This document shows, piece by piece, positions 1 through 64,000 of a DNA stretch of 64,000 bases. Positions within the stretch are counted from its first letter, which is position 1, and each line of letters starts with the position of its first letter. The position numbers and the translations under genes are program-made. This DNA comes from Prorocentrum cordatum (lineage: Eukaryota > Sar > Dinophyceae > Prorocentrales > Prorocentraceae), in contig CAUYUJ010010380.1 in NCBI GenBank assembly GCA_963575745.1, positions 239,501 through 303,500 of the forward strand. The letters are read 5' to 3'. The notes beneath the pieces are model-generated. The model searched no databases. It had not been told where the DNA came from and worked only from the letters and a program-made list of their open reading frames with translations.

Positions 1-34
1 GAACATCTGGGTCGCCCTCTCGCGCCCCAAACGG

Positions 35-68
<34 letters not shown>

Positions 69-1210
69 ATTCGAAGGGGCACGAGGTCCGGTCGGAGCCG
101 CCCCCCCCCCCCCCCCCCAGCGGCATTCGAGAGCAGCCCCCCGGGCGCGGAGACGGCCGAGGTCGCGCTGGGGCGAAGCAGAACGCCTCCGAACTGCCCG
201 CGGCGGGGCAGCAGTCCAGGAGCGCGGGCGACCGTGGGGGCAGCCTCAGGAACCGCTGGAACAGTCCAAGGATTGGTCGCGACAGCGTTTGCGCACCGCG
301 GCCTCCCAGAGCATCCGCCGACGAAGACCGCTCTTGCCCGGCATTCCCCGCTCGACGCCGGGGCGGGGGGCGGGGCGGGGAGGAGGCGCCCGGTCGGTTT
401 CGGGGGGGGCCACCTCCTCCGAGTCGCAGCGGCGGCGCAAGTCGATGCGGCGAGGGTCGCTTGGGCCAGGAACCCGACGCTCGAAGAGCCCTGGGGGCTC
501 CAATAGTTGGCGCTCGAGTCGCCCGATCTCCGCGCGCTACGACGACGACGACCAGCGGGTTCGCGCGTCGAAGCGGCTGCATCGCACTACGACGCCGGCG
601 AGGCCTTCAGCGAGAGAACGACCGCCATGCCCCAACAGGTGGCCGCCATGCAACAGCGGACATGCGTCGAGACATCGGCGCGAGCCCCACGCCGCTCAAC
701 TGGGCCAGGATGCAGAACCCTCGATCGACAGCCTGCCAGAAACATCGCGCGACGATCGCATTGAGAACTTCCGTTCGCTCATCGAACAAGCGGGGGCAGC
801 TGCTCGAGCGGCAGCGAGACGCAAGGGAGATGAACTCGCCGCGAGCTGAGAACATGAAGCAGATAGACACTTTCGGCATGTTCTTGGATCCACATGCAAC
901 GATGATCAGCATGCGTCCGCGGACACGGAGTCATGCAGTTATAATATGACTAGACTCGGACGTTCTTCGTCAGCGGTGGCTAGAGGAGGTCGGCGGGCGC
1001 CACCCCTTGGAGTCAGTGGCTGCCGCTGTCGTTGGGGAAAGAGGGTGTTTAGTCGACTCGGGATTTTGTTTCGACTTGATCGGTCGCGTGGATCTCCGCC
1101 CGCATTGAGAGATGAAGGATTTGCCACTCAGGCAGGGGCGCAATCCTTGCCGCCGCCAATGGACCTGCACACGCAACCAAGAACGCGCACATCAACCTTG
1201 CAAACCACTT
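1..1210. other. Gene-free stretch with homopolymer tracts
   Basis: No recognisable gene. It holds a run of 28 G (39-66) and a run of 18 C (101-118), followed by GC-rich DNA in which every frame is short or low in information. The paired G and C tracts could be replication-slippage products or assembly-sensitive sequence. Confidence 0.6.
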
Positions 1211-1390
1211 ATGGAGTACGAGGTCGACCCCATCATTCTTGAAGATACTCCACCAGTCTCTCTTGGGCGACTCATCAACGCACATGGGCGCAGGTTTTAT
1301 GAGGACAAGAACATTGGCGCCTCCCTCGTCGAGCCCGACGGCCGAGCACGGTCGCTCGAAGTTAGGGATAATAATCCATATCTAATTTGC
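1211..1390 (+). pseudogene. Retropepsin-like fragment of a Ty1/copia-class element
   Basis: About 60 residues in one frame contain IILEDTPPVSLGRLINAHG, then a short loop, EPDGRARSLEVRDNNPYL and a stop further on. A 'P-x-LSLG' step followed some 30 residues later by 'PDG....LEVRNN.P' is the pattern I associate with the C-terminal half of the aspartic-protease region in dinoflagellate Ty1/copia polyproteins. The catalytic Asp half is not visible upstream, and no integrase or reverse transcriptase follows, so this is at best a relic. It suggests that the first 13 kb derive partly from a retroelement, which matters for the hairpin family that starts at 3.9 kb. The call rests on family memory, not on an alignment. 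Confidence 0.35.
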
Positions 1391-1600
1391 CCGGCCGCCT
1401 TGCTCTGGAATCGCACGCCAACGACCCATGGCCAGAGAGCGCAGTCGGACGTCATTGCCCGAGCGATTCTTGGACCGTAGACCTGGGCGTCCAGCGCGGT
1501 CTGGTGGAGTCTCGCTATCCCAGGCCACCCCCGAGGAAGTGGCTCATGCTGCTCCGCCGCGCCCGGCTGGGGAATACCGCAACCAAGGATGTCGATCTGA

Positions 1601-1918
1601 ATGCGACGTTGGTTTGCGGCACCGCCGAACATGCCAGCATATGCGCCTCTTGCGGCGCGGCAGCCCGGCGCCAATGATCGAGCGGACGGCGCCGCGGCGG
1701 GAAGAACCGACGCGGGGGATCATATGGAGGATGCTGCGTCGGCGGGAGCTGGTGCCAGTGATCAGGGCAGCTTTGACACGGATGCCAGCGATGCAGATCT
1801 GGATGTCGGAGGTGCCAAGATGGCACATGCCGCGCGGCTTGCTTTGCGTCAGAAGCGAGGCCGTCTTCTACGAATGAGTCGGGAAGACCAGAGGCGGCTG
1901 CTGTGCCTAGGATCATAG
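1601..1918 (+). other. Unrecognised reading frame, possible polyprotein fragment
   Basis: A 105-codon frame ends in an acidic patch (FDTDASDADLDV) and a basic helix-like segment (ARLALRQKRGRLLRMS). I do not recognise it. Its position after the protease-like fragment would fit a linker of the same retroelement, but the frame may be chance in GC-rich DNA. Confidence 0.2.
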
Positions 1919-2249
1919 CTGAGCATCGCCTGTGCTAGCCGTCTCATCGCGAGACCTGGCCGCCCTGGTGGGAAGGCTTCAAACGCGTCGACTGGCGCGG
2001 TTTCTTTGATCTGTTCGGGCGGGGTAGTGGCGTGCAGGATTTATGGGGCCGCGTGCTGCGCGCGTTTGCGCGCGCGCGTCACCCGAGTCGCTCTTGTCTT
2101 GAAGCAGGGGGCCTGGGGATTGTCTGGGCCTTCGGCGACGATGCTGAAGCTCCGTTTGTCGTTGAGTCCGTCATCGTCGATTCGGCACTGTGGTGCAACG
2201 CAGGCATGAGAGATTATTTAATCGCTTCGCTCATGCCGCCGGCCCTGGA

Positions 2250-2360
2250 GCCCTCTTTAGGGCCTCTTGGGGGCCTCTTGGGGACCTCTTGGGAGTCTCT
2301 TGGGGCTCCTTGGCGGCGTTTTGGAGGCCCCCAGGGCCTCTTAGGGGGCTCTTGGGGGTA
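2250..2360 (+). repeat. CCTCTTGGGG-type tandem repeat (isolated block)
   Basis: About nine imperfect copies of a 10-13 base unit with core CCTCTTGGG. The same unit forms the body of the TIR-bearing dispersed repeats at 22.1-22.9 kb and 41.5-43.3 kb, and a more diverged block lies at 15.36-15.59 kb. No TIR is seen here, so this is a fragment of that family. Confidence 0.7.
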
Positions 2361-3919
2361 GTCGATTGCGGCTCCCCCCTCGGAGGCCACGATCCTCGTG
2401 AGGGGTGTCGAAAAATACCCTCCCCTGGAGTGGTCTGGGGGCTTCTCCCGGGCTTCTCTCGGGACCTTGCCGGGGTACTTTTCGTCCGGGGGGCCCCAGG
2501 GGCCGCTCCGCGCGCGCGAACTAGAAATATTGTTAACAAGTTACCGGAGATCTTAGCACGCCTCTGGCCCGCTGGGCCGGCGAATTTCGGAGGGGCCACC
2601 CTCAGAGGTGCCACAGGGCATGGATATTACGGAGGAAAGCGACTCTGGACCAGGCGACCCGTGGCCCGCTGGTGAACTTGCGATGGGTGTTGGTTATGAT
2701 GATGACGACGTTCAGCCACGACCCGCGGTCGATGCTATCAGAAAAGTAATGGCCGTTGCCAGCGCGAGGGGTGGACCTCCTCCTGCCGCGGCAGGGAAAC
2801 CTGTCGCTGCGGCAGAAGGGATCGCGCCCAGGAAACTTGGTGCAGACGCGATGCATAAGCCCACCGACGTAAATCGCGCGGGGGGCAACACCCGACCGCT
2901 AACGCAAGGCGGCATCAAGGCCGACGGCACGTGACCAGACTAGCAGAGCACAGCCCTCGTCGCCCATGTTCTGACGCATGAACCAAAGCACCGCGATTGC
3001 CCGACGCGCCCACGCGCCGAGGCACAGGCTCGGCAACTTCGGCGATCTGTCTCACGAGATGGGAGAACACGGTGCCGGAGCGCGCGCTGGACACGGTGAC
3101 CCGAAGGAGTTTGGTGATATGTTCACCGAGGATCATATCATGTTGAGAAGAGAGCATGATTTGTTGCGGCATGGGGTCTTGCAAGTCTAATTGTCCTTGC
3201 TCGGGAAACTAACTATGTTGCGTGCGTTCCCGCACCGCATAGGAATTTGGACGAGACGCCGCGCGGCTTGCAGACATTGATTGGCCCCAATAACGACGCA
3301 GAGCCATCTACTCTAACAGCTCGGCGGAGTTCGACAGGGAACGTTTGATGATGTAGAAACGCCAGGACACTGCGAGTCCGCGCCGCCCCAAAAGCAATGG
3401 CGTTGTTGAGCGGGCCGCTCGACGCGTCGTCGAAGGCATCAAAGCCGCGCGAATGCAGAGCGGTCTTTCTCATGCCTGGCGGCGGCGGGCCCGCTCGCGC
3501 GCCGCCCCCCCAAAGGCGATCTCCCCCGAGGGCGCCGATCCCACTGCCTTTGAGAATCGGCGTGGTGAGCCTTGCAAGGGACATCGTTTGCTTGTCGGTT
3601 GCAGCCCCCGGCATCGGTCGCTGAAAAGCGCGCGCCAAGGCGACCGCGAAAAGTTCGGTGACCAGACTAGGCGCAGGTTGCGTTTGGGCCACCGCTTCAG
3701 CAGCGGGCGACGACGCCCCAGGACTTCTTGTCTTTAACTCTGGGTCCTGCGCCAACGCCGGGGGCGGCAAGCATTGTTCTATCCTTCGCGTGAGAGATGT
3801 CATTCCTGACCTCTCAGTTCGATGGCCTGTCGTCAATGGGGGGCTCGGTGACTCTGGTCACAGGTGGCGAGCATGCCGGCGTTGCGCAACAGCATGGCGC
3901 CCCCTTTGGCGACGACGTC
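2361..3919. other. No recognisable gene
   Basis: A 108-codon open frame at 2608-2934 (+) contains the acidic string GVGYDDDDVQPRP and Ala/Pro-rich sequence. I recognise no domain in it. The rest of the stretch shows no gene or repeat. Confidence 0.4.
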
Positions 3920-3939
3920 GCGCCGGCGAAAGCCGGCGC
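3920..3939 (+). repeat. GNRA-loop hairpin, long-stem family (perfect copy)
   Basis: GCGCCGGC, loop GAAA (3928-3931), GCCGGCGC: eight Watson-Crick pairs, extendable by one more pair at 3919/3940. In the overlapping frame it reads APAKAGA, a variant of the ASAKADA peptide coded by the downstream copies. Confidence 0.85.
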
Positions 3940-3940
3940 G

Positions 3941-6900
3941 GACCCCGAGCTGGAACCCTTGCGGCCGCGGGGGCCACTTGCTGATGTCTCGGTTCCTGTC
4001 GAGTGGGAAGTTCGAGGCAATGCGCCTGCAAGACTCATCTACCAACCGAGAAAACATAGTGTCACCCCCAGGTGTGGATGGCCCTCCTGTTCCTGTTGAG
4101 GATGCCGAATGTGGGCGACATGCGCGAACTCTTTCTAGGTCCAGAGGGGGGAGTTTCATTCTGGGCACCTGGGATTGGGTCTCAGATAATGATGCCCGCG
4201 AGTTGTCTGAGTCCGGGGCGGGCGAAGTCCCATTCCCGATTCTGGACGAGACGCTCGGGGCAGTTCGCGCCCAGACAACCGCGCGACCAGCGAATGTCCA
4301 TAGCGCTATTTGGAGTACTTTCGCCAAGGTGCAACGACGAGGTGTCCAGATGTGCTTGGCATATATCCTTAGAGTTGGGGGTCAGCGACGGTCAGGCACC
4401 CCGCGTTGCTGACGCGCCATGACACTGCGCCTATATGCCATCGCTTCAGTGGAGACGGAGGCCCACGGTGGAAGCACGTCGAACGAAATGTCTTTGCCGG
4501 CGCCAATGCTGGTCAAGTCCTATTGGACCAGGACGTTGCGGGCATTGATAAAGCGGGCATCACGTTCGCTACGAAACCTGGTGGACCGCGAGAAGTGACC
4601 CCAAATCATGATGGCCCAGATGCGGTTTTCGTGACGGCATAAGCTGATGCTTCGACTGCGTCGTTGACGCCTGATGCAGTTGCTCCGGAGAATATGATGC
4701 TTGTGTAAGCGTAGCTTGTCCAGCCAATTCCCGGGCTGGGCCCGGCCCGGTGGCGCCGGCCGTTCCATTATGCATTGCCCTCTGCGCCTTGTCACCGACG
4801 CGCAGGTGCACGAAACCGCTCGCGCTGCACCAGCCACGCCGTCTGCGTCGCCCTCGGCCGCTGCATCGGGACGGGGACATCGCGAGCACTTCTCTGATGG
4901 CGCGAGAGTATCTGTGGATGCCCAACACGCGTGCGTCGCTAGATCATTAATTGGCCCACAGGGAGGTCAACGTCGCAACCGTCGCCGGCAAGTCTCTTCA
5001 CAAAGAACGGTCAAGCGTACCTCCCCGAAGCGATGGTGCTTCAGCTCTGTCCGCGAGTTTGATGGCGTCGCGCGCGAGGCACGATCCGCCGGCAAACGCG
5101 CGAACGCGGACTGATTGTTTGACCTCGCCGTTGATAGGCATCCCGAGCTGGCGAACTTAGGAGGCAAGTTCAAGTTCCAGGGGCGCGTTGCGCTCCAGGG
5201 AAACCGTCATGGGCGAGATTTGTTATCGGCCCTCTTTGTCGAGGCAGCTAGTTCCGCCTCGCACAAAGAACGCAGCGGGCTTCGTGATGCGGAGGCTTGT
5301 CTTCCCGGCAACGGTGGGCAATGGTCCGACGACGTCGGCGCCTACATTCAGGCCTTCCTGCATGGAGACGGCAGGATCGACGGCGTCGACGCGTGGATCG
5401 AGCCCCCGAGGGAGCCGCGGTCGGAGATCTGAGTCAAGGAACAATTTCGCCGCCACGTAGTGCAGTTGAGACTTGCATTTGACCCTCTGTCGGGTGCATT
5501 CTGGGCACGCCACTGCCAGACAGCGCCTTTCACTGCTGGCTGGTAGCTTTCCGAGGGGCGGGGGCCCACCTATCGCTTTGAAAAGCTAGGACTTATCCTG
5601 CACATCTACCTTGACGGCTTTCAACCGGCAGGCAAGTCATTCAGCCTTCAGAAAGGATGGGGCGACATTAACGGGTGATGTTATTCGTCTCGACCCTCCT
5701 CAGTCACCACTCGGACATCCCCTTTGGGGGGTGTCAGGATGCCAAGGTATCGCGGGCGACCCATTTCGAGAAACTAGCACGCATTCAATTGGCCATGAAC
5801 TCCCGGGAGGAATGCGACTCCTGGCGCGGTGGGGCGGTGGGCGGGCTTGCGCAGTGGAAAGCTGGCGCGCTTCCGTCCGCCGCGACTAAAGGCGACGAGA
5901 TTTCACCAAAGACGCCCCGCGGCGAACGCGGGAGGGCAAGCTTGCCCCCCCTTGCAGGTCTTCGCCACAATATGTTGGCCTTGGCCAGGCAGCGCGTGAA
6001 CCGATGTTTGGAATGTGACAACGTAGCAGTCGCAGCCCTTCTCGAGGGACCGACTGCGCCTGGGCCTGCTGACGACAGCTCTAAGGCAGAAGATTCCGAA
6101 ACGGAAGGGGCAGTGGCCGCGTCCGCCGCGAGTGCGCAGATGAAGATGTTTTGCCTCGTGCGGCGCCCTCGATTCGACATCCCCCGCCCCCTGTGCATGC
6201 CAGCGAGACAGGTGCCTAAATGGAACGAAGCGCGCGACCGACGGTTGCAACGACCCGCGTCCGACCCCCACGGACATCACAGTTTGGGGGGCCTTAGTGT
6301 AAATAGTCCTCGAGATCTAAGCGTTGAACAGTACGCTGACGCATTGTTGACTGGTTGCTTGCTGAGAAGCCTGTCAACGACGGGCGGGCGCGAAGCCTTT
6401 ATCGGACCAAGGTTTTTCCTTCCGACCAACTAAATTTGCGCGCAGCAACCGGTGGTCGCGCATTCTTCGACAGATCGGAATCGCGACACGGGACACTTGC
6501 CCACGGGTCAGCCCCCTGCCTGCGTTGTGCCTTTGGGGCGACGTTCGTGAGACGTCGTTCCCCACGGCTGGACTGGCGCCTAGCATCCCCAGAGACATGA
6601 AAGTTGCGCGGGCGAAAGCCAGCGCGGGGGCAACAACAGCGATTTCCCTCTCAGGTCAGCCGTTGCGCACGCCAGCATTGGTCACCGAGAAGTAGGTGCT
6701 TTTTCTGGTAGGCATGGGGGCCAGGCTCATCATTGGCGAAGATAACGCAGCGGTGATGAAGTTCCCCCTCAAGGGGGGGGGGGGGGGGCGAGCGCCTCAA
6801 GGCACTGCCACGCGCCCATCGCATTTATTTTGATTCGTTGGTCGAGGTCATTGTGTCCGAGCCGGGTAACATACGACCATGCGAAGCGACGGCGCAGCGC

Positions 6901-7536
6901 GGGGACATGATGACAAAACACTTCGCCGAGCCTGATCTGCGGGAAGCTCTATCGCGCCCTTGCAAGATGCGCAAAAGGAGCATCCCAGCCCCTCCTCGCG
7001 ACTCAAACTGGGGGCCAGGCAAAGGCACCGTCAAATCGGACAAACATTTAGAACGCAGGCGGGGCAGCCGACGAAGCTGCCCGGCGGAGATGGGCCCCCC
7101 AACGCCAAAGGGCGGCGCTGCAGTGACATATCCGATGCCAGGCAACCGACCCCCCCCCCCCTCCCCCTCACATCCACAGACGCACCGCAGAATCGCTGTG
7201 CCGCAACCCAAGTGCGGACATCTATGTGGCGCCGCGCTGCCTCGTCAGTGATACAGCTCATCATCCACCCGCCCCTCCTCCTCCTGTCACGGGCCGCCCC
7301 TGGCGCCCCGCCGCGGCCCGCGCCGCGAGCGCGCCTGCCCAACCTTGACCCGTCTCCCGCGGCCGCCTCTCTCCAACCGCCCTCTCCGCTGGCATCCGGG
7401 GCAATGTGCGCGCGGATGACAACCAAAAAAAAACCCGCGCGCGTAGTGCGCCCGCGCCCGCCACCATCCGTTCTCCGAGCTCAAAGGCGGCCGCCGAACC
7501 CGGGGGGTCTCGCGCGAGGGCGCGGCGCCGGGAGGG
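3941..7536. other. No recognisable gene; one degenerate hairpin copy
   Basis: Frames of up to 250 codons occur here but show no domain and look like GC-driven openness. The one structured item I see is a long-stem hairpin at 6607-6626 (loop GAAA, one G-A mismatch) outside any convincing frame. A run of G lies at about 6772-6787. Confidence 0.5.
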
Positions 7537-8019
7537 GTGGCCAACAGGCAGCGGGCAAAGATGGAGCCTGGAACATTCGAAGTGGCGGCCCGAGAAAGAG
7601 CGAAAGACACGGGTAATCTCGCGGCGGCGAGAGCTGCTGCAAACAACGTCCGGGACATTATCGCGGCGGCGGAAGCCGCTGCAACCGTTGCCGGGGACGC
7701 GCGCGCGGCAGTCGCAGCGCCGACGGGGCGCCGCGCAGCCGATGGGCGCAGCCTCCACGGCCTCACCATCCTTGACTGGGAAAATTTGACAGAGCAATTA
7801 TTCCAAATAGTCACCGGAAGCGCGCGAGTGGCGGGCTGCCCGCGACCTCCCATCGCGCCCCCCCCCCCCCCGCTGAGGAGGCGATCGCTCGCGAGCGCCA
7901 ACTGGAGGAGGAGCGGGCCGATAGGGGAGAGATTGAGCAGCGGCCCTGAACATGCCCACGTGGAACTCGTGGGCCCACCGCGTTTGGCGGAAGCTGAGAT
8001 ACCTCGCAGGACTCGTTGA
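7537..8019 (+). other. Unrecognised reading frame carrying two hairpins
   Basis: This 160-codon frame opens with MANRQRAKMEPGTFEVAARE and contains AAARAAA and AAAEAAA, coded by the hairpins at 7621 and 7663. The first two thirds look helical and Ala/Arg-rich; the end becomes Pro-rich and probably leaves real coding sequence. I recognise no domain. It may be a surviving piece of a Gag-like or linker region of the decayed element that hosts the long-stem hairpins, or an exon of an unknown gene. Confidence 0.3.
7621..7682 (+). repeat. Two long-stem GNRA hairpins, 42 nt apart
   Basis: 7621-7640: GCGGCGGC, loop GAGA, GCTGCTGC, all eight positions pairable using G-U. 7663-7682: GCGGCGGC, loop GGAA, GCCGCTGC, all eight pairable. 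Start-to-start spacing is 42, a multiple of three. GGAA and GAGA are different members of the GNRA class, which argues for constraint on loop type rather than on loop sequence. Confidence 0.8.
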
Positions 8020-8131
8020 TGCACGCAAGGTCATCGAGCCGCAACTGCCAGTCGAACGACTTCTTGCTTCCGTATGAGCCAAGAGCGTGGATACCCCAAT
8101 GCCATGTCGCTGACAAATCAATACCCGTGAC

Positions 8132-8395
8132 ATGACACTCTTGGCATCACCGAGCCACCATATCTTAAGTGGATCAAGCTTGGTCGAGGACGAGCAGTAC
8201 AAACCGCCTGGCGACATCAACGTGATTCTGCACAACAATCAGGAGTCATTTGCGTCGGCGAAGGCTGATGCTGCTGTGTCGGCGAGAGCTTATACTGCTG
8301 CGCTGACGAGCTGGCCAACAACGATATGTTTGCCCCCCCCCCCACCACCACCACTTCGGAGCCTTCGCGTGGCCCAGAGGATTTGGGAAGGCTAG
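8132..8395 (+). other. Unrecognised reading frame with ASAKADA repeat
   Basis: An 87-codon frame includes VEDEQYKPPGDINVILHN and then FASAKADAAVSARAYTAA, coded across two hairpins. The end is Pro-rich over a C tract. No domain is recognised; it is probably a fragment of the same coding region as the neighbouring ASAKADA frames. Confidence 0.3.
8252..8295 (+). repeat. Two long-stem hairpins, 24 nt apart
   Basis: 8252-8271: GCGTCGGC, loop GAAG, GCTGATGC; all eight positions pair if G-U is allowed, and the loop has lost its final A. 8276-8295: GTGTCGGC, loop GAGA, GCTTATAC; one mismatch. The outer change GC to GT on the left arm is matched by AC on the right arm of the second copy, a compensated substitution. 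Confidence 0.75.
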
Positions 8396-8909
8396 ATGAC
8401 GGGCATAGCAGAGGTCTTGCGGGTGGCGAGCGGGGTCTTACAAAGGGTCAGCAGCCTCTCGGAGAGCCAATCGTAGCAGGCCCAAGCGACGCCTTGACCT
8501 GGCGCATTCGGTCGGAATCGCTCGACGCTGCCATGCTACGCGCGCTGGACTTTCTTGTGCAAAGTCCTGGCGCCCACTCTGAACACACCTCGGTGCGATG
8601 AGATCATGGAGGCGCCCGGCAACGAATGGCTCTCTCAGGCTGGGCCACAAACCGACCGCAAAATGGCAACCATGGCGCATCTTGCCATGTCGGTGGTGGT
8701 CAAGATGGCCGCGCCCAAGACCGCCCAGACCACTGCCGGGTTTCTATGGGGCCGGCGCTGCCGCAGTCGCAGATGCACACGGGGGTGGTGAAGGAGAAAA
8801 CAAAGAGCATCAAAGCCAAATAACATTTTTGTCTGGGTGCGGCTTCAGCACCAGCGCCAGGCAAATACATGATGACCCAGTCTCGTTTAGTGTCCAGTGA
8901 ACTCTTCTT

Positions 8910-9395
8910 TTGATAATATTGCCAGTCAGGCCTGACCTGGACTGGGGCCGCGGAGAGGCACGGTATCGATGTCCTCCCCCCGCCAGTCAGGAGCAGCTGA
9001 ATCAGGCAAAGAAGATTCCTCAGCTGCACTTCCACAGCGAGGCTTTGCCCCCTCTGGCTGAGATGACGGAAGCCGAGCAAGAGGCGGAAAATCTCATTGC
9101 GTCGGCGAGAGTTGATGCTTCCTTTGCGTTGGCGAAAGCCGATGCTCCTGTTGTGGCGGCGAGAGCCGCTGCCATGGGGCTTAAAGAGCGTCCTGGGCCT
9201 ACTCCTAACGTGGCGTCGGAAATTGCGCCACCACCATTCAAAGCAAGGCCGCCTACTCCATGGGACAGCAGCGCAACGGCCACCACGGCTGGGGGGCTCG
9301 CGGCGGCGAAGGCTGACGCAGGCCGCGCGCCGCCCCCGCCGCGCGAGCCTCGGCCGCGCGGGCTGCGAGAGATGGCAGCTGCAAGCCACAACTAG
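8910..9395 (+). other. Unrecognised reading frame with four ASAKADA-type units
   Basis: This 161-codon frame is the best-preserved of the ASAKADA frames. After ASQEQLNQAKKIPQLHFHS and an acidic helix (EMTEAEQEAENL) come IASARVDA, FALAKADA, VVAARAAA and, after a Pro-rich stretch, LAAAKADA. Each unit is coded by one hairpin. No catalytic domain is recognisable. It could be a disordered linker of a retroelement polyprotein, with the hairpins imposing the peptide rather than the reverse. Confidence 0.35.
9099..9319 (+). repeat. Four long-stem GNRA hairpins
   Basis: 9099-9118: GCGTCGGC/GAGA/GTTGATGC. 9126-9145: GCGTTGGC/GAAA/GCCGATGC. 9153-9172: GTGGCGGC/GAGA/GCCGCTGC. The three are exactly 27 nt apart and each can form eight pairs with G-U allowed, although their arms differ at several positions. 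9300-9319: GCGGCGGC/GAAG/GCTGACGC has one mismatch and a non-GNRA loop. Confidence 0.8.
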
Positions 9396-9844
9396 TGCAG
9401 TTGCGCCGTCCTGAGGTGGCGTGGACCGCAGTGCGAGCCCGATTCAAGGATGCCACGCAGGAGCTGGCCGAGCTTCTACCGACGGTTCAGTGCTATTCAG
9501 TCTGCATCCGGTCGAAGACTTATTTCGACCCTCTGCTTGAGCGTAGAGGCACATGCCTCTCGCTCACTAAGTGGATGCGCCATGCGCATCTACACCAGGG
9601 AGGAGGAGATATTGTCGCCGAGCTGTGCAAGTACTATAGCGGAGACTCGGCCGGGCGGCAGGGGGAGATACACGATTCGACAGAATTGCCTAGTGATCCC
9701 AAGGCGTGGCCGATGAACACTTCAGAGTGGATCAAGTGGACCATTGGAATCGCGAGTTTCACCGCATCGGCCGCTAGGGCACGCCTCGGGGCACTTTCAA
9801 ACGACATGCATGTTTCCGTGCCGGGGCCTCGGCGACCTCGATGA
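9395..9844 (+). other. Unrecognised 149-codon reading frame
   Basis: The frame overlaps the end of the preceding one by a base or so and contains VAWTAVRARFKDATQELAEL, a Cys-containing stretch, and SEWIKWTIGIASFTASAAR. Its composition is closer to a folded protein than its neighbours, with Trp, Tyr and Ile well represented. I cannot assign a family. Confidence 0.3.
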
Positions 9845-10391
9845 CGAATGTCGAGAATGGGGACAGAACTGCCGGCCCAGGATTTTGCGGCGGCTAGAGC
9901 CGAAGCTACCCCCATCAATTTGGTCTACTCTATCTACGTGCCAATGGTCAAGTGCATCGGATTTCGATGCGTAGGTGGACAATCGGGGGGTGCGCTGGAC
10001 GTGAGCTCATCCCCAGCCAAGGGCTGGAAGCGCGCCAACTTTCACTGGCGCCCCTGGTCCGGCATGGAACGAAAAAGGAATGCCCTGCAATCTTTCTGCA
10101 AAGAGTGCCCATCCCTGGCGGGACCATTAGGAAGCGAGAAATGGCTTCCCATTCAGGAAACCTGCCACATGACTTTCACAGGCCACTCGCTTGTGCAAAT
10201 GTCCCACGCGCGCGGTCGCCGCCGATATGGGCGCGCGTGGACTTCCACAAGGCCAGCTTGCTAGGTCATGACATCTGGATTGGACATCTGGGGGCCGTTT
10301 CGAAGGCGAGGACAACCCCGCCACCGCGCTTCCTGCGCGCGACAAGGGGCGTCGGGCATTTTCGCCCCGATTTGGCCACTTTGCATACGGA

Positions 10392-10778
10392 TTGGTTTGG
10401 ATTCCTGTTCCCGAGGGCCCTTGGACTCAGAAGGGGACAGACATCCACGCCAAACTGAAACCAGCTCCACCAGCTTGCTCCAATGCTGCGCCGTCGATGG
10501 CCGGCGCACCCTCCTCTGCCTCGCTGGACGCTGGCGCGCCCGAGCCAGCGCTTGCGTCGGCGAAGGCTTATGCGCCGAGCACTTCGGCGTCGGCGAAAGC
10601 CGACGCGTCCAGGGCGCCGCTGTTAGCTCGCGCAGAGGAAGACGCCGGCTCTGATATTGCGGACCGCCGCGGTACTGGCGAGGCTCCTGAATTCGAGGGG
10701 GCGGAGGTGGCTGGCGGCGAAGCCGCCTACGTGGCTGCTCGTCAGACGGCCGCCGAACTGTCAATGCGGTTCGGGTGA
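10392..10778 (+). other. Unrecognised reading frame with ASAKAYA/ASAKADA units
   Basis: A 128-codon frame opening MVWIPVPEGPWTQKGTDIHA, then Ala/Pro-rich sequence with LASAKAYAP and SASAKADAS coded by the hairpins at 10554 and 10587, and ending in an acidic and Ala-rich tail. No domain is recognised. Confidence 0.3.
10554..10606 (+). repeat. Two long-stem GNRA hairpins, 33 nt apart
   Basis: 10554-10573: GCGTCGGC/GAAG/GCTTATGC, one mismatch. 10587-10606: GCGTCGGC/GAAA/GCCGACGC, eight perfect Watson-Crick pairs and a canonical GAAA loop; this and 3920 are the cleanest copies of the family. Confidence 0.85.
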
Positions 10779-11625
10779 TTATGAAGCCGCCAGGTAAGGG
10801 CGCAGTCGCATTGCCCGCGGCGCCGGTCTATCGACACTTGGATTTGGGCGCCCAAGCAAGGGGCCGCCGCGCGCGCCGAGAAGCGCCCCGCGCGTAGACC
10901 CAGGTGGAGTGACTCAGATCAACCCGATGTAATGTTGGGCGCCTCGGGCTCCACGCGCGTCTCAGCATTCCAGGCAACGAAGGCCATGATAGTTTGCAAC
11001 CCGCATCTTAGCGACTTCAATCTCTAGTGAGCACTGCTGCATTATTGGAATGCCTGGGGTCCATCAGCAGTTGCGCCGCCTTGCACATCGCGGCCTCAGG
11101 ACCCGCGCGCGAAGGCGGACTGGCAGGGGGGCGGACATCATGAGATCGCACGCTGCCATGGGCAATTATTTATTCGAGATGATGGGCTACGCCTACCAGA
11201 AATGAATTGCGCGAAATACTTGCGCAGCCGTCGGTGAAGGACCCGCCAGATGGGAGAGAGGGTTTTCACCACCACCGCAGCCCCCTGACGTCGGCGAGGC
11301 GTCGAAGCTCGCCCCTGAAAACCCGAAGACCAAGGCGTAGAGAAGGGTGTATTCCAGTCTGCCGGGTCGGGGACGCGCGTCGAACCAACCAACCCTATGT
11401 CTGCTGATCAAGAGGACAAGTCTAGATCGATTAGTTTGGCCACCCAGCTTGTCGATCAGCTAGGGCCCGCGCATGAGGAACAGGGTGGGGCCCCTGCGCC
11501 TACAGTCGGGTACGTCTACCCGACTGGCCCAGCGCGAGCGGCCATTAATATTGATCTTTCGTGAAATGATGCATATCAGTGCACCGCATGCAATCTATGA
11601 TGCATTCTCCTACGACGGGGGTTTT
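10779..11625. other. No recognisable gene
   Basis: GC-rich sequence with only short frames. No repeat or RNA gene seen. Confidence 0.5.
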
Positions 11626-11672
11626 GCGTCGGCGCATGCTGTCTCGACCGCTGCGCCGGCGAATGCCGATGC
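11626..11672 (+). repeat. Two degenerate long-stem hairpins, 27 nt apart
   Basis: 11626-11645 keeps the left arm GCGTCGGC but its right arm has decayed (GCTGTCTC). 11653-11672: GCGCCGGC/GAAT/GCCGATGC pairs with one mismatch. The 27-nt spacing equals that of the copies at 9.1 kb and 12.7 kb. Confidence 0.55.
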
Positions 11673-12684
11673 ATCCCGCCCACAGATGAAGAGAATTTCT
11701 TCGATGAAGATCCCGACGATCCAGTCGCTACAAAGAAATCGAAGACTTCGTTCCAGAGGCGTCGCGCGCGCCATCGGAAAACCAGAGGAACGTTTGCGAC
11801 GACCTCGCGGCGCCGAAACGGCGCTGCTCCATCCCGCCGCGCACCTATGGAACTCTAGAAACGCCGCGCCAAGAGAGGAGGTCCTAAAGCCCCCATTGGG
11901 GATTGGGGTCGAGCAGCGGACAAAGGCCATCTCTATCGTAGAAGCGGAACGCGTCGAAAAACGGATCGGCATCTCGCGCCCCGAGTGCAATTTCTTTTTG
12001 CCGGGCGACCTTTCCTAAAGAAGCCCGAGCGCCGTTCGGCCCGGCAGCCGCGCACCAGTTCGAGCCCACATCGAAAGGTGCAGTTGTGATGCTGCCCAGG
12101 TGACGGGAGCTATCCCGGCGCGGGCGCCTGGTTTCATTCTGCTCGATGAGGGCGACCTCCTCGTTTTACGCGGCGAGCGATCAGCGCGGGCCGACCCCCA
12201 AAGAATTCAGAAACATGGAAGAAGCCACGAACCATGGCTGCAGCAACATTGATGACCAATGGGGGAAGCGATGAGACATCCCGCATGTCACACGCGGGTC
12301 TGATCGCCCAAGGGACATGCGATGGTTCGAGTGGACCGACGCGCGCGAATCTCGAGCACGATCGCGGTATCCTTCCGGACTTCGCGGGCGCAGACTCTTG
12401 AGTGAACGAAGAGATCCCCGAGTCTCTTCAGACGCGCATGGCGCGCGGTCACGTTGCGAGGGCCGCTGGCGGCAACGGCGCAGGGCAAGCAGCCGCGCTT
12501 CGCCAGGCTGCCAAGCGGGAAAAGCAGAAAACTGCTGCGCGACCGATGCGTCAGCCAAGCCAGCACATTCTACCGCCGCCCGCAACCCAACGAACCACAC
12601 CATCCAAAGCACCTTATCGGCGTGACAACCCGACTGCTAGGCTGACGGTGCGCAACCCCCTGCTGGCAGAACTAGAATAGAACT
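11673..12684. other. No recognisable gene
   Basis: A 92-codon frame at 12402-12680 (+) has a charged helix (AALRQAAKREKQKTAARPM) and Pro/Thr-rich sequence and ends just before the next hairpin pair. It may belong to the same decayed coding region. Nothing else is recognisable. Confidence 0.35.
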
Positions 12685-12731
12685 GCGTCGGCGAAGGCTG
12701 ATGCTACCGCTGCGTCGGCGAAAGCCGATGC
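12685..12731 (+). repeat. Two long-stem GNRA hairpins, 27 nt apart
   Basis: 12685-12704: GCGTCGGC/GAAG/GCTGATGC, identical to the copy at 8252. 12712-12731: GCGTCGGC/GAAA/GCCGATGC, all eight positions pairable with one G-U. These are the last copies of the long-stem family that I find in the window. Confidence 0.8.
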
Positions 12732-15358
12732 CGCTATGCAAGGGGCTACTCCAAAAGCGACGGGCGATTCGCCCTGGGTCGGGCGGGCCCCGGGCCCCCC
12801 AAAGGGGGCGGCCAAGCTGCGACCGTCGAGCCGCCCTCCCGCCAGCTTCGTCGGACAAATGCCTGCGTGCGTGAGGCTACTCCAACCATGGCCCAGCATG
12901 CGGAGCGTAACTCGCAAGCCCGGGGCCCCCGATGGCCCCCGCAATTCGCTAGCCGCCCGGAACGCTCCAGAGCCCAATCGAGGGGGCAGGCTGCAGCCTC
13001 GAGCCCGGGATTTCCTGCAGCCGCATCTTGAGTTGTCGCGGCGGATTTACACGCCGGGTGAATCGCACCGCCTGCTGGAGAAACAGCCGCCTCCACGCAG
13101 GGAGGACCGCGACGGTAATCGCGATGGTCATGCGATGCGTATACTTGGGAATGACAGGTGGGGCCGCGACAGCGTCAGCCGTCGCTAGCGCTCGCGAAAA
13201 CAGATGCCACTTATCCACCGACTTTTCTCTCCCGCTGTCTCTCCCTCACTTGCCTTCCGCGCCGCCGCGCCGCCATGGCATGGGTGATGGCATCGTCGGC
13301 ACATCTGGCACGGGGCTGACGCATATCAGGCCCCCAGAGACGAGGACACAGATAAACCAGGACACGGAAGACCAAGGTAACTACATCCTCTTCCTGCAAA
13401 GTTACATTTTTCAGCACCCTTGCATTTGTTGCTTGCTGCGCTGCGGGATTCGGGTTTGTGCCCGGTTTCAGGAGGGCCTCGCAGGCTTTTAGGACTTGTG
13501 TCCGGGCTCATCCTGGAGAGGCTGCATTGCAGTGTTTCGTTCGTGCCGCCGTCTGGGAAAATTGGTTCGAGGGATGTTGGGCGTCCGTGTCTAGCGTGTC
13601 CGGGTTAACGGGGCCCCGTCGCTGCCGCCCTCCCTCGCAGGGAGAGAGGCGTTTTCTCGCGTTGCCCTGCTCCCCATACAATGTTGCGCCACTCTTGTTT
13701 CGGGCCCCGTTGTCCCCTCCTTTTCTTAGGCGGGGTCCCCGGGGAAACTCGAATTTGAGAGCCTTGTGCTAGAGGTTCTTAAGTCTTGGGCGGGGGGGGG
13801 GGGCATCTAATTTGGCGCCCGTTTATTTTCAGCCGCAACCCCGATGGGTTTCGGGGGCCGTCGGTTGCCTCTTGGGTTTTCCCCGTTGCCTTCCATATCC
13901 TGTTCTCCTGAGGATCGAGGATGAGGCTATGGTTAATGTTGACCGCCCGCAGCATTTTCGGGCTGCGAGCGGCTTTGCGCGAAAAGTGGTGTGGCTGCGC
14001 GCGCGCGCGTGGCGCGCCCTCTCCTCCTCTCCCTCGTCGTCTCGTCCTGTGCTGCTAATGGTAACTGCTTCAGCTGTGAAAGAATTCGGCCACCTTCGAA
14101 GGCGATACGATGCCGTCTGCACTCTGGGAATGTTTGGTTCCACAGCCATTATTTCCCCAATTCCATTCCCAGGAGTTGCTCCTTTCCCCCCCTCGCCGTC
14201 TGATGTCACGCATGTCAATCCGTCCTATGCCGCGCGCCCCCCCTTCTGATTGCTCCTCCCGCATCACCCCTCGTCCCTCTCAATGTACCCATGAGCACAT
14301 GAATTGCCCCTTCTGCTCGAACCATATGGGGTAATTCAGTAAGGTTCCCAAGGGGGGAACGGACAGCACGGGAACTTGCCCGTGTTCTACATGTGTTGTC
14401 GTTCATCATCTCTTTCGCGTTCTACTCCAGTCTTCAGCATCGGCAGTTTTTCCCAACGTAGCGCGTCACGTGGCACCGCGGGGTTTGGAAATCTCCAACG
14501 GGCTTTCGACAAACCTACATATATGGTTGATTGATTCAGCAACTGTTTTACGGAAAGGCCGCCGGGCCATTACGATTCAGACATTTCGAAGTAAAGTTGG
14601 TGTTTGTTCCTTGCGGCGGGTGCGCGCCCCCCCCCCCCAGCCATGCTGGCGGCCGTGATTGGCACAATCGTGGTCAACAAGTGGAAGCTGACCAAGAACC
14701 TCGGCTCTTTGCTGCTTTCTTCTCTCGGCCTCCCAGGTCATCACTGCGGCCACACCAATGTCGATTGCACGACTTACCCGATGGTTTCTGACTGTATTCA
14801 GATATTCCCCGCCGTCGCTGCGCGCGGAGTCCAGTAGATACCCGCCCAGATCTAACAGATCATGTTTCTGGTGCGAGGGCTCAGACCCCCATCGAATCAT
14901 ATCGGATGGAACGCACAGGTAAGAGGCAAGGCCTACAAGCCACCGTGGCGGATCTGGTTTCTCCCCCAGGTGGTCATGGCAAGTCTCACCACTGTGCCAG
15001 CGCAACGCTTTCTGCTGCGACCCTTCGAACCCCGCGCAGAAGTATAGAAGGCTTGAGAGTTCTGTTCGGCAAGCCCTGGCGGACCGCAGCACTAGACACG
15101 CCTTTGACGTGATAAAACCAGAGCGTGCAACGTCGTCCTCCAATGTGCCCAGAGAGTCGTAACATGCGACGGCCTTACCACCTGAGTCCATGCAGGCCGA
15201 AACTTGTAATATATCATGTCCCTATCCGGGAAAAGGCCGCATGATGAAGTAGTAGGACGAGGAGGAGTTGAAGGAGACGTGGGGAGGAATAAAGAGAGGC
15301 AGAGAGACACATGTGGAAGGGGAGGCTCAGAGTTTGCAGTGTACATTTGGCAGCTGGG
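12732..15358. other. No recognisable gene
   Basis: Several open frames exist on both strands, the largest a 204-codon frame at 14577-15191 (-), but none shows a domain. A run of G lies near 13792-13803 and one of C near 14628-14638. Confidence 0.5.
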
Positions 15359-15592
15359 GGAGCTTACTGAGGCCCTCTGACGCATTGTTGGAGCCTCTTG
15401 GCGTGTTTTGGGAGCGTGTCGGGGAGTTTGGGGCGTTGATGGGGCGCGCTGGCGCAGAATCTGGCCTTCCTTGGGGCCTCCTGGTGTTTCTCTTGGGCCT
15501 ATTCGATCTTGCGAAATCGTTTTCGAGGCCTCTTGAGTTCTTTGACGCGTCATTGGATTGGGTTGGAAGCCATCCTGGGCATCTTGTTTGAT
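15359..15592 (+). repeat. Diverged CCTCTTGG-type repeat block
   Basis: Irregular copies of a unit with core GCCTCTTGG or GCCTCCTGG, spaced 20-40 bases. It resembles the body of the TIR-bearing repeats at 22 kb and 42 kb but is much more diverged, and no termini are visible. Confidence 0.45.
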
Positions 15593-17862
15593 ACCTTGGA
15601 GGAAGCGAGGAACATGTCGAGCATTTGCGTATGTTACCCGCTTGTCGCGCCAGCGATCATGTCGCAAGTGTGTAAACTACCTACTTCTATCGCGAGCGAG
15701 TGGCCGTCACCTCCCCCTTCTCGCACCCTTGAACCTTTTATCTCAGCCCTGTCAGGTGTTGTTGGGTCTTTACCAGGCTGTGTTGATGTTCTGCCTTGGG
15801 CCCTGGGGTCAGTCGTCAAAAACAAGTTGCCCCTCATCATCTTCCAGGTGCGCCTCCAAGGCACCCGTTCAGGAATGCCTCCTACATGGGACGTCCAAGA
15901 GAAGGGGCAAGAGATAGCGGGGAGGAAAGGAAATGGGCCGGGAAGAGGGAGGAGAGGAGGTCGAGGGGAATCGGAATGGGTAAAGAGGGCGGAAAGGATG
16001 AAGGGAGATGGATAGGGGAATGGGACATAGGAAGGGCAGAGGAGCTTGAGTGTTGCATCCTACACAGCCTCCCACGACGAACAAACATTTGCGCTGCGTT
16101 TGCGGAGCGGGATGTCACGACCGTTGTCCTTACGTTCCGTACCAATACCTCCATTGCCCCAGAAGCACCACGATCGCGCAATTGTATGTCTGTGGGGATA
16201 GTGTATTAAGCCTGCTGCGTCGAGCAATTCGCTGCTCACTGGAGCGTGGCTTCTCTGAGCAGCACGCATACCAACTCCCTCACTGTCCCCTCCTACGCCC
16301 CCCCAGCTGCTCGCAGTGATCCCATTGAGCGTGTCCTTTGTTTCTCAGCCAGTGCATCTGCAGAGGGTGGGAGTCAGATCACCTAACTCGTAGGATTGAT
16401 ATCATTTGAGTTGCAGCAGCGTGTGAATCGGTCCCGTCGGGCATTTGGAATGAGTGGGGATGTGCATGGGCGCTCTCCCAGTGGCACTGCTATCCCAGGC
16501 TACTGCATGATGGTACTATACTTTGTCTTCTTGTTCCAGCATTTTCTGCTGGATGTCTGACCGGACGGGCTTCGCTAGCTTCTGACAGTCATTGGCAATG
16601 GAAAGTGGCGGTCAATACGGGCAAACAGTAGAAATAGAGAAGGAGCATGAGGTGTCATGTGTTTGCATGGTGTAGTGTGAGCATGGGCCCGAGGGTCTCG
16701 AACGCGTTTATACAGTAGCCATAAATTGATGATTGGTCTGGCTGGTTGGAAGCATTAAATTTCCCGCTTGGTGTCGAGCCAGAGCATGCGAGGGAGATTG
16801 TTTCAAGAGTTGCCGAGATTGAAAAATTGCAGGTCGGCGGAGTGTAATGTATAGTAAGAGGCACTGAGAGGCGAAGAAGCATCGCGAAAACCACATGCTT
16901 GGACACATTGCGCTAGGCAGAGGGAAGGCGGCGAGACAGACATGGGGGATCTGCCTCACACGCAAGACTTGGCGTCGAGACAAAAGACCAGTGGATGCAA
17001 CAGCATGCAGAACATATACCATACATTCACGTTATCAGACTTACTTATCCGAGGGAGCAAGGCTCAGAGGCGATCGTTCTCATACGCGCCTCTCCGAGAG
17101 AGGAGAGCTCAGAGGCAATTCTTGCTTAAGCCATCCACGAACTGAATGGCCTGTTCTGTTCATCCAGCACATCCGCAGAATTCGGACGTCCCTCGCGCAC
17201 ATCACAATGTCAGGGTCGAAACACGTCAAGTGAATTACAACATGTTATTACACATCTGTTCAACAAATGGAGCGCAATGATGTTGCACATACTTATTAGA
17301 AGACGGTGTTGTTTCTGATGTCCCTGTGTTTTTTTCAGCACTGTCGAAGAAAGTCTTCAACACACAGTGACATTCAGATATTGCTCACATAGCTGGTAGA
17401 AAATCATGTTTGTTGTAAGTTCCCGGTGCGGTTCTCCATCTTTGCTTTAACGTGTGTTCCCTTCATGCCCAAAGGGGTGCTCCTCAACGTTTCGTCTAAT
17501 CGCAGGCATCGGTGGCCCCCCGTTGATTTTTGTATGAGCCTGGACACGCACGTGCCACTTGTTGTCTCGTCCGTCCGCGAATTGCCTGATCATCTCTACC
17601 TGGACATCTTCACAGTTGTGAAGTCGGACGCACCCCTCACGCAGATCCTATCGTCAGAGTCGACGAGCACATGGGGCGTCCAACATGTTATCATATTGCA
17701 CTCAAGAAATCAATGGGCTCCGATGGTGTCATAAAGGTGATAATTATGCGGTGCAAACTATGTGGTGTAACTCATCACTTGCTCAACTTGAAGCTGTCCT
17801 CTCCACTGCTCGCGCAAACATCCCACCCTCCCACCCGCAACTTGGTTTGCAAAACCTCTTAA
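15593..17862. other. No recognisable gene; relatively AT-richer stretch
   Basis: Between about 16.3 and 17.8 kb the sequence is less GC-rich than elsewhere. A 102-codon frame at 17426-17734 (+) includes VRELPDHLYLDIFTVVKSDA but matches no family I know. It could be intronic or intergenic. Confidence 0.45.
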
Positions 17863-18372
17863 GACCGACTACGACGACACCGACGACAACGACGACGACG
17901 ACACCGACGACGTCTCCGACGACTTCGACGACGACGACAGGGACGCCGACGCCGACGACGACGAAGACGACGACGACGACGCCAACGAAGGCGACGACGA
18001 GGGAGGAGGAAGGACGACGACGGCGACAACGACGACAACGACGACAACGACGACAACGACGAGGGAGGAGGGAGGACGGCGACGACGCGAACGACGACGA
18101 AGGAGGAGGACGGCGACGCCGACGACGACAACGACGACGACGACGGTGACGAAATAGAACCGACGACGAGACGCCGACGACGGACGACGACGACGACGTG
18201 GGAGGAGGAGGACGGACGACCACGGCGACAACGACGACGGAAACGACCACGACGCCAAAGAGGACGACGACGACGAACGCGAGAAAAGACAGAGGACGAC
18301 GTAGGCGACGACGACGACGACGACGCGGGAGGAGGGAGGACGGCGACGACGACGACGACGACGACGCAAGAG
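17863..18372 (+). repeat. Long GAC/GACGAC triplet array
   Basis: About 500 bases are dominated by GAC triplets with interspersed GGAGGA. All six frames stay open through it, producing long but meaningless Thr/Arg/Asp or Ser/Val/Val-type frames on both strands. The complementary GTC array lies at 32.3-32.8 kb. Confidence 0.85.
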
Positions 18373-18388
18373 CGCGCGCGCACGCTTT

Positions 18389-18800
18389 TGTTGAAAATGC
18401 GTGTTGCGAAACCTTGGGTTTTTGTATGTTTTTTGGACGCACGATTTTGAAATCCTTCTGAAACCGATGGGTTTTGAAGGGTTTTCGGCATATGCCCGCG
18501 ACGACGCGCGCGTCTGCATTTCGTCCTATTTTTTGCAGAGGATTCTCGCGACGACACACGCGCAAGGGCGTTCGACAGATTTCGACATGCGCGCGCGCGA
18601 AGCCCGTTTGGTAGCATGTTGTGAAAATCTTGAAAAAATCATGGTTTTGTTTTGGAAACTCGATTGCGATATCCTTCCGGCACCGAAGGTTTTTGAAGGA
18701 TTTCGGCATGCGTGCGCGACGACGCAAGCGTGCGCACTCCGTCCCAGCTTTTGCAAGGGATTCGCGAAAAAGTGCGATGTTAGAACAAAAATGTCACCGC
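18389..18800 (+). repeat. Two copies of a ~218-bp satellite
   Basis: Two diverged units are offset by 218 bases: for example AAATCCTTCTGAAACCGAT near 18450 matches ATATCCTTCCGGCACCGAA near 18668, and GCGACGACGC recurs at about 18494 and 18715. The satellite directly follows the GAC array and ends near a T run at 18807-18818. Confidence 0.6.
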
Positions 18801-19086
18801 ATAGTGTTTTTTTTTTTTAAACCCGGGAACCTCAGGGGGGGAACCCGGCCTAGCTGGGATAGTATGATGTCATATTTATGATGGACGAGTGGTCAGAGTC
18901 ATATCTGATTTACATACCCGAAAGGGGAACGGATAAGTCCGGGGGGTGTGGGGGTAGAGTCTATTCCCTTTTTAGAAAAGGAGAATGTATGTCGTGCAAG
19001 GTATACGGTGCAAATTTGATCTGACAGTTATCGGTTGCAAGATATGCGATGTAAGTTATGTTGTGTAAGGCATGTGGTGAAGGCTA
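18801..19086. other. No recognisable gene
   Basis: Non-coding sequence between satellite and minisatellite; nothing further seen. Confidence 0.5.
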
Positions 19087-19345
19087 CGTGGGGCGCCCAC
19101 GATGCGGCACGGGCGGCAACGCGGCGCAACCTCAGCATATCCCGCGAGCGTGAGGCGCCCACGAGGAACTCACGAGGCAGCGCGGGCGGCAACGTGGCAA
19201 AACCTCGGCATATCCTTCAAGCGCGGGGTGCCCACGAGACGGCACGGTTGGCAACGCGGCGCAACCTCGGCGTACCCCCCAAGCTCGGGGCGCCCACGAG
19301 GCGCCCCCGAGGCGCCTCGGGCCCGCAACGTGGCGAAAACCCATT
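19087..19345 (+). repeat. Minisatellite, about four ~70-bp units
   Basis: Repeated unit with landmarks GGCAACG(C/T)GGC, AACCTC(A/G)GC(A/G)TA and GCGCCCACGA(G). Unit starts fall near 19087, 19157, 19222 and 19290. Coding frames through it are a by-product of the repeat. Confidence 0.7.
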
Positions 19346-22127
19346 ATGCCCAACCAGGTACTTAACGAAAATAGTGCTGAACCCCCAGAGTACAAGCTGA
19401 CATGACTTTGTGAAATGAAAATCGGTCGCACTCAACACATGTTTCAAATTGTTTGGCTGCGCTAAACTTACAATTAAAACCGCACGCACCCTCGGATGTT
19501 GGCGCGAGCCTTGGCGGACGATCACCGCGAGCCCGTCGCTCGGGGCCGCCGGGTCTCGACCTTCCCCACGCGGCCGTCTCACGCTTACATTGCCTATCGC
19601 ACAATCGTTTCACGAGTGGCGGCGCCCCGTTGCTTCCCTCCCTCCTTTCTGTAGGGTCGGACGAAAGGGGGGGGGGAGTTACGAAAGCTATTGCATGCAG
19701 CTGGTCTAGGCCCCACCGCCGCGCGCTGTTTTTCGATACATTGGCGTCTCCAGCGCCAGGTGGCGCTGGGAATGCCAGCTGCGTGGGCTGATCCGGCAAT
19801 CCCCCTTTACTACCTCCGTCCCCGTTCGTCCGACTCGATCCTCCCGACCTCGAGGGATCCGTTCTCAAGGCGCTCGTTTCGAGCCCACCGCAGGGGCTCG
19901 CAACTGCTTCACACGAGACCAGAGTGCCCTGCATGACAGAGTCCAGCGAGAGTCCCTCATCCACCTCGTTCTCGTCCTCCCTCCCCCCCGCGTTCATCCT
20001 CGTCCTCATGTCCATCCACCTCATCCGCCAGGTTGCCTCAGGGAGCATTTTTAGGATGATGGGGAGCGTTCCCCCGAGCCCTTTTTGGGACAGTTCTGCC
20101 GAGGGAGCCCACGCCAACAGGGGGGAGGGAGGCAGGGTGACCGGCCCCAGAGTTCCACGATCCTCATGCCATATTCCTTTCGTGTTCCTCCCCCGCTCCT
20201 TCCGTCTCACCCTCGCTCTGCTGTCCTTGCCGATCGCGAGCTCCCTGATGGAGCTCCCTGATGCGCGCGGTGGCCCTCTTGAGCCTACGATTCACGGCGT
20301 CTCACGCTGCCGTTCTGCAGCCAGCCTGGCTGTGTCAGCACGCCAGATCCTAGGGAGGAGCAGCAGCAGAGAGAGGAGGGGGAGCAGGAGGAGGGGAAGG
20401 GGAGGGGGGGATACGACCGATAATGAGGAGGAATATTAGGAGGGGAAGAGAGATACATGAGGACGAGGATGAAGAGGGATCCGTATGAGGAGGAAACGGA
20501 GGGGGAGGAGGAGGAGGAGGACGAGGAGGACGAGGAGAAGGATGCAGGAGGAGGACGGACCAGGATGGAGGAGGAATGGATGAGGATGAGGAGTAGAGGG
20601 ACAAAGAGGAGGGGAGTAGTCAGGATTCGAGCGCTCGGGCGCTTGCTACTCGATCTAGGTTCTAGGTAGTGCCTGCACAGCTCCAGCGCCAAAATGTCCT
20701 GGCGTCCCTCCGGATACGTATCCTCCCTCCTCGCCCTCACGTGTGCAGCAAGATACGGAGTATTCCCCTCAGGGGGAGAGAACAAGCACAACAAAATACG
20801 TATCTTCCTCCTCGCCCCCCTGCCGCTGTCGCCCGGATCGTTGTCTGATGGCCTCGAGATTCAAAATCGACCGCCAGAGGTTAAGATATGTTCGATTTGA
20901 GGTTTGTCGTAACGCTCGCAGGTTTGGGCACATCAAAACAAGATCAGACCCTAGGCCACTCCCGAAGCGCACTATGACCAGAAATCCGAGGCTTCTCAAG
21001 CCGTTGCGGAAGGCGGAGGAGGAGGAGGAGGCGGACCGAGGAGGAAGAGGAGAAGCAAAAGAAGAAGGAGGAGAAGGAGGGAGGCTAGAAGAAGAGGAGG
21101 AGGAGGATGTCCTACAATGTCATAAAAAGTTTGCCATCGCGTGGAGCCCAAACAGTTCATTAGTGCAACATGGGTGGAACCTTGTGGGTACAAACACCTG
21201 TGTGTATAGAACCTACGTGTGTGTGTGGATGCGTGTGTGTGTTGTGTGTTGCGTGTGTGTGTTTTGTGTGTTGTGTGTGTTGTGTGTGTGTGTTGTGTTG
21301 TGTGTTGTGTTGTGTGTTGTGTGTATGTGTGGGTTGTGTGTCTTTGTTTTTTTGGGGGGGGCGTGTGCATGTGCGTGTGCGTGTGCGTCTGGGGGTGTAT
21401 GTGTGTACGTTTGTGTGTGTGTGTGCGTACGTGTGCGTGTGCGTGTTCGTGTGCGTGTTCGTGTGTGTGTGTGTGTGTGCGTGTGGATCCCAGTGTGTGT
21501 AACCATATTCTGGGTGGAACCCGATGATGGCGTGGAGCGCGATGTGTCAGACACTGTGGAAACTGCACCCACGTCCCAAATCGCACCCACATCCGCGACT
21601 GCCTCCAAACCCACATCCCAATTCACGTCCAGACTAGCACATTCACCCATCAACACCCCCGACAAACACTTCATGGGGCGACACTGGACAATGGCCCGAA
21701 ACTGCAATTCAGGACCAACTTCATGAAATCGATCGAACATGTCCTCTCCCTCCTCGTCGTCCTCTCCCTCCTCCTTTCCACTTATCCATCCTCCTCTTCC
21801 TCCCCCTGGAGGTGGAGAAGGAGGGCCGCTCCTCTCTATTCGGCCCCTCCCCTCTACTCCACATCATCCTTCTTCCCCCCCTCGCCTCCTCTCCCTTCAG
21901 GTCCCCAGGTGAGCGTTTCTTGGGACCTGTGCTGGGGGGTCTTGTCTAGACGTCGAAGGCTGCGTTTGCATGCCGTGACTTATAACTCATAGATCACCCC
22001 CCGCGTGACAAGGAGGTGGCGGGGGTGAGGAGAGTGCGGAACTTGCAATGTCGATGTGCATGTCGATTGCACTTGGATGTAATTATGCCTACGCATTGCA
22101 TTAGCATGCACCTACCGACTTAAATTC
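19346..22127. other. No recognisable gene; purine-rich and TG-rich tracts
   Basis: Contains an AGGAGG-rich purine tract (about 20350-20600), GGAGGA clusters (21014-21110) and a (TG)n/(GTGTGC)n tract of about 300 bases (21203-21500). Long frames across these are composition artefacts. Confidence 0.6.
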
Positions 22128-22920
22128 TAGACGCTTCGCTTATCCCCACCAGCCCATCCCGAAACGATGTCCAGGCGAGTTGAGGTGATCAGGGAAGTGC
22201 GGCAGCAAAGAGGAGGACGGCCGAACCGTGCAAAGGAGTGAGGAGGAGAAGGAGGAGGAGGATGGATGGATGGATGAGGGAGTGGGAAGACGGAGGATGA
22301 ATAGGATGAGGAGGAGGCGGAGGAGGAGGAGGAGGAGGAAGAGAAGGAGTAGGAGCAGGAAGGAGGAAGAGGAGGAGGAGGAGGGCAAGCACAAGGGCCA
22401 GAGGTCTCTTGGATGCCTCTAGGAGCCTCTTGGAGTATCTCTTGGGCGATTCTTGGGGGCCTCTTGGGACGTCTTGGGGGTCTCTTGGCGATCCTGGGGG
22501 GCTCTTCGGGGTCTTGGGTGCCTCGGGGGGGGGGGCCTCTTGGGGCCTCTGAGGGTCTTCTTGGGGGCCTTCTGGGGGCCTCTTGGGGGCCTCGTGGGGC
22601 CATTTTGAGGCCATCTTGGGACCTCTTGGGGCCTCCTGGGCGCTTCTTTGTGCCATCTTGGAGGAGATCTATCAAAGAAGAGCTGAGCTTCAATTAGCGC
22701 TGCCCCCCAGGAGGCCAACATGGGGCCAAAACCCTGCTAAAATCAATGATTTTGGCTTCCTCGCCGAGGCTGTTTTGGACGCTCTGACCGCTCCCCGCCC
22801 CTCCTGTCCAGGTCAGTGGGGAGGGGGTAGGGGGGGGGGTAAACCCTTCCCCGAAGGGGAAGAGGGAGGGGTGGAAGAGGAAACGCCCTAAACCACCGAC
22901 GCCCAGAGGGCTGGTGGGAT
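22128..22920 (+). mobile_element. TIR-bearing dispersed repeat, short copy
   Basis: The left end carries TAGACGCTTCGC then CCCACCAGCCC (22145-22155); the right end carries the exact reverse complement GGGCTGGTGGG (22908-22918). Inside are a GGA-rich purine tract and about 25 units of CCTCTTGGGG type, then a conserved block (AGGAGGCCAACATG... AATCAATGATTTTGGC... CCTTCCCCGAAGGGG). The same ends and internal blocks recur at 41510-43327. No transposase frame is visible, so it would be non-autonomous (MITE-like or introner-like). A clear target duplication is not resolved. Confidence 0.65.
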
Positions 22921-23533
22921 TATGGTTGACATGCCGATTCGAACATGACCCACAGGACAACGACGGAACAAAACACGGGACGGCCATTGGACAACCACGG
23001 GGGAACCGTGGGAAAACCATGGTGAGGAACCGCGCAGCGGGAGGACGAGCCCCAGCCACGTTGGCACACCGTCGGCCTCGAACAGTTCTCGCCTCGCACG
23101 CACGCGCGCACTTCACGAGCCGAAGCCGAGCCCGAGTCCTGGGCTGGGGCCACCTCGCTCTCACCGCCCAGCTCCCGGCCAAGGCATCTAATTGCGCAGG
23201 CCCAGATCGTTCGCCTTAGCTATGATGCCACATGAGAAGCTTACCCCACCACCCCACGATATCCAAAGGGGGAGGTGTTGTTCACTTCGTTCGGGGGGGC
23301 CCGAGCGAAGTGAACCCCACCTCTCCCCTTAGCATATGTAAGGTGGTGGGGTAGTCTTCGCAGGTGGCCTCCCAACCAGGGCAGTCAACTGCGCGGGTCC
23401 AGATCGTCTGCTGTGGCCGACCAGGCTCAGCGATACGCTGCAAGGCACGGTGCGTTCGGGGCGTTAGCTTTCAAGTATCAGGGTGCCGATTGGGCCCGCG
23501 CTTTCCCCAGCTCAACGCAGGTCCTCCTCCTCC
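22921..23533. other. No gene; foldback and a local duplication
   Basis: Besides the foldback at 23242-23353, a segment near 23180-23215 (GCGCAGGCCCAGATCGT) is duplicated with changes near 23380-23412 (GCGCGGGTCCAGATCGT), one copy on each side of the foldback. Confidence 0.5.
23242..23353. repeat. 112-bp foldback (MITE-like inverted repeat)
   Basis: TACCCCACCACC at 23242-23253 is answered by GGTGGTGGGGTA at 23342-23353. Further in, AAGGGGGAGGTG pairs with CACCTCTCCCCTT, and GTTCACTTCG...CGGG with CCCGAGCGAAGTGAAC. The apex is near the G run at 23294-23299. The arms are near-perfect over most of their length. Confidence 0.8.
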
Positions 23534-23556
23534 TCCGTAGCAGTTTTTGGCTCAAG
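23534..23556 (+). other. Relict dinoflagellate spliced leader (DinoSL)
   Basis: The 23 bases begin TCCGTAGC and end TTTTGGCTCAAG, as does the conserved 22-nt dinoflagellate spliced leader; only the middle differs (AGT here in place of CA). It is followed directly by ATG (23557) and preceded by TCC repeats. Relict leaders mark DNA copied back from trans-spliced mRNA, so the LINE copy that follows probably arose from a trans-spliced transcript. Confidence 0.75.
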
Positions 23557-24715
23557 ATGACTCTACCCCAGCGGCGTCACATGGACACCGCTGGGCCGCG
23601 GCCAGCTTCCAATTTCTTCCCGCCACACTCACGGGCTTGCGGGCGCCCACTTCCACATTCCGCTTGCATGCTTATGTGCGCAGAGGCCTTCATGTCCTGC
23701 GAGGTGTTCAGTCGCGCGACGGCAGGCTGTACGCCTGCGCCATGCTGACGACAAGCAAGGTGATCCTGCGGCAAAGGCGGCAAGCGTCCTGACCCGTGGT
23801 TCGACGCGGCCTCCTAGCGGCAAGCCCAGGAACTCCCAGCACACCTTCGACGACAGCTCGAGGAAACGCTCGGCGCCCAGGTCAAAGTTGCCGCCACAGA
23901 GTCCGAAGCCACCGCCAAGTCTGTCGCGGAGTCCAGCCGGACGCAGTTCCTTGCCTCCATCACCTCCATCGCTTCGGACGTCAACACCAAGCATGCGCGA
24001 ACCGAGAGAGCCCCACAGGAAACCGAAGCCAGAATCTCTGCTTCAGAAGTGGCTAGTCAGGAACTACGCCAATCCGTCCACAGGCCCCAGCAGATCGCGG
24101 TCGAAGCCGAGTTCCGCAACCCGATCATCAACGCTGCCAACCTCGGGACTTTGGACCAAGCTGCTGACCCGTCCTCGGCCCCGACGATCTCAAGAACGCA
24201 CTGGACTCGCGGTTCACGGAGGCCCAAGCCAGCGGCAAGCACATCTCAGTCAACGCCACTGGCATCAGCAAGCGCCGCAGCTTCACCCTCACTGGTGGCG
24301 CATCTGAACCGCGAGCACGGCGCCTCCGCGAAGAATTTCGCGCCTGGCGGGCATGGCGTGATGTCAGAATTTTCGATTGGCGGCGCTGCCCCTACTGCGC
24401 AACACGTGTCGGCCGACAAGAGTCCGCAAAGTACCCTGGGTAATCCAGTTCAAACGTTTAGGCGCACCCTGTCAACCAGCGGTTCGACCAGCACTTCCAC
24501 CACCAGCGCAGGAGCCGAGCCATGGCTACATCTCAGATCGGAATGAAGATTTGGTTCAATTTCACGTTGGCAGCACTCCTGATGAGCCGACTACTACGCG
24601 CTGGACATCAGTTGCAGCACGGCCTGGCATCAACGAACAGCAGCAAACCAACCCCCTCACCGCCTTCGAGCCCAGCTTCTCCGACGCGCTAGCCTCTGCG
24701 CAGTGGTTTTAGCCC
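23557..24715 (+). pseudogene. LINE ORF1-like region
   Basis: Frames shift every few hundred bases. Sections such as ASQELRQSVHRPQQIAVEAE and RSFTLTGGASEPRARRLREE resemble the helical and 'F-x-L-x-G' stretches of LINE first ORFs that bind RNA. The resemblance is weak, and the assignment follows mainly from its place between the leader relic and the endonuclease. Confidence 0.4.
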
Positions 24716-24755
24716 GCGCTGGGCCCCTTGGCTCAGCAAGCCCAACGAGCGCGGC

Positions 24756-25270
24756 ATGAACATCGCCTTCTGGAACGCCCAGGATCTTCACGGAGTCTCG
24801 GATCGACTTCGTCAGGACAAACGCCGCCCGCTTCGACCCCTGCCTCGCCAAGGGGCCCTGCTCGCGCTGCAGGAAACGCACGGCGGGGCTACCGACGTGG
24901 ACGTTCTCGCTCATTCCACGCAGCACAAGTACATGGCCGTCCACTCCAGCGTCGCGAAGACCACATGGGCCGGCTGCATTGGCCCCCATCGCCCCCTTCG
25001 ACCAGGTCGAACTAAGCCGCCCGCCCGAAGAGCGCCCAGGCGAGCAGCGTGGATCAGGACTACGTGAATCACTTGCACCAACGACGCCATGGTGCTGAAC
25101 GTCCACAATTTCGGGCCGTCCCCGAGCGACAGAGCGGCGATTCGACTACCGCGACGCGCTGCTGAAGAGTCTCTCAAGCGCACCTTCATCACGCCAGGCG
25201 ACATCAATCTCTCCGAGCACGCCCCCAAGAGCATCAATTCGCCAGTTGACTCGAACGAGATCGAAGCCTA
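24756..25270 (+). pseudogene. LINE endonuclease (AP/EEP type), frameshifted
   Basis: The domain opens MNIAFWNAQDLHG (24756) and continues to LLALQETHGG, the first two signature strands of the exonuclease-endonuclease-phosphatase fold (N in 'WNAQ', E in 'QETH'). After a frameshift, VLNVHNFGPSPSD (25092 on) and FITPGDINLS (about 25186) supply the middle and the 'GDxN' motif. The C-terminal 'SDH' motif is not clearly found. The enzyme would nick target DNA to prime reverse transcription. Two or more frame changes inside the domain show that it is dead. Confidence 0.65.
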
Positions 25271-26668
25271 GCGTTACCCACGCCAGCCGACCTTCTGGAA
25301 TCAGATGTTCCAGGAGGTGCGATCACGACCCTCGCCACCACGCGCCATGCAATCGCTGCCCTTTTCAGAGAGCACGATCGACAGATGCTCTATCTCGCTG
25401 CCGTCGCACAACTCTCCATGCATGGATATGTTGCTGGATGCTGATGACGCCCCGTAGGAGGGCGGGAATGGCATGATAAGCGACCACGAGATTCTGCAAC
25501 TTCGGATTCGCCCCGCTCGCAGCCGGCCGCCCCAAGAACGCGCCTGCCCAGCAGTCATGTTTGACTCGCCGCGCTACGCGCCCCGCTACAAGTCCCTTGC
25601 CGAGACCCACGACATCGCGGCGTCACCATGCACTCTGCTGTCCACCGACGGCAGTTCCAGGAGCCCCTGACGCACGAGGCCGCCCGACGCACCATAGACG
25701 CGTTGACCTCCGCCCCCACCGCCACCGCCGAGCTCGAAAGCAGATGACCAGCATCAGCAGGGAGGCACGCGGCATGCCCATCTGCGGCGTCGCCAGGGCC
25801 ATCGGGCACCAGGACGTGAGTTTAGCGAAGAAACTGATCGACAACGCCGACGCCGGCCGCAAGCACCTCACGATCGATGGAGACCACGCTCGGCTGACAG
25901 ACCCCAACGCCCTCGCGCAAGAGACCCCCGAGACCCACGGCAGCCTGAATGGAGAACGCCGCGCCCTCTCTGCTGCTCGCCCCCGCGCTGCCCGCGCACA
26001 GCGCCGCATTTCTTTCGGGGACCGCTGGCGCCAGTGATCCCGCCATGAAGCTCGTAAAAGCGAAGCCGATTGCTCGCCGCCTGGCCGTCGCTGGCATCGA
26101 GATAGGGACTGGCCAACAACGCTGCAGCATACGAGCCGAGCAGAATGCACGCGGCCATCCTCAACCACTGAGGTCTTGCGTTCGCTGCCAGAACGGTTTC
26201 GGACATAGCCGTCGCGCGGCGTCTTCCTTCAACGGCAACGCCTGGAACTCCTTACTACTACCTGGCGAAGACGGTCTCCTTCAAGTCGACCGCCGTGCCT
26301 GCGACCCTGCACCTGAAACCGAAGGACTACCACGCCGCGCATGGCCGCGCACCCATGGGGCGCTGACCGCCCCGTTCAACTCGACGCGCCACGTGGTCGA
26401 GCACGCCGCCCCGCGCGACCTCAACCACGCGCCGATGGCCATGCTCCCGAGAGGCGACGAGACGCGCGGCAACATCAAGTGCACGCGCACCCCGGCCACC
26501 CTGCGACCACGTAGCACGCAGAAGAGCGACGTCAAGCTGCTCGCTTCCGCCGCGAACCTGACCGTCTCCAAGATCGCCGCCAACGCGCTTTGCGTCGGCG
26601 GCTAGGCAGAGTGACTGCGCTGGCGGGCGGGGCAAATGTAGATCTCCGCCAACGCAGCCGCCGAACAC
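25271..26668 (+). pseudogene. LINE linker and N-terminal reverse transcriptase, heavily frameshifted
   Basis: This connects the endonuclease to the recognisable palm. Fragments of frames are present, but I cannot place RT motifs 0-A with confidence. It is assigned by position only. Confidence 0.4.
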
Positions 26669-27631
26669 ATGGGTTTGGTCGCAGGCCGTCAGTTCCTGCG
26701 CAACGTCGTCCCGGTCGACGCTGCAGCCAGAAAGCTGAGCGCCACTGCCGACGCCGACGTCCACGTGCCCGTCTCCGCCTCCATGGACATCGCGGCAGCC
26801 CCCCCGTCGCTCAGCCGCCAATGGACGCGGGCCGCCCTTGGGCGCTGGGCCATCGCTGGCGACGTGTGGCAGCTGATCCAGACCTTCTACGCCGACCCGT
26901 TATCCTTCCTGTTGTTCGGCGGCGCCTTTCGCCTTCTTCTGCGCGCCGACTCAGGAGTTGCCCATGGATGCCTGCTCAGCGGCACGATGCGGGCCCTCGC
27001 CTTCGACCCTGCGATCAGCGCCATTGCCGCGGAAATCCACGCCAGCCAGCGCGGCCTGGTCAGCGCCTGCGCAGACTACCTCGGCGTCGTCCTGCGCCGC
27101 CTGCGGAACATACAGCACCTGGTACCTCACCTACTCGCTGCTGACCAACTCGCGGGCCTCAAATTGCAAGCAAAGAAATGCATCATCGCACAGGCCTGGA
27201 CGCTGCCGACGCCCGAACTGATCTCCGACGTGCAGGCCGCCCGACCTGACCTCCGACACGCAGGCGGCGCTCGCCAACACCCACGCCCGTTGGCAACACT
27301 TCACGATCGTCGACATGGCACGCTACCTCGGCCTCTTTGTCGATCCAGGCGCCAGCCTCCTGGGCCAGTGGCGCGGACCAGCCACCACGTGGTGGGGCCG
27401 CATGCTCAAGCGCTCCGGCTCGCATGCACCGACCCAGCACAGCATCGAGCCATGCAACATCGCCGCCGACACGTGCCTCTTCTACGCTGGCCAGCGGCAC
27501 GGCCCCCCCGACACCCACCTCTCGAAGGAACACCAGGGCATCCACAGGCCACTTCGCGTCGCGCCCAACAGCTTAGCCAAATCCGATATATTTGGCATGG
27601 CCTTCTGGATCAACGTCGAGACGCCCAATGA
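26669..27631 (+). pseudogene. LINE reverse transcriptase palm, mutated active site
   Basis: In one frame: SGVAHGCLLSGTMRALAFDP (from 26951) corresponds to motif B (SGVRQGCPLSGTLFALAFDP-like), SACADYLGVVL (27062 on) to motif C, and LKLQAKKCIIAQAW to motif D. The second catalytic Asp of the 'ADD' pair is Tyr here (codon TAC at 27077-27079), which should abolish polymerisation. Further on, ARYLGLFVDPGAS matches the post-palm segment that in LINEs reads 'YLG..vGP'. The frame is disrupted again between motif D and this segment. Confidence 0.7.
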
Positions 27632-29040
27632 CATCTAGCTGCTCCCCGCCACAATCTAAAGCGCCGCCGCCAAGACAAACAAGATATGGAACGCACGGCA
27701 CAAGTCGCCGCGCTTCAGCGCAGCCACACTCGAAAGCGGTCGCTGGCGCGCCGACTGCGGGGCCAGCCCGATCTCCATCGCGCGGCGTTTCGCAGGCATC
27801 ACCAAACCGATCTTCTTTGCCAAGACTGCGGGCTTGCACTTCAAGCGCCTCCCGATCGCTGGGCGCCCCCAGCGCGCCGCGGGGGCCCTCGTCGCTGCCC
27901 GCGCGCGCGCAGCTCGCCGTGGCACCGCTGCCCGTCTGCAACAACGCGCGCAACATGACGAGGTTCCGCGGCAGAAACGCTCGCCGCAGAAGGCGCACCT
28001 GTCGGCCCTACACGAGCGCCCCCACCCTGACATGCTCCACGCCACGGTCAAGAAGCGCCTCTATGCATGGTTTCTCCGGCCCCCCGCGCCTGCTCGCCGC
28101 GAGGGCCCAGCAGTTCAGCGCGCGCACGCTGCGCGAGAGCGGCTCCAAAACCGTGCGGCACACTGGGCATGCCCATGGATCCCTGACGTTCTCCTGACGG
28201 ACCGCGGCATCGACAACAATAATGATCGGGGCTCCTAGTGCGTGGAGTACGTCTACCGTGCGCTTCGCAACGACATGTCCCAGCCGCTGTGCCACGCGCG
28301 GGCGCGAAGCCGTCGCCTCGCCGTCGAGATGCGCGAAAATGCCTCGGCGACATCCAACATAGCGCGCAGCCGCTTGGAATTTGCACGCCTCGGCAACATG
28401 AGCAGCGATCCCGACCGCGTTCGCCGTCGGAGTGTTCTCCGCCGCTTTATCACCGCCGAGCGACGCGCCCGCCGCCGCTGGATGCGCAGCCAGCTCGACC
28501 GCACCCCAACCGAGTCTGACCCGCAGCTGTCCCATGGGGACGACGAGCGCGACAAAGAAACCAAGCCTGACGAACAAGACCTGGTCCAGATGCGCGAGAT
28601 CCCCGCGGACTTCGCCGCGCGTTGGATCCTCCTCCGCAAGTTCCTGGCGGCCCAGCCTCCTGCAAGGACGCCCTTACTGGTGCATGGACAAGCCCGGACC
28701 GCATGCACGTGAACCCGCAGAAGCGCCAGTACACACACGGATGTGACCGCCCAGACTCCACCCAGCACTACCTCCACTGCCCGACGATGATCCACCACAT
28801 TGCGTACCCCCGCGGCCAGCTGAGCGAGAGTGTCCTGGCGCGCGTGGGCCTCCCCTACCTGCAGACGCCCCACGCCGCTCGGCCACTCGCATGGACATCG
28901 CCACCCGCGCGTTCCACCTCATGAAGGATTCTATCGTCGCGGACCCGAACGCGTTCTACAGCGCCGCCGCCGCCCGCCGCGCCATCCGCCTCCCCGCTGA
29001 CCTAACCGGAGGCCAGGTCCGCGCGCCGCAGCGAGGCTAG
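27632..29040 (+). pseudogene. LINE C-terminal region with zinc knuckle
   Basis: Downstream of the palm, frames alternate. CDRPDSTQHYLHCP (28742 on) is the Cys-His-Cys knuckle found near the end of many LINE second ORFs ('C...D...H...C'). The coding region appears to end near 29040 with GEARL-type residues and a stop, about 30 bases before the TCC array. Confidence 0.6.
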
Positions 29041-29070
29041 CTAAGCACACGAACGTGGCCGCCAGCTAAG

Positions 29071-29160
29071 TTCGCTCCTCCTCCTCCTCCTCCTCCTCCT
29101 CATCCTCCTCCTCCTCCTCCTCCTCCTCCTCCTCTTCCTCCTCCTTCTCCTCCACCTCGT
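29071..29160 (+). repeat. TCC microsatellite at the LINE 3' edge
   Basis: Nearly uninterrupted TCC triplets for about 85 bases begin directly after the LINE. This may be the insertion target or a slippage-generated tail. Confidence 0.8.
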
Positions 29161-31370
29161 CCTCCCTCACTTTCCCCAAAGGCGACGCTGCGTTTTCTTC
29201 CACGTAGCTGCGCTCGCCGCGCCCTGCCGCCGCCGGTTGCCCTCCGCCGTCCTCGAGCGGCTGCGTCGCCGTCGCCCCGTTCAGGTCCTGCAGTCGCCGC
29301 CCGCGACGAGAATGGGGTGGCATCTGAAGGGCAACGCCTTGCATCCCCCGCGTTGTCGGCCCACCTTCAGCCATGCTCATTGGCCGGCCGCGAAAGGCAC
29401 CCTGGCGAATTTCGACGCCAAAGGGCCTTGCATTCTCACCTTCTCTCGCCAAGAGGGAATGGGCTCCTGAAGCAGACGGGCCTTGGACTGCTTGGGCCTT
29501 TCCATAGGTCTGCGGTCGGACTGGGTTATAAGATCGAAGTCGGCTCGGGGATGGTACCCCGATGTTTTTGCTGTTTGTTGGATGATTTTGTGCGTCCTGG
29601 GGAGGGTACCCTTAGATGTGTTGCGTGTGTTGGGCCGGCGGAGGGTCTCACGTTCTTGAAAAATGTTGTCTTGTTCTGGGTCCGGACGTAGTTTTTCGCC
29701 CCGAGCCTTTCTTTGATTCCGTGGGCCCAGGGAGGGCCTAAGGAACGCTGAAACGACGAGAAGCCTGGAGGACCCACTTTCCCCAGGGCCCGTTTCCTCC
29801 ATGCTAGCTTGTACACGCCAGTCGTTGAAAGTAGGCATTTACGGATGCCTTAATCCCAATCTAATTGATGCGCCTTCCTACTTCAAGAATCGAGCGGTTG
29901 TCCCTCTTCCCTCCTTCAGGGGGCGGGCGGAAGCCCAATCTGTATCCAACGCCTTCCTTCTCCATGTTTCTACCCACTTCTTCCGACCGACGGGCATCAG
30001 TAACGTATGTATTCTGTGCGGCGGCCGCACCTCTCTACTGTAGGAGCTTGTTGGACCAAGCTTCACACAGTGCTTGGCCCACGTTCGGCTTCCAGTCGCC
30101 CGCACGTGGCCCCGGGACCGTCAGAAACGACTATGGATGAAAAGTTGGCCCTGGATTAGGGGTCGAGACATCAGGTTCGAGGGTTTTGAAATCGCAGTGT
30201 CGGCAACGTGCCTCCACCGAAGGAGGGAAATTCTCTTCCCTTGGCGGAGGCAACCACCTGTGTCGGTGTCGGTGCCCACTTCCGAGCCTCCAAGAGGATG
30301 CCATTTTGTGAGAAGATCGGTCAGGCAGGTCCCCGGAATTTCTGGAGGCCTTCGGCGGCCCCGAGCTCTCTGCCACACAGTCCGGCCGCACAGACTGACT
30401 TGCCAAGTAGTCCGCGTGGGCGCACTGCTGGGCCACCCCTTGGGGGGCGGGGGGGGGCAGCCCACTGAGGATCTTCAGAGAAGGAGAAGGAGAAGGAAGA
30501 GCAAGAAGAGGAGGAGGAGAAGGAGGCGCAAGAAGAGGAGGAGGAGGTAGGAGGACGAGCATAGAGGATGAGGAGGACGGATGGAAGACGAGGATGACGA
30601 CCACCAGGCCGACGCTGGTGGGCCGGCCAGTCGCTCGGCCGGTGAGCCCGCCTCCTTTGCGGTCTCGTCCTGTCCGAATGACGGCAACATCACCCACGAC
30701 CGCGACCACGGCAACGACAGCGACCATGTCGACCACCACCAGGACGACCACGGCGACGACGGCGCCGCCGCCATTGGAACAAGGGGGGCCGCGCAGGCGC
30801 CCGCCCCGCACGGGGCTCGCGCCCCCCCCCCCGGCGGCCGCAGCGCCAGATGGCCCCTGGCGCGAGGGCCGGCGTGGCGGTGCTCCTGGGCTGGTGTGCT
30901 GCGGGCGCGGGAGCCAAGGCCGGGGGGGTCAGGGATGTCCTTCCCCCCATCTGCCACTCCACGCTCTGCCAGGCATTCGCATCTGGGGGCGGTCGGCCGG
31001 TGGGTGGCCAGCCCGTTTCGTCTTCCTTGCCTCTTGAGGTTGAGAGCCACCGCTCCCTCCCGGGCACACACGCTGCTGTGGCACCGCGTCCGCCGCCGCA
31101 TCCTCCCTCCTCCTTCTCCCTTCCAAGGTCTTCGTCGCCGTCCTCCTCCCACATATTCCCCCCTCCCTTTACCTCCTCCTCCTCCTCCTCCTCCTCCTCC
31201 TCCTCCTCCTCCTCCTCCTCCTCCTCCCTGTTCGTCCCTCCTCCTCCTCCTTCTCCGCGTCCTTCTCCTTCTTTTTCTCTTCATCCAGCTCGTCCTCCAC
31301 CTCATCCACCTCCTCCTCCTCCCTTACCTCCTTTTCTTCCTCCTGACTCGAATACGAGCACGCGTGCGCG
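29161..31370. other. No recognisable gene; triplet arrays
   Basis: Includes a GGA/AAG purine array (30474-30560) and a pure TCC array (about 31168-31226). Long frames on both strands between 30.1 and 31.5 kb are produced by these arrays. No gene is recognised. Confidence 0.55.
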
Positions 31371-31391
31371 CCGGTTGCCATTCTGGCTCAA
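31371..31391 (+). other. Possible second spliced-leader relic
   Basis: CCGGTTGCCATTCTGGCTCAA resembles the 20 bases of the dinoflagellate leader from CCG to CAA, with one inserted base and two substitutions. It lies downstream of TCC-rich sequence, like the LINE-linked relic. No recognisable gene follows, so it may mark an unrecognised retroposed copy or be chance. Confidence 0.35.
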
Positions 31392-31795
31392 CCGTGCACG
31401 CGGACTATACGAAAGGGGAAAAGGGCCGCCGCTATTCTCGTACCGTTGCCGCCATGTCTTTTACTTGTCACCCATCCCACCCGCGGTTCTAGTTGCTTAC
31501 GAAGCGATCCCAGCTCGCGATCCGCGGACTGCGCAGAGTGCGATGTGGACGCACATTCGCACTTCCATCAACCTCCGCACCGGTACCACCCTCCATTCCC
31601 TGAGCAGTTTTTGATTATAGCTGTTCTGCAAGCCTTCGGGTAATGCGACCCGGATATTCACTGATACGATGAGGCAAACGCCAGACCATACTAGACGCGA
31701 GGATCTGGCCGCGAGGGCAAAAGCAGCTGCAGGCTACGCGATGTGGAACGCCAGCCCACAGGAATGCCACGACGTCTCTCACGGCAGAGGAACGG
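31392..31795. other. No recognisable gene
   Basis: Short frames only; nothing recognised downstream of the leader-like sequence. Confidence 0.45.
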
Positions 31796-32075
31796 TTGGC
31801 CAGAGGACTGGTTCGCCGAGGACTGGTTCGCCAGAGGACCGGTTCGCCAGAGGACTGGTTCGCCAGAGGACTGGTTCGTCTGGGCCCGGTTCTCGAAGGA
31901 CCGGTTCCCCAGACCCGCTTCGTTATGCCCAGTTCGCCAGACCTGGTTCGTCAGGCCTGGCTCGCCATGTCTATAGTTCGCCAGGCCCGGTCTCCCGGGC
32001 CCGGTTCCCCAGGCCCGGTTCGCCAGGCCCAGTTCCCTAGGCTCCGTTTACCAGGCCTGGTTCGCCAGATTTGCA
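31796..32075 (+). repeat. Minisatellite, GGTTCGCC-type
   Basis: About 16-17-base units with core GGACTGGTTCGCCAGA in the first half drift to (A/C)GGCCCGGTTC(G/C)CCAGGCC in the second half. The reverse complement of the unit (GGCGAAC core) forms a second array at 33366-33690. Confidence 0.75.
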
Positions 32076-32095
32076 GCAAGACGGTGGATGGTGAA

Positions 32096-32765
32096 GGGAG
32101 GGAGGAGGACGACGAGGACGAGGAGGAGGAGGAGGAGAAGAAGGAGGAGGAGGAGGAGGAGGAAGAGGAGGAGGCGGAGGGAAAGGAGGAGCAGGAAATA
32201 AGGAGGAGGAGGAGGAAGAAGAAGGAGAAGAGGAGGAGGAGAACGACGACGACGACAAGGAGGAGGAAGAGGAAAAGAAGAAGAAGAAGGCTTGAAGGAC
32301 GCGAGGACGTGCAGGGGAGGTCGTCGTCGTCGTTGTCGTCCGTGTCGTCGTTGTCGCCGTCGTCGTCGTCATCGTCGTCGTTGTCGCCCTTGTCGTCGTT
32401 GTCGCCCTTGTCGTCGTCGTCGTTGTCGTCGTCGCCGTTGCAGCCCTCGCCGTCATCATCGTCGTCGTCGGCGTCGTCGTTTCGTCCTGGCAGTCGTCGT
32501 CGCCGCTCTCGTCATCGTCGTCGTCATCGTCTTCGTCGTCGTCGACGTCGGCGTCGCAGCCGTCGTCGTCGTCGTCGTCGCCGCCGTCGCCGTCGTCGTC
32601 GTCGCCATTGGCGTGTCGTCGTCGTCGCCGCCGTCGTCGTCGTCGTCATCGTCGTCGTCTCATCGTCGTCGTCGTCGCCGGTTGCGGCGGCCTCGTCGTC
32701 GTCGTCGTCGTCGTAGTCGCCGTCGTCGTATTTGTCGTCGTCGTCGTCGTCGTTGTCGTCGCCGC
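32096..32765 (+). repeat. GGA array switching to GTC array
   Basis: GGA/GAA triplets (32096-32290) give way to GTC triplets (about 32320-32765). All frames are open, and no coding claim can be made. Confidence 0.8.
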
Positions 32766-33305
32766 CTGGTCCGCCACCCGCCCGCCTGTTTGGGCCCCAC
32801 CCGCCGCCAGACCCGCTCTCCCGTCAGAGTCCGCCCGCCCGACCCGACCCGCCCGTTCGGGGACGCGTGCATTACCTCGATTACACGTAATACTTCAATG
32901 TCCCGCCCGCCCGACCCGCCGCCCGCCTTCCTGCCTGTTAGGGTCCGCCCGACCGACCGACCCACCCGTTGGGGTCCGCCCGCCCGACCCGACCGACCCG
33001 TTAGGTTACGGCGTGCTACTTCGATGATGCGTCATGCTTGAACGTTCCCGCCCGCCCGATCCGCCGCCCGCTCGCCCGTTAGGGCCTTAGGGTCCGCCCG
33101 ACTGGCCCGACCCGCCCGTGTGGGCACGCGTGTGAAACCTCGATTTCACGGCATACTTTATGTAATGTCCCGCCCGCCCGACCCGCCGCCCGCTCGCTTG
33201 TGAGGGTCCGCCCGCCCGACCCGCCAGCCCGTTTGGATCCGCCCGCCCGACCCGACCCGCTGGCGTGTGAGACCTCGATTGCGCGTCATACTTTACTGTC
33301 CCGCC
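32766..33305 (+). repeat. GC-rich satellite of about 130-150 bp, four units
   Basis: Each unit has CGCCCGCCCGACCCGCC blocks, a GTTAGGGTCCGCCCG-like block and a short AT-richer segment of type ACCTCGATT...CGTAATACTT near 32875, 33010, 33135 and 33265. Confidence 0.65.
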
Positions 33306-33365
33306 TGATGCTCTCCACCTGCTGCTCCTCCTGATGCTGCTCCACCTGCCTCCCTCCCAGTCCTC

Positions 33366-33690
33366 AGCATGGGCCGGCGAACAGGGACTCAGGCGAACGC
33401 GGACCGGCGAACGGAGATCGGCGAACTGGGACCGGCGAGCAGGGACTCCGGCGAACAGGGACTGCATGGCGAACGGGAACCGGCGAACAGGAGCGGGCGA
33501 TCAGGGACCGGCGAACAGGGACGACGAACGGGGACCGGCGAACAGGGACCCGCGAACGGGGACCAGCAGACGGGAATTGGCGAACGGGGATTCCAGCGAA
33601 CGGGGCCCCGGCGAACGGGGACTTGGCGAACGGGGGCTCCGGCGAACGGGGAACGGCGAACAGGGACCAGCGAACAGGGATTCTTGCGAA
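33366..33690 (+). repeat. Minisatellite, CGGCGAAC-type
   Basis: About 20 units of 15-18 bases with core GGACCGGCGAACGGG. The core GGCGAAC is the reverse complement of the GTTCGCC core in the array at 31796-32075, so the two arrays are in inverted orientation around 1.3 kb of triplet and GC-rich satellite DNA. Confidence 0.75.
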
Positions 33691-34744
33691 CAGGTCCTAT
33701 ATCTCTCCCACAACACATTGCACCCCACAGGGATTGGCCGTGGCGCCGCGTCGGTCATGACAGCGAGCCACATGCCATGTATCTTGTCTCGTGATGTGTA
33801 CGACTGTGCTGGCTGTCCTCCATGCGAGCACGCCTCTGTGCTGTGCTGGCTGAACGTCAATTGTACTTATATCACCACCCTGGGCACCAGTCAAGGGCAA
33901 CAGCACCACTACGGCTGCCGCCGACTTCAACAAGGTGTTCGTCCCTGTGCAGGCCAAAGTCCCACGGCGCTTCCACTGCTCTCATCGTGGTAGGGTCTTA
34001 TCGAGGATGGTGTATCCATCTTGGCGCTCTGGGGCAGCATGTTTCTTATCAGCAACTTGATGTCGCCGATTCGTGTACTTGTCCCGACTGTGGACCGCAA
34101 CCGGTCAGACACTCATCCGTCGAGCGTTGCAGACACCACGTGCAGATACAGCCAGCACGACGGCTACGCCACGACCATTGTTCACTTGGGTTCTTCGTCC
34201 CACCCGCCCCTTCAAACGGTTCGACAATTCCGAGCTGCCTTACTTTGTGTTCTTTTGGTTATCCCGTTATCCCTCGTGGCCGGTTTCGTTTACGACCCCA
34301 CTGCTGTCTACACCGACCTTCTTCCAGGATGTCGTGCCGCGCATTGCCTGGAAACCTTGTCATGAACTTTTCCCCAAAGAACAGGGAAGTGGCCCCGCAG
34401 GCGTGCTACACTGCGCGCGGCCCTTGCCACGACCACGTGTCAGTTTCACCACAGGCACGCCGCCCGTTCACTTGCTCAACGAGGCAGCAATGTTGAGTAC
34501 GATTGACAAGACATCGGGCCAGAGCTGCGCCACTCACTTGACAACAAGACCTGTTGGCCCACGCTCTCGTGCATTTTGCAGGGCGTGGTGTTACAGGCCC
34601 AGCAATTTCCAATAACATGTGTTGAACTTGTGCGCTTCTTGGGTCTCCCCACAGCCTGCGTCCGCGAGCCCCGTGCGTTAGGTGGGTTTAGCAAGGTTCG
34701 CGCGGGGATCTAAAACATGGTTCGTCCGTAAAGGGTGGGAAGCC
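33691..34744. other. No recognisable gene
   Basis: Moderately GC sequence with overlapping frames (up to 224 codons, 33822-34496 +), none with a recognisable domain. Confidence 0.45.
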
Positions 34745-34830
34745 AAAATGAAGCAGAACAACTTAGATTTGAACCACACACCAGCAGAATGTGAGACAGA
34801 GTGTTATCAGCTGAACTAGTTCGGGAATGA
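34745..34830 (-). repeat. tRNA-derived (Pol III) SINE-like module
   Basis: On the minus strand, TAGTTCAGCTGA (34818-34807) matches the Pol III A-box consensus at 11 of 12 positions. GGTTCAAATCT (34775-34765) matches the B-box at 9 of 11. They are 31 bases apart, and TTTT (34748-34745) follows. The cloverleaf stems are poor, so it is a tRNA-derived element or pseudo-tRNA, not a functional tRNA. Confidence 0.45.
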
Positions 34831-35224
34831 CTTACCAGGGCGCGGTGTCGCATCTCCGTGCCTTCGATGTTGTTTGTTTGTTTGTTTCGTCTGCGTGTGT
34901 TGTTTCTCTTTCTGTTGGTCCGTGCTCTGACACAGCGCGCGCCCTCAGCAGCCCAGGGGGCAAACGAAGTGGCGCGCAACGCCACGCGGGCCAGCTTCAG
35001 CTGGCCCGCGCAGCACTGCGGCCAGCTGGAGCCTGAGCGACGCCCTTGCGCAGGTCTGACCATCGACTCCTTTGGGCATTGAGCTTGGGATCTCCAACTT
35101 CACGCCGTACCCATTGGGCCACATGGGCTGGCACATTGCCTCGTCTTGGGCCCCGTCGAGGGCCTGGACTCGGGCGCTGGACTCCCCCCGGCCTGCCCCT
35201 GGCCAAAGTTGCCGCTGCTGGCAT
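34831..35224. other. No recognisable gene
   Basis: No gene. On the minus strand a perfect A-box-like string TGGCCCAATGGG (35121-35110) lacks a properly spaced B-box. Confidence 0.45.
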
Positions 35225-35563
35225 GTTGGGGCTGGGCGGTTCTCCTCCCCGTTGTCGGCGCGGCCTCGGGAGGCGGGCCTGGGCCCGCAGCTCGGACGCT
35301 CCCGGCTCCAATCCGGGCGATGCGCACTGGCACTCTTTTTGTGCTTCGGGCGCCAGCCGTGGCGGCGCGCGAGGGCGTGGGCCCGCGAGCCCCCCAGCCC
35401 CCACTGACGTGCCCCTGTCCAGAGTGGCCGGCGCTGGCCCCTGGAGCTGGGCGACTCTGCGCTGCGGCGCCGCCGTGGCCTGGCGGAGCCAGCCTGGGCC
35501 CGCGGGCTGGACGCCCCTGGTTAGAATCCCGCCTGGCGCAGGGGAGCCCGCGGTGACATTTTT
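35225..35563 (+). repeat. Pair of related tRNA-like Pol III modules
   Basis: Unit 2: A-box-like TGGCCTGGCGGA (35476-35487), B-box GGTTAGAATCC (35519-35529, 10 of 11), T5 at 35559-35563; GCGCC (35468 on) can pair with GGCGC after the T-arm. Unit 1: similar GGCCTCGGGAGG near 35262, then GGCTCCAATCC (35305-35315) inside a perfect 5-bp stem CCCGG/CCGGG, and T5 near 35336. The shared core GCCTGGGCCCGC shows the two units are related. They are likely SINE heads. Confidence 0.45.
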
Positions 35564-35689
35564 CCCGGAAAGGGCGGAGGCCCAAGGTTCTCTTTTAGCG
35601 TGGTAAGCCATGTGCCGGGCCTCAGCTTGCGTAGGGCCGTTTCCTTGACGATGCATGACGAAGTCGCGCAGGGCTGGCGAATTCAAAAG

Positions 35690-36115
35690 TTGAGGATGTC
35701 CCGAGCGAAGCGATGGTCTTTGAAATTCCGATCGATCAGACACATGGCAACATCATATACATGTTCGTTTGTTGCGGTTGTCTCGAGCGAAACGCTTGTG
35801 TTGCAGAATGTGTTGGGGGTGTCTCGAGCGAAACGTTTGTTTTGTGTTATAGTCGGTTCCTCATCTGGGGACCAGATTTCATGGGATCTCTCAGGTGAAA
35901 TGCTCGTTTTCATGTGCCCAGGTCTTGAGGATGTCTCAAGCGAGACGCTTGGTTTCGTGCGTCCAGGTTACCTAGGCAGATATCTACCATGAGGATGTGT
36001 TGAGGATGTTTCGAGCGAGACGCTTGTGTTCGCGCGTCCAGGTCGTCCAGGCGGACGTCTAGCATGAGGATGCGTTGAGGATGTCTCGAGCGAAACGCTT
36101 TGGTTTCTCGTGTCC
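35690..36115 (+). repeat. Minisatellite with a conserved triloop hairpin
   Basis: About seven units of 55-85 bases share GAGGATGTCTCGAGCGAAACGCTTG. The core folds as CGAGCG-AAA-CGCTTG (35784, 35825, 36012 with loop AGA, 36087). The copy at 35937 is CAAGCG-AGA-CGCTTG, where a G-U pair has become A-U. Later units also share GTCCAGGT(C)... and CATGAGGATG. Confidence 0.65.
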
Positions 36116-36204
36116 AGGTCGCCCATACGGATGCCTGAGGGCTGCTGGGGTGTCCAGCGGACTGACGTCTTACGCGGACTCAAATGAGACCTCGCCATCT
36201 TTGG

Positions 36205-36335
36205 TGGGCTGCGATCTGCGAAACTGTCGCCACTTTCGAGGGCTGCTGGTACGCATAACTTATCCGATTCGACACCATTATTGGGGGGCTGCGATCTGCA
36301 AAACAGTCGCACTTTCGAGGACTGCTGGGGGGTCT
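36205..36335 (+). repeat. Two ~50-bp direct repeats
   Basis: GGGCTGCGATCTGC(G/A)AAAC(T/A)GTCGC(C)ACTTTCGAG occurs at about 36209 and 36285, 76 bases apart. Confidence 0.6.
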
Positions 36336-37056
36336 AGCAGGGCGTTGTCGCGGGCCGCCCGCAGACTTAGCGGCGCGCCTTGGAGCGCTTACCTTCCGCA
36401 CTGAAAAGTGCAGGAAGAAAACAGGGCAGTTGGCGGGCGAGCTAGGCCTCGCTCGCTTCTTGCACTAAGCATAAGCCGGTTCAATCATTTTGTCGAGCGC
36501 CGCGGCGGCAGGGCGCAGGCAACGGTGCATATTTAGCGCACTACCGACATAAGTAACACTCTTCGGTCTCCTGCCGCCACTTTCGTCGTCGTCTTCTGCC
36601 CCCTGCCACCTTCCCTCTGCTGTTGCCGCGCTGACGGTTCGGCCCCCCGCGCGTTCTTTTCATGCCCTTCGTTCCCGCCCCCGTGTCCTCAAGCCTGGGC
36701 CCTCGTTCCTCGTCTTTGTGTTGTTGTCATGTGAGCCGCGCCACGCGAGCGCATCCCATGGAGTTTGCGCAACAGATGGCGTCGCCTGTACTGTCACTGC
36801 CGGGGCAAATGTGGGTCAACTCGTCTTGTCACTTGGCGCAACTTGGTTCGGTACATCGCAGGGCAATTCATAGAGAAAAGAATCGAGGAGGAGGAGGAAG
36901 AAGAAGAAGAAGAGGACCAATGCAAGCCCAAGACTCGTCATCAACAATCTTATAAGAAACCCTCCCTCCAATTTCCTTCTCCCGAGGTCCCTACGAGGAG
37001 TCATTTTCATTGAGGGAAGTGCTCCGTTGGAAGACAGCCTTTCGAAAATCCAGTAC
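36336..37056. other. No recognisable gene upstream of calreticulin
   Basis: A missing first exon of calreticulin with a signal peptide might lie here, but no ATG is followed by a convincing hydrophobic segment and no promoter element is identifiable. Confidence 0.4.
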
Positions 37057-37220
37057 TGTGCCAGAACACCGTGCCTGAGACTTCAATGCCGTGAATCACC
37101 GTTGCTGTTGCGCCCCTACGATCCGGAATCATGCCAGAACACCGTTCCTAGGACGTCAGCACTGCGAATCAACGTAACCGTCGCGCCTTGACGGTCCGAC
37201 ATCGTGCCAAAATCCATTGT
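37057..37220 (+). repeat. ~74-bp tandem repeat, two units plus
   Basis: TGCCAGAACACCGT(G/T)CCT begins units near 37059 and 37133; a third, truncated start (TGCCAAAATCC) is near 37206. The unit also shares GCG(A/C)ATCA(A/C)CGT and (G/T)CGCGCC. Confidence 0.6.
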
Positions 37221-37254
37221 GGGACGCTAACCGCGAGAATCCTTGAAATTGCTG

Positions 37255-37590
37255 GAAACTCTTAAATCGAATGAACGCGGCGCTAAGGCGAGAGCCACAG
37301 TTTGAGAAGAAACCGTCCGTTTTCCATGACACTCTTTGCGCACGTTTAAAGCGAATGCGCTCGCCGCTAAGGCGAGAGCCGAATGTTGAAACCACCCGCC
37401 TTCCATCCGCGAAACCCGCGCAACGTTTTAAGCAAAAGCACGCGGCGCTAAGGCGAGGGCCACATGTTCAAAACGACCCGTCCTCCATCCGTAAAGTTCT
37501 GGCGATGCTTTAAATCGAAGGTGCGCGGCGCTACGGCGAAAGCTACATTTCGAAAACCACACGCCCTACATCCGTGAAGGTCTCGCAAAT
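37255..37590 (+). repeat. ~82-bp tandem repeat, four units
   Basis: The units contain TTTAAA(T/G)CGAA, then GCGGCGCTAAGGCGAGAGCC, then CATCCGT/CC(G/A)TGA. The core is at 37287, 37371, 37452 and 37535 and reads GGC-GAGA-GCC, GGC-GAGA-GCC, GGC-GAGG-GCC and GGC-GAAA-GCT, a short stem with a purine-rich tetraloop. The array ends 110 bases before the first recognised calreticulin exon and may lie in an intron. Confidence 0.65.
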
Positions 37591-37706
37591 CTTCAGTTTC
37601 AGGCGATACGCCCGGCCCGCCCTACTGACACGCCTCGGGGTGCGACAGGGAGGAATTACTCATCTGGAAAAGGAATGAAGGAGGAGACGGAGAGGGGAGG
37701 ACCAAG

Positions 37707-38522
37707 ATGATGGAGGATCTACCACTGGGCCAAGAGGTCTACTTTGCGGAGACCTTCGGCGATGGCTGGCAGAGCCGCTGGACCATCAGCAGGTGGAAGG
37801 ACAACGATAAGGAAAAGATGGGCGAATGGACTACCGCGACTGGGAAGTGGTTCCGGGACGAAGCCGAGGACATGGGCATGCAGACGGCTCAGACGATGAA
37901 GTTCTACGGCATCGCCAGCGCTTTCGAGTCGTTTTCCAATGAAGGGAAAGATCTGATACTCCAGTACCAGGTCAAGTACGAGAAAGACCTCGTGTGCGGC
38001 GGCGGTTACTTGAAGGTGGGGCCTTACCAATCGAATTTGACTTTGTTTGGTGAGCCGACGCCCTATAACATCATGTTCGGCCCAGACCAGTGCAACACTG
38101 ACAAGCGGACCCATCTCATCTTTAGTTACAACGGGAAGAACCATCTGAAGAAGAAGGAACTCCCTTTCATGCAGGAGGGGGAGGGCCACTCTCATCTGTA
38201 CAGGCTGGTCTTGAGACCAGACAGCACGGTGCGTGTTGAGGTTGACCAGGACAAGCTCTACGAGGGCTCCCTGAAGGATGACTGGGACATACTGCCACCA
38301 AGGGAGCTGATCGACCCGGCGGACAAGAAACCTCCCGATTGGGTAGACCAGGCACAGATTGACGATCTCAGCGACGTGAAGCCAGCAGATTGGGTGGACG
38401 AAAAGAAGATTAGGGACCCAACGAGCAGTCGCCCCGAGGAGTGGGACGACGACGAGGACGGAGAGTATGAGGCGCCTCTGATCGACAACCCTGAGTACAA
38501 GGGGCAGTGGTCGGCAAAGAAG
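37707..38522 (+). CDS. Calreticulin, N-domain and first part of P-domain (exon)
   Basis: Calreticulin is the soluble ER lectin chaperone that binds monoglucosylated glycoproteins and calcium. The exon starts at an ATG, but EVYFAETFGDGWQSRW is the mature N-terminus, so a signal-peptide exon must lie upstream; an acceptor GAG|GTC at 37736/37737 or AG|ATG at 37706/37707 would fit. Visible: the family signature KYEKDLVCGGGYLKV, the second signature IMFGPDQC (its Cys pairs with that of CGGG), and three type-1 P repeats (IDPADKKPPDWVD, IDDLSDVKPADWVD, IRDPTSSRPEEWD) followed by the first type-2 repeat (LIDNPEYKG). Three type-1 repeats indicate calreticulin, since calnexin has four. Coding ends at AAG|GCGGGC, a GC donor. 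Confidence 0.93.
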
Positions 38523-39182
38523 GCGGGCTCCTCCTCCTCCTCCTCCTCCTCCTACTCCTCGTCCTCCTGGGAGAGCCAGACTGGCCACCTCCTCGGGCCT
38601 TGCCGACTGTCCACCCAGTCGATTTTGTACCCCGAGCTCTGTCCACCTCCCCTGGGTATGGCAGCCCCCGCCCGGACTCCACGGAAAGGGTTGCCGTGCC
38701 CGTCCAGAAGGCAGCCCATGATTCGCTGGCCGTCTTGCCCCCTCATTACTGACGCCAGAGGTGGACAGGCCTCAGAGGCTGAGAGCAGATATGATCCAGG
38801 GTTGCCCCCCCCCCCTCCCCCCCTAGTGCATATGGGATCGAGCGCCCCCCCCCCGCTGGATTGGTACGCCCGTGAGCCTCGGGATGGCCTCGCGAATGGG
38901 ATCGTCCCCCCCCTGTCGTCGTGGCCATGTGGGCGTGGCGTGGTGGAGGGTGTTGGTGCACCCCCGCCCTCCTCCTGTGGGTGTGGGGTGGTTCGTCACT
39001 GTCGTCCGTCCTCCGTCATCGTTGCCGTCGTCGTCGTCGGCGGCGGTGGCGGCGGCGACGGCGGCGTCGGCGTCGGCATCGGCGTCGGCGTCGACGTCGG
39101 CGGCAGCGTCGGCGGCGGCGGCATCGTCGTCGTCGTCTTCGTCGTCGTTGTCGTCGTCTTCGTCGTCGTCGTCGTTGTCGTC

Positions 39183-39214
<32 letters not shown>

Positions 39215-39640
39215 TCGCGTCGTCACCTCCCCCATGCCGTCGGGAGAGCGGAGCCTGTGGAACCCTGGGAGCCATCCCATCGGGGGGGGGGCGGGCCCTG
39301 TGGAACCCTCGACCCGGGATCAGAGTCAGTCAGGACGCTGAAATAAGGACATGTTTGGGGTCAGGAGGGGCTCTGGTTTCTGTGCCCTTCTTTACATCTA
39401 GGTCGGGGAACCTGCTCGAAGCCGAGGCGCGCCGTGCCTAGAAAAGACCCTTCGTTGATTTTTCAGCGCTCCTCATGACAGCGCGATAGCCGCAGTCTCC
39501 CAGAGGCCTGTGGGGTCACCGCATCCTCGGCTCGCACCTCGACGCGTGGGGAAAGGGGGGGGGCGTCGGCGGCCTTCGGTGGCCATCGGCGACCGTCGGC
39601 AGCCTTCGGCACTCGGCAGTTTCCGCGCGAGCGCTGCGAG
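38523..39640 (+). other. Calreticulin intron 1 (GC-AG)
   Basis: Donor AAG|GCGGGC, acceptor GCGAG|GTGGAC, phase 0. It contains a TCC run at the donor side, C tracts near 38806-38825 and a GTC/GGC triplet array (39017-39230), which keep the calreticulin frame open by chance beyond the true exon. Confidence 0.75.
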
Positions 39641-39684
39641 GTGGACAACCCGGCCTACAGGGGCGCTTGGGAGGCCAGAAAGAT
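39641..39684 (+). CDS. Calreticulin, small P-domain exon
   Basis: Codes for VDNPAYRGAWEARK plus two bases. It continues the type-2 repeats of the P-domain arm (I-D-N-P-x-Y-x-G-x-W) directly after ...EYKGQWSAKK of the previous exon, in phase. The acceptor is GAG|G; the donor under the GC rule is AT|GCGGATT at 39685. Length and content match a single P-repeat exon. Confidence 0.85.
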
Positions 39685-40495
39685 GCGGATTGGCTGGTCG
39701 CCTGCCAGCCGAGTCCCCCCCGCCTTCGCCCGCCCGAGGGAAAGTGGCGCGGGGGGAGAATGGGAGAGGAAAAAGAGAAGGGGAAGGGGAAGGGGAGGAG
39801 AAGGAGAAGGAGGCGAAGGGGAAAGGAAGGGGAAGGAGAGGGGAAGGGGAGGGGAGGAGAGGGGAAGGAGAGGGGAAGAGGAGGGGGAAGGGGAGGGGGA
39901 AGGAGAGGGGAAGGAGAGGGGAAAGGAGAAGGAGGCGGAGGGGAAGGAGGGGGGACGGGAGGCAGCGTGGAGGGGAAGCAGGGGGGAGCGGGGAGAGGCG
40001 AAGGGAGAGAACAGGCGAGCGGACGAGGAAGACAGAGGGGGTAGAGGAAGTAAAGGACTGGGGCGAGAGAGCAGGGTCTCATCCTCCTTTTCCGCCTCCT
40101 CCCCCTTCTCCTATGTACATTGTATCGCTCCTCCGCCTCTTTTTGTCCGCCCATCTTCTCCTTCCTGTTTCGCTCTTCTCCTCGTCCTCCTCCTACGGGG
40201 GTTGCGCAGGAGCCGCTGCACGAGCGCAGATCTTCTTCGGGGGACGGGGAGAGGGAGGACGGGCAGGAAGAGGAGGCCAAAGGGGGAGGGGGGCGGGGAC
40301 ATCGGAGGAATGGCACGCAGAAGTAGAGGAAGGGGGACGGTGAGAGAGGGTAATAAAAAAGGAGGACCAGAGGGAGGTACTCAGGTAGGGAGGAAGGAAC
40401 AGGGGTGGAGGGGAAAAAAGGGGATATGTTAATCTTCACGTTATGTTTCCCGCAGCGGCTTGACTTGGCGAATGCATTCTCAGGAGATTTGCGAG
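39685..40495 (+). other. Calreticulin intron 2
   Basis: Mostly purine-rich GGGGAA/GGGGAGG sequence (39760-40030) plus TCC-rich sequence. With a GC donor at 39685 and acceptor GCGAG|G at 40495 the frame is kept, but about seven residues (PCHVCGL) are added to the protein. The octamer TGCGGATT occurs at both exon edges (39684-39691 and 40516-40523), so the boundary is uncertain. Confidence 0.55.
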
Positions 40496-40592
40496 GCCGT
40501 GCCACGTATGTGGTTTGCGGATTCCGAACCCAGATTTCGTCGACGATGTTGAGTTGTACAAGTACGGTGATTTTGGCTACGTCGGTGTTGAT
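40496..40592 (+). CDS. Calreticulin, end of P-domain and start of last N-domain strands (exon)
   Basis: The reliable part is RIPNPDFVDDVELYKYGDFG then YVGVD (from 40518). It supplies the third type-2 repeat (IPNPDF) and the segment that in calreticulins reads 'YAYDNFGVLGLDLWQVK'. The start at 40496 depends on the GC-AG model of intron 2; if the splice lies inside the repeated TGCGGATT, the exon starts about 25 bases later. Donor GAT|GCACAG at 40592, phase 0. Confidence 0.85.
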
Positions 40593-43500
40593 GCACAGCC
40601 CTTAGAGCGAGTAGGCCCAGTCTGACAGCAGGGCTTGCCGCAAGGGACGAGGCACAGCCTCTTGGCTGCAGTATTCAGAGGACGCTGGCCAGGAGGGAAG
40701 ACAGTAAGGGGGCCACCCATGTTTGTGTGTAATGATCTCGGGGTATCCCGCGTCCTGCTGCTCCTCTATCGTCCTCCTCGTCCTCCTCTTCCTCCTCCCT
40801 CCCTCCCTCCCTCCCTCCCTCCCTCCCTCCTCTCTCCTCCTCCTCTCCTCCTCCTCCTCCTCCTCCTCCTTCCTCCTCCCCTCCTTCCTCCTCCTCTCCT
40901 CCTCCCTCCTCCTCCTCCTCCTCCCTTCTCCCTCCGCCCTAGTCCCTCCTCTTTCCTGACTCCTCCCTCCTCCTCCCTCCTCCTCCCTCCTCCCTCCTTC
41001 CTCCTCCCACGTCCTGCTTCTCGTTCATCACTCGTCCTAATCCTCCTCTTTTCTTCCCGTGTATCCCTCGTCCTAATCCTCCTTCTTTCTCCCCGTTCAC
41101 CTCCTCGTCCTGCCCCTGGTCGCCTCCCCCAGCAACAACGGGGACCACGACGACAACGACGACGACGAAGACGATGACGACACCAACGGCGACAACGATC
41201 TTCTGGGGGCCCCTAGCGGGCCCGTGACCCTCAAAGCAACTCGAGTGTCGCGGGAAATCGCTTTGGTGGTCCATGCTGCACCGGAATCACGACGTGGACG
41301 GTTTTGTCTCCCTTTGCTTGCTTCTCCATCCATCCTTCACTCCTTCATTCCCTTCCTCCCTCCCTCCCTCCCTCCCTCCCCTCCTCTCGGAAGTTTTGAA
41401 ACGGATGCCGAAAGAACGGGGACGAGGACCAGCAGTAATTCCTGCCCATGTTGAACAGGGCTCACTGCTCGCTGTCGATGTCGCCGATTGGGTATCGTCC
41501 CCATTATTGTAGACGCTTCGCGTAACCCCACCAGCCCATCCAGAAACGAAGCCCAGCCGAGAGGCCCTGATCAGGGATGTGCAGGAGAATGCAGTGGAAT
41601 AAATGGTTGGGCAAGACGTCGTACCCCAAGAGGGGGAGAATGGAGGAGGAATCGGAGGAGGAGCAAGAGTAGGAGGAGGAGCAGGAGGAGGAGGACAAGG
41701 AGGAGGAGGAGGAGGAGAAGGGAGAGGAGTAGGGAGAGGGGGAGGGGGAGGAGGGACGAGGAAGGAGGAGGAACATGCGGATGAGGAAGAGGAGGATGAG
41801 GAGGAGGAGGAGGATGAGGAGGAGGGCCAGCAGAAAGGCCAGAGGCCTCTTGGATGCCTCTCGGAATCGATTCGTCTCTTTGGATTTCGTTCGAGAGCGT
41901 CTTCGAGTCCTCTTGGGGCGTCTTGGGGGTCTCTTTGCAGTCCCGGGGGTCTCTTGGGGCGTCTTGGGACCTCTTAGAGCCTCTTGGGGGTCTCTTGGGA
42001 GACTCTTGGGGGCATCTTGGGGGCATCGTGGGGACCTTGAGGACTCCTGGGTACCTCTTGGGGCCGTCTTGGAGCACACGTGGGAGCCTCGGGGGCCATC
42101 TTGGGGCCATCTTGGGAACGATCGATCAAAGGAGGGGGGCTCCTTAATCAAGGCCCCCCCACCCAGGAGGCCTACATGTGGCTTACACCGTAGTAGAATC
42201 CATGATGTTGGCCTTCTCGCCGAGGCCTCTTGGGGCGTCTAAAGTGCGGGGCCTCTGGGGGCCTCCTGGGCACCTCTTGCGGCCCTCTTGGGGCACCCTT
42301 GGAAGCCTCGGGGGCCATCTTGGGGCCATCTCGGAGGAGACCGAGCACAGGAGAGGCGGGGGGACTCCTTAATCAGCCCCCCTCCCTTGGCGACCAAAAT
42401 GCGGCTACGCCCTTAGTGAAATCAATGATGTTTGGCCTTCTCGCCGAGGCCTCTTTGGTCATCTTTGGTGCCTCTGGGCGGGCTTCGGGGACCTCTTGGG
42501 AGTCTCTTGGGAGCCTCTTGAGGGCCTCTTGGGGTCCAGGGCACCTCTTGGAGCCGTCTTGGGGCTCCCTTGGGAGCCTCAGGGGGAGTCCTCACGTGTC
42601 CCCTTGCGCCCTCCCACCCCCCCGCGGCGGCGGTGATCTCCTGGCGGCAGCGGGCGCTGACGGCGGTGTCCTTTTTTGCGGTGGCACCTGGCGGAGTGGC
42701 ACCCTTGCCTCGTTGACGAAACGGCTCCCAGAAGCGACCCCCGGGTCACCTGGTGGTGGCGGTGGTGGCGTTCGTGCCTGCGAGGCCCCTGCCCGACGCG
42801 AGGGTTCGACCACACTCGCTTTTGTCCTCTCGCCTCTGTCCATAGGCCAGAGCTGCGCGTACTGACGGCGGCGGGCCGTGCGAACCCCGTCGTAACCTGC
42901 CTGTTTTCGCTCGCTTCTCGAGGCCGCCAGTCCGGGCGGCTGCCCATTCGGCACCCTCGCGTGTCGAATTGCAGGCGCCGCCGTCATCTTGGCGGCGCGC
43001 CCAGATTGCTGCTTCAGTTTAGCATCTTGCTGCTGTGCATCTTGTGTGTGTGGGGGGGGGGAGCCTCGGGGGCCATCTTGGAGATCGATCGAAGAAGGAG
43101 GAGGTTCCAATTCCGCCCCCAGACACGAGGCCAACATGTGGCCCAAACTTTCGTAAAATGAGTGATTTGGGATTCCGTGCAGAGGCCATCTTGGACGCTA
43201 CAACCTCTCGCGGAAGGCCCCGTCCAGACCCAGGGAGGGCGGGGAGGGGGAGGGGCAACCCCTTCCCGAAGGGGAAGTTGGAAGATGAAACTCGCTAAAC
43301 CACTCACGCCCAGAGGGCTGGTGGGATTTTCGTCCCCGCGCTTGGGCGTGCCAGCAGCAGCAGCGCAGCCCCTGCAGACTTCTGGCGATTTAAAACGTCG
43401 CGGTAGACATTGATCGCCGCTCTCGGCCTTCCAGGGCCCCGACGTCGTCAGGAAGGTGCCCGAGATGGGAGCGCAGCCCCGGAGAGGCGGGTGGGCGCTC

Positions 43501-43882
43501 CGTGCGAAAGTAGCCGCGCCTCGCGCGGGTGCGCAGCGCGCATCGCGAGATTCGGTGACTTGGGATCTTCATGCCCTTTTGGAAGAGCCGGACTTTGGTT
43601 CACGAGGTTTCCACCATGCGCAGAAGCTCAGATGATCGACCGTGTATGCTATGTGGATTAACAAGGGTAGGGGGCACCAAGTAGTGAGCCCGCAGAGGGA
43701 TTCGCGGAGGGCCTCATTTTGGAAGAGGTGGGTTTGGTTTAGAAGATGACTTAATGATTCCGTCTTCGAATGTATGCTTCTTCATGGCATGGCCGGGTCA
43801 TTGCCGACCCTCGTAGAGTCAGTCCTTCGCGATCCGAATGCGTTCGTCTTCTTGTCAGCCTTTCGGGCTCCTGCCGGCTCAG
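40593..43882 (+). other. Calreticulin intron 3 (GC-AG) carrying a TIR element
   Basis: Donor GAT|GCACAG, acceptor CTCAG|GTG, phase 0, 3.3 kb. It contains TCC/CCTCC arrays (40760-41110), a short GAC array (41150-41195) and the long copy of the TIR-bearing repeat (41510-43327), which makes up more than half of the intron. Confidence 0.75.
41510..43327 (+). mobile_element. TIR-bearing dispersed repeat, long copy inside calreticulin intron 3
   Basis: Left end TAGACGCTTCGC and CCCACCAGCCC (41527-41537), right end GGGCTGGTGGG (43315-43325), as in the copy at 22.1 kb. The interior holds a GGA array (41640-41830) and three tandem monomers, each with a CCTCTTGGGG series and a conserved tail (CTCCTTAATCA...; AATC(A/C)ATGATGTT(T/G)GGCC; TTCTCGCCGAGGC near 42213 and 42437). 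About 440 bases of unrelated GC-rich sequence (42600-43040) lie within the third monomer. No transposase frame is seen. Confidence 0.65.
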
Positions 43883-43972
43883 GTGTGGCAGGTCAAGGGT
43901 GGCACCATTTTTGACAACATCCTCATCACAGATGACATCGCCGAAGCTGACAAGTTCGCCGAAAAGTGGAAG
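43883..43972 (+). CDS. Calreticulin, C-terminal globular exon
   Basis: Thirty codons: VWQVKGGTIFDNILITDD then IAEADKFAEKWK. WQVK-GTIFDN-ILITDD is diagnostic for calreticulin/calnexin and joins in phase to YVGVD of the previous exon. Acceptor CAG|GTG, donor AAG|GCATCC. The segment closes the lectin domain and starts the helix leading to the acidic tail. Confidence 0.92.
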
Positions 43973-44030
43973 GCATCCGGGAGGGAACGCATTGGAAGCG
44001 GCAGGGGGTGCCAGGAATAAGGAGAAGCGA

Positions 44031-44066
<36 letters not shown>

Positions 44067-46656
44067 CGGAGGAAGGATGACCGAACGAACGAACCCTCCA
44101 GGTGCTAGACTGAGTTAACTTCATTAGCAGGGCGCTAGAGTTTGCCCTTGCAGTCCAAGGCCTTGGGACAGGCCCGCCCAAAGAGCCTTAGGGTTTCAGC
44201 TGACCCCCATGCCTACTGTCCACATAGGCCAGAGAGTGATGCGAACGAACGAGCATTGGCGAACTCCCATTCGAGAGCTCGAAGCTGTGCAAGCACCTCC
44301 GTGGACCGCGCCTGCCCGCGGCGTTTGGGGCGGAGACACGACAGCGGGGACGGGGGGAGCTGGGCACGGAGGTCGCACGCAGAGAGGGGGGAGGGGGGGC
44401 TGGAGCCGGGGTCGGGAGGGGGCTACCCGCAGAGGCATCAGCGGAAAACGGGAAGAGGTTTGGGGGGGCGGGCGGAGCGGATACGGGGGGCCAGCACGGG
44501 ATCTACACAGTTGAACCATTTGGGGTGGAGGTGGGGGGGAAGGAGCGCCCGCCGCTCCCTCCCGAGACTCGCAGGGAGACTCGCCCTGCGGCGCTGACGT
44601 GGCCGCTCCCAGAAGGTGTTGGACGCTGCCAGGGCGCCTGGCTTGTACCGTCGGGCTGTCATCACGAGTATCAGTCTGGGTCGATGTCGTCGCTCCTCCC
44701 TCAGTGCTGGGTTGGCGCAGGGCAGCCGGGGGGACCCGCTGTAATGCGCCAGGCACAGCGTGTCCGCCACGCGGGCCACCGCCAGCCGCGCAGTGAGAGG
44801 GCGGCAGCCGCTGGCCAGAGCCCAGCGGCGGCTGTCGCCACAGCGGCATCGGCAGCGGCCCCAGCGGTGCCCGCAGCACTGTTCGCCCCGAGGGCAGCGG
44901 CCAGCGGCGACCGCGCGGCGCTGCCGCCGCAACCGCTGGGCGACGGTCGTCTCCGTGGCCAGGTCGCCGGCGCCCTCGCCCAGCTAAGCCGATGCTGGGG
45001 CGGCGCCCGCGCCCAGCTCAGCCAGCTCGCCTCCTACTCCTCGCCCAACTCCTCCTCACACTCCTCTTCCTCGCACTCATACGCATGCTCACACGTGTTA
45101 CTTTCACTCATCCCTCTTCCATGCTCCCTCCGTCCTATAGCCTGCCCCTCCTGCGCATTTCCCTCATTTACCCTGATGAGTTGCCTGTCATTTTCCGTGT
45201 CCTCCCTCATCGATGGTCCTTGCCATCCGCCTTCTTCCCTCGTCCACCTCGCTCGCTCAGAAGCAGTTCCGGTATTGCCCGATAAAGTGCACCTGAAACG
45301 GGAGGCCCAGGCGCGAGGTGGGTTGTTCAGGAAGACAACTACCTTGTTGGGAGGATGGGGTTGGGAGACATGAGTATTTCTTTCCCCATAGGCGGCCGAA
45401 GATATCGTTCAATGCATCTGGATGCTATTGCGCATGGCCTTCATCCTCCCAACCCCTTCCTCCCAACACGATATTTGTTTTCCTCAGAGGTGAGGTGGGC
45501 GTCGGGCGAGGGCCCGGAAAATCTCAGTCGATAGAGGCACCCGACAGGAAAGGCCATCGGGCAGCGGTTCCTTGGGAGCTACAGCCTGGGCGCGGGCCCT
45601 CTGGCGGGCCTGGCTCCCGAGAGCCCCGAGCTTCGCTCCCTGGCCCCGAGCTTCGCCAAAAGCCGCAGGAGACTGCTGCAAAGCAGCCCCTGGTCGGAAA
45701 CTGGAACACGTACATCACCAGTAGCGGGCTGTTTTTCAATCCCAGGACTTTTTGAGTGTCGGGGACGGCGGCGGGATGGTGTGGTGTATACTTATTTTAT
45801 CCGTTCCCTGGAGAAACAACGAAACATGTACACACCAGGGTCCCGTATACACCAGGATCCGCTTTCTTGCGCACATGTCAGTGCAGGGCCGCAAAAAAGC
45901 GTCGGTGTATAGAGTTCGGACCCCTATGTGGGACTTATCCCACCAGTTCGACAATGAAAAAAACACATCTGATTGGTGGCAAGCCCCTTGCTCCTCACCT
46001 CACGGCCTGAATCCTGGAGAAACGATGACCACGTGTCTACCACCCTGGCGTCCAAGCTCCATTCGTTACGGACACAGTAAAGCACACATGGAAGCGGTTG
46101 CCAACGGTGGTCAACACGATTGAGGTGAGAGATCAGTGGTCAACCTCCGTTGGCGATCATTAAACAATTTGTATGCGTTCGTGGCGTGGTTCTTGTGCTC
46201 CCATGAGACACTGCTTCAACAGCGTGCAAGAAATCATCGAACCAATGTGAGCATCATGATCCAGCACTTCCGCACGACGGATCTTATATTGTTTCCATGT
46301 CCGCTGATGGATTTATACTAGTCGAGAGGCTCTTCGTCGTTGGCACTGGCTCGGGCCTTTGAACTGACTCAACACATCCAGGTCTTGGAAGACCAGGGAT
46401 CGGAACAAAACCCACCATAATCATCGGTTTAAATCCCACATAGTCAGATGCTTCCTCATCCACCTCCTCAATCCCCCGCTTCTCCTCTTCCTCACTCCTC
46501 CTCATTTACTCATCCTTATCACTTCTGCTCGTCCTCCTCCTCCTCCTGTTCCTCCTCCTCCTGCTTCCTTCTCCTTCTCCTCCTCCTTCTCCATTATCAT
46601 AATCGTTGCATCCTTTTGTCCTACGCTGGCAGCGGGGCGGGGCTTCCTCCCCGGAG
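43973..46656 (+). other. Calreticulin intron 4 (GC-AG)
   Basis: Begins GCATCCGGGAGG and ends CTTCCTCCCCGGAG; read inward from each end, CCGGGAGG and CCGGGGAGG form a short imperfect inverted repeat, as in introner-type introns. It holds a GA repeat (44030-44065), GC-rich sequence and a TCC-rich tract (46505-46595). Longer frames inside show no domain. Confidence 0.65.
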
Positions 46657-46725
46657 GCGCTGAGTGAGGTCGAGAAGAGCAGAAAGGAGCAGGCCGCCAA
46701 AGCCGACGAGGATTCTTTTGCCAAG
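46657..46725 (+). CDS. Calreticulin, C-domain exon (probable)
   Basis: Twenty-three codons, ALSEVEKSRKEQAAKADEDS then FAK, in phase with ...FAEKWK. A charged Lys/Glu helix in this place matches the start of the calreticulin C-domain. Acceptor GGAG|GCG and donor AAG|GCGGCC agree with the other exon junctions. Supported by phase, composition and splice sites rather than by a diagnostic motif. Confidence 0.65.
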
Positions 46726-46827
46726 GCGGCCGGGAAAGGGAACATCCGTCTAGTTATCATTCCCCCTCATCCGCCATCCTCATCTTCGTCGTACTCCTCA
46801 CTCCCCCTCCTTCTTCCTATTGTGAAG

Positions 46828-46908
46828 GCCTTACGGCCGGTGCCGCCGACACAGAAGGACGACGACGACCACGACGACGACCACGACGACAACGACAACG
46901 ACGAGCTG
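46828..46908 (+). CDS. Calreticulin, acidic tail (tentative last exon)
   Basis: After a 102-base GC-AG intron (46726-46827; acceptor GAAG|GCC), the frame gives ALRPVPPTQK then DDDDHDDDHDDNDNDEL. An acidic tail ending in an HDEL/KDEL-like tetrapeptide is what calreticulin should have, and here NDEL appears. The next codon is ATG, with TGA one base out of phase (46910-46912), so the frame runs on into a GAG array and stops at about 47078. Either the genome has a one-base insertion here, the assembly has an indel, or the match comes from the GAC repeat. Confidence 0.4.
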
Positions 46909-46944
46909 ATGACCCTGCCACAGGCTTGGGATATGGGGCGGCGG

Positions 46945-47085
46945 TGGAGGGACGAGGAGGAGGAGGAGGAGGAGGAGGAGGAGGAGGAGGAGGAGGACGA
47001 GGGGGAGGAGGAGGAGGAGGAGGAGGAGGAGGAGGAGGAGGAGGAGGAGAAGAAGGAGGAGGAGGAGGATAGGATAGGATAGGAT
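46945..47085 (+). repeat. GAG/GGA triplet array
   Basis: Nearly pure GGA/GAG for about 130 bases, ending in GGATA repeats. In the calreticulin frame it would code poly-Glu up to a stop at about 47078. Confidence 0.8.
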
Positions 47086-47449
47086 AGGACCGATCGCGAA
47101 GCGAAGTGAACGGCACCCGACCACCACCTGAGCCATTGCTCGGGTTGAATCGGGCTACTCCCCTCAGCTCGAAATTGAAGCAGACGAACCAGAGGGCGTA
47201 GAACAGGAACCAGCACCAACTACGTAAGACGAAGAAGTCCGAGGAGCACGGATGAGACCTCGGATGAATCCCTCCCCATTGAGAGCAGCCAACTGCGCAG
47301 AAAATCAATTCACGACGCGTGACAACACAAATGAGTTCATTCCTTCTCCCATCCACCAAGAAGGCGCCAATTGAAAAAGACCTGAGACAGAACCGTTGAA
47401 ATGACTCCGCACTGATATGACCAATGGTTAGGCTGAAGTGAGTTTGACT
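47086..47449. other. No recognisable gene
   Basis: Intergenic sequence between calreticulin and the minus-strand PPR remnant; nothing seen. Confidence 0.5.
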
Positions 47450-48290
47450 CTATGAGGCCCTAGCCGTGCCGCCGAAGCAACACTGTCGATCACTGGGCTA
47501 ACTCCCCAGAAGGCAGGAGCTCGCCTCGCCCACAGACCGCCTCGCCCCAGTCGATCAGCAGAAGAGCCACCAACATCTGGAGCCCCAGACCTGCTTGCCC
47601 ACCGAGACACTCTGCACGATGAGCGGGGAAAGCTGTGAACCAATTGGCCAAGCACACTTGACCGCAGTGTTGTAGCATAGCACGTATAATCCAATCCATT
47701 GAAACAACCATCCATTGATGCACGGCTCAGAGTACGGACGGCCGGCACGTCCCCATCCAAGCAGACAGTGAAAGGCTGAATACCAACGCCACCACCAAAG
47801 GCACGGCTCAGAATACGGACGGCCGGCACGTCCCCATCCCACGAACCAGGGAATCGCCATGCAGTGACAGCCAAAAGATTGAAATACGAATTGAAATGCT
47901 GCAGCCACTGTCCTTTGCTACCGCTGGCCCATGACAACACTGAAATTGATAATGCGCCGACGGGCCGCGACTTGCTCCCACCTGCCTGCCTGCTGCCACC
48001 AGACGTTATTCTCGCACGCGCTGATCCGAGCAGTGTAGCTGATGCGGTCGGCCTCGCGCCTACCCATCTGGCTCTGCAGCGAAAATCCGCTGCCTCTGAT
48101 TGCCCTTCTCGCACGTGCTTGAGAGAGCGTTGTAGCGGATGACGGTCGGCACAACCTTCGGCTCCCACATTCTGTACATCATCGCCAGGGCACCCCAACT
48201 CTGCACACCGTATGCGCCGAGTCCAGTACTGTAGATGAGGATGACAGGAGCCGATGCGCTCAGGATGCGTACCAACAACAGGAGGCAAGA
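47450..48290 (-). pseudogene. Pentatricopeptide repeat (PPR) protein remnant
   Basis: On the minus strand, ALAMMYRMWEPKVVPTVIRY then NALSSTCEKGNQRQ (about 48195-48100), and, after a frameshift, GRREADRISYTARISACENN (about 48065-48005). These match the dinoflagellate PPR pattern 'M.EAKLEPDVISYNA.ISACEKG.QW'. PPR proteins bind organellar RNA. Further 5'-to-3' the repeats are unrecognisable, but a 38-base segment (TACGGACGGCCGGCACGTCC on +) recurs 81 bases apart (about 47735 and 47816), close to the 35-codon-scale periodicity of such arrays. At least two frame changes mean it cannot encode a working protein, unless some gaps are introns. Confidence 0.55.
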
Positions 48291-48496
48291 GCAACACTAG
48301 CAAAGTACAAGCCATAATCGATAAATCCTTTTGCTGAAACTGTTTACCTCGATTTAGCCAACGCGATCGACTGCGCACGCGGCCCAGGAGACGCGTTGCC
48401 ACTCAAGCGCCACGTTGAGGCATCGAGGTGCGACTCATGTCCAAGCGATAAGCCAAAAGGGGGCCTACGGAATGGACGGAGCCACATGTGCTTGAG
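48291..48496. other. No recognisable gene
   Basis: Short non-coding stretch before the GGA array. Confidence 0.5.
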
Positions 48497-48770
48497 AGAA
48501 GGAGGAGGAGGAGGAGGAGGAGGAGGAGGAGGAGGAGGAGGAGGAGGAGGAGGAGGAGGAGGGAGGAGGAGGAGGAGGAGGAGGAGGAGGAGAGGAGGAG
48601 GCGGAGGGAGGAGGAGGAGGAGGAGGAGGAGGAGGAGGAGGAGGAGGAGGAGGAGGAGGAGGAGGAGGAGGAGGAGGAGGGGGAGGGAGGAGGGGGAGGG
48701 GGAAGGGCAGGAGGAGGAAGTGGAGGAGGAGCAGGAGGAGGAGGAGGACGAGGAGGAAGAGAGCCGTCTG
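48497..48770 (+). repeat. GGA/GAG triplet array
   Basis: About 270 bases of almost pure GGA. The poly-Gly, poly-Arg and poly-Glu frames across it are artefacts. Confidence 0.85.
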
Positions 48771-48779
48771 TCTTTTCAG

Positions 48780-49040
48780 GGGTGGGCCAGACCCAGGATT
48801 GGGTCAGGGGCCAGAGCTGGGGCCCAGGCATGGGCCAGGGCCGAAGCCGGGGCCGGGGCAGGGGCCCAGCGGGCCCAGCTAGGAGACGGAGCTGGGGCCG
48901 GAGCCCGGGCCGGGGGCCGGTGCCCGCGCCGGGGCTGGGGCCGGGGCTGGGGCCACCCGGGCCTGGGCTGGGGCTGACCCCCCCCCCGGGACCTCCCCCA
49001 GGAACCCGACCCGGGACCCTTCCGGGACCCCACCCCACCC
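48780..49040 (+). repeat. GGGGCC/GGGGCT-rich minisatellite
   Basis: Irregular units GGGGCC(G)GGGCTGGGGCC and GGCCCAG over about 260 bases, then CCCGGGACC units to 49040. Not coding. Confidence 0.65.
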
Positions 49041-49256
49041 TAGCGGGAAGGGATCAAAGGGAAGGGGCTCCCCTTCCATCTATTTTGGACGATGCCGTAG
49101 GGTTTGGAATGTTGGTCCCGAGCTGCTCGTCGAAGGGTGGCAAGGATTCAAACCCACGAGGAAGGCGAATCGCCACGCGAGAGGGGGCCACGGGCAGGGA
49201 GACAAGGGTGCTCGAAAGGGCTGGGCACTTAGACTTTAAGGGTAGCTCTTTGGGAG

Positions 49257-50894
49257 GTGTTATATAGGATCGGGAGTATAGCTCGCGCGCCGTTGCCTTC
49301 GGCTCAAGGCACGCGCGCCCTATTTGCCCGGACACTGCTGGTGTTCGCTACGTGCTGGAAAGGTCATTACATCGATCTTATCCTATCTTATCCGTCCACT
49401 CCCCATACTGAACTACCCCAGCATGGCATTGGACGCTATCTGCCATCCGCTTCCCATGGAATCGGATGCTATTTGACTTACCATTGTCACTTCAGACTTG
49501 GTAGCGGAGCTGGCCGCACTCTCGTGTGGTCAGCTCTTGCTCTTCTTATCCTCACGCTATCCGGCACTATCTTCGTGACCAACTACCACCCTGCGCCACC
49601 ACTCCAACTACACTTACGAGGATCGAATCAAGAGCAAGAAGCAACACGAGAGGTACGACGTCTAGACAACAACATTGGTACCATATACGCTTCATCACTA
49701 CGCTACTACCAACCGCTCGGCAACGAGCCAAAATCGCAGTACTTGAAGCAGAGGCGGGGAGACCCGCAAGATAAAGCGCCTCGAAGATTCAACAAGGCGC
49801 TACCCCAGCGCGGCAACGCGCCTGATAACCACCCATATCTTCACAGCCTTGGGTTGGTCATCTTCGCCATCATATGGTTTGCGCTGGGGGCAACAATCGG
49901 ACACATGCGCCGAGGAGACAACAGCACCGATGGGCAAACTCATGGCCCATACTGGGACCCTCAAGGCAACGTACCTTTCCGCGAGTACGTTTATGAGGCC
50001 AACGCGTGGCTCAACGTCACAAGTGGACGCATGACGCCACAGGCCCAAGCAGCCGCCATACAACGCGGCCTGGGCGGCCTAGCGAGGACACTCGCCATGA
50101 GGGTACCACCTGACATTATAAACTACGGTGCGGACATCGGCGGCGTCCACACCGACCCAGTAACCTACATCATGTTCCTCTTAAGCATGAAGTTCGAACG
50201 CCTGGAAGATGAGCGCCAGCTCACTTCAGGCACACAGCTCATCGACTTTCATGTGCCTCACGGAGAACGAACCGATGTAACTCTCACTCGGTTCGAGATG
50301 GCCCGCCTTGAGGCGCAGCCGGTGGGGTTTGATCTTCCCAACTTCCAACTGCTCACTACTATCCTATTCCGCGCCCTAGGCGTCGGCAACCAGAGAGCCA
50401 CGCAACTCTTGCAGCCACTTAACCACCAAATGCCCCGAACACAACAACAATATGATGAGTTGTGCGAGAGGGTGCGTTCGATTGGCATTTGTCCGAACGG
50501 TCTCCTGGCAACAATAGGATCAGTATTTGGAACGGGAAGGGGAACTGGTAGTGGAAACTTCTATACTACCTTAACCACTGAAGCTCAGCCTGGCAACGGG
50601 CCCTCAAACATATGGGCCGACGATCCTGGAGAGTCTACTGCCCTACTAACAGGGGGTCGATCACAACCAAGCTGGGCAACCAGCCCCCCTCCTAGAGAAC
50701 CTCAACCACACCGTTCCCTATGGGGTGAAGCGAATCCCCTAAACGACGGTGTATCCACCTACCTAGGCAATGGCGATTTCAACTCCGGCACCGACACCGA
50801 CACCATATCATCAGATGGTATCGAACCCCTAGATTGGTCAGATATCATGCAAATGGAAGGTGACAATCAGCGTGCCGAACACCTGTTCTGGTAA
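49257..50894 (+). CDS. Gag-like protein with two hydrophobic segments
   Basis: A 545-codon open frame without an early ATG (first in-frame Met codon at about 49903), so the true start is unknown. Residues about 80-105 (LVWSALALLILTLSGTIFVT) and 195-215 (SLGLVIFAIIWFALGATIG) are strongly hydrophobic and look membrane-spanning. From WDPQGNVPFREYVYEANAWL the sequence is a helical Gag domain (QAAAIQRGLGGLARTLAMR, DPVTYIMFLLSMKFERLEDE). Gag builds the particle that packages the RNA. The frame ends in a TAA (50892), after which the same frame continues for 155 codons to the zinc knuckle. Membrane segments are not usual in Ty1/copia Gag. Confidence 0.65.
   Translation: MLYRIGSIARAPLPSAQGTRALFARTLLVFATCWKGHYIDLILSYPSTPHTELPQHGIGRYLPSASHGIGCYLTYHCHFRLGSGAGRTLVWSALALLILTLSGTIFVTNYHPAPPLQLHLRGSNQEQEATREVRRLDNNIGTIYASSLRYYQPLGNEPKSQYLKQRRGDPQDKAPRRFNKALPQRGNAPDNHPYLHSLGLVIFAIIWFALGATIGHMRRGDNSTDGQTHGPYWDPQGNVPFREYVYEANAWLNVTSGRMTPQAQAAAIQRGLGGLARTLAMRVPPDIINYGADIGGVHTDPVTYIMFLLSMKFERLEDERQLTSGTQLIDFHVPHGERTDVTLTRFEMARLEAQPVGFDLPNFQLLTTILFRALGVGNQRATQLLQPLNHQMPRTQQQYDELCERVRSIGICPNGLLATIGSVFGTGRGTGSGNFYTTLTTEAQPGNGPSNIWADDPGESTALLTGGRSQPSWATSPPPREPQPHRSLWGEANPLNDGVSTYLGNGDFNSGTDTDTISSDGIEPLDWSDIMQMEGDNQRAEHLFW
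49715..49821 (+). repeat. Three GNRA mini-hairpins in Gag
   Basis: 49715-49728 GCTCG/GCAA/CGAGC; 49754-49767 GCGGG/GAGA/CCCGC; 49808-49821 GCGCG/GCAA/CGCGC. All have five Watson-Crick pairs. Three different stems and two loop types within about 100 bases. In frame they read LGNEP, RGDPQ and RGNAP. Confidence 0.85.
50588..50601 (+). repeat. GNRA mini-hairpin with one G-U pair
   Basis: GCCTG/GCAA/CGGGC, all five positions pair with one G-U. Reads PGNGP. Confidence 0.7.
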
Positions 50895-51362
50895 TTACAA
50901 CGGGCAAAGCGGAGGTGGAGGAGGTTCACACGAAAACCAGTGCGTCGTGTTATGAGGAGGATACGGAGGAGCTTCAAAGGAGAAGGTAAAGGCAAACGGG
51001 GTCGCCGTAGGTTGAATGGACGAGGCATCCCGGCTTTCCTCCAGATGCTCTCAGATGATCAGTATGATGAGATATTTTTCGGGGGGAAAGGTCGTGGTAA
51101 AGGCCGTAGAGATACCTCAGGTAAAGGTAAAGGTAGGCGGGGAAACCCGCGAGGTAGAGACGGCCAGATCCTAGAGTGCCATGAGTGTGATAGTACCGAT
51201 CAGATTGTAAAAGACTGTCCAGCGAAGGGAAATGGAAAGGGCAGATCGACCGAAGTCCATTTCGGCTCAAGTGAACCAGTCATTGAATATCTGGGCCTCC
51301 AAGATTCTGAGGCCATGGAACAGATATTTTTCATTTGGGCCAGCAGCATGGCATTTGGATGA
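50895..51362 (+). CDS. Nucleocapsid part of Gag with altered zinc knuckle
   Basis: Same frame as Gag after the TAA at 50892. A strongly basic Lys/Arg/Gly stretch (GKGKRGRRR, GKGRGKGRR) precedes CHECDSTDQIVKDC (51177-51218). This has the C-x2-C-x4-H-x4-C spacing of a retroviral zinc knuckle, but the His position is Gln (codon CAG at 51201). The region would bind the genomic RNA. A hairpin (51137) lies within it. The frame is lost at 51360, where the next block is in another frame. Confidence 0.6.
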   Translation, partial: LQRAKRRWRRFTRKPVRRVMRRIRRSFKGEGKGKRGRRRLNGRGIPAFLQMLSDDQYDEIFFGGKGRGKGRRDTSGKGKGRRGNPRGRDGQILECHECDSTDQIVKDCPAKGNGKGRSTEVHFGSSEPVIEYLGLQDSEAMEQIFFIWASSMAFG

Positions 51363-51622
51363 GCTCGAGGCGTACGGCCACGGACTGTGCGCGTGCTACC
51401 TCGAGTACCTCCGCAGATTTGTTCTCGGAAATATCGAGCTTGCGCCTGTGGAGCATGGAACGCTGGGAAACCAGCCCTTATCTTTCTTCGACTGGATGTT
51501 CGGTAACCCAGGCAAAATCATGGCCTACGAGAGCAGTGACGAGGACGTCACTGTTGAGGCCTCGCCTTCGGAGGTTGACCACAACCTTCGACATCAACCC
51601 GACCTTATGCCTGGAAACAGGC
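51137..51622 (+). repeat. Three GNRA mini-hairpins
   Basis: 51137-51150 GCGGG/GAAA/CCCGC; 51462-51475 GCTGG/GAAA/CCAGC; 51609-51622 GCCTG/GAAA/CAGGC. All perfect, three different inner stems, same loop. A related CTCG-GAAATAT-CGAG with a three-base loop insertion lies at 51424-51438. Confidence 0.85.
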
Positions 51623-52722
51623 CCACTCCAGTATATCCTCCAAACTATGCTGATCTGATGGAATTAGAATCCCAAGCGTTCACCGCGGGCGTGCCAGGGA
51701 ACCCATACGCACCACCTGGCACACTCGCACCAGGCGAGTACGGACCGCACACGATACTGCAGACTCTCATGCAGATGCACGCTGCACTGGTCGTAGCCTA
51801 TCCCGAGACCCAAGAGAGTGTCGAGAGTTGCCACATGATGCTACAAGACACCTGTGCTTGTGACGACTCGGAGCTAGTGTTAGCGGCTCTTACTCTTATC
51901 GACAGCGTGCACCCTGAGGACGCGCAGCGACATGCGTGGTATTCCAGGGGGGGAGACGGCGCCAAGCCCTTGAAAGGGCCATCTCCATGCGCGGCCAGGC
52001 TCTCCCTCCGCCGGGATGGTCTCCAGGCGGCGGGGCTACAGCCTAACCATACGGCCATGCGAAATAATATCGGGCAGCCTACGCTCGGTAACGAACCTGA
52101 GCCGACTACCGTACCGCCGACTCCGGGACAGCCAAGCGATGCTCAGACGCTGGTACAGCAGGGAAACCTGCCCGTCCCGGCTGGACCGATGACTGTCGTC
52201 ATCGGCAACCCTATGTCAGAAGATGAAGAGTGCGATGGATGTGGGATGTGCGAGGACGAGACCACCATCCCCATGATGGATGCCAATGGCGAAGACGAGG
52301 AGGTGGATTTCAGCCCCGACCGTCCAGACACACCACCACCTGCACAAGAACCAATTGTGCCAGACTCCAGTCAGCAGGGAGACCTGCCTGCCCAAGATGC
52401 GCCGCCTGCGGCCCCGCAGGAACCCCCGCCGGCTCCTGCTCAGGCTGCGTCGGCGGCTTCGTCTGATGGGCACGCCAGGAGGTCTCGCTCGCATCCACGC
52501 CTTAGGGAAGAACCTCGCCCGCAAGCACGGCTCCCCCGCGAATGGAGGCAAGCAGGCCCAACAGAGCATTTCGCTCGGCGGGGGGGTCAATTGCTCGCCC
52601 TAGGCGTCAACCGGGTGAGCACTCTGCCTTTGGCACAGGCAACCCAGCTTACAGGGATGCCCGAGGCAGGTCCATACGGGGTGGCTACCAGCTCGCGACG
52701 AACATTCGTCGTCAGTAGATAG
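51330..52722 (+). CDS. Retroelement polyprotein, unassigned block 1
   Basis: Continues after a frameshift with AWHLDELEAYGHGLCACYLE, a helical segment around ILQTLMQMHAALVVAYPETQ, a Cys/acidic stretch (CDGCGMCEDE) and a long Pro/Ala-rich disordered tail. I do not recognise a domain. Five hairpins lie within it (two listed in the preceding group, three in the following one). Ends in TAG at 52720. Confidence 0.45.
52083..52387 (+). repeat. Three GNRA mini-hairpins
   Basis: 52083-52096 GCTCG/GTAA/CGAAC, one mismatch and the only GTAA loop; 52158-52171 GCAGG/GAAA/CCTGC, perfect; 52374-52387 GCAGG/GAGA/CCTGC, perfect and differing from the previous one only in the loop. Confidence 0.8.
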
Positions 52723-52724
52723 AG

Positions 52725-53702
52725 GTGGTACGGACGCAGCTGCGAAATGTCATTGCGGCACGCAAGCTATACAGGCCCAACGCAGTCTGTGGGCCGTGCT
52801 CAGAGCCATTCCAGGAGCACAGGCCTGGGTGTCCTGTAGGGCTCAACGAGGGCTTGAGCCCGAATAGAGGCCGCACTCCTGCCAAGGACGGTCACCCACC
52901 GTTGGTTCCGACGACTCAAGCAGAGATCGACGAGATCAACCGTCGTCTCGGAACCACGGCTCATATGAGACCTATGGCCGAGGAGGTCCAGCCTCCGAGG
53001 GGACTGGTGCCTATGACCCAGGAAGAGAAAGATGCGCTCAATCGCCTTCCTGGAATGCGGGGAAACCCGCCTGGCGTCTCCAGTCAGGCCCAACAGCCAG
53101 AGATGATGGACGACGATGAACAGAAGGATCAGCGAGCCGCAGCAGATGCGGAGCGCAGGCGAGTGGCAGACGAACGCACCCGCGAGGCAACTCGCCAAAT
53201 GCTGCTGGAGTCCCAAAAGATCTATATGAAGGGGGCAAGAAAGCCCCCATTCCAACCGAAGGCCAAGAGCGAAACACCTGCACCCAGGACGCCTTCGGGG
53301 GAGAGACAGAAAACGTCAGCCCGCTCAGAGGAGTTTGGGTCAGGTGTGCAGATGGAGATGCCTCGTTCTGAAACGCCGAGGTCACCGACTAGAGCAACTC
53401 CGGCACAGAGACCCGACCCCAGGCAACAACCTCAGGACCCCGTGGAGATTCGTAGACGACCGCCTAGCCGTAGCGGCTCTATCGCCGGCAAGGCCAGGGC
53501 TTTCGAGCGCACAGGGTTTACCCCTACGCCGGCCTCGCCTGCGGCGGCACGCTCCAAGAGGTCTGAGGAAGGCATTCTATCTAGGGGTGCCTGGGTGCTT
53601 AAGATCAAGGGCAGCGCCAGCCGAGAAACACTGCGGGGAAACCCGCCAGGCGCTGCAGCTGCAGCATCCCCCCCCCCCCAGGAGCCGCAGCCTCTTCGGT
53701 GA
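52725..53702 (+). CDS. Retroelement polyprotein, unassigned block 2 with a zinc-finger-like motif
   Basis: Frame changes directly after the stop at 52722. CGPCSEPFQEHRPGC (about 52788-52832) has C-x2-C-x6-H-x3-C spacing and could bind zinc. A charged coiled-coil-like segment follows (AAADAERRRVADERTREATR), then Pro/Arg-rich disorder. Ends at a TGA that overlaps the next reading frame at 53699-53702. Confidence 0.45.
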   Translation: MVRTQLRNVIAARKLYRPNAVCGPCSEPFQEHRPGCPVGLNEGLSPNRGRTPAKDGHPPLVPTTQAEIDEINRRLGTTAHMRPMAEEVQPPRGLVPMTQEEKDALNRLPGMRGNPPGVSSQAQQPEMMDDDEQKDQRAAADAERRRVADERTREATRQMLLESQKIYMKGARKPPFQPKAKSETPAPRTPSGERQKTSARSEEFGSGVQMEMPRSETPRSPTRATPAQRPDPRQQPQDPVEIRRRPPSRSGSIAGKARAFERTGFTPTPASPAAARSKRSEEGILSRGAWVLKIKGSASRETLRGNPPGAAAAASPPPQEPQPLR

Positions 53703-53729
53703 CAGAGGCCCCTTTGCGGGGAAACCCGC
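53057..53729 (+). repeat. Three identical GNRA mini-hairpins
   Basis: 53057-53070, 53633-53646 and 53716-53729 are all GCGGG/GAAA/CCCGC and code RGNPP. The last lies just after the change of frame at 53700, yet keeps the same codon phase in the new frame. Confidence 0.85.
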
Positions 53730-54484
53730 CCGAGGATAAGCTGCACCACCCAGGGGGCACTTCCTTTACTAGCGGGAGTCAGGCTTTGATCAATGATCGA
53801 CGTGCCCTGCGGAATCTTCCACCGATGCGCTCGGTGGAAGAGGCATTCACGGAGAGCTGCAGGCAGAAAGGTCTTGTCCCGAGACATAACCATACACTCA
53901 AGCAGCTCAGTAAATGCCTCAACAGGATCTGCAGACACGCGCCTGACAAACCACACAATGCCGCGTGGAGCCTTGAGACATTCGACGATCATGATGGATG
54001 GATCAATCTCGACGAGCTCGCACGCGAGCTTCCGCGGCGCAACGGACGTACTAGACAGGACGGGCATAACCCTAGGCTGGATGAGGCCAAGATCATCGCC
54101 GAGACCTTCTACGGCAGAACGGTTGACCAGATGGCCGCCATCATGATGGCGATCGTTCACGTCCGCGAGCCGGACGGCGAGGAGAAGCAGCGTCTCCAGT
54201 TTAAGGTCTTGGTGTGGGATTCTGGCAAATCCGACATATTCATCCGTGCCTCGCAAGGGCACTCGTGGACGCTCAAGGCCCCTTGGTCGTTGTACAAGTA
54301 CATTGTACTACACGACAATCCTGCCGGGAGACCGGCCCCATGCCCCGAGGTGGCCATGCATGGCACACGATGGACAGCCTTTGAGGGCATCATGTGGTAT
54401 GGCCTCTCTTGTCGTCAAGAACACAACACCAAGAAGAGAAGGGTCCACGGGAAAGCAATGGCGGAACCCAGAATATTTGGGTAA
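53699..54484 (+). CDS. KptA/Tpt1-like RNA 2'-phosphotransferase domain in the retroelement
   Basis: Tpt1/KptA removes the 2'-phosphate left at an RNA ligation junction, using NAD+; relatives also ADP-ribosylate RNA ends. Visible in order: LKQLSKCLNRICRHAPDKP (Arg 53933, His 53936, the catalytic 'RH'), DDHDGWINLDELAREL (the 'DGW-x-x-x-D-E-L' winged-helix signature), a KQRLQFKV segment (the family's 'KxRF'), IRASQGHSW (Arg 54245, the 'RxxQGHS' motif), MHGTRWTAFEGIMWYGLSCR (HGT at 54359-54367, Arg 54413) and EH (His 54422). All four residues known to be essential in yeast Tpt1 (R-H-R-R) have counterparts. The last ~40 residues of the fold are missing or out of frame. A host-type RNA repair enzyme inside a retroelement polyprotein is unexpected. 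Confidence 0.75.
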   Translation: MTEAPLRGNPPEDKLHHPGGTSFTSGSQALINDRRALRNLPPMRSVEEAFTESCRQKGLVPRHNHTLKQLSKCLNRICRHAPDKPHNAAWSLETFDDHDGWINLDELARELPRRNGRTRQDGHNPRLDEAKIIAETFYGRTVDQMAAIMMAIVHVREPDGEEKQRLQFKVLVWDSGKSDIFIRASQGHSWTLKAPWSLYKYIVLHDNPAGRPAPCPEVAMHGTRWTAFEGIMWYGLSCRQEHNTKKRRVHGKAMAEPRIFG

Positions 54485-55589
54485 TCGCCTTGCACGCGTC
54501 TCCACCGCCATAATGACGGCCCCGAACAGGTGGACCACTGTGGGCAGTGCTAGTGTCAAGCACAGATGGTCTCTTGACCGAGAGGCTAATGAGTCTCCTA
54601 CGGTTCATGGTCAGAGAGAAGTTGGGGACCATTACAGCCCAACAGTGCTGGGAAAACAGCCCGAGATCCACCAGATCCTTATGGTCAACGAGAGTGAGGC
54701 AGGAAGCGCGGCTCCAAGCCGTGCTCCAAGCCAAGGGCCTAGTGCCATATATTGGCAGGTCCTCAGCACCTCAGATCTGGATCAGATCGCGGCCGCTCTA
54801 AACCCTGAGCAGGTGGAACAGCTAGCGGACAGACTGTACCAGCAAGACCCCTGGGCCGCAGGCCAGGGAGCCATGTCCGCCATGGTGACGCGTAACCGTC
54901 AGGCCATGCAGGGAAACCTGCCCGTTAATGGTCTTAGACACGATATGCCCGAACCGCAGGGAGACCCGCAAACGTTCGGCCGCATCTTCGGAGAGCCTGC
55001 TCGATTTGAGCAGATGCCAGGGAGCCCCTCGCATAGCATGCACACACCGAGGGGCATGACCCCAGTGGCGACGCCACCAGCACAGTCTCCGTATGGGACT
55101 CCTGGTCGATCTGCCACGAATGGCACTCTCATGGAGCGAATCGCCGCGGCCAGAGCTGAGCATGGCACAGCTCTTCTGAACATGATGCCACCTGGCACGC
55201 CAACGAGTCTGCAGGGAAAGCTGCCCGGCACTCCAATACACCACCGACCTTTCGCTGGCCAAACTACCGCTGCTGGAGTGCCTGACGACTACCGCGCAAG
55301 GGTGGCAGCTGCGGTACAACAGGTGCAGAGTCACAACCTTCCCCACCCAAGTGGTCAGAGGTGGAGGCCAGCCTGGTCCTGGGAGCCAGAGGGTCCGAAT
55401 CCACGTGACCCTGCTCGGCAACGAGCCTTTATCCCGGCCTTCAATGCTCATCCGAGCATGGCTCAGGGCCAGAGGCCAGCACCAGCACCAATGGATCCGC
55501 CACTGTACCCAGACGGGTCTAGAGCCCCGAACAGATTTGTTCGCGAAATGGCGGATCAGTTTCATAGCCTCACGACTGCGCTGCAGTGA
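54400..55589 (+). CDS. Retroelement polyprotein, unassigned block 3
   Basis: After the phosphotransferase the coding frame shifts. A helical segment (SDLDQIAAALNPEQVEQLAD) is followed by Met/Pro/Gly-rich disordered sequence and ends FVREMADQFHSLTTALQ. No domain recognised. A hairpin at 55413 falls in a different codon phase from its relatives. Confidence 0.45.
54647..54969 (+). repeat. Three GNRA-type mini-hairpins, one perfect
   Basis: 54647-54660 GCTG/GGAAAA/CAGC has lost its closing pair; 54908-54921 GCAGG/GAAA/CCTGC is perfect; 54956-54969 GCAGG/GAGA/CCCGC has one A-C mismatch. Confidence 0.75.
55211..55426 (+). repeat. Two GNRA mini-hairpins
   Basis: 55211-55224 GCAGG/GAAA/GCTGC has a G-G closing mismatch. 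55413-55426 GCTCG/GCAA/CGAGC is perfect and is read as ARQRA in the likely coding frame, not as the usual LGNEP. Confidence 0.75.
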
Positions 55590-57663
55590 TCAGCCCATGT
55601 ATCCGCACATGGCTTTCATGCCTGCACCGACAACGCCAGAGGTGGCCGTCCAGCCTACTGCCCATTCAATATCATCAGGCAGTAGAGGAGCACCAGACTA
55701 CATCAGGCAGACGTACCACACTCAACAGGCGTGCTTTAGGCGCAGGCAGGCAGTACAGAGCGCACGTGACCAAGCACGCGCATCCGCACTTGAGGTCGCG
55801 AGGAACAGAGGCTCACCCATGCGAGGAAACTCGCCGGCCGTGTCGCCCGCAGCCTCCGCAACGGCAGCTCCTTCAGCAGTGGTTGCCGCAGCACCGGAGG
55901 CATTGGCTCCCGCAGGAGACCCTCCAGCTGCTTTCCTGGGCTCCGAGTCAGTCCTGGAGCGGCAGCGGCGGGTGTACCCTAGGGCGGCAGATGTGGAAAT
56001 CTATATTGGGATGGAAGACACCTGCGCGGTATGCCTCGAGGAGTTTCAGCCGAGGGAGAGTATCTACCGCTTGAGGTGCAACCACTTGTTCCACGAGGAG
56101 TGCTGGGACTCGAATGCGGTGGGCCATGCTGCGAATCAGCGAGAAGGAGATCCACAACAACCAGTATGTGCTATCTGCCGAGCGCCAGGCATCATAGCGT
56201 CATCGTTTCCATGGACCGGCTCCTACACTCAGGCCCCCGAACAGGCAGCGAGGGAGCTGCGGGAGTTGAGGAGCATGGTGGAGGAGATGACAGCCAATAT
56301 GCTGGACAGGCAGACAGCACAGCCCCAGCAGCGGGGAAACCCGCCGGAGGAAGTGAGGTCGCCGATGGAGACGGGATATTTCGACCAGCTTATCCCGACG
56401 ACGGCACCTCAGCAGGGAAACCTGCCGAACACTCCACCTGTGCCGATCCTTCCGACTCAATACGAGCCAGGAGTCGGGCAGGTCGCTCCTCCGATGTCTC
56501 CCCAGAGTGGGGGTGGGGCCGAGCTGCCACTGGACCCTGAACAGCTGCGAGAACTGCACGTCCGCCACTTCCAGACCCAGATGGGCAATGCACACACTAC
56601 GTTCATGTTGGACGCCAATGCTCCTGAGACTGAGAACTCGTCGTTGGATCTCTCAGACTCATCAGTGGCGACAGCGGCAACAGCAGTCAGGGCCGTCGAG
56701 CTCTCAGCAACGAACAGTGAGTTCGACGAGTGGTTGCATTGCAGGGACCACCTTACGAATGATGGATTACAGGACATCGCCCTTCATTCGTACTTGACGC
56801 TGACGCGGCGTACTACCCGCGAACAGTACACGAGCATACGTGATGAGCATGCCCACTGGCAGGAGGAACAGGGCGCCCAAGCCCAGAACGTGTCGTACTT
56901 CCAGTACATCGATCTGGCACGAATGGCCGCAGGAAGGCCAGGTGCCAGCACGATGCGGGGAAACCCGCCAAGAAGTACGACCGAACTGCGGGGAAACCCG
57001 CCAGACAGCACAGCCGGCACGTCAGAGACAGTGCACATCAAGCAGCCTAGTAAGACCTTTCTTGAGGATGGTGGAAACTCAATCCTCATAGACGTGGGCT
57101 CGAAGATCAACAGAATGGGAGAAAATGCGAGCCGCAAGTTCGTTCAGGCTGCTGGGGCACATAATCGTCCTTGTACGTTTGAACCTCGTTCTCGTTTAAA
57201 CATCAACGGGGTAGGCGAGGGGTCGGGCCCAGCTGATACCGCGGGCACCTTCAGCATTGCCTGCGCGTGCCAGGGTTCGACCCAGCTCGACTCGTACAAG
57301 ACAAATATGGTGTCAGGCTGTGGCAAGGACCTGCCAGCTATCCTGAGCCTCGACAGTGCGCAGGACAAGCGCCCTTTTATTGTGCTGGAGCGAGGCCAGG
57401 AGAAGCTGATATTCCCTGGGAAGGGACAGGTCAAGATGGAACTCCCCGAGGGCTCCAAGATCATGCCAACAACGAAGTTGCCATCAGGGGATCTGTCAAT
57501 CAGGTGCGATCGATTCGGAGCCGCGGGGCAACCCGCCTCGAGCACAAGTACCACATCGTTCCAGACGGTGCTGACAGGCGAGCCGACCCCTGCGCAAGAG
57601 CGCCAACAATTGCAGGGCAACCTGCCTCAGGGGTTGCTCGAGACACTCGCCAAACGACGATGA
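55590..57663 (+). CDS. Retroelement polyprotein block with RING-H2 finger and retropepsin-like domain
   Basis: One long frame, entered by a frame change near 55590. Pro/Ala-rich linkers surround two domains: a RING-H2 finger (56023-56178) and, after a helical region with NSEFDEWLHCRDHLTNDGLQ, an aspartic-protease-like domain (57064-57500). The frame ends at a TGA at 57661. Seven hairpins lie inside it, and the one at 57523 is in another codon phase. Confidence 0.6.
55821..55834 (+). repeat. GNRA mini-hairpin with compensated stem
   Basis: GCGAG/GAAA/CTCGC, perfect. Relative to GCGGG/CCCGC both partners of the fourth pair have changed (G-C to A-T). Confidence 0.85.
56023..56178 (+). other. 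RING-H2 zinc finger (within the polyprotein)
   Basis: CAVCLEEFQ...RLRCNHLFHEEC...PVCAIC carries all eight zinc ligands with spacing C-x2-C-x14-C-x-H-x2-H-x2-C-x21-C-x2-C, the RING-H2 pattern of E3 ubiquitin ligases (Leu after the second Cys and Trp after the sixth ligand are also typical). It implies possible ubiquitin-ligase activity of the element's protein. RING domains are not a standard part of Ty1/copia elements. Confidence 0.85.
56331..56425 (+). repeat. Two GNRA mini-hairpins after the RING finger
   Basis: 56331-56344 GCGGG/GAAA/CCCGC and 56412-56425 GCAGG/GAAA/CCTGC, both perfect. Confidence 0.85.
56955..57001 (+). repeat. Two GNRA mini-hairpins just before the protease
   Basis: 56955-56968 and 56988-57001, both GCGGG/GAAA/CCCGC, 33 bases apart start to start. 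Confidence 0.85.
57064..57500 (+). other. Retropepsin-like aspartic protease domain (within the polyprotein)
   Basis: SILIDVGSKINRMGENASRKF has the position and surroundings of the catalytic D-T/S-G loop, with DVG (Asp at 57091). INGVGEGSGPA supplies the flap-like glycine segment, and YKTNMVSGCGKDLPAILSLD resembles the 'P-A-LSL' end of the domain in dinoflagellate Ty1/copia proteins. It would process the polyprotein. Val in place of Thr/Ser in the catalytic triplet makes activity doubtful. Confidence 0.55.
57523..57625 (+). repeat. Two GNRA mini-hairpins with GCAA loops
   Basis: 57523-57536 GCGGG/GCAA/CCCGC reads AGQPA, first codon phase. 57612-57625 GCAGG/GCAA/CCTGC reads QGNLP, third phase. 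Both are perfect and lie in the same open frame, so the hairpin is not tied to one peptide. Confidence 0.85.
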
Positions 57664-57983
57664 GAGGCGACAGCATCGATGATCTGGAGACGTTCGATTG
57701 CTTCGTAGCCAGGACACTGGCCCAGCATGGCGGACTTGTACCCATGGATGCTGTACGGTCCCGCTGGAAGATAGTGATGGGATACTCGAGTCATGAGCTG
57801 CAGACGGTTAACGACGCAAGGTCGAAAGGCCTAGTGGAGCAGCTGATGGACACTCCATCCATGCTGGCTACGTTTGCGGAGCAATCCGCCTCTGAGGCTA
57901 CCGCGCGCTGCAGCGCTGAGCTCCAGCATCTGAGAGAAGCCCAGATGCTGGCAGACGTTGCAGGCGCATCTTCTTCATCTTGA
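57660..57983 (+). CDS. Retroelement polyprotein, short helical block
   Basis: A frame change overlaps the previous stop (ATGA). MRGDSIDDLETFDCFVARTL and a helix (EATARCSAELQHLREAQMLA) end in ASSSS and a stop. No domain recognised. Confidence 0.4.
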   Translation: MRGDSIDDLETFDCFVARTLAQHGGLVPMDAVRSRWKIVMGYSSHELQTVNDARSKGLVEQLMDTPSMLATFAEQSASEATARCSAELQHLREAQMLADVAGASSSS

Positions 57984-58022
57984 AGATGGCAGGGCGACGC
58001 TGCCCCCTCGTCGCCTTGCCTA

Positions 58023-59024
58023 ATGACCGATAGGCCAGGGGGTAACAAGGACAGCGGGGCAACCTGCCATAGCAAAAGAGCTTTCGTCATCGAAGATACG
58101 AGAGAGGCTTGCGCCGACCTCCGCACCCGAGGTTATATATGTGATCGCATTTCCCACAATGAACTTATGACGACTGTGGGCACAGATTACCTGGGTGCGG
58201 TGATCAGTGGGGACTACGCTCTAATATGGGTCAGTACCCCGGGTGACTGGTATGTACGAACCCCAGGAGAGAGAATAGCCCCACACTGTTCTCGTATTCA
58301 AAACCTTCTGAGAAAAGCCAAGAAGCTCCGCATGAAAATCATAGCGATTGGCCCCCCAGGATACGTTTGGAAGTTATCCCCAATACGTGGTACTCTGGAA
58401 GATCTCAAGTTGACGGTAGTAAGAATACGGTTGTGTAATTTCGGTATCAGGTTTTATATGCAAGACAATACACCGAGTGGTACCTACATGCAGGTCGCCA
58501 CATCAATACCGATTAGTTTTAAGTTGTGGGCATGTACGTGCAAACTGGCGATACCACAACATGTGTTGGATTGGTACGGCCAGACGGTGCGACATGCCGA
58601 ATGGAGAGCTCAGACACGCATCACACTCATCCGTTACCTCAACGACAAAATCCTGGGCAGCAACACTACGCACGGAAACGCGCCGATATATTTGAACACC
58701 TATACACGTACGGATCACAACATTCATCACTATGTGACGACCAACCAAGGAGGACCGAAATGGTCTGATGTCATCCGACGTGTAACAATCAACCTGGATA
58801 CCAACACGGTTATACAGGATATCGCAGTAGCCGATCAACCAACAGGATATGATTGGCACGCACCACTACCTACAAGGGTTGCCAACATCAGTACACGGAT
58901 GTACTGGCAGCCCGAGGAACCGGTCATACTCGGAAACGAGCCTACTCAATCACCACAGAAACCTAGACGCGTCATCATAGATGACTGTCCTTCTCCCCTC
59001 CCGACTCTGGAGATTGAAGCATAA
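58023..59024 (+). CDS. Retroelement polyprotein block with methyltransferase-like domain 1
   Basis: A 333-codon frame. DYALIWVSTPGDWYV (about 58215) sits where DNA C5-methyltransferase-like proteins have the motif IV loop ('D-x-I-x-x-S-x-P'); KLRMKIIAIGPPGYVWKL (58326 on) resembles the following strand and motif VI region; and IPQHVLDWYG plus Trp/Arg-rich sequence closes it. The classical 'PCQ' and 'ENV' are absent. I infer a Rossmann-like methyltransferase relative of the kind found in dinoflagellate Ty1/copia polyproteins. It could instead be another nucleotide-binding fold. Confidence 0.35.
   Translation: MTDRPGGNKDSGATCHSKRAFVIEDTREACADLRTRGYICDRISHNELMTTVGTDYLGAVISGDYALIWVSTPGDWYVRTPGERIAPHCSRIQNLLRKAKKLRMKIIAIGPPGYVWKLSPIRGTLEDLKLTVVRIRLCNFGIRFYMQDNTPSGTYMQVATSIPISFKLWACTCKLAIPQHVLDWYGQTVRHAEWRAQTRITLIRYLNDKILGSNTTHGNAPIYLNTYTRTDHNIHHYVTTNQGGPKWSDVIRRVTINLDTNTVIQDIAVADQPTGYDWHAPLPTRVANISTRMYWQPEEPVILGNEPTQSPQKPRRVIIDDCPSPLPTLEIEA
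58054..58067 (+). repeat. GNRA mini-hairpin in second codon phase
   Basis: GCGGG/GCAA/CCTGC with one G-U pair. In the open frame it reads SGATC, the only copy in the second codon phase. Confidence 0.75.
58670..58940 (+). repeat. Two slightly decayed GNRA mini-hairpins
   Basis: 58670-58683 GCACG/GAAA/CGCGC has one A-C mismatch. 58929-58940 CTCG/GAAA/CGAG keeps four pairs; its outer pair (58928/58941) is A-C. Confidence 0.7.
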
Positions 59025-59026
59025 CG

Positions 59027-59323
59027 ATGGGCACACAGACCGGTGAACAAGACGAGCAAGTCTTACCTACGGAGTCGCGTATCAAACAGAAGGAAAGGCT
59101 CAAAGCCGAAAAGGAAGCAGGCATCAAGCCTCGCCGCATCAAAAAGCACGTTGAAGAAGGAAACGATGATTGCGGTGACGACTTGTCGGGACTCGGACAG
59201 GATCTTATGGCGACCTGGAGCGCTGACGTCCCTGTTGAGCTGATATGCTCAGGTGAGGATGATGACCTGTTCCTACCCCCCCCACATCTATTCCCGACAC
59301 ACACGCTGACATATATAGCATAG
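59027..59323 (+). CDS. Retroelement polyprotein, charged linker
   Basis: Starts at an ATG two bases after the preceding stop. SRIKQKERLKAEKEAGIKPR and KKHVEEGNDDCGDD form a charged segment like the one that lies between protease and integrase in related polyproteins. The end of the frame overlaps a 9-bp inverted repeat at 59315-59340 (ATAGCATAG ... CTATGCTAT). Confidence 0.45.
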   Translation: MGTQTGEQDEQVLPTESRIKQKERLKAEKEAGIKPRRIKKHVEEGNDDCGDDLSGLGQDLMATWSADVPVELICSGEDDDLFLPPPHLFPTHTLTYIA

Positions 59324-59960
59324 TAGCTACGCTATGCTATGGTCACAATAATTGCGTGGATATGTTGGAGCTTTGTGAAGGTGAGGGTGGTATTCCAGAG
59401 CTTGCCTTCTCAAGGGGTCTTTCCTCAGGAGGTAACTTAGACAAGACCACGCGCGTCGACCTGGGAGATCCCTCGGTGCAGCGAGCTGTAGATCATTACT
59501 TCGCAGTATGCCACGTACGAGTAGCCATGCTACAGCCCAGTTGCCGCACCACAGGACCACCATCCGACTACAACTACAAAGTCAACCACAGCACTTGGGA
59601 ACAGCATCATAAATAAGATTTGCCACGCATAACTTATTGTGGCAAAATAGCTGTTACTCAAGATAATGCACGGAGGTGGTCTATACGCGAACAACCCACA
59701 GGAACATGGGTGGATTATATTTCCCCATGGAAAGAACTTGCCAACTGACCACATATCACAACCGTACACATCGACCAATGTGCGACGGGACTCAAAGATA
59801 CGGCTGGTGACTATATCAAGAAACCGACAAATATCACCAGCAACGACGAGACGATTCTTAAACCCTTTGAGCGACTCAAATGCAACGGTCAGCATGTGCA
59901 CGCACAACCGTGCAACAGGGAGCTTTCACTGGCACAAAAATACACTCGACGACTGCAGTC
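59312..59960 (+). pseudogene. Methyltransferase-like domain 2, frameshifted
   Basis: VDMLELCEGEGGIPELAFSR (Asp at 59359) matches a motif I SAM loop ('D-x-x-E-x-C-x-G-x-G-G'). RVDLGDPSVQRAVDHYF follows, then VAMLQPSCRTTGPPSDYN (Cys at 59542), where motif IV of C5-methyltransferases places its catalytic Cys. After a TAA at 59614 the frame changes to REQPTGTWVDYISPWKEL (motif VI-like 'E-x-P'), IDQCATGL and IKKPTNITSN, then CNGQHVHA. One more in-frame TGA interrupts (59746). Cytosine methyltransferases are reported in dinoflagellate retrotransposons; whether this one is catalytic cannot be judged. Confidence 0.5.
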
Positions 59961-62196
59961 CGCCTTTGTGGAAGCTGTTTACTTGGCGAAAGCCATTGAC
60001 ACCACGCGCGGAGACGCGCCTACACGCACTGCGCATACTTACCCTGCTGACCTTCCTGATCTAGCTGAACCAGGAGAAGGTATGAGACGCATCGGCGATC
60101 GCATCACCCCGAAAGTGGCTACATGCCCAGCATGCATCGGCAATGTCCGAAAGGACAGTCCCAGCCACAACAGAGATCCTACACAGTGTAAGTATCATGA
60201 TTCTATCTCTGCATATTGGCCATGCCCTGCATGCCAAAGGGACCTTACGAGAAGCAAGGGTGTTATGAACCACCTCGACACTGAACCCGGCAAATGCCGT
60301 TGTGCTGAGCCGTTCAAACTCCCAGATGATCATGATCCCGAGGGCAACAATGTGCCAGCTTGGTGGAAACCCTTACCCAAGCCTGGGGAGGGCCAAGCTT
60401 CAGCATCGGGCGGCCGTCAGGGCGCTCACGCCAGGCCACCACGACCACGAGCCCTTGGGAACACTGATCCTACATCTGGCGCCAGCAGTTACGATGTACT
60501 GCGAGACGCGCCCGAGCGTGGAAACACGCCTTCCGCGTCTTCAGGCGAGCCGCCACAAGTAGCGGCCCGCCGTGGTCGCCTACAAGGCGCACCACCACCA
60601 CCAGATGCAGTTGACGAAGGAGACCGACTGCGGAGAGCCACAAGGAACCCTCTTGCCTCAACCGGCTCGGGGGCTCCACGACTGCCCGACTGGACGAGAC
60701 TTGACATCCAACACAGTCTGCAAAACCTCCGTAGTCACGAACCTCACGTAGTCAAAAAGGAACTCCGTAAACTGCACTTGCGGTGGTACCATGCGAAGGA
60801 ATCCAAGATGAGGCTAATCCTAGACAAAGTGGACCTGGACAACGTTCGACTAAATATGACCAAAGAAATCTGTGACGCATGTCGGGAATGTAGAGCATGG
60901 GAACGTCCAGGTAATTCTACGCTACCTTCCGTAAGCCTCCCTGGAAATTGGCTTGACGAAGGTGAAGTACATCTCATGTTCTACAAGAAACGAACCATAT
61001 TTCACAGTATGGACCGGTGTATCCGCCTGGCAGCAGGCCAAGAGATTCCAGATACAGAACGTGACACTATCCTCGACGCCTACCACTACTGGTGGATTGC
61101 CTATCATGGACCCTTCAAAGACTTGTATTCAGATGGAGAAGGCGCCCTCAACAATGACACTGCCAAGGCCATGATGGCGAACAAGGGTGCGACACTTCGT
61201 ATCCGAGCGCCTAGCCAACACGCGACCTCGATCGAGTCACGCAACGGCATTCGTAGGGGCACCCCCCATATGATTGAGGAAGAGCTGAATAGACACAACA
61301 TCCCTGTTGTATTCACTAGAGTATTGGCTGAAGGCATCTTCGTCACTAACGCTTTCACGTTTTACAACGGAGTATCGCCATACCAAGCACACACTGGGCG
61401 ACAGCCCTCCTTTCTTCCTGACCTCGACACCCTTGACTTCCCTAAGGGACCCGAGACGTCAGGCCACGAACGAGAACGCCGCGTGAGGGAAGTTGGCCTG
61501 GAAGCAATAACACAAGCCACGGCGGTAGCTAAGACAAATCGTGCTCTCAGGGCTAAGACGGCCCCAGATGGTGCTCGCCTTTACTCAGCAGGGGACTTGG
61601 TCGACTATCACCGACCTACAGCCACTAAGGACGACCATGGAGGCTGGAAAGGCCCGTTTCCTGTGATCCGTAACGCGCCTGAACGAGGACACGTCGTCGT
61701 CAAGGCAGGATCACGTGAGGTAATTGTAATGTACCTTGATGCTCGACACACGCTATACATTGAATGCCTCCTTACCAGGGAACTTGGCATGGACAACATG
61801 GCCATGCAAACCGTCCTTACATTTGTGGCACACCTTGGTGCAGGGAAACCTGCCAAAGTCTTTGGCTATATTCCAGGTTATAAGGGAAATCTCAATCTGT
61901 CGGACGACAGCAAGTTCCACCCGCGCGTACACCTTCCACTACAGTATCTCGTGCGAAATTATTTCCGAGTTGAACGCGTAGTAGCCGTGAGACTGGCCCA
62001 GAGCGTGTCTAGTCTACCTGCAGTTAAGTACGCCACCGGGTCTACACTGATCCACTACGACAACGACGTCAACCCAGCCTTCCACTACTATGAGTGTGTG
62101 GGCACCGGCTTGAACATCTGTCAAATCACTGGTAGCACTCACTCCCAGACTCATCCAGTGCCTGACGTCACATGTCCCTTCCCTAGGATTGCATGA
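59896..62196 (+). CDS. Integrase region of the polyprotein
   Basis: A 766-codon frame, the longest in the element. After a Cys-rich part (CPACIGNV, CPACQRDL) and a disordered linker comes the integrase: LHLRWYHA...CDACREC is the HHCC zinc domain (His 60775 and 60790, Cys 60871 and 60880). LYSDGEGAL (Asp 61132) and SIESRNGIRRG (Glu 61234) give the second and third acidic residues, 33 residues apart. The first Asp, expected before LMFYK, is missing (GEVHLMFYKK). The C-terminal DLVDYHRPTATKDDHGGWKG is the SH3-like DNA-binding part. The last 130 residues are unassigned. Confidence 0.75.
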   Translation: MHAQPCNRELSLAQKYTRRLQSAFVEAVYLAKAIDTTRGDAPTRTAHTYPADLPDLAEPGEGMRRIGDRITPKVATCPACIGNVRKDSPSHNRDPTQCKYHDSISAYWPCPACQRDLTRSKGVMNHLDTEPGKCRCAEPFKLPDDHDPEGNNVPAWWKPLPKPGEGQASASGGRQGAHARPPRPRALGNTDPTSGASSYDVLRDAPERGNTPSASSGEPPQVAARRGRLQGAPPPPDAVDEGDRLRRATRNPLASTGSGAPRLPDWTRLDIQHSLQNLRSHEPHVVKKELRKLHLRWYHAKESKMRLILDKVDLDNVRLNMTKEICDACRECRAWERPGNSTLPSVSLPGNWLDEGEVHLMFYKKRTIFHSMDRCIRLAAGQEIPDTERDTILDAYHYWWIAYHGPFKDLYSDGEGALNNDTAKAMMANKGATLRIRAPSQHATSIESRNGIRRGTPHMIEEELNRHNIPVVFTRVLAEGIFVTNAFTFYNGVSPYQAHTGRQPSFLPDLDTLDFPKGPETSGHERERRVREVGLEAITQATAVAKTNRALRAKTAPDGARLYSAGDLVDYHRPTATKDDHGGWKGPFPVIRNAPERGHVVVKAGSREVIVMYLDARHTLYIECLLTRELGMDNMAMQTVLTFVAHLGAGKPAKVFGYIPGYKGNLNLSDDSKFHPRVHLPLQYLVRNYFRVERVVAVRLAQSVSSLPAVKYATGSTLIHYDNDVNPAFHYYECVGTGLNICQITGSTHSQTHPVPDVTCPFPRIA
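60516..60529 (+). repeat. GNRA mini-hairpin with compensated stem
   Basis: GCGTG/GAAA/CACGC, perfect; fourth pair T-A in place of G-C. Confidence 0.85.
61840..61853 (+). repeat. GNRA mini-hairpin in first codon phase
   Basis: GCAGG/GAAA/CCTGC, perfect, but read as AGKPA rather than QGNLP in the open integrase frame. Confidence 0.85.
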
Positions 62197-62350
62197 CGAC
62201 CTTGCCAAGTATCAGCACTTGGGCACAACATCTGGAGGACATGACCAGCCTGGAGACAGGCCTCCACCAGACACCCCAGGTGCTTCATCACCAAGTTAAG
62301 GTCGCCTGTCTACAATCTACGAAGAAAACGAGGAACATGACATCGAGGCT

Positions 62351-62770
62351 ATGATGATGGAGGAGTGGTACGACGAACTACGCATGGACCTTCATCCCAC
62401 AACGGTTACCGACGATCATCTCTACTGCGTCCCAACAACCATGCTGCCCGACCAATGTGTTCTGGGCTCAGCATCCGTGGGCGAGGAAGATATCATAGTG
62501 TCGGAAACGCTCGGAGACGAGCCTGAACCACAAGAGCCTTGTCTTATCTCTAGATGCTCGACTACACCTGACGAGGGCTATTCTCTTGACAGTGATGAAC
62601 ATGGTCCTTATGTTGAGTTATGTTTCACACCAGAAATATCAAAGGTAGCGTTGCATCAGACCCAACTTGCACGGCTTGAAACTGACATGGTCGCAACGAT
62701 GAGAGTATATGTATCATCGGCTGCTAAACGTGCTGTGGTAGTCAAGGAAGACGAGGCTTCCCTAAAGAGG
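62351..62770 (+). CDS. Retroelement polyprotein, integrase-RT linker
   Basis: Acidic segment with DEPEPQEPCLISRCSTTPDE and SLDSDEHGPYVELCF, leading into the reverse transcriptase after a frame change near 62770. The stretch 62197-62350 before it carries stops in all frames. No domain of its own. Confidence 0.45.
62509..62522 (+). repeat. GNRA mini-hairpin with GAGA loop
   Basis: GCTCG/GAGA/CGAGC, perfect; same stem as 49715 and 55413 but a different GNRA loop. Reads LGDEP. Confidence 0.85.
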
Positions 62771-62775
62771 CTAGT

Positions 62776-63056
62776 GAAGCTTTGTACACCGAACTCAAGA
62801 TCTGGCTTGATAACCGGCGCTTCGAGATGTCCGACCTATCTAAAGCTTCCAACATCATGACATCCAGATATGTATACAAGTGGAAGTTTGTGAAGGTAGG
62901 CACCGAGAATGTTAAGACCATCCGTCTCAGACCTGTCCTTCGTGGGTTCATGGACACGGAGGCGTTTGATGTAGAAACCTTCTCAGGAACAACTGCTCGA
63001 AGACAGTCCCAGAGGCTCCTGGCAAGTCAGGCGGCACGCCATCCAGAATGGATCTT
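62776..63056 (+). pseudogene. Reverse transcriptase N-terminus, truncated
   Basis: EALYTELKIWLDNRRFEMSD, then NIMTSRYVYKWKFVK and IRLRPVLRGFMDTEAFDVET: the start of a Ty1/copia RT (fingers, with 'R-x-V-x-R-G-F'). It stops being recognisable after RLLASQAARHPEWIF, before the first catalytic Asp, so motifs A-E and RNase H are absent. The break at about 63056 is followed by C/A-rich sequence and a T run, which suggests deletion or recombination rather than drift. Confidence 0.75.
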
Positions 63057-64000
63057 TCGGGCCCCTCCCCCACCAGGAAACAAAACCAGGGCCTCGACAA
63101 ATTTGTTTTTTTTTTTTTTTGCCATATTGATTGGTGGGAACAAATGCGGTCGTCGCCGCGCGCTTGCCCTGATTTAGCAATGTCGGTCGACGGACGCACG
63201 CGAAGCGCGCGAGTTTCCTTCTCATAATTGTTTCTGCCGTGTGCCGCGTTTTCATGACGCACGCGCGCGCCTTGCCTTTTCAGACTCAATCGCTCGTACT
63301 AGCGTGCGGACCGCATGCAGGCCGCAGTCCACGCGCGCTAGCGCGGCGCACCGCAGCGCGCTTCGAAACGATGTTGGGCACAATGGCATTTTTACCGCAA
63401 CGCCGCGAATTTGTTAGCCACCCCGCGCGGGCGACGCCGAACGCATGCGTGTCCCACCGCATGTGCGCCGCCAGAGCTAATTTTCCGATTTCGATTGTGA
63501 ATTGTATCGCGGGCGCGTGTCAGGCGCCCTCGACGTGCCATGTAGGCCCGCGCATTGGGCGCCCACGAATCATGTCGGAAACATGTCATCTTACTACTCT
63601 CGCGTTCGCCGGGCGACTCGCGGTCCTAACGGGCGCGCGGTAGCATTCTGCGGCGAAGGGGGGGGGCGTGGCGGCGCGGCGGGGGAGGGAGAGGAGGGGG
63701 GGGGAGATTGGCAGGAGGAGGAGGAGGAAAATGACGAGGAGGAGGAAGAGAGCGAGGGGACATGGTGGCGGGCATCCCCGACTTCAGCTTGCCTGGCCCA
63801 ACCCTTCGGGGGGGGCGTCGTTCGGCCGGGGCGAGCGCTGCGTGGAGTTCGCCCCAGGAAGCTCCCATCGGAAATTGGGGGGGGGGAAGGCGTTGGCGTT
63901 CCGATGCCTGTGGCGAACCCGCCGCTATGCGGGCGCTGTGGGTCGCAAGCCTTTTGGATGTTGGCGCAGGTTTCGTTTTTTTTGTTTTTTTGCGTGGGGG
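63057..64000. other. No recognisable gene
   Basis: Starts with a C-rich patch and a run of 16 T (63104-63119), then GC-rich sequence with GCGCGC clusters, a GGA/GGGG purine tract (63656-63770) and a T-rich end. No gene or repeat family is recognised. Confidence 0.5.

What the first reader, a model, noticed from the sequence alone, without database searches (positions are those of the whole stretch)
49715..62522. About 31 GNRA-tetraloop mini-hairpins scattered through one retroelement, with covarying stems
Every copy fits GC-NNN-GNRA-N'N'N'-GC. I count 23 with five perfect Watson-Crick pairs, two with one G-U and about six with a single defect. Inner stems vary (GCGGG, GCAGG, GCTCG, GCGCG, GCTGG, GCCTG, GCGAG, GCGTG) with both partners changing together. 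Loops among the perfect copies are GAAA (15), GCAA (5) and GAGA (3), all GNRA. The loop is GNRA only when read on the sense strand, so the constraint acts on RNA. With 60% GC, a rough estimate predicts well under one perfect copy by chance in 13 kb. Possible roles are packaging or dimerisation signals, protein docking sites, or a self-spreading hairpin parasite. I know of no description of such a set.
Basis: seen in the sequence. Interest (0 to 1): 0.92.

Follow-up and report, generated by a model that had tools for sequence, protein, structure and literature searches.

The report
Shared RNA mini-hairpins in dinoflagellate retroelements
A large mobile element in what is probably a dinoflagellate genome carries some thirty copies of one tiny RNA hairpin, and a second element of nearly the same size with no long protein-coding frames carries 27 of its own, so the hairpins probably label the element's RNA, most likely for packaging into particles.

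Summary
Window 49.6-62.6 kb holds 29 perfect GC-NNN-GNRA-N'N'N'-GC hairpins on the sense strand and none antisense; 300 shuffles gave a mean of 0.04 and a maximum of 1. The carrier is an LTR retroelement, about 16 kb when complete, in a 4.13-Gb genome (probably Prorocentrum cordatum, inferred). Ten fetched copies carry 18-35 hairpins each, none antisense. At 37 sites identity is 0.955 inside the 14 nt and 0.82 outside; third codon positions 0.95 against 0.72. Compensatory changes occur between copies (5 sites) and between sites. Hairpins also sit in the 3' UTR. Key result: one 16.7-kb LTR element without long ORFs, with the same primer-binding site and a partly similar LTR, holds 27 perfect hairpins of the same consensus in sequence that otherwise does not align; 0.4 expected, none antisense. 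Selection therefore acts on the RNA rather than on translation. Best mechanism: a dispersed cis-acting signal bound by a common protein, most likely Gag-driven packaging. The RNA-level signal is well supported; the protein partner and packaging are inferred.

The parts
49232..63056 (+). the retroelement copy (LTR to break point; the RT- and RNase-H-like frames, 3' UTR and 3' LTR seen in other copies are missing here)
   Evidence: nine of ten fetched copies match from 49221-49236 on, the tenth (C107) from 54762; all ten end their match at 63056; other copies go on about 2 kb to a second LTR
49232..49498 (+). 5' LTR
   Evidence: the same stretch recurs at the 3' end of other copies; 89-98% identity between the two ends in six copies
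49500..49514 (+). primer-binding-site-like TGGTAGCGGAGCTGG just after the LTR
   Evidence: same letters after the 5' LTR of the non-coding element; tRNA-iMet likeness is recalled
49715..49728 (+). hairpin GCTCG-GCAA-CGAGC, first of the set
   Evidence: perfect in 10 of 10 aligned copies
51462..51475 (+). hairpin GCTGG-GAAA-CCAGC; GCTCG/CGAGC in three other copies (compensatory)
53057..53070 (+). hairpin GCGGG-GAAA-CCCGC; GCGAG/CTCGC in six copies (compensatory)
54323..54336 (+). hairpin GCCGG-GAGA-CCGGC inside the stretch that codes for the KptA/Tpt1-like domain
   Evidence: perfect in 10 of 10
56331..56344 (+). hairpin GCGGG-GAAA-CCCGC; GCAGG/CCTGC in other copies (compensatory), some of them with non-GNRA loops
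57523..57536 (+). hairpin GCGGG-GCAA-CCCGC, codon phase 0, perfect in 11 of 11 copies
61840..61853 (+). hairpin GCAGG-GAAA-CCTGC, codon phase 0, perfect in 11 of 11 copies
62509..62522 (+). last hairpin of the set in this copy, GCTCG-GAGA-CGAGC
   Evidence: perfect in 11 of 11
49257..50891 (+). gag-like ORF (conserved region about residues 230-410)
   Evidence: four homologues of other sources, 40-47% identity; no Pfam match, so 'gag-like' rests on place and pattern
53699..54481 (+). ORF with KptA/Tpt1 RNA 2'-phosphotransferase domain
   Evidence: Pfam PF01885, E 6.8e-11
55351..57660 (+). ORF with RING finger
   Evidence: Pfam PF17123, E 8.9e-9
57984..59021 (+). open frame with protease-like D-S-G-A-T near its start, after a conserved in-frame TGA at 57981
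   Evidence: TGA in the window and 10 of 10 other copies
59896..62193 (+). integrase-like ORF
   Evidence: 13 homologues, up to 98% coverage; integrase by eye, no Pfam match

Best explanation
The hairpins are a dispersed, multi-copy cis-acting RNA signal. Each is a 5-bp stem with fixed outer G-C and C-G pairs, an almost fixed G-C closing pair and a GNRA loop; the two middle pairs are free as long as they pair. A common RNA-binding protein, most likely the element's own Gag, reads them as many equivalent docking sites along the ~16-kb genomic RNA and so selects, condenses and packages that RNA. An LTR element without long ORFs but of nearly the same length keeps its own set, which would let it travel in a partner's particles. 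Shown: constraint at the nucleic-acid level, sense strand only in the elements studied in full, covariation, independence from coding. Inferred: RNA rather than plus-strand DNA as the acting molecule (from the GNRA rule), the binding protein and the packaging step.
For: 29 perfect sense copies, 0 antisense, shuffle mean 0.04. 37 sites in 11 copies: identity 0.955 inside, 0.82 outside, sharp edges; compensatory double changes at 5 sites, one of them (51609) with its inner pair broken. Third codon positions 0.948 inside, 0.72 outside at 25 sites. 29 matches chosen without regard to pairs 3 and 4 (20 distinct): 99% of cells paired, covariation score 0.56 against 0.094 shuffled, 0 of 500. Hairpins in the 3' UTR after the RNase-H-like frame. 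One 16.7-kb LTR element without long ORFs has 27 perfect GNRA hairpins, 0 antisense, 0.4 expected; same primer-binding site and partly similar LTR; length near the 15.9-16.1 kb of six coding copies. Hairpins tend to form in context with 50-nt flanks, mean pair probability 0.81 sense against 0.57 antisense in the window and 0.51 against 0.33 in the non-coding element. In homologous proteins of other sources 11 of 15 eligible sites are codon-complementary.
Against: No binding protein, particle or RNA probing data. 25 of 31 standard-paired sites share one codon phase, so some protein-level preference also acts. Only one non-coding element was read; two of its 27 hairpins were the bait, and sibling copies could not be searched (genome search not answered). 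Only 14 of its 27 hairpins have a mean pair probability above 0.5. Two of the five measures do not exceed shuffles (only pairs 3 and 4 vary). L153, a distant relative, has two perfect GNRA hairpins on the opposite strand and one on its own. In Ty1 the cis signals lie near the ends and up to 5 kb of the middle is dispensable (PMC4974528, passages). The Gag model was unusable (pLDDT 38.7).
Confidence: 0.5

Rival explanations
1. A host RNA-binding protein, not Gag, reads the hairpins: they work as export, stability, localisation or anti-processing tags for the element RNA.
For: The motif is present in elements whose DNA does not align outside the LTR and in one without long ORFs. Free middle pairs and a variable GNRA loop fit a general structural reader.
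Against: Of 12 fetched isolated-looking places of one hairpin, 11 lay in this element family and 1 (L156) did not, so use by host genes is not apparent; but host genes were hardly sampled.
Confidence: 0.22
2. A selfish mini-hairpin that spreads inside retroelements by tandem duplication or short insertion and is tolerated, without use to the element.
For: Tandem runs: 4 copies at 30-nt steps in the non-coding element, 3 at 24-nt steps (each with one G-U pair) in L150, a 36-nt duplication in the 3' UTR of L159. In L153 the hairpin lies where the window family has none.
Against: The hairpins are more conserved than their flanks, with compensatory changes and no antisense copies in the main family. 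Among 11 copies I saw no clean empty site; losses at 49808 and 52083 are substitutions in place, 53716 in C70 is unclear and 56412 in C2 is an alignment gap.
Confidence: 0.12
3. A translation device or peptide feature (x-G-N-x-P turns, pausing, ribosome bypass).
For: 25 of 31 standard-paired GNRA sites lie in one codon phase by the longest-frame rule.
Against: Hairpins in other phases conserved in up to 11 of 11 copies, in the 3' UTR, and in an element without long ORFs. Paired residues change together (R-P to Q-L at 56331).
Confidence: 0.05
4. A DNA-level structure (single-strand hairpin during reverse transcription, or cruciform).
For: GNNA loops are also stable in DNA (recalled). The sense strand also exists as plus-strand cDNA.
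Against: 339 of 365 loops at the aligned sites are GNRA and few are other GNNA (GACA, GATA, GGCA 2 each, sites chosen for GNRA). In the non-coding element, where loops were not preselected, the GC-outer stems have GCAA 10, GCGA 10, GAAA 7, then GCAG 3, GAAG 2 and single others.
Confidence: 0.08

Closest known systems
Dispersed packaging signals of small RNA viruses (PMC6281560, abstract read; PMC5431903, PMC7793301, PMC7612645, starts of abstracts in a listing)
   Same: many short stem-loops with one shared recognition motif scattered through the genomic RNA
   Different: there small virus genomes and shown coat-protein contacts; here an LTR retroelement with a more uniform hairpin and an ORF-poor element with its own set; binding not shown here
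Ty1/Ty3 cis-acting packaging regions (PMC4974528, passages read)
   Same: LTR retroelement RNA that must be selected by Gag
   Different: Ty1 signals lie near the ends and the middle can be deleted; here the motif is spread over 16 kb
Large retrotransposon derivatives, LARDs (definition recalled; term seen only in search listings)
   Same: long LTR element without long ORFs, with LTR pair and primer-binding site
   Different: carries 27 copies of a structured motif shared with a coding family
Lambda/P22 boxB hairpins (recalled, no call)
   Same: 5-bp stem and a GNRA-like fold read by a short basic peptide
   Different: boxB has a five-base loop and acts in transcription; no relation shown
Coding palindromes in nematomorph mitochondria (PMC6649704, abstract read)
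   Same: inverted repeats kept inside genes
   Different: long arms, organelle genes; the abstract names no common loop
Mobile bypassing elements of yeast mitochondria and Rickettsia palindromic elements (recalled)
   Same: many short hairpins inside ORFs of one genome
   Different: longer units; here also untranslated regions and an element without long ORFs

Membership tests
LTR retrotransposon (Ty1/copia-like) | direct terminal repeats and primer-binding site | tested here: met
   235-306 bp repeats in six other copies, 59 bp in a seventh, none found in C107, whose 5' part is missing; PBS-like site
LTR retrotransposon (Ty1/copia-like) | integrase before RT, copia order | tested here: inconclusive
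   integrase-like before RT-like frames in L134, by eye; no Pfam hit in own copies; homologue P0006 hits RVT_2 below the curated cut-off
Dispersed packaging signals | many copies of one RNA stem-loop motif across the genomic RNA | tested here: met
Dispersed packaging signals | specific binding by the coat or Gag protein | not testable with these tools
   needs binding or cross-linking
Large retrotransposon derivative (non-coding element C20328:47776-64505) | LTR pair, PBS, no long ORF, over 4 kb | tested here: met
   265-bp LTRs 95% identical; sense open frames at most 205 aa, one antisense frame of 274 aa reaching the end of its piece; 8 sense frames scanned with Pfam, two weak matches below cut-off
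Large retrotransposon derivative (non-coding element C20328:47776-64505) | family of several copies | not tested
   genome search not answered (and later repeats)
Mobile bypassing element | in-frame insert skipped by the ribosome, absent from homologous sites | tested here: not met
   hairpins in the 3' UTR and in an element without long ORFs; no clean empty site seen in 11 copies; skipping itself not testable
boxB | pentaloop GNRNA and an N-like peptide | tested here: not met
   four-base loops; no search for an N-like peptide
any Rfam family | covariance-model match | tested here: not met
   0 matches up to E 1 in 49000-63200

The most novel reading that the evidence does not exclude
Dinoflagellate LTR retroelements share a family-crossing RNA tag: one mini-hairpin grammar, GC-NN-G-GNRA-C-N'N'-GC, scattered tens of times per genomic RNA, that acts as a common pass for particle packaging. 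An element without proteins but of genome length evolved or kept 27 copies of the tag and parasitises the coding element with it. Related elements in other organisms use the same grammar.
Probability: 0.4. Interest if true: 0.93.

Novelty: new variant of a known kind. Interest (0 to 1): 0.86.

Why it matters
In the yeast LTR elements the packaging signals are near the ends (PMC4974528, passages). A uniform hairpin repeated some thirty times through 16 kb, kept against codon freedom and present in an element without long ORFs, would be an unusually readable natural case of multi-site RNA recognition in a retroelement. It gives direct tests: synthetic hairpins with free middle pairs and any GNRA loop should bind, others should not. 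It may also bear on how very large dinoflagellate genomes filled with such elements. I found no description of such a set in nine searches of the held library; papers outside that library were not searched.

Tried and rejected
Chance or composition: rejected. Peptide motif alone: rejected by other codon phases, the 3' UTR and the non-coding element, though the phase preference stays unexplained. GAAA/11-nt receptor partner: one CCTAAG in the element, no CCTAAG-TATGG pair within 200 nt. Known RNA family: none. Relatives in IMG/VR: no hit with the integrase-like ORF. 120 IMG/VR stretches that hold GCAGGGAAACCTGCC exactly once each show background only: of the 43 other motif matches, 4 are complementary. 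A protein search with the RING-bearing ORF found nothing at E 0.001. The Gag model was too poor (pLDDT 38.7), so no fold search was run. Genome counts: GCTTG, a stem not seen as a perfect GNRA hairpin in the ten main-family copies (seen with a U-G pair in the 3' UTR), with all eight GNRA loops has 85 hits against 19 for the reversed control; GCAGGGAAACCTGCC has 5,249 (control 3) and GCTCGGAAACGAGCC 1,745 (control 5). Of the 85 places only those on two contigs with two hits each were read: C20328 gave the non-coding element, C12303 (one hit and its 5-kb repeat) did not. Results against my reading: 10 of 17 homologous proteins have no codon-complementary site, three of the 11 complementary sites come from near-identical proteins, and in a wider listing only 6 of 18 x-G-[NDS]-x-P sites in P0001-P0013 were complementary.
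Full report
What is there. The window belongs to a 4.13-Gb assembly of 21,875 contigs. Size and GC content fit Prorocentrum cordatum (about 4.15 Gb in PMC10449503, start of abstract in the listing; GC 59.7% in a table passage of PMC11453091, which lists 4,750 as its size), but the name is my inference. From 49232 to 63056 lies a copy of an LTR retroelement: 5' LTR 49232-49498, a PBS-like site at 49500, a gag-like ORF, ORFs with a KptA/Tpt1 domain and a RING finger, a frame with a protease-like DSGAT and an integrase-like ORF. Other copies run on with RT- and RNase-H-like frames (by eye), a 3' UTR and a 3' LTR. The window copy breaks off at 63056. Six copies measured LTR to LTR are 15.9-16.1 kb.

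The hairpins. In 49601-62600 there are 29 perfect GC-NNN-GNRA-N'N'N'-GC hairpins on the sense strand and none antisense; the shuffle mean is 0.04 and the maximum of 300 is 1. Stems stop at exactly 5 bp. The pattern GCNNGGNRACNNGCC, which leaves pairs 3 and 4 free, matches 29 times in the element (20 distinct): 99% of cells pair, the covariation score is 0.56 against 0.094 in shuffles (0 of 500 reach it) and slid partners give at most 0.082. Two further measures, pairs changed on both sides and number of pair types, do not exceed shuffles, since only two pairs vary. Matches to the pattern without the last C: window element 32, of which 28 Watson-Crick at both free pairs and 2 with G-U; left 49 kb of the window 4, of which 0.

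Conservation. Ten copies from other contigs, about 70-95% identical in the longer aligned pieces, carry 28-35 perfect hairpins each, except C107 with 18, which matches only from 54762 on; none is antisense. These copies were found by one hairpin, GCAGGGAAACCTGCC. At 37 sites with at least three perfect copies there are 365 aligned cells and 319 are perfect. Mean pairwise identity is 0.955 over the 14 nt and 0.82 over 30 nt on either side, with steps at both edges; the following base is C in 321 of 365. Double compensatory changes occur at five sites: 49754, 51462, 51609 (there with a broken inner pair), 53057, 56331. At 25 sites in the x-G-N-x-P phase, third codon positions are 0.948 identical inside and 0.72 outside; first positions 0.95 and 0.841, second positions 0.944 and 0.846. 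The codon ordering of constraint thus disappears inside the hairpin. Losses at 49808 and 52083 are substitutions in place; 53716 in C70 is unclear, and one copy (C2) shows an alignment gap at 56412.

Outside coding sequence. In C181 the RNase-H-like frame ends at 8169 and two hairpins follow at 8242 and 8418, before the 3' LTR. Of 21 candidate loci 16 gave a comparable stretch. The first UTR hairpin is perfect in 15 of 16, but six of these loci had been chosen for it; in the ten others it is perfect in 9. The last one, not used for choosing, is perfect in 13 of 16 (read). L159 has a 36-nt tandem duplication of the middle one, and L132, L137 and L160 carry a second stem-like stretch next to the last one (by eye).

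An element without long ORFs. A search for the stem GCTTG gave 85 scattered places. Two of them, on contig C20328, proved to lie near the two ends of one LTR element, 47776-64505 on the minus strand. Its LTRs are 265 bp and 95% identical, the PBS is the same as in the window, parts of the LTR and its left neighbour are 72-84% like the main family over 43-147 bp, and a 4-5 bp target-site repeat is visible by eye. It has no long ORF: sense maxima are 175-205 aa per piece against shuffled means of 139-174, and one antisense frame of 274 aa runs to the end of its piece. None of 27 query proteins (10 of the family, 17 homologues) matches it at 1e-5, and 8 of its frames give only two weak Pfam matches below cut-off. 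Yet it holds 27 perfect GNRA hairpins, all with GC outer pairs and a G-C closing pair although the scan asked for neither, none antisense, against a shuffle mean of 0.405 and a maximum of 2 in 200. Twenty use stems also seen in the main family; seven (GCTTG 2, GCCAG 2, GCAAG 2, GCATG 1) do not. The DNA between the LTRs does not align with the main family, apart from a short match of L172 to the left half of the window, so the sites are not inherited places of the main family. Four copies stand in a 30-nt tandem. With pairs 3 and 4 free, 27 of 30 matches are Watson-Crick and one more has G-U. Two of the 27 were the bait. This is the strongest evidence that the hairpin serves the RNA and not its translation; it rests on one element.

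Reach. GCNNGGAAACNNGCC occurs 24,693 times genome-wide against 1,663 for the reversed pattern. Of 12 isolated-looking places of GCTCGGAAACGAGCC that I fetched, 11 were the same family and one (L156) was not. Another element with a KptA-like stretch (L150; one perfect hairpin and four with a G-U pair) and a distant relative (L153, 47% and 39% amino-acid identity in two regions) also carry hairpins; L153 has one on its own sense strand and two on the other. Among 17 homologous proteins from other sources, 11 of 15 eligible x-G-[N/D]-x-[P/L/R/Q/H] sites are codon-complementary; residue shuffles give 0.93 of 5.8 on average, maximum 6 in 500. P0016 alone has five such sites, and 10 of the 17 have none.

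Mechanism. A signal that is sense-only in the elements read in full, tends to fold in context (25 of 29 in the window and 14 of 27 in the non-coding element above 0.5 mean pair probability with 50-nt flanks), is repeated, is sequence-free in two pairs as long as they pair, accepts varied GNRA loops and is kept by an element without long ORFs, fits multi-site RNA-protein recognition of the genomic RNA. Packaging by Gag is the most economical choice: an element without proteins must keep exactly those signals that let partner proteins select its RNA, and it has nearly the same length as the coding element (one case only). Alternatives are a host reader (export, stability), a tolerated parasite, a DNA-level role, or a translation role; the last is nearly excluded as the main cause. 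The codon-phase preference (25 of 31) is unexplained; it may mean that x-G-N-x-P is the least harmful way to carry the hairpin in a protein.

Novelty. Dispersed packaging signals are known in small RNA viruses (PMC6281560, abstract; others in the listing). Ty1 and Ty3 have terminal cis signals and dispensable middles (PMC4974528, passages). I found no report of a uniform GNRA hairpin set in a retroelement in nine library searches. I rate it a new variant of a known kind, with high interest.

Noticed in passing
window 53699-54481 and 55351-57660: The element encodes a KptA/Tpt1 RNA 2'-phosphotransferase domain and a RING finger, unusual cargo for an LTR element as far as I recall; L150 holds another element with a KptA-like stretch (by eye).
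   Followed up: partly
window 57981-57983: In-frame TGA between the gag-side frame and the DSGAT frame is conserved in the window and 10 of 10 copies; possible readthrough or reinitiation point.
   Followed up: partly
window 58054-58067: The protease motif D-S-G-A-T is itself written as a near-hairpin; it is perfect in only 1 of 11 copies.
   Followed up: no
window 49257-50891, residues about 88-109 and 193-219: The gag-like protein has two hydrophobic, perhaps membrane-spanning segments around a variable stretch; P0014 and P0015 look alike (by eye).
   Followed up: no
LTR, window 49291-49310: The LTR contains a stretch ending in GGCTCAAG, like the dinoflagellate spliced leader (leader sequence recalled); also in L134 and in the non-coding element's LTR.
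   Followed up: no
window 54443: The window copy lacks about 215 bp that most of the other copies have here.
   Followed up: no
C1:2058748 and 2061407; C2:1712169 and 1714828: Two contigs show the same pair of hairpins exactly 2,659 bases apart, outside the clusters I studied; perhaps another hairpin-bearing repeat.
   Followed up: no
L169-L172 and main-family copies: GAAG is the commonest non-GNRA loop at the aligned sites (5 of 365 cells), and six GC-outer 5-bp stems of the non-coding element have GCAG, GAAG or GTAG loops.
   Followed up: no
L168 (C12303:37300-44300): The same hairpin and its reading-frame surroundings recur 5,039 bases apart, a tandem or segmental duplication.
   Followed up: no
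window 37707-39341: ORF resembling calreticulin in its first half (by eye), an apparent host gene left of the element.
   Followed up: no
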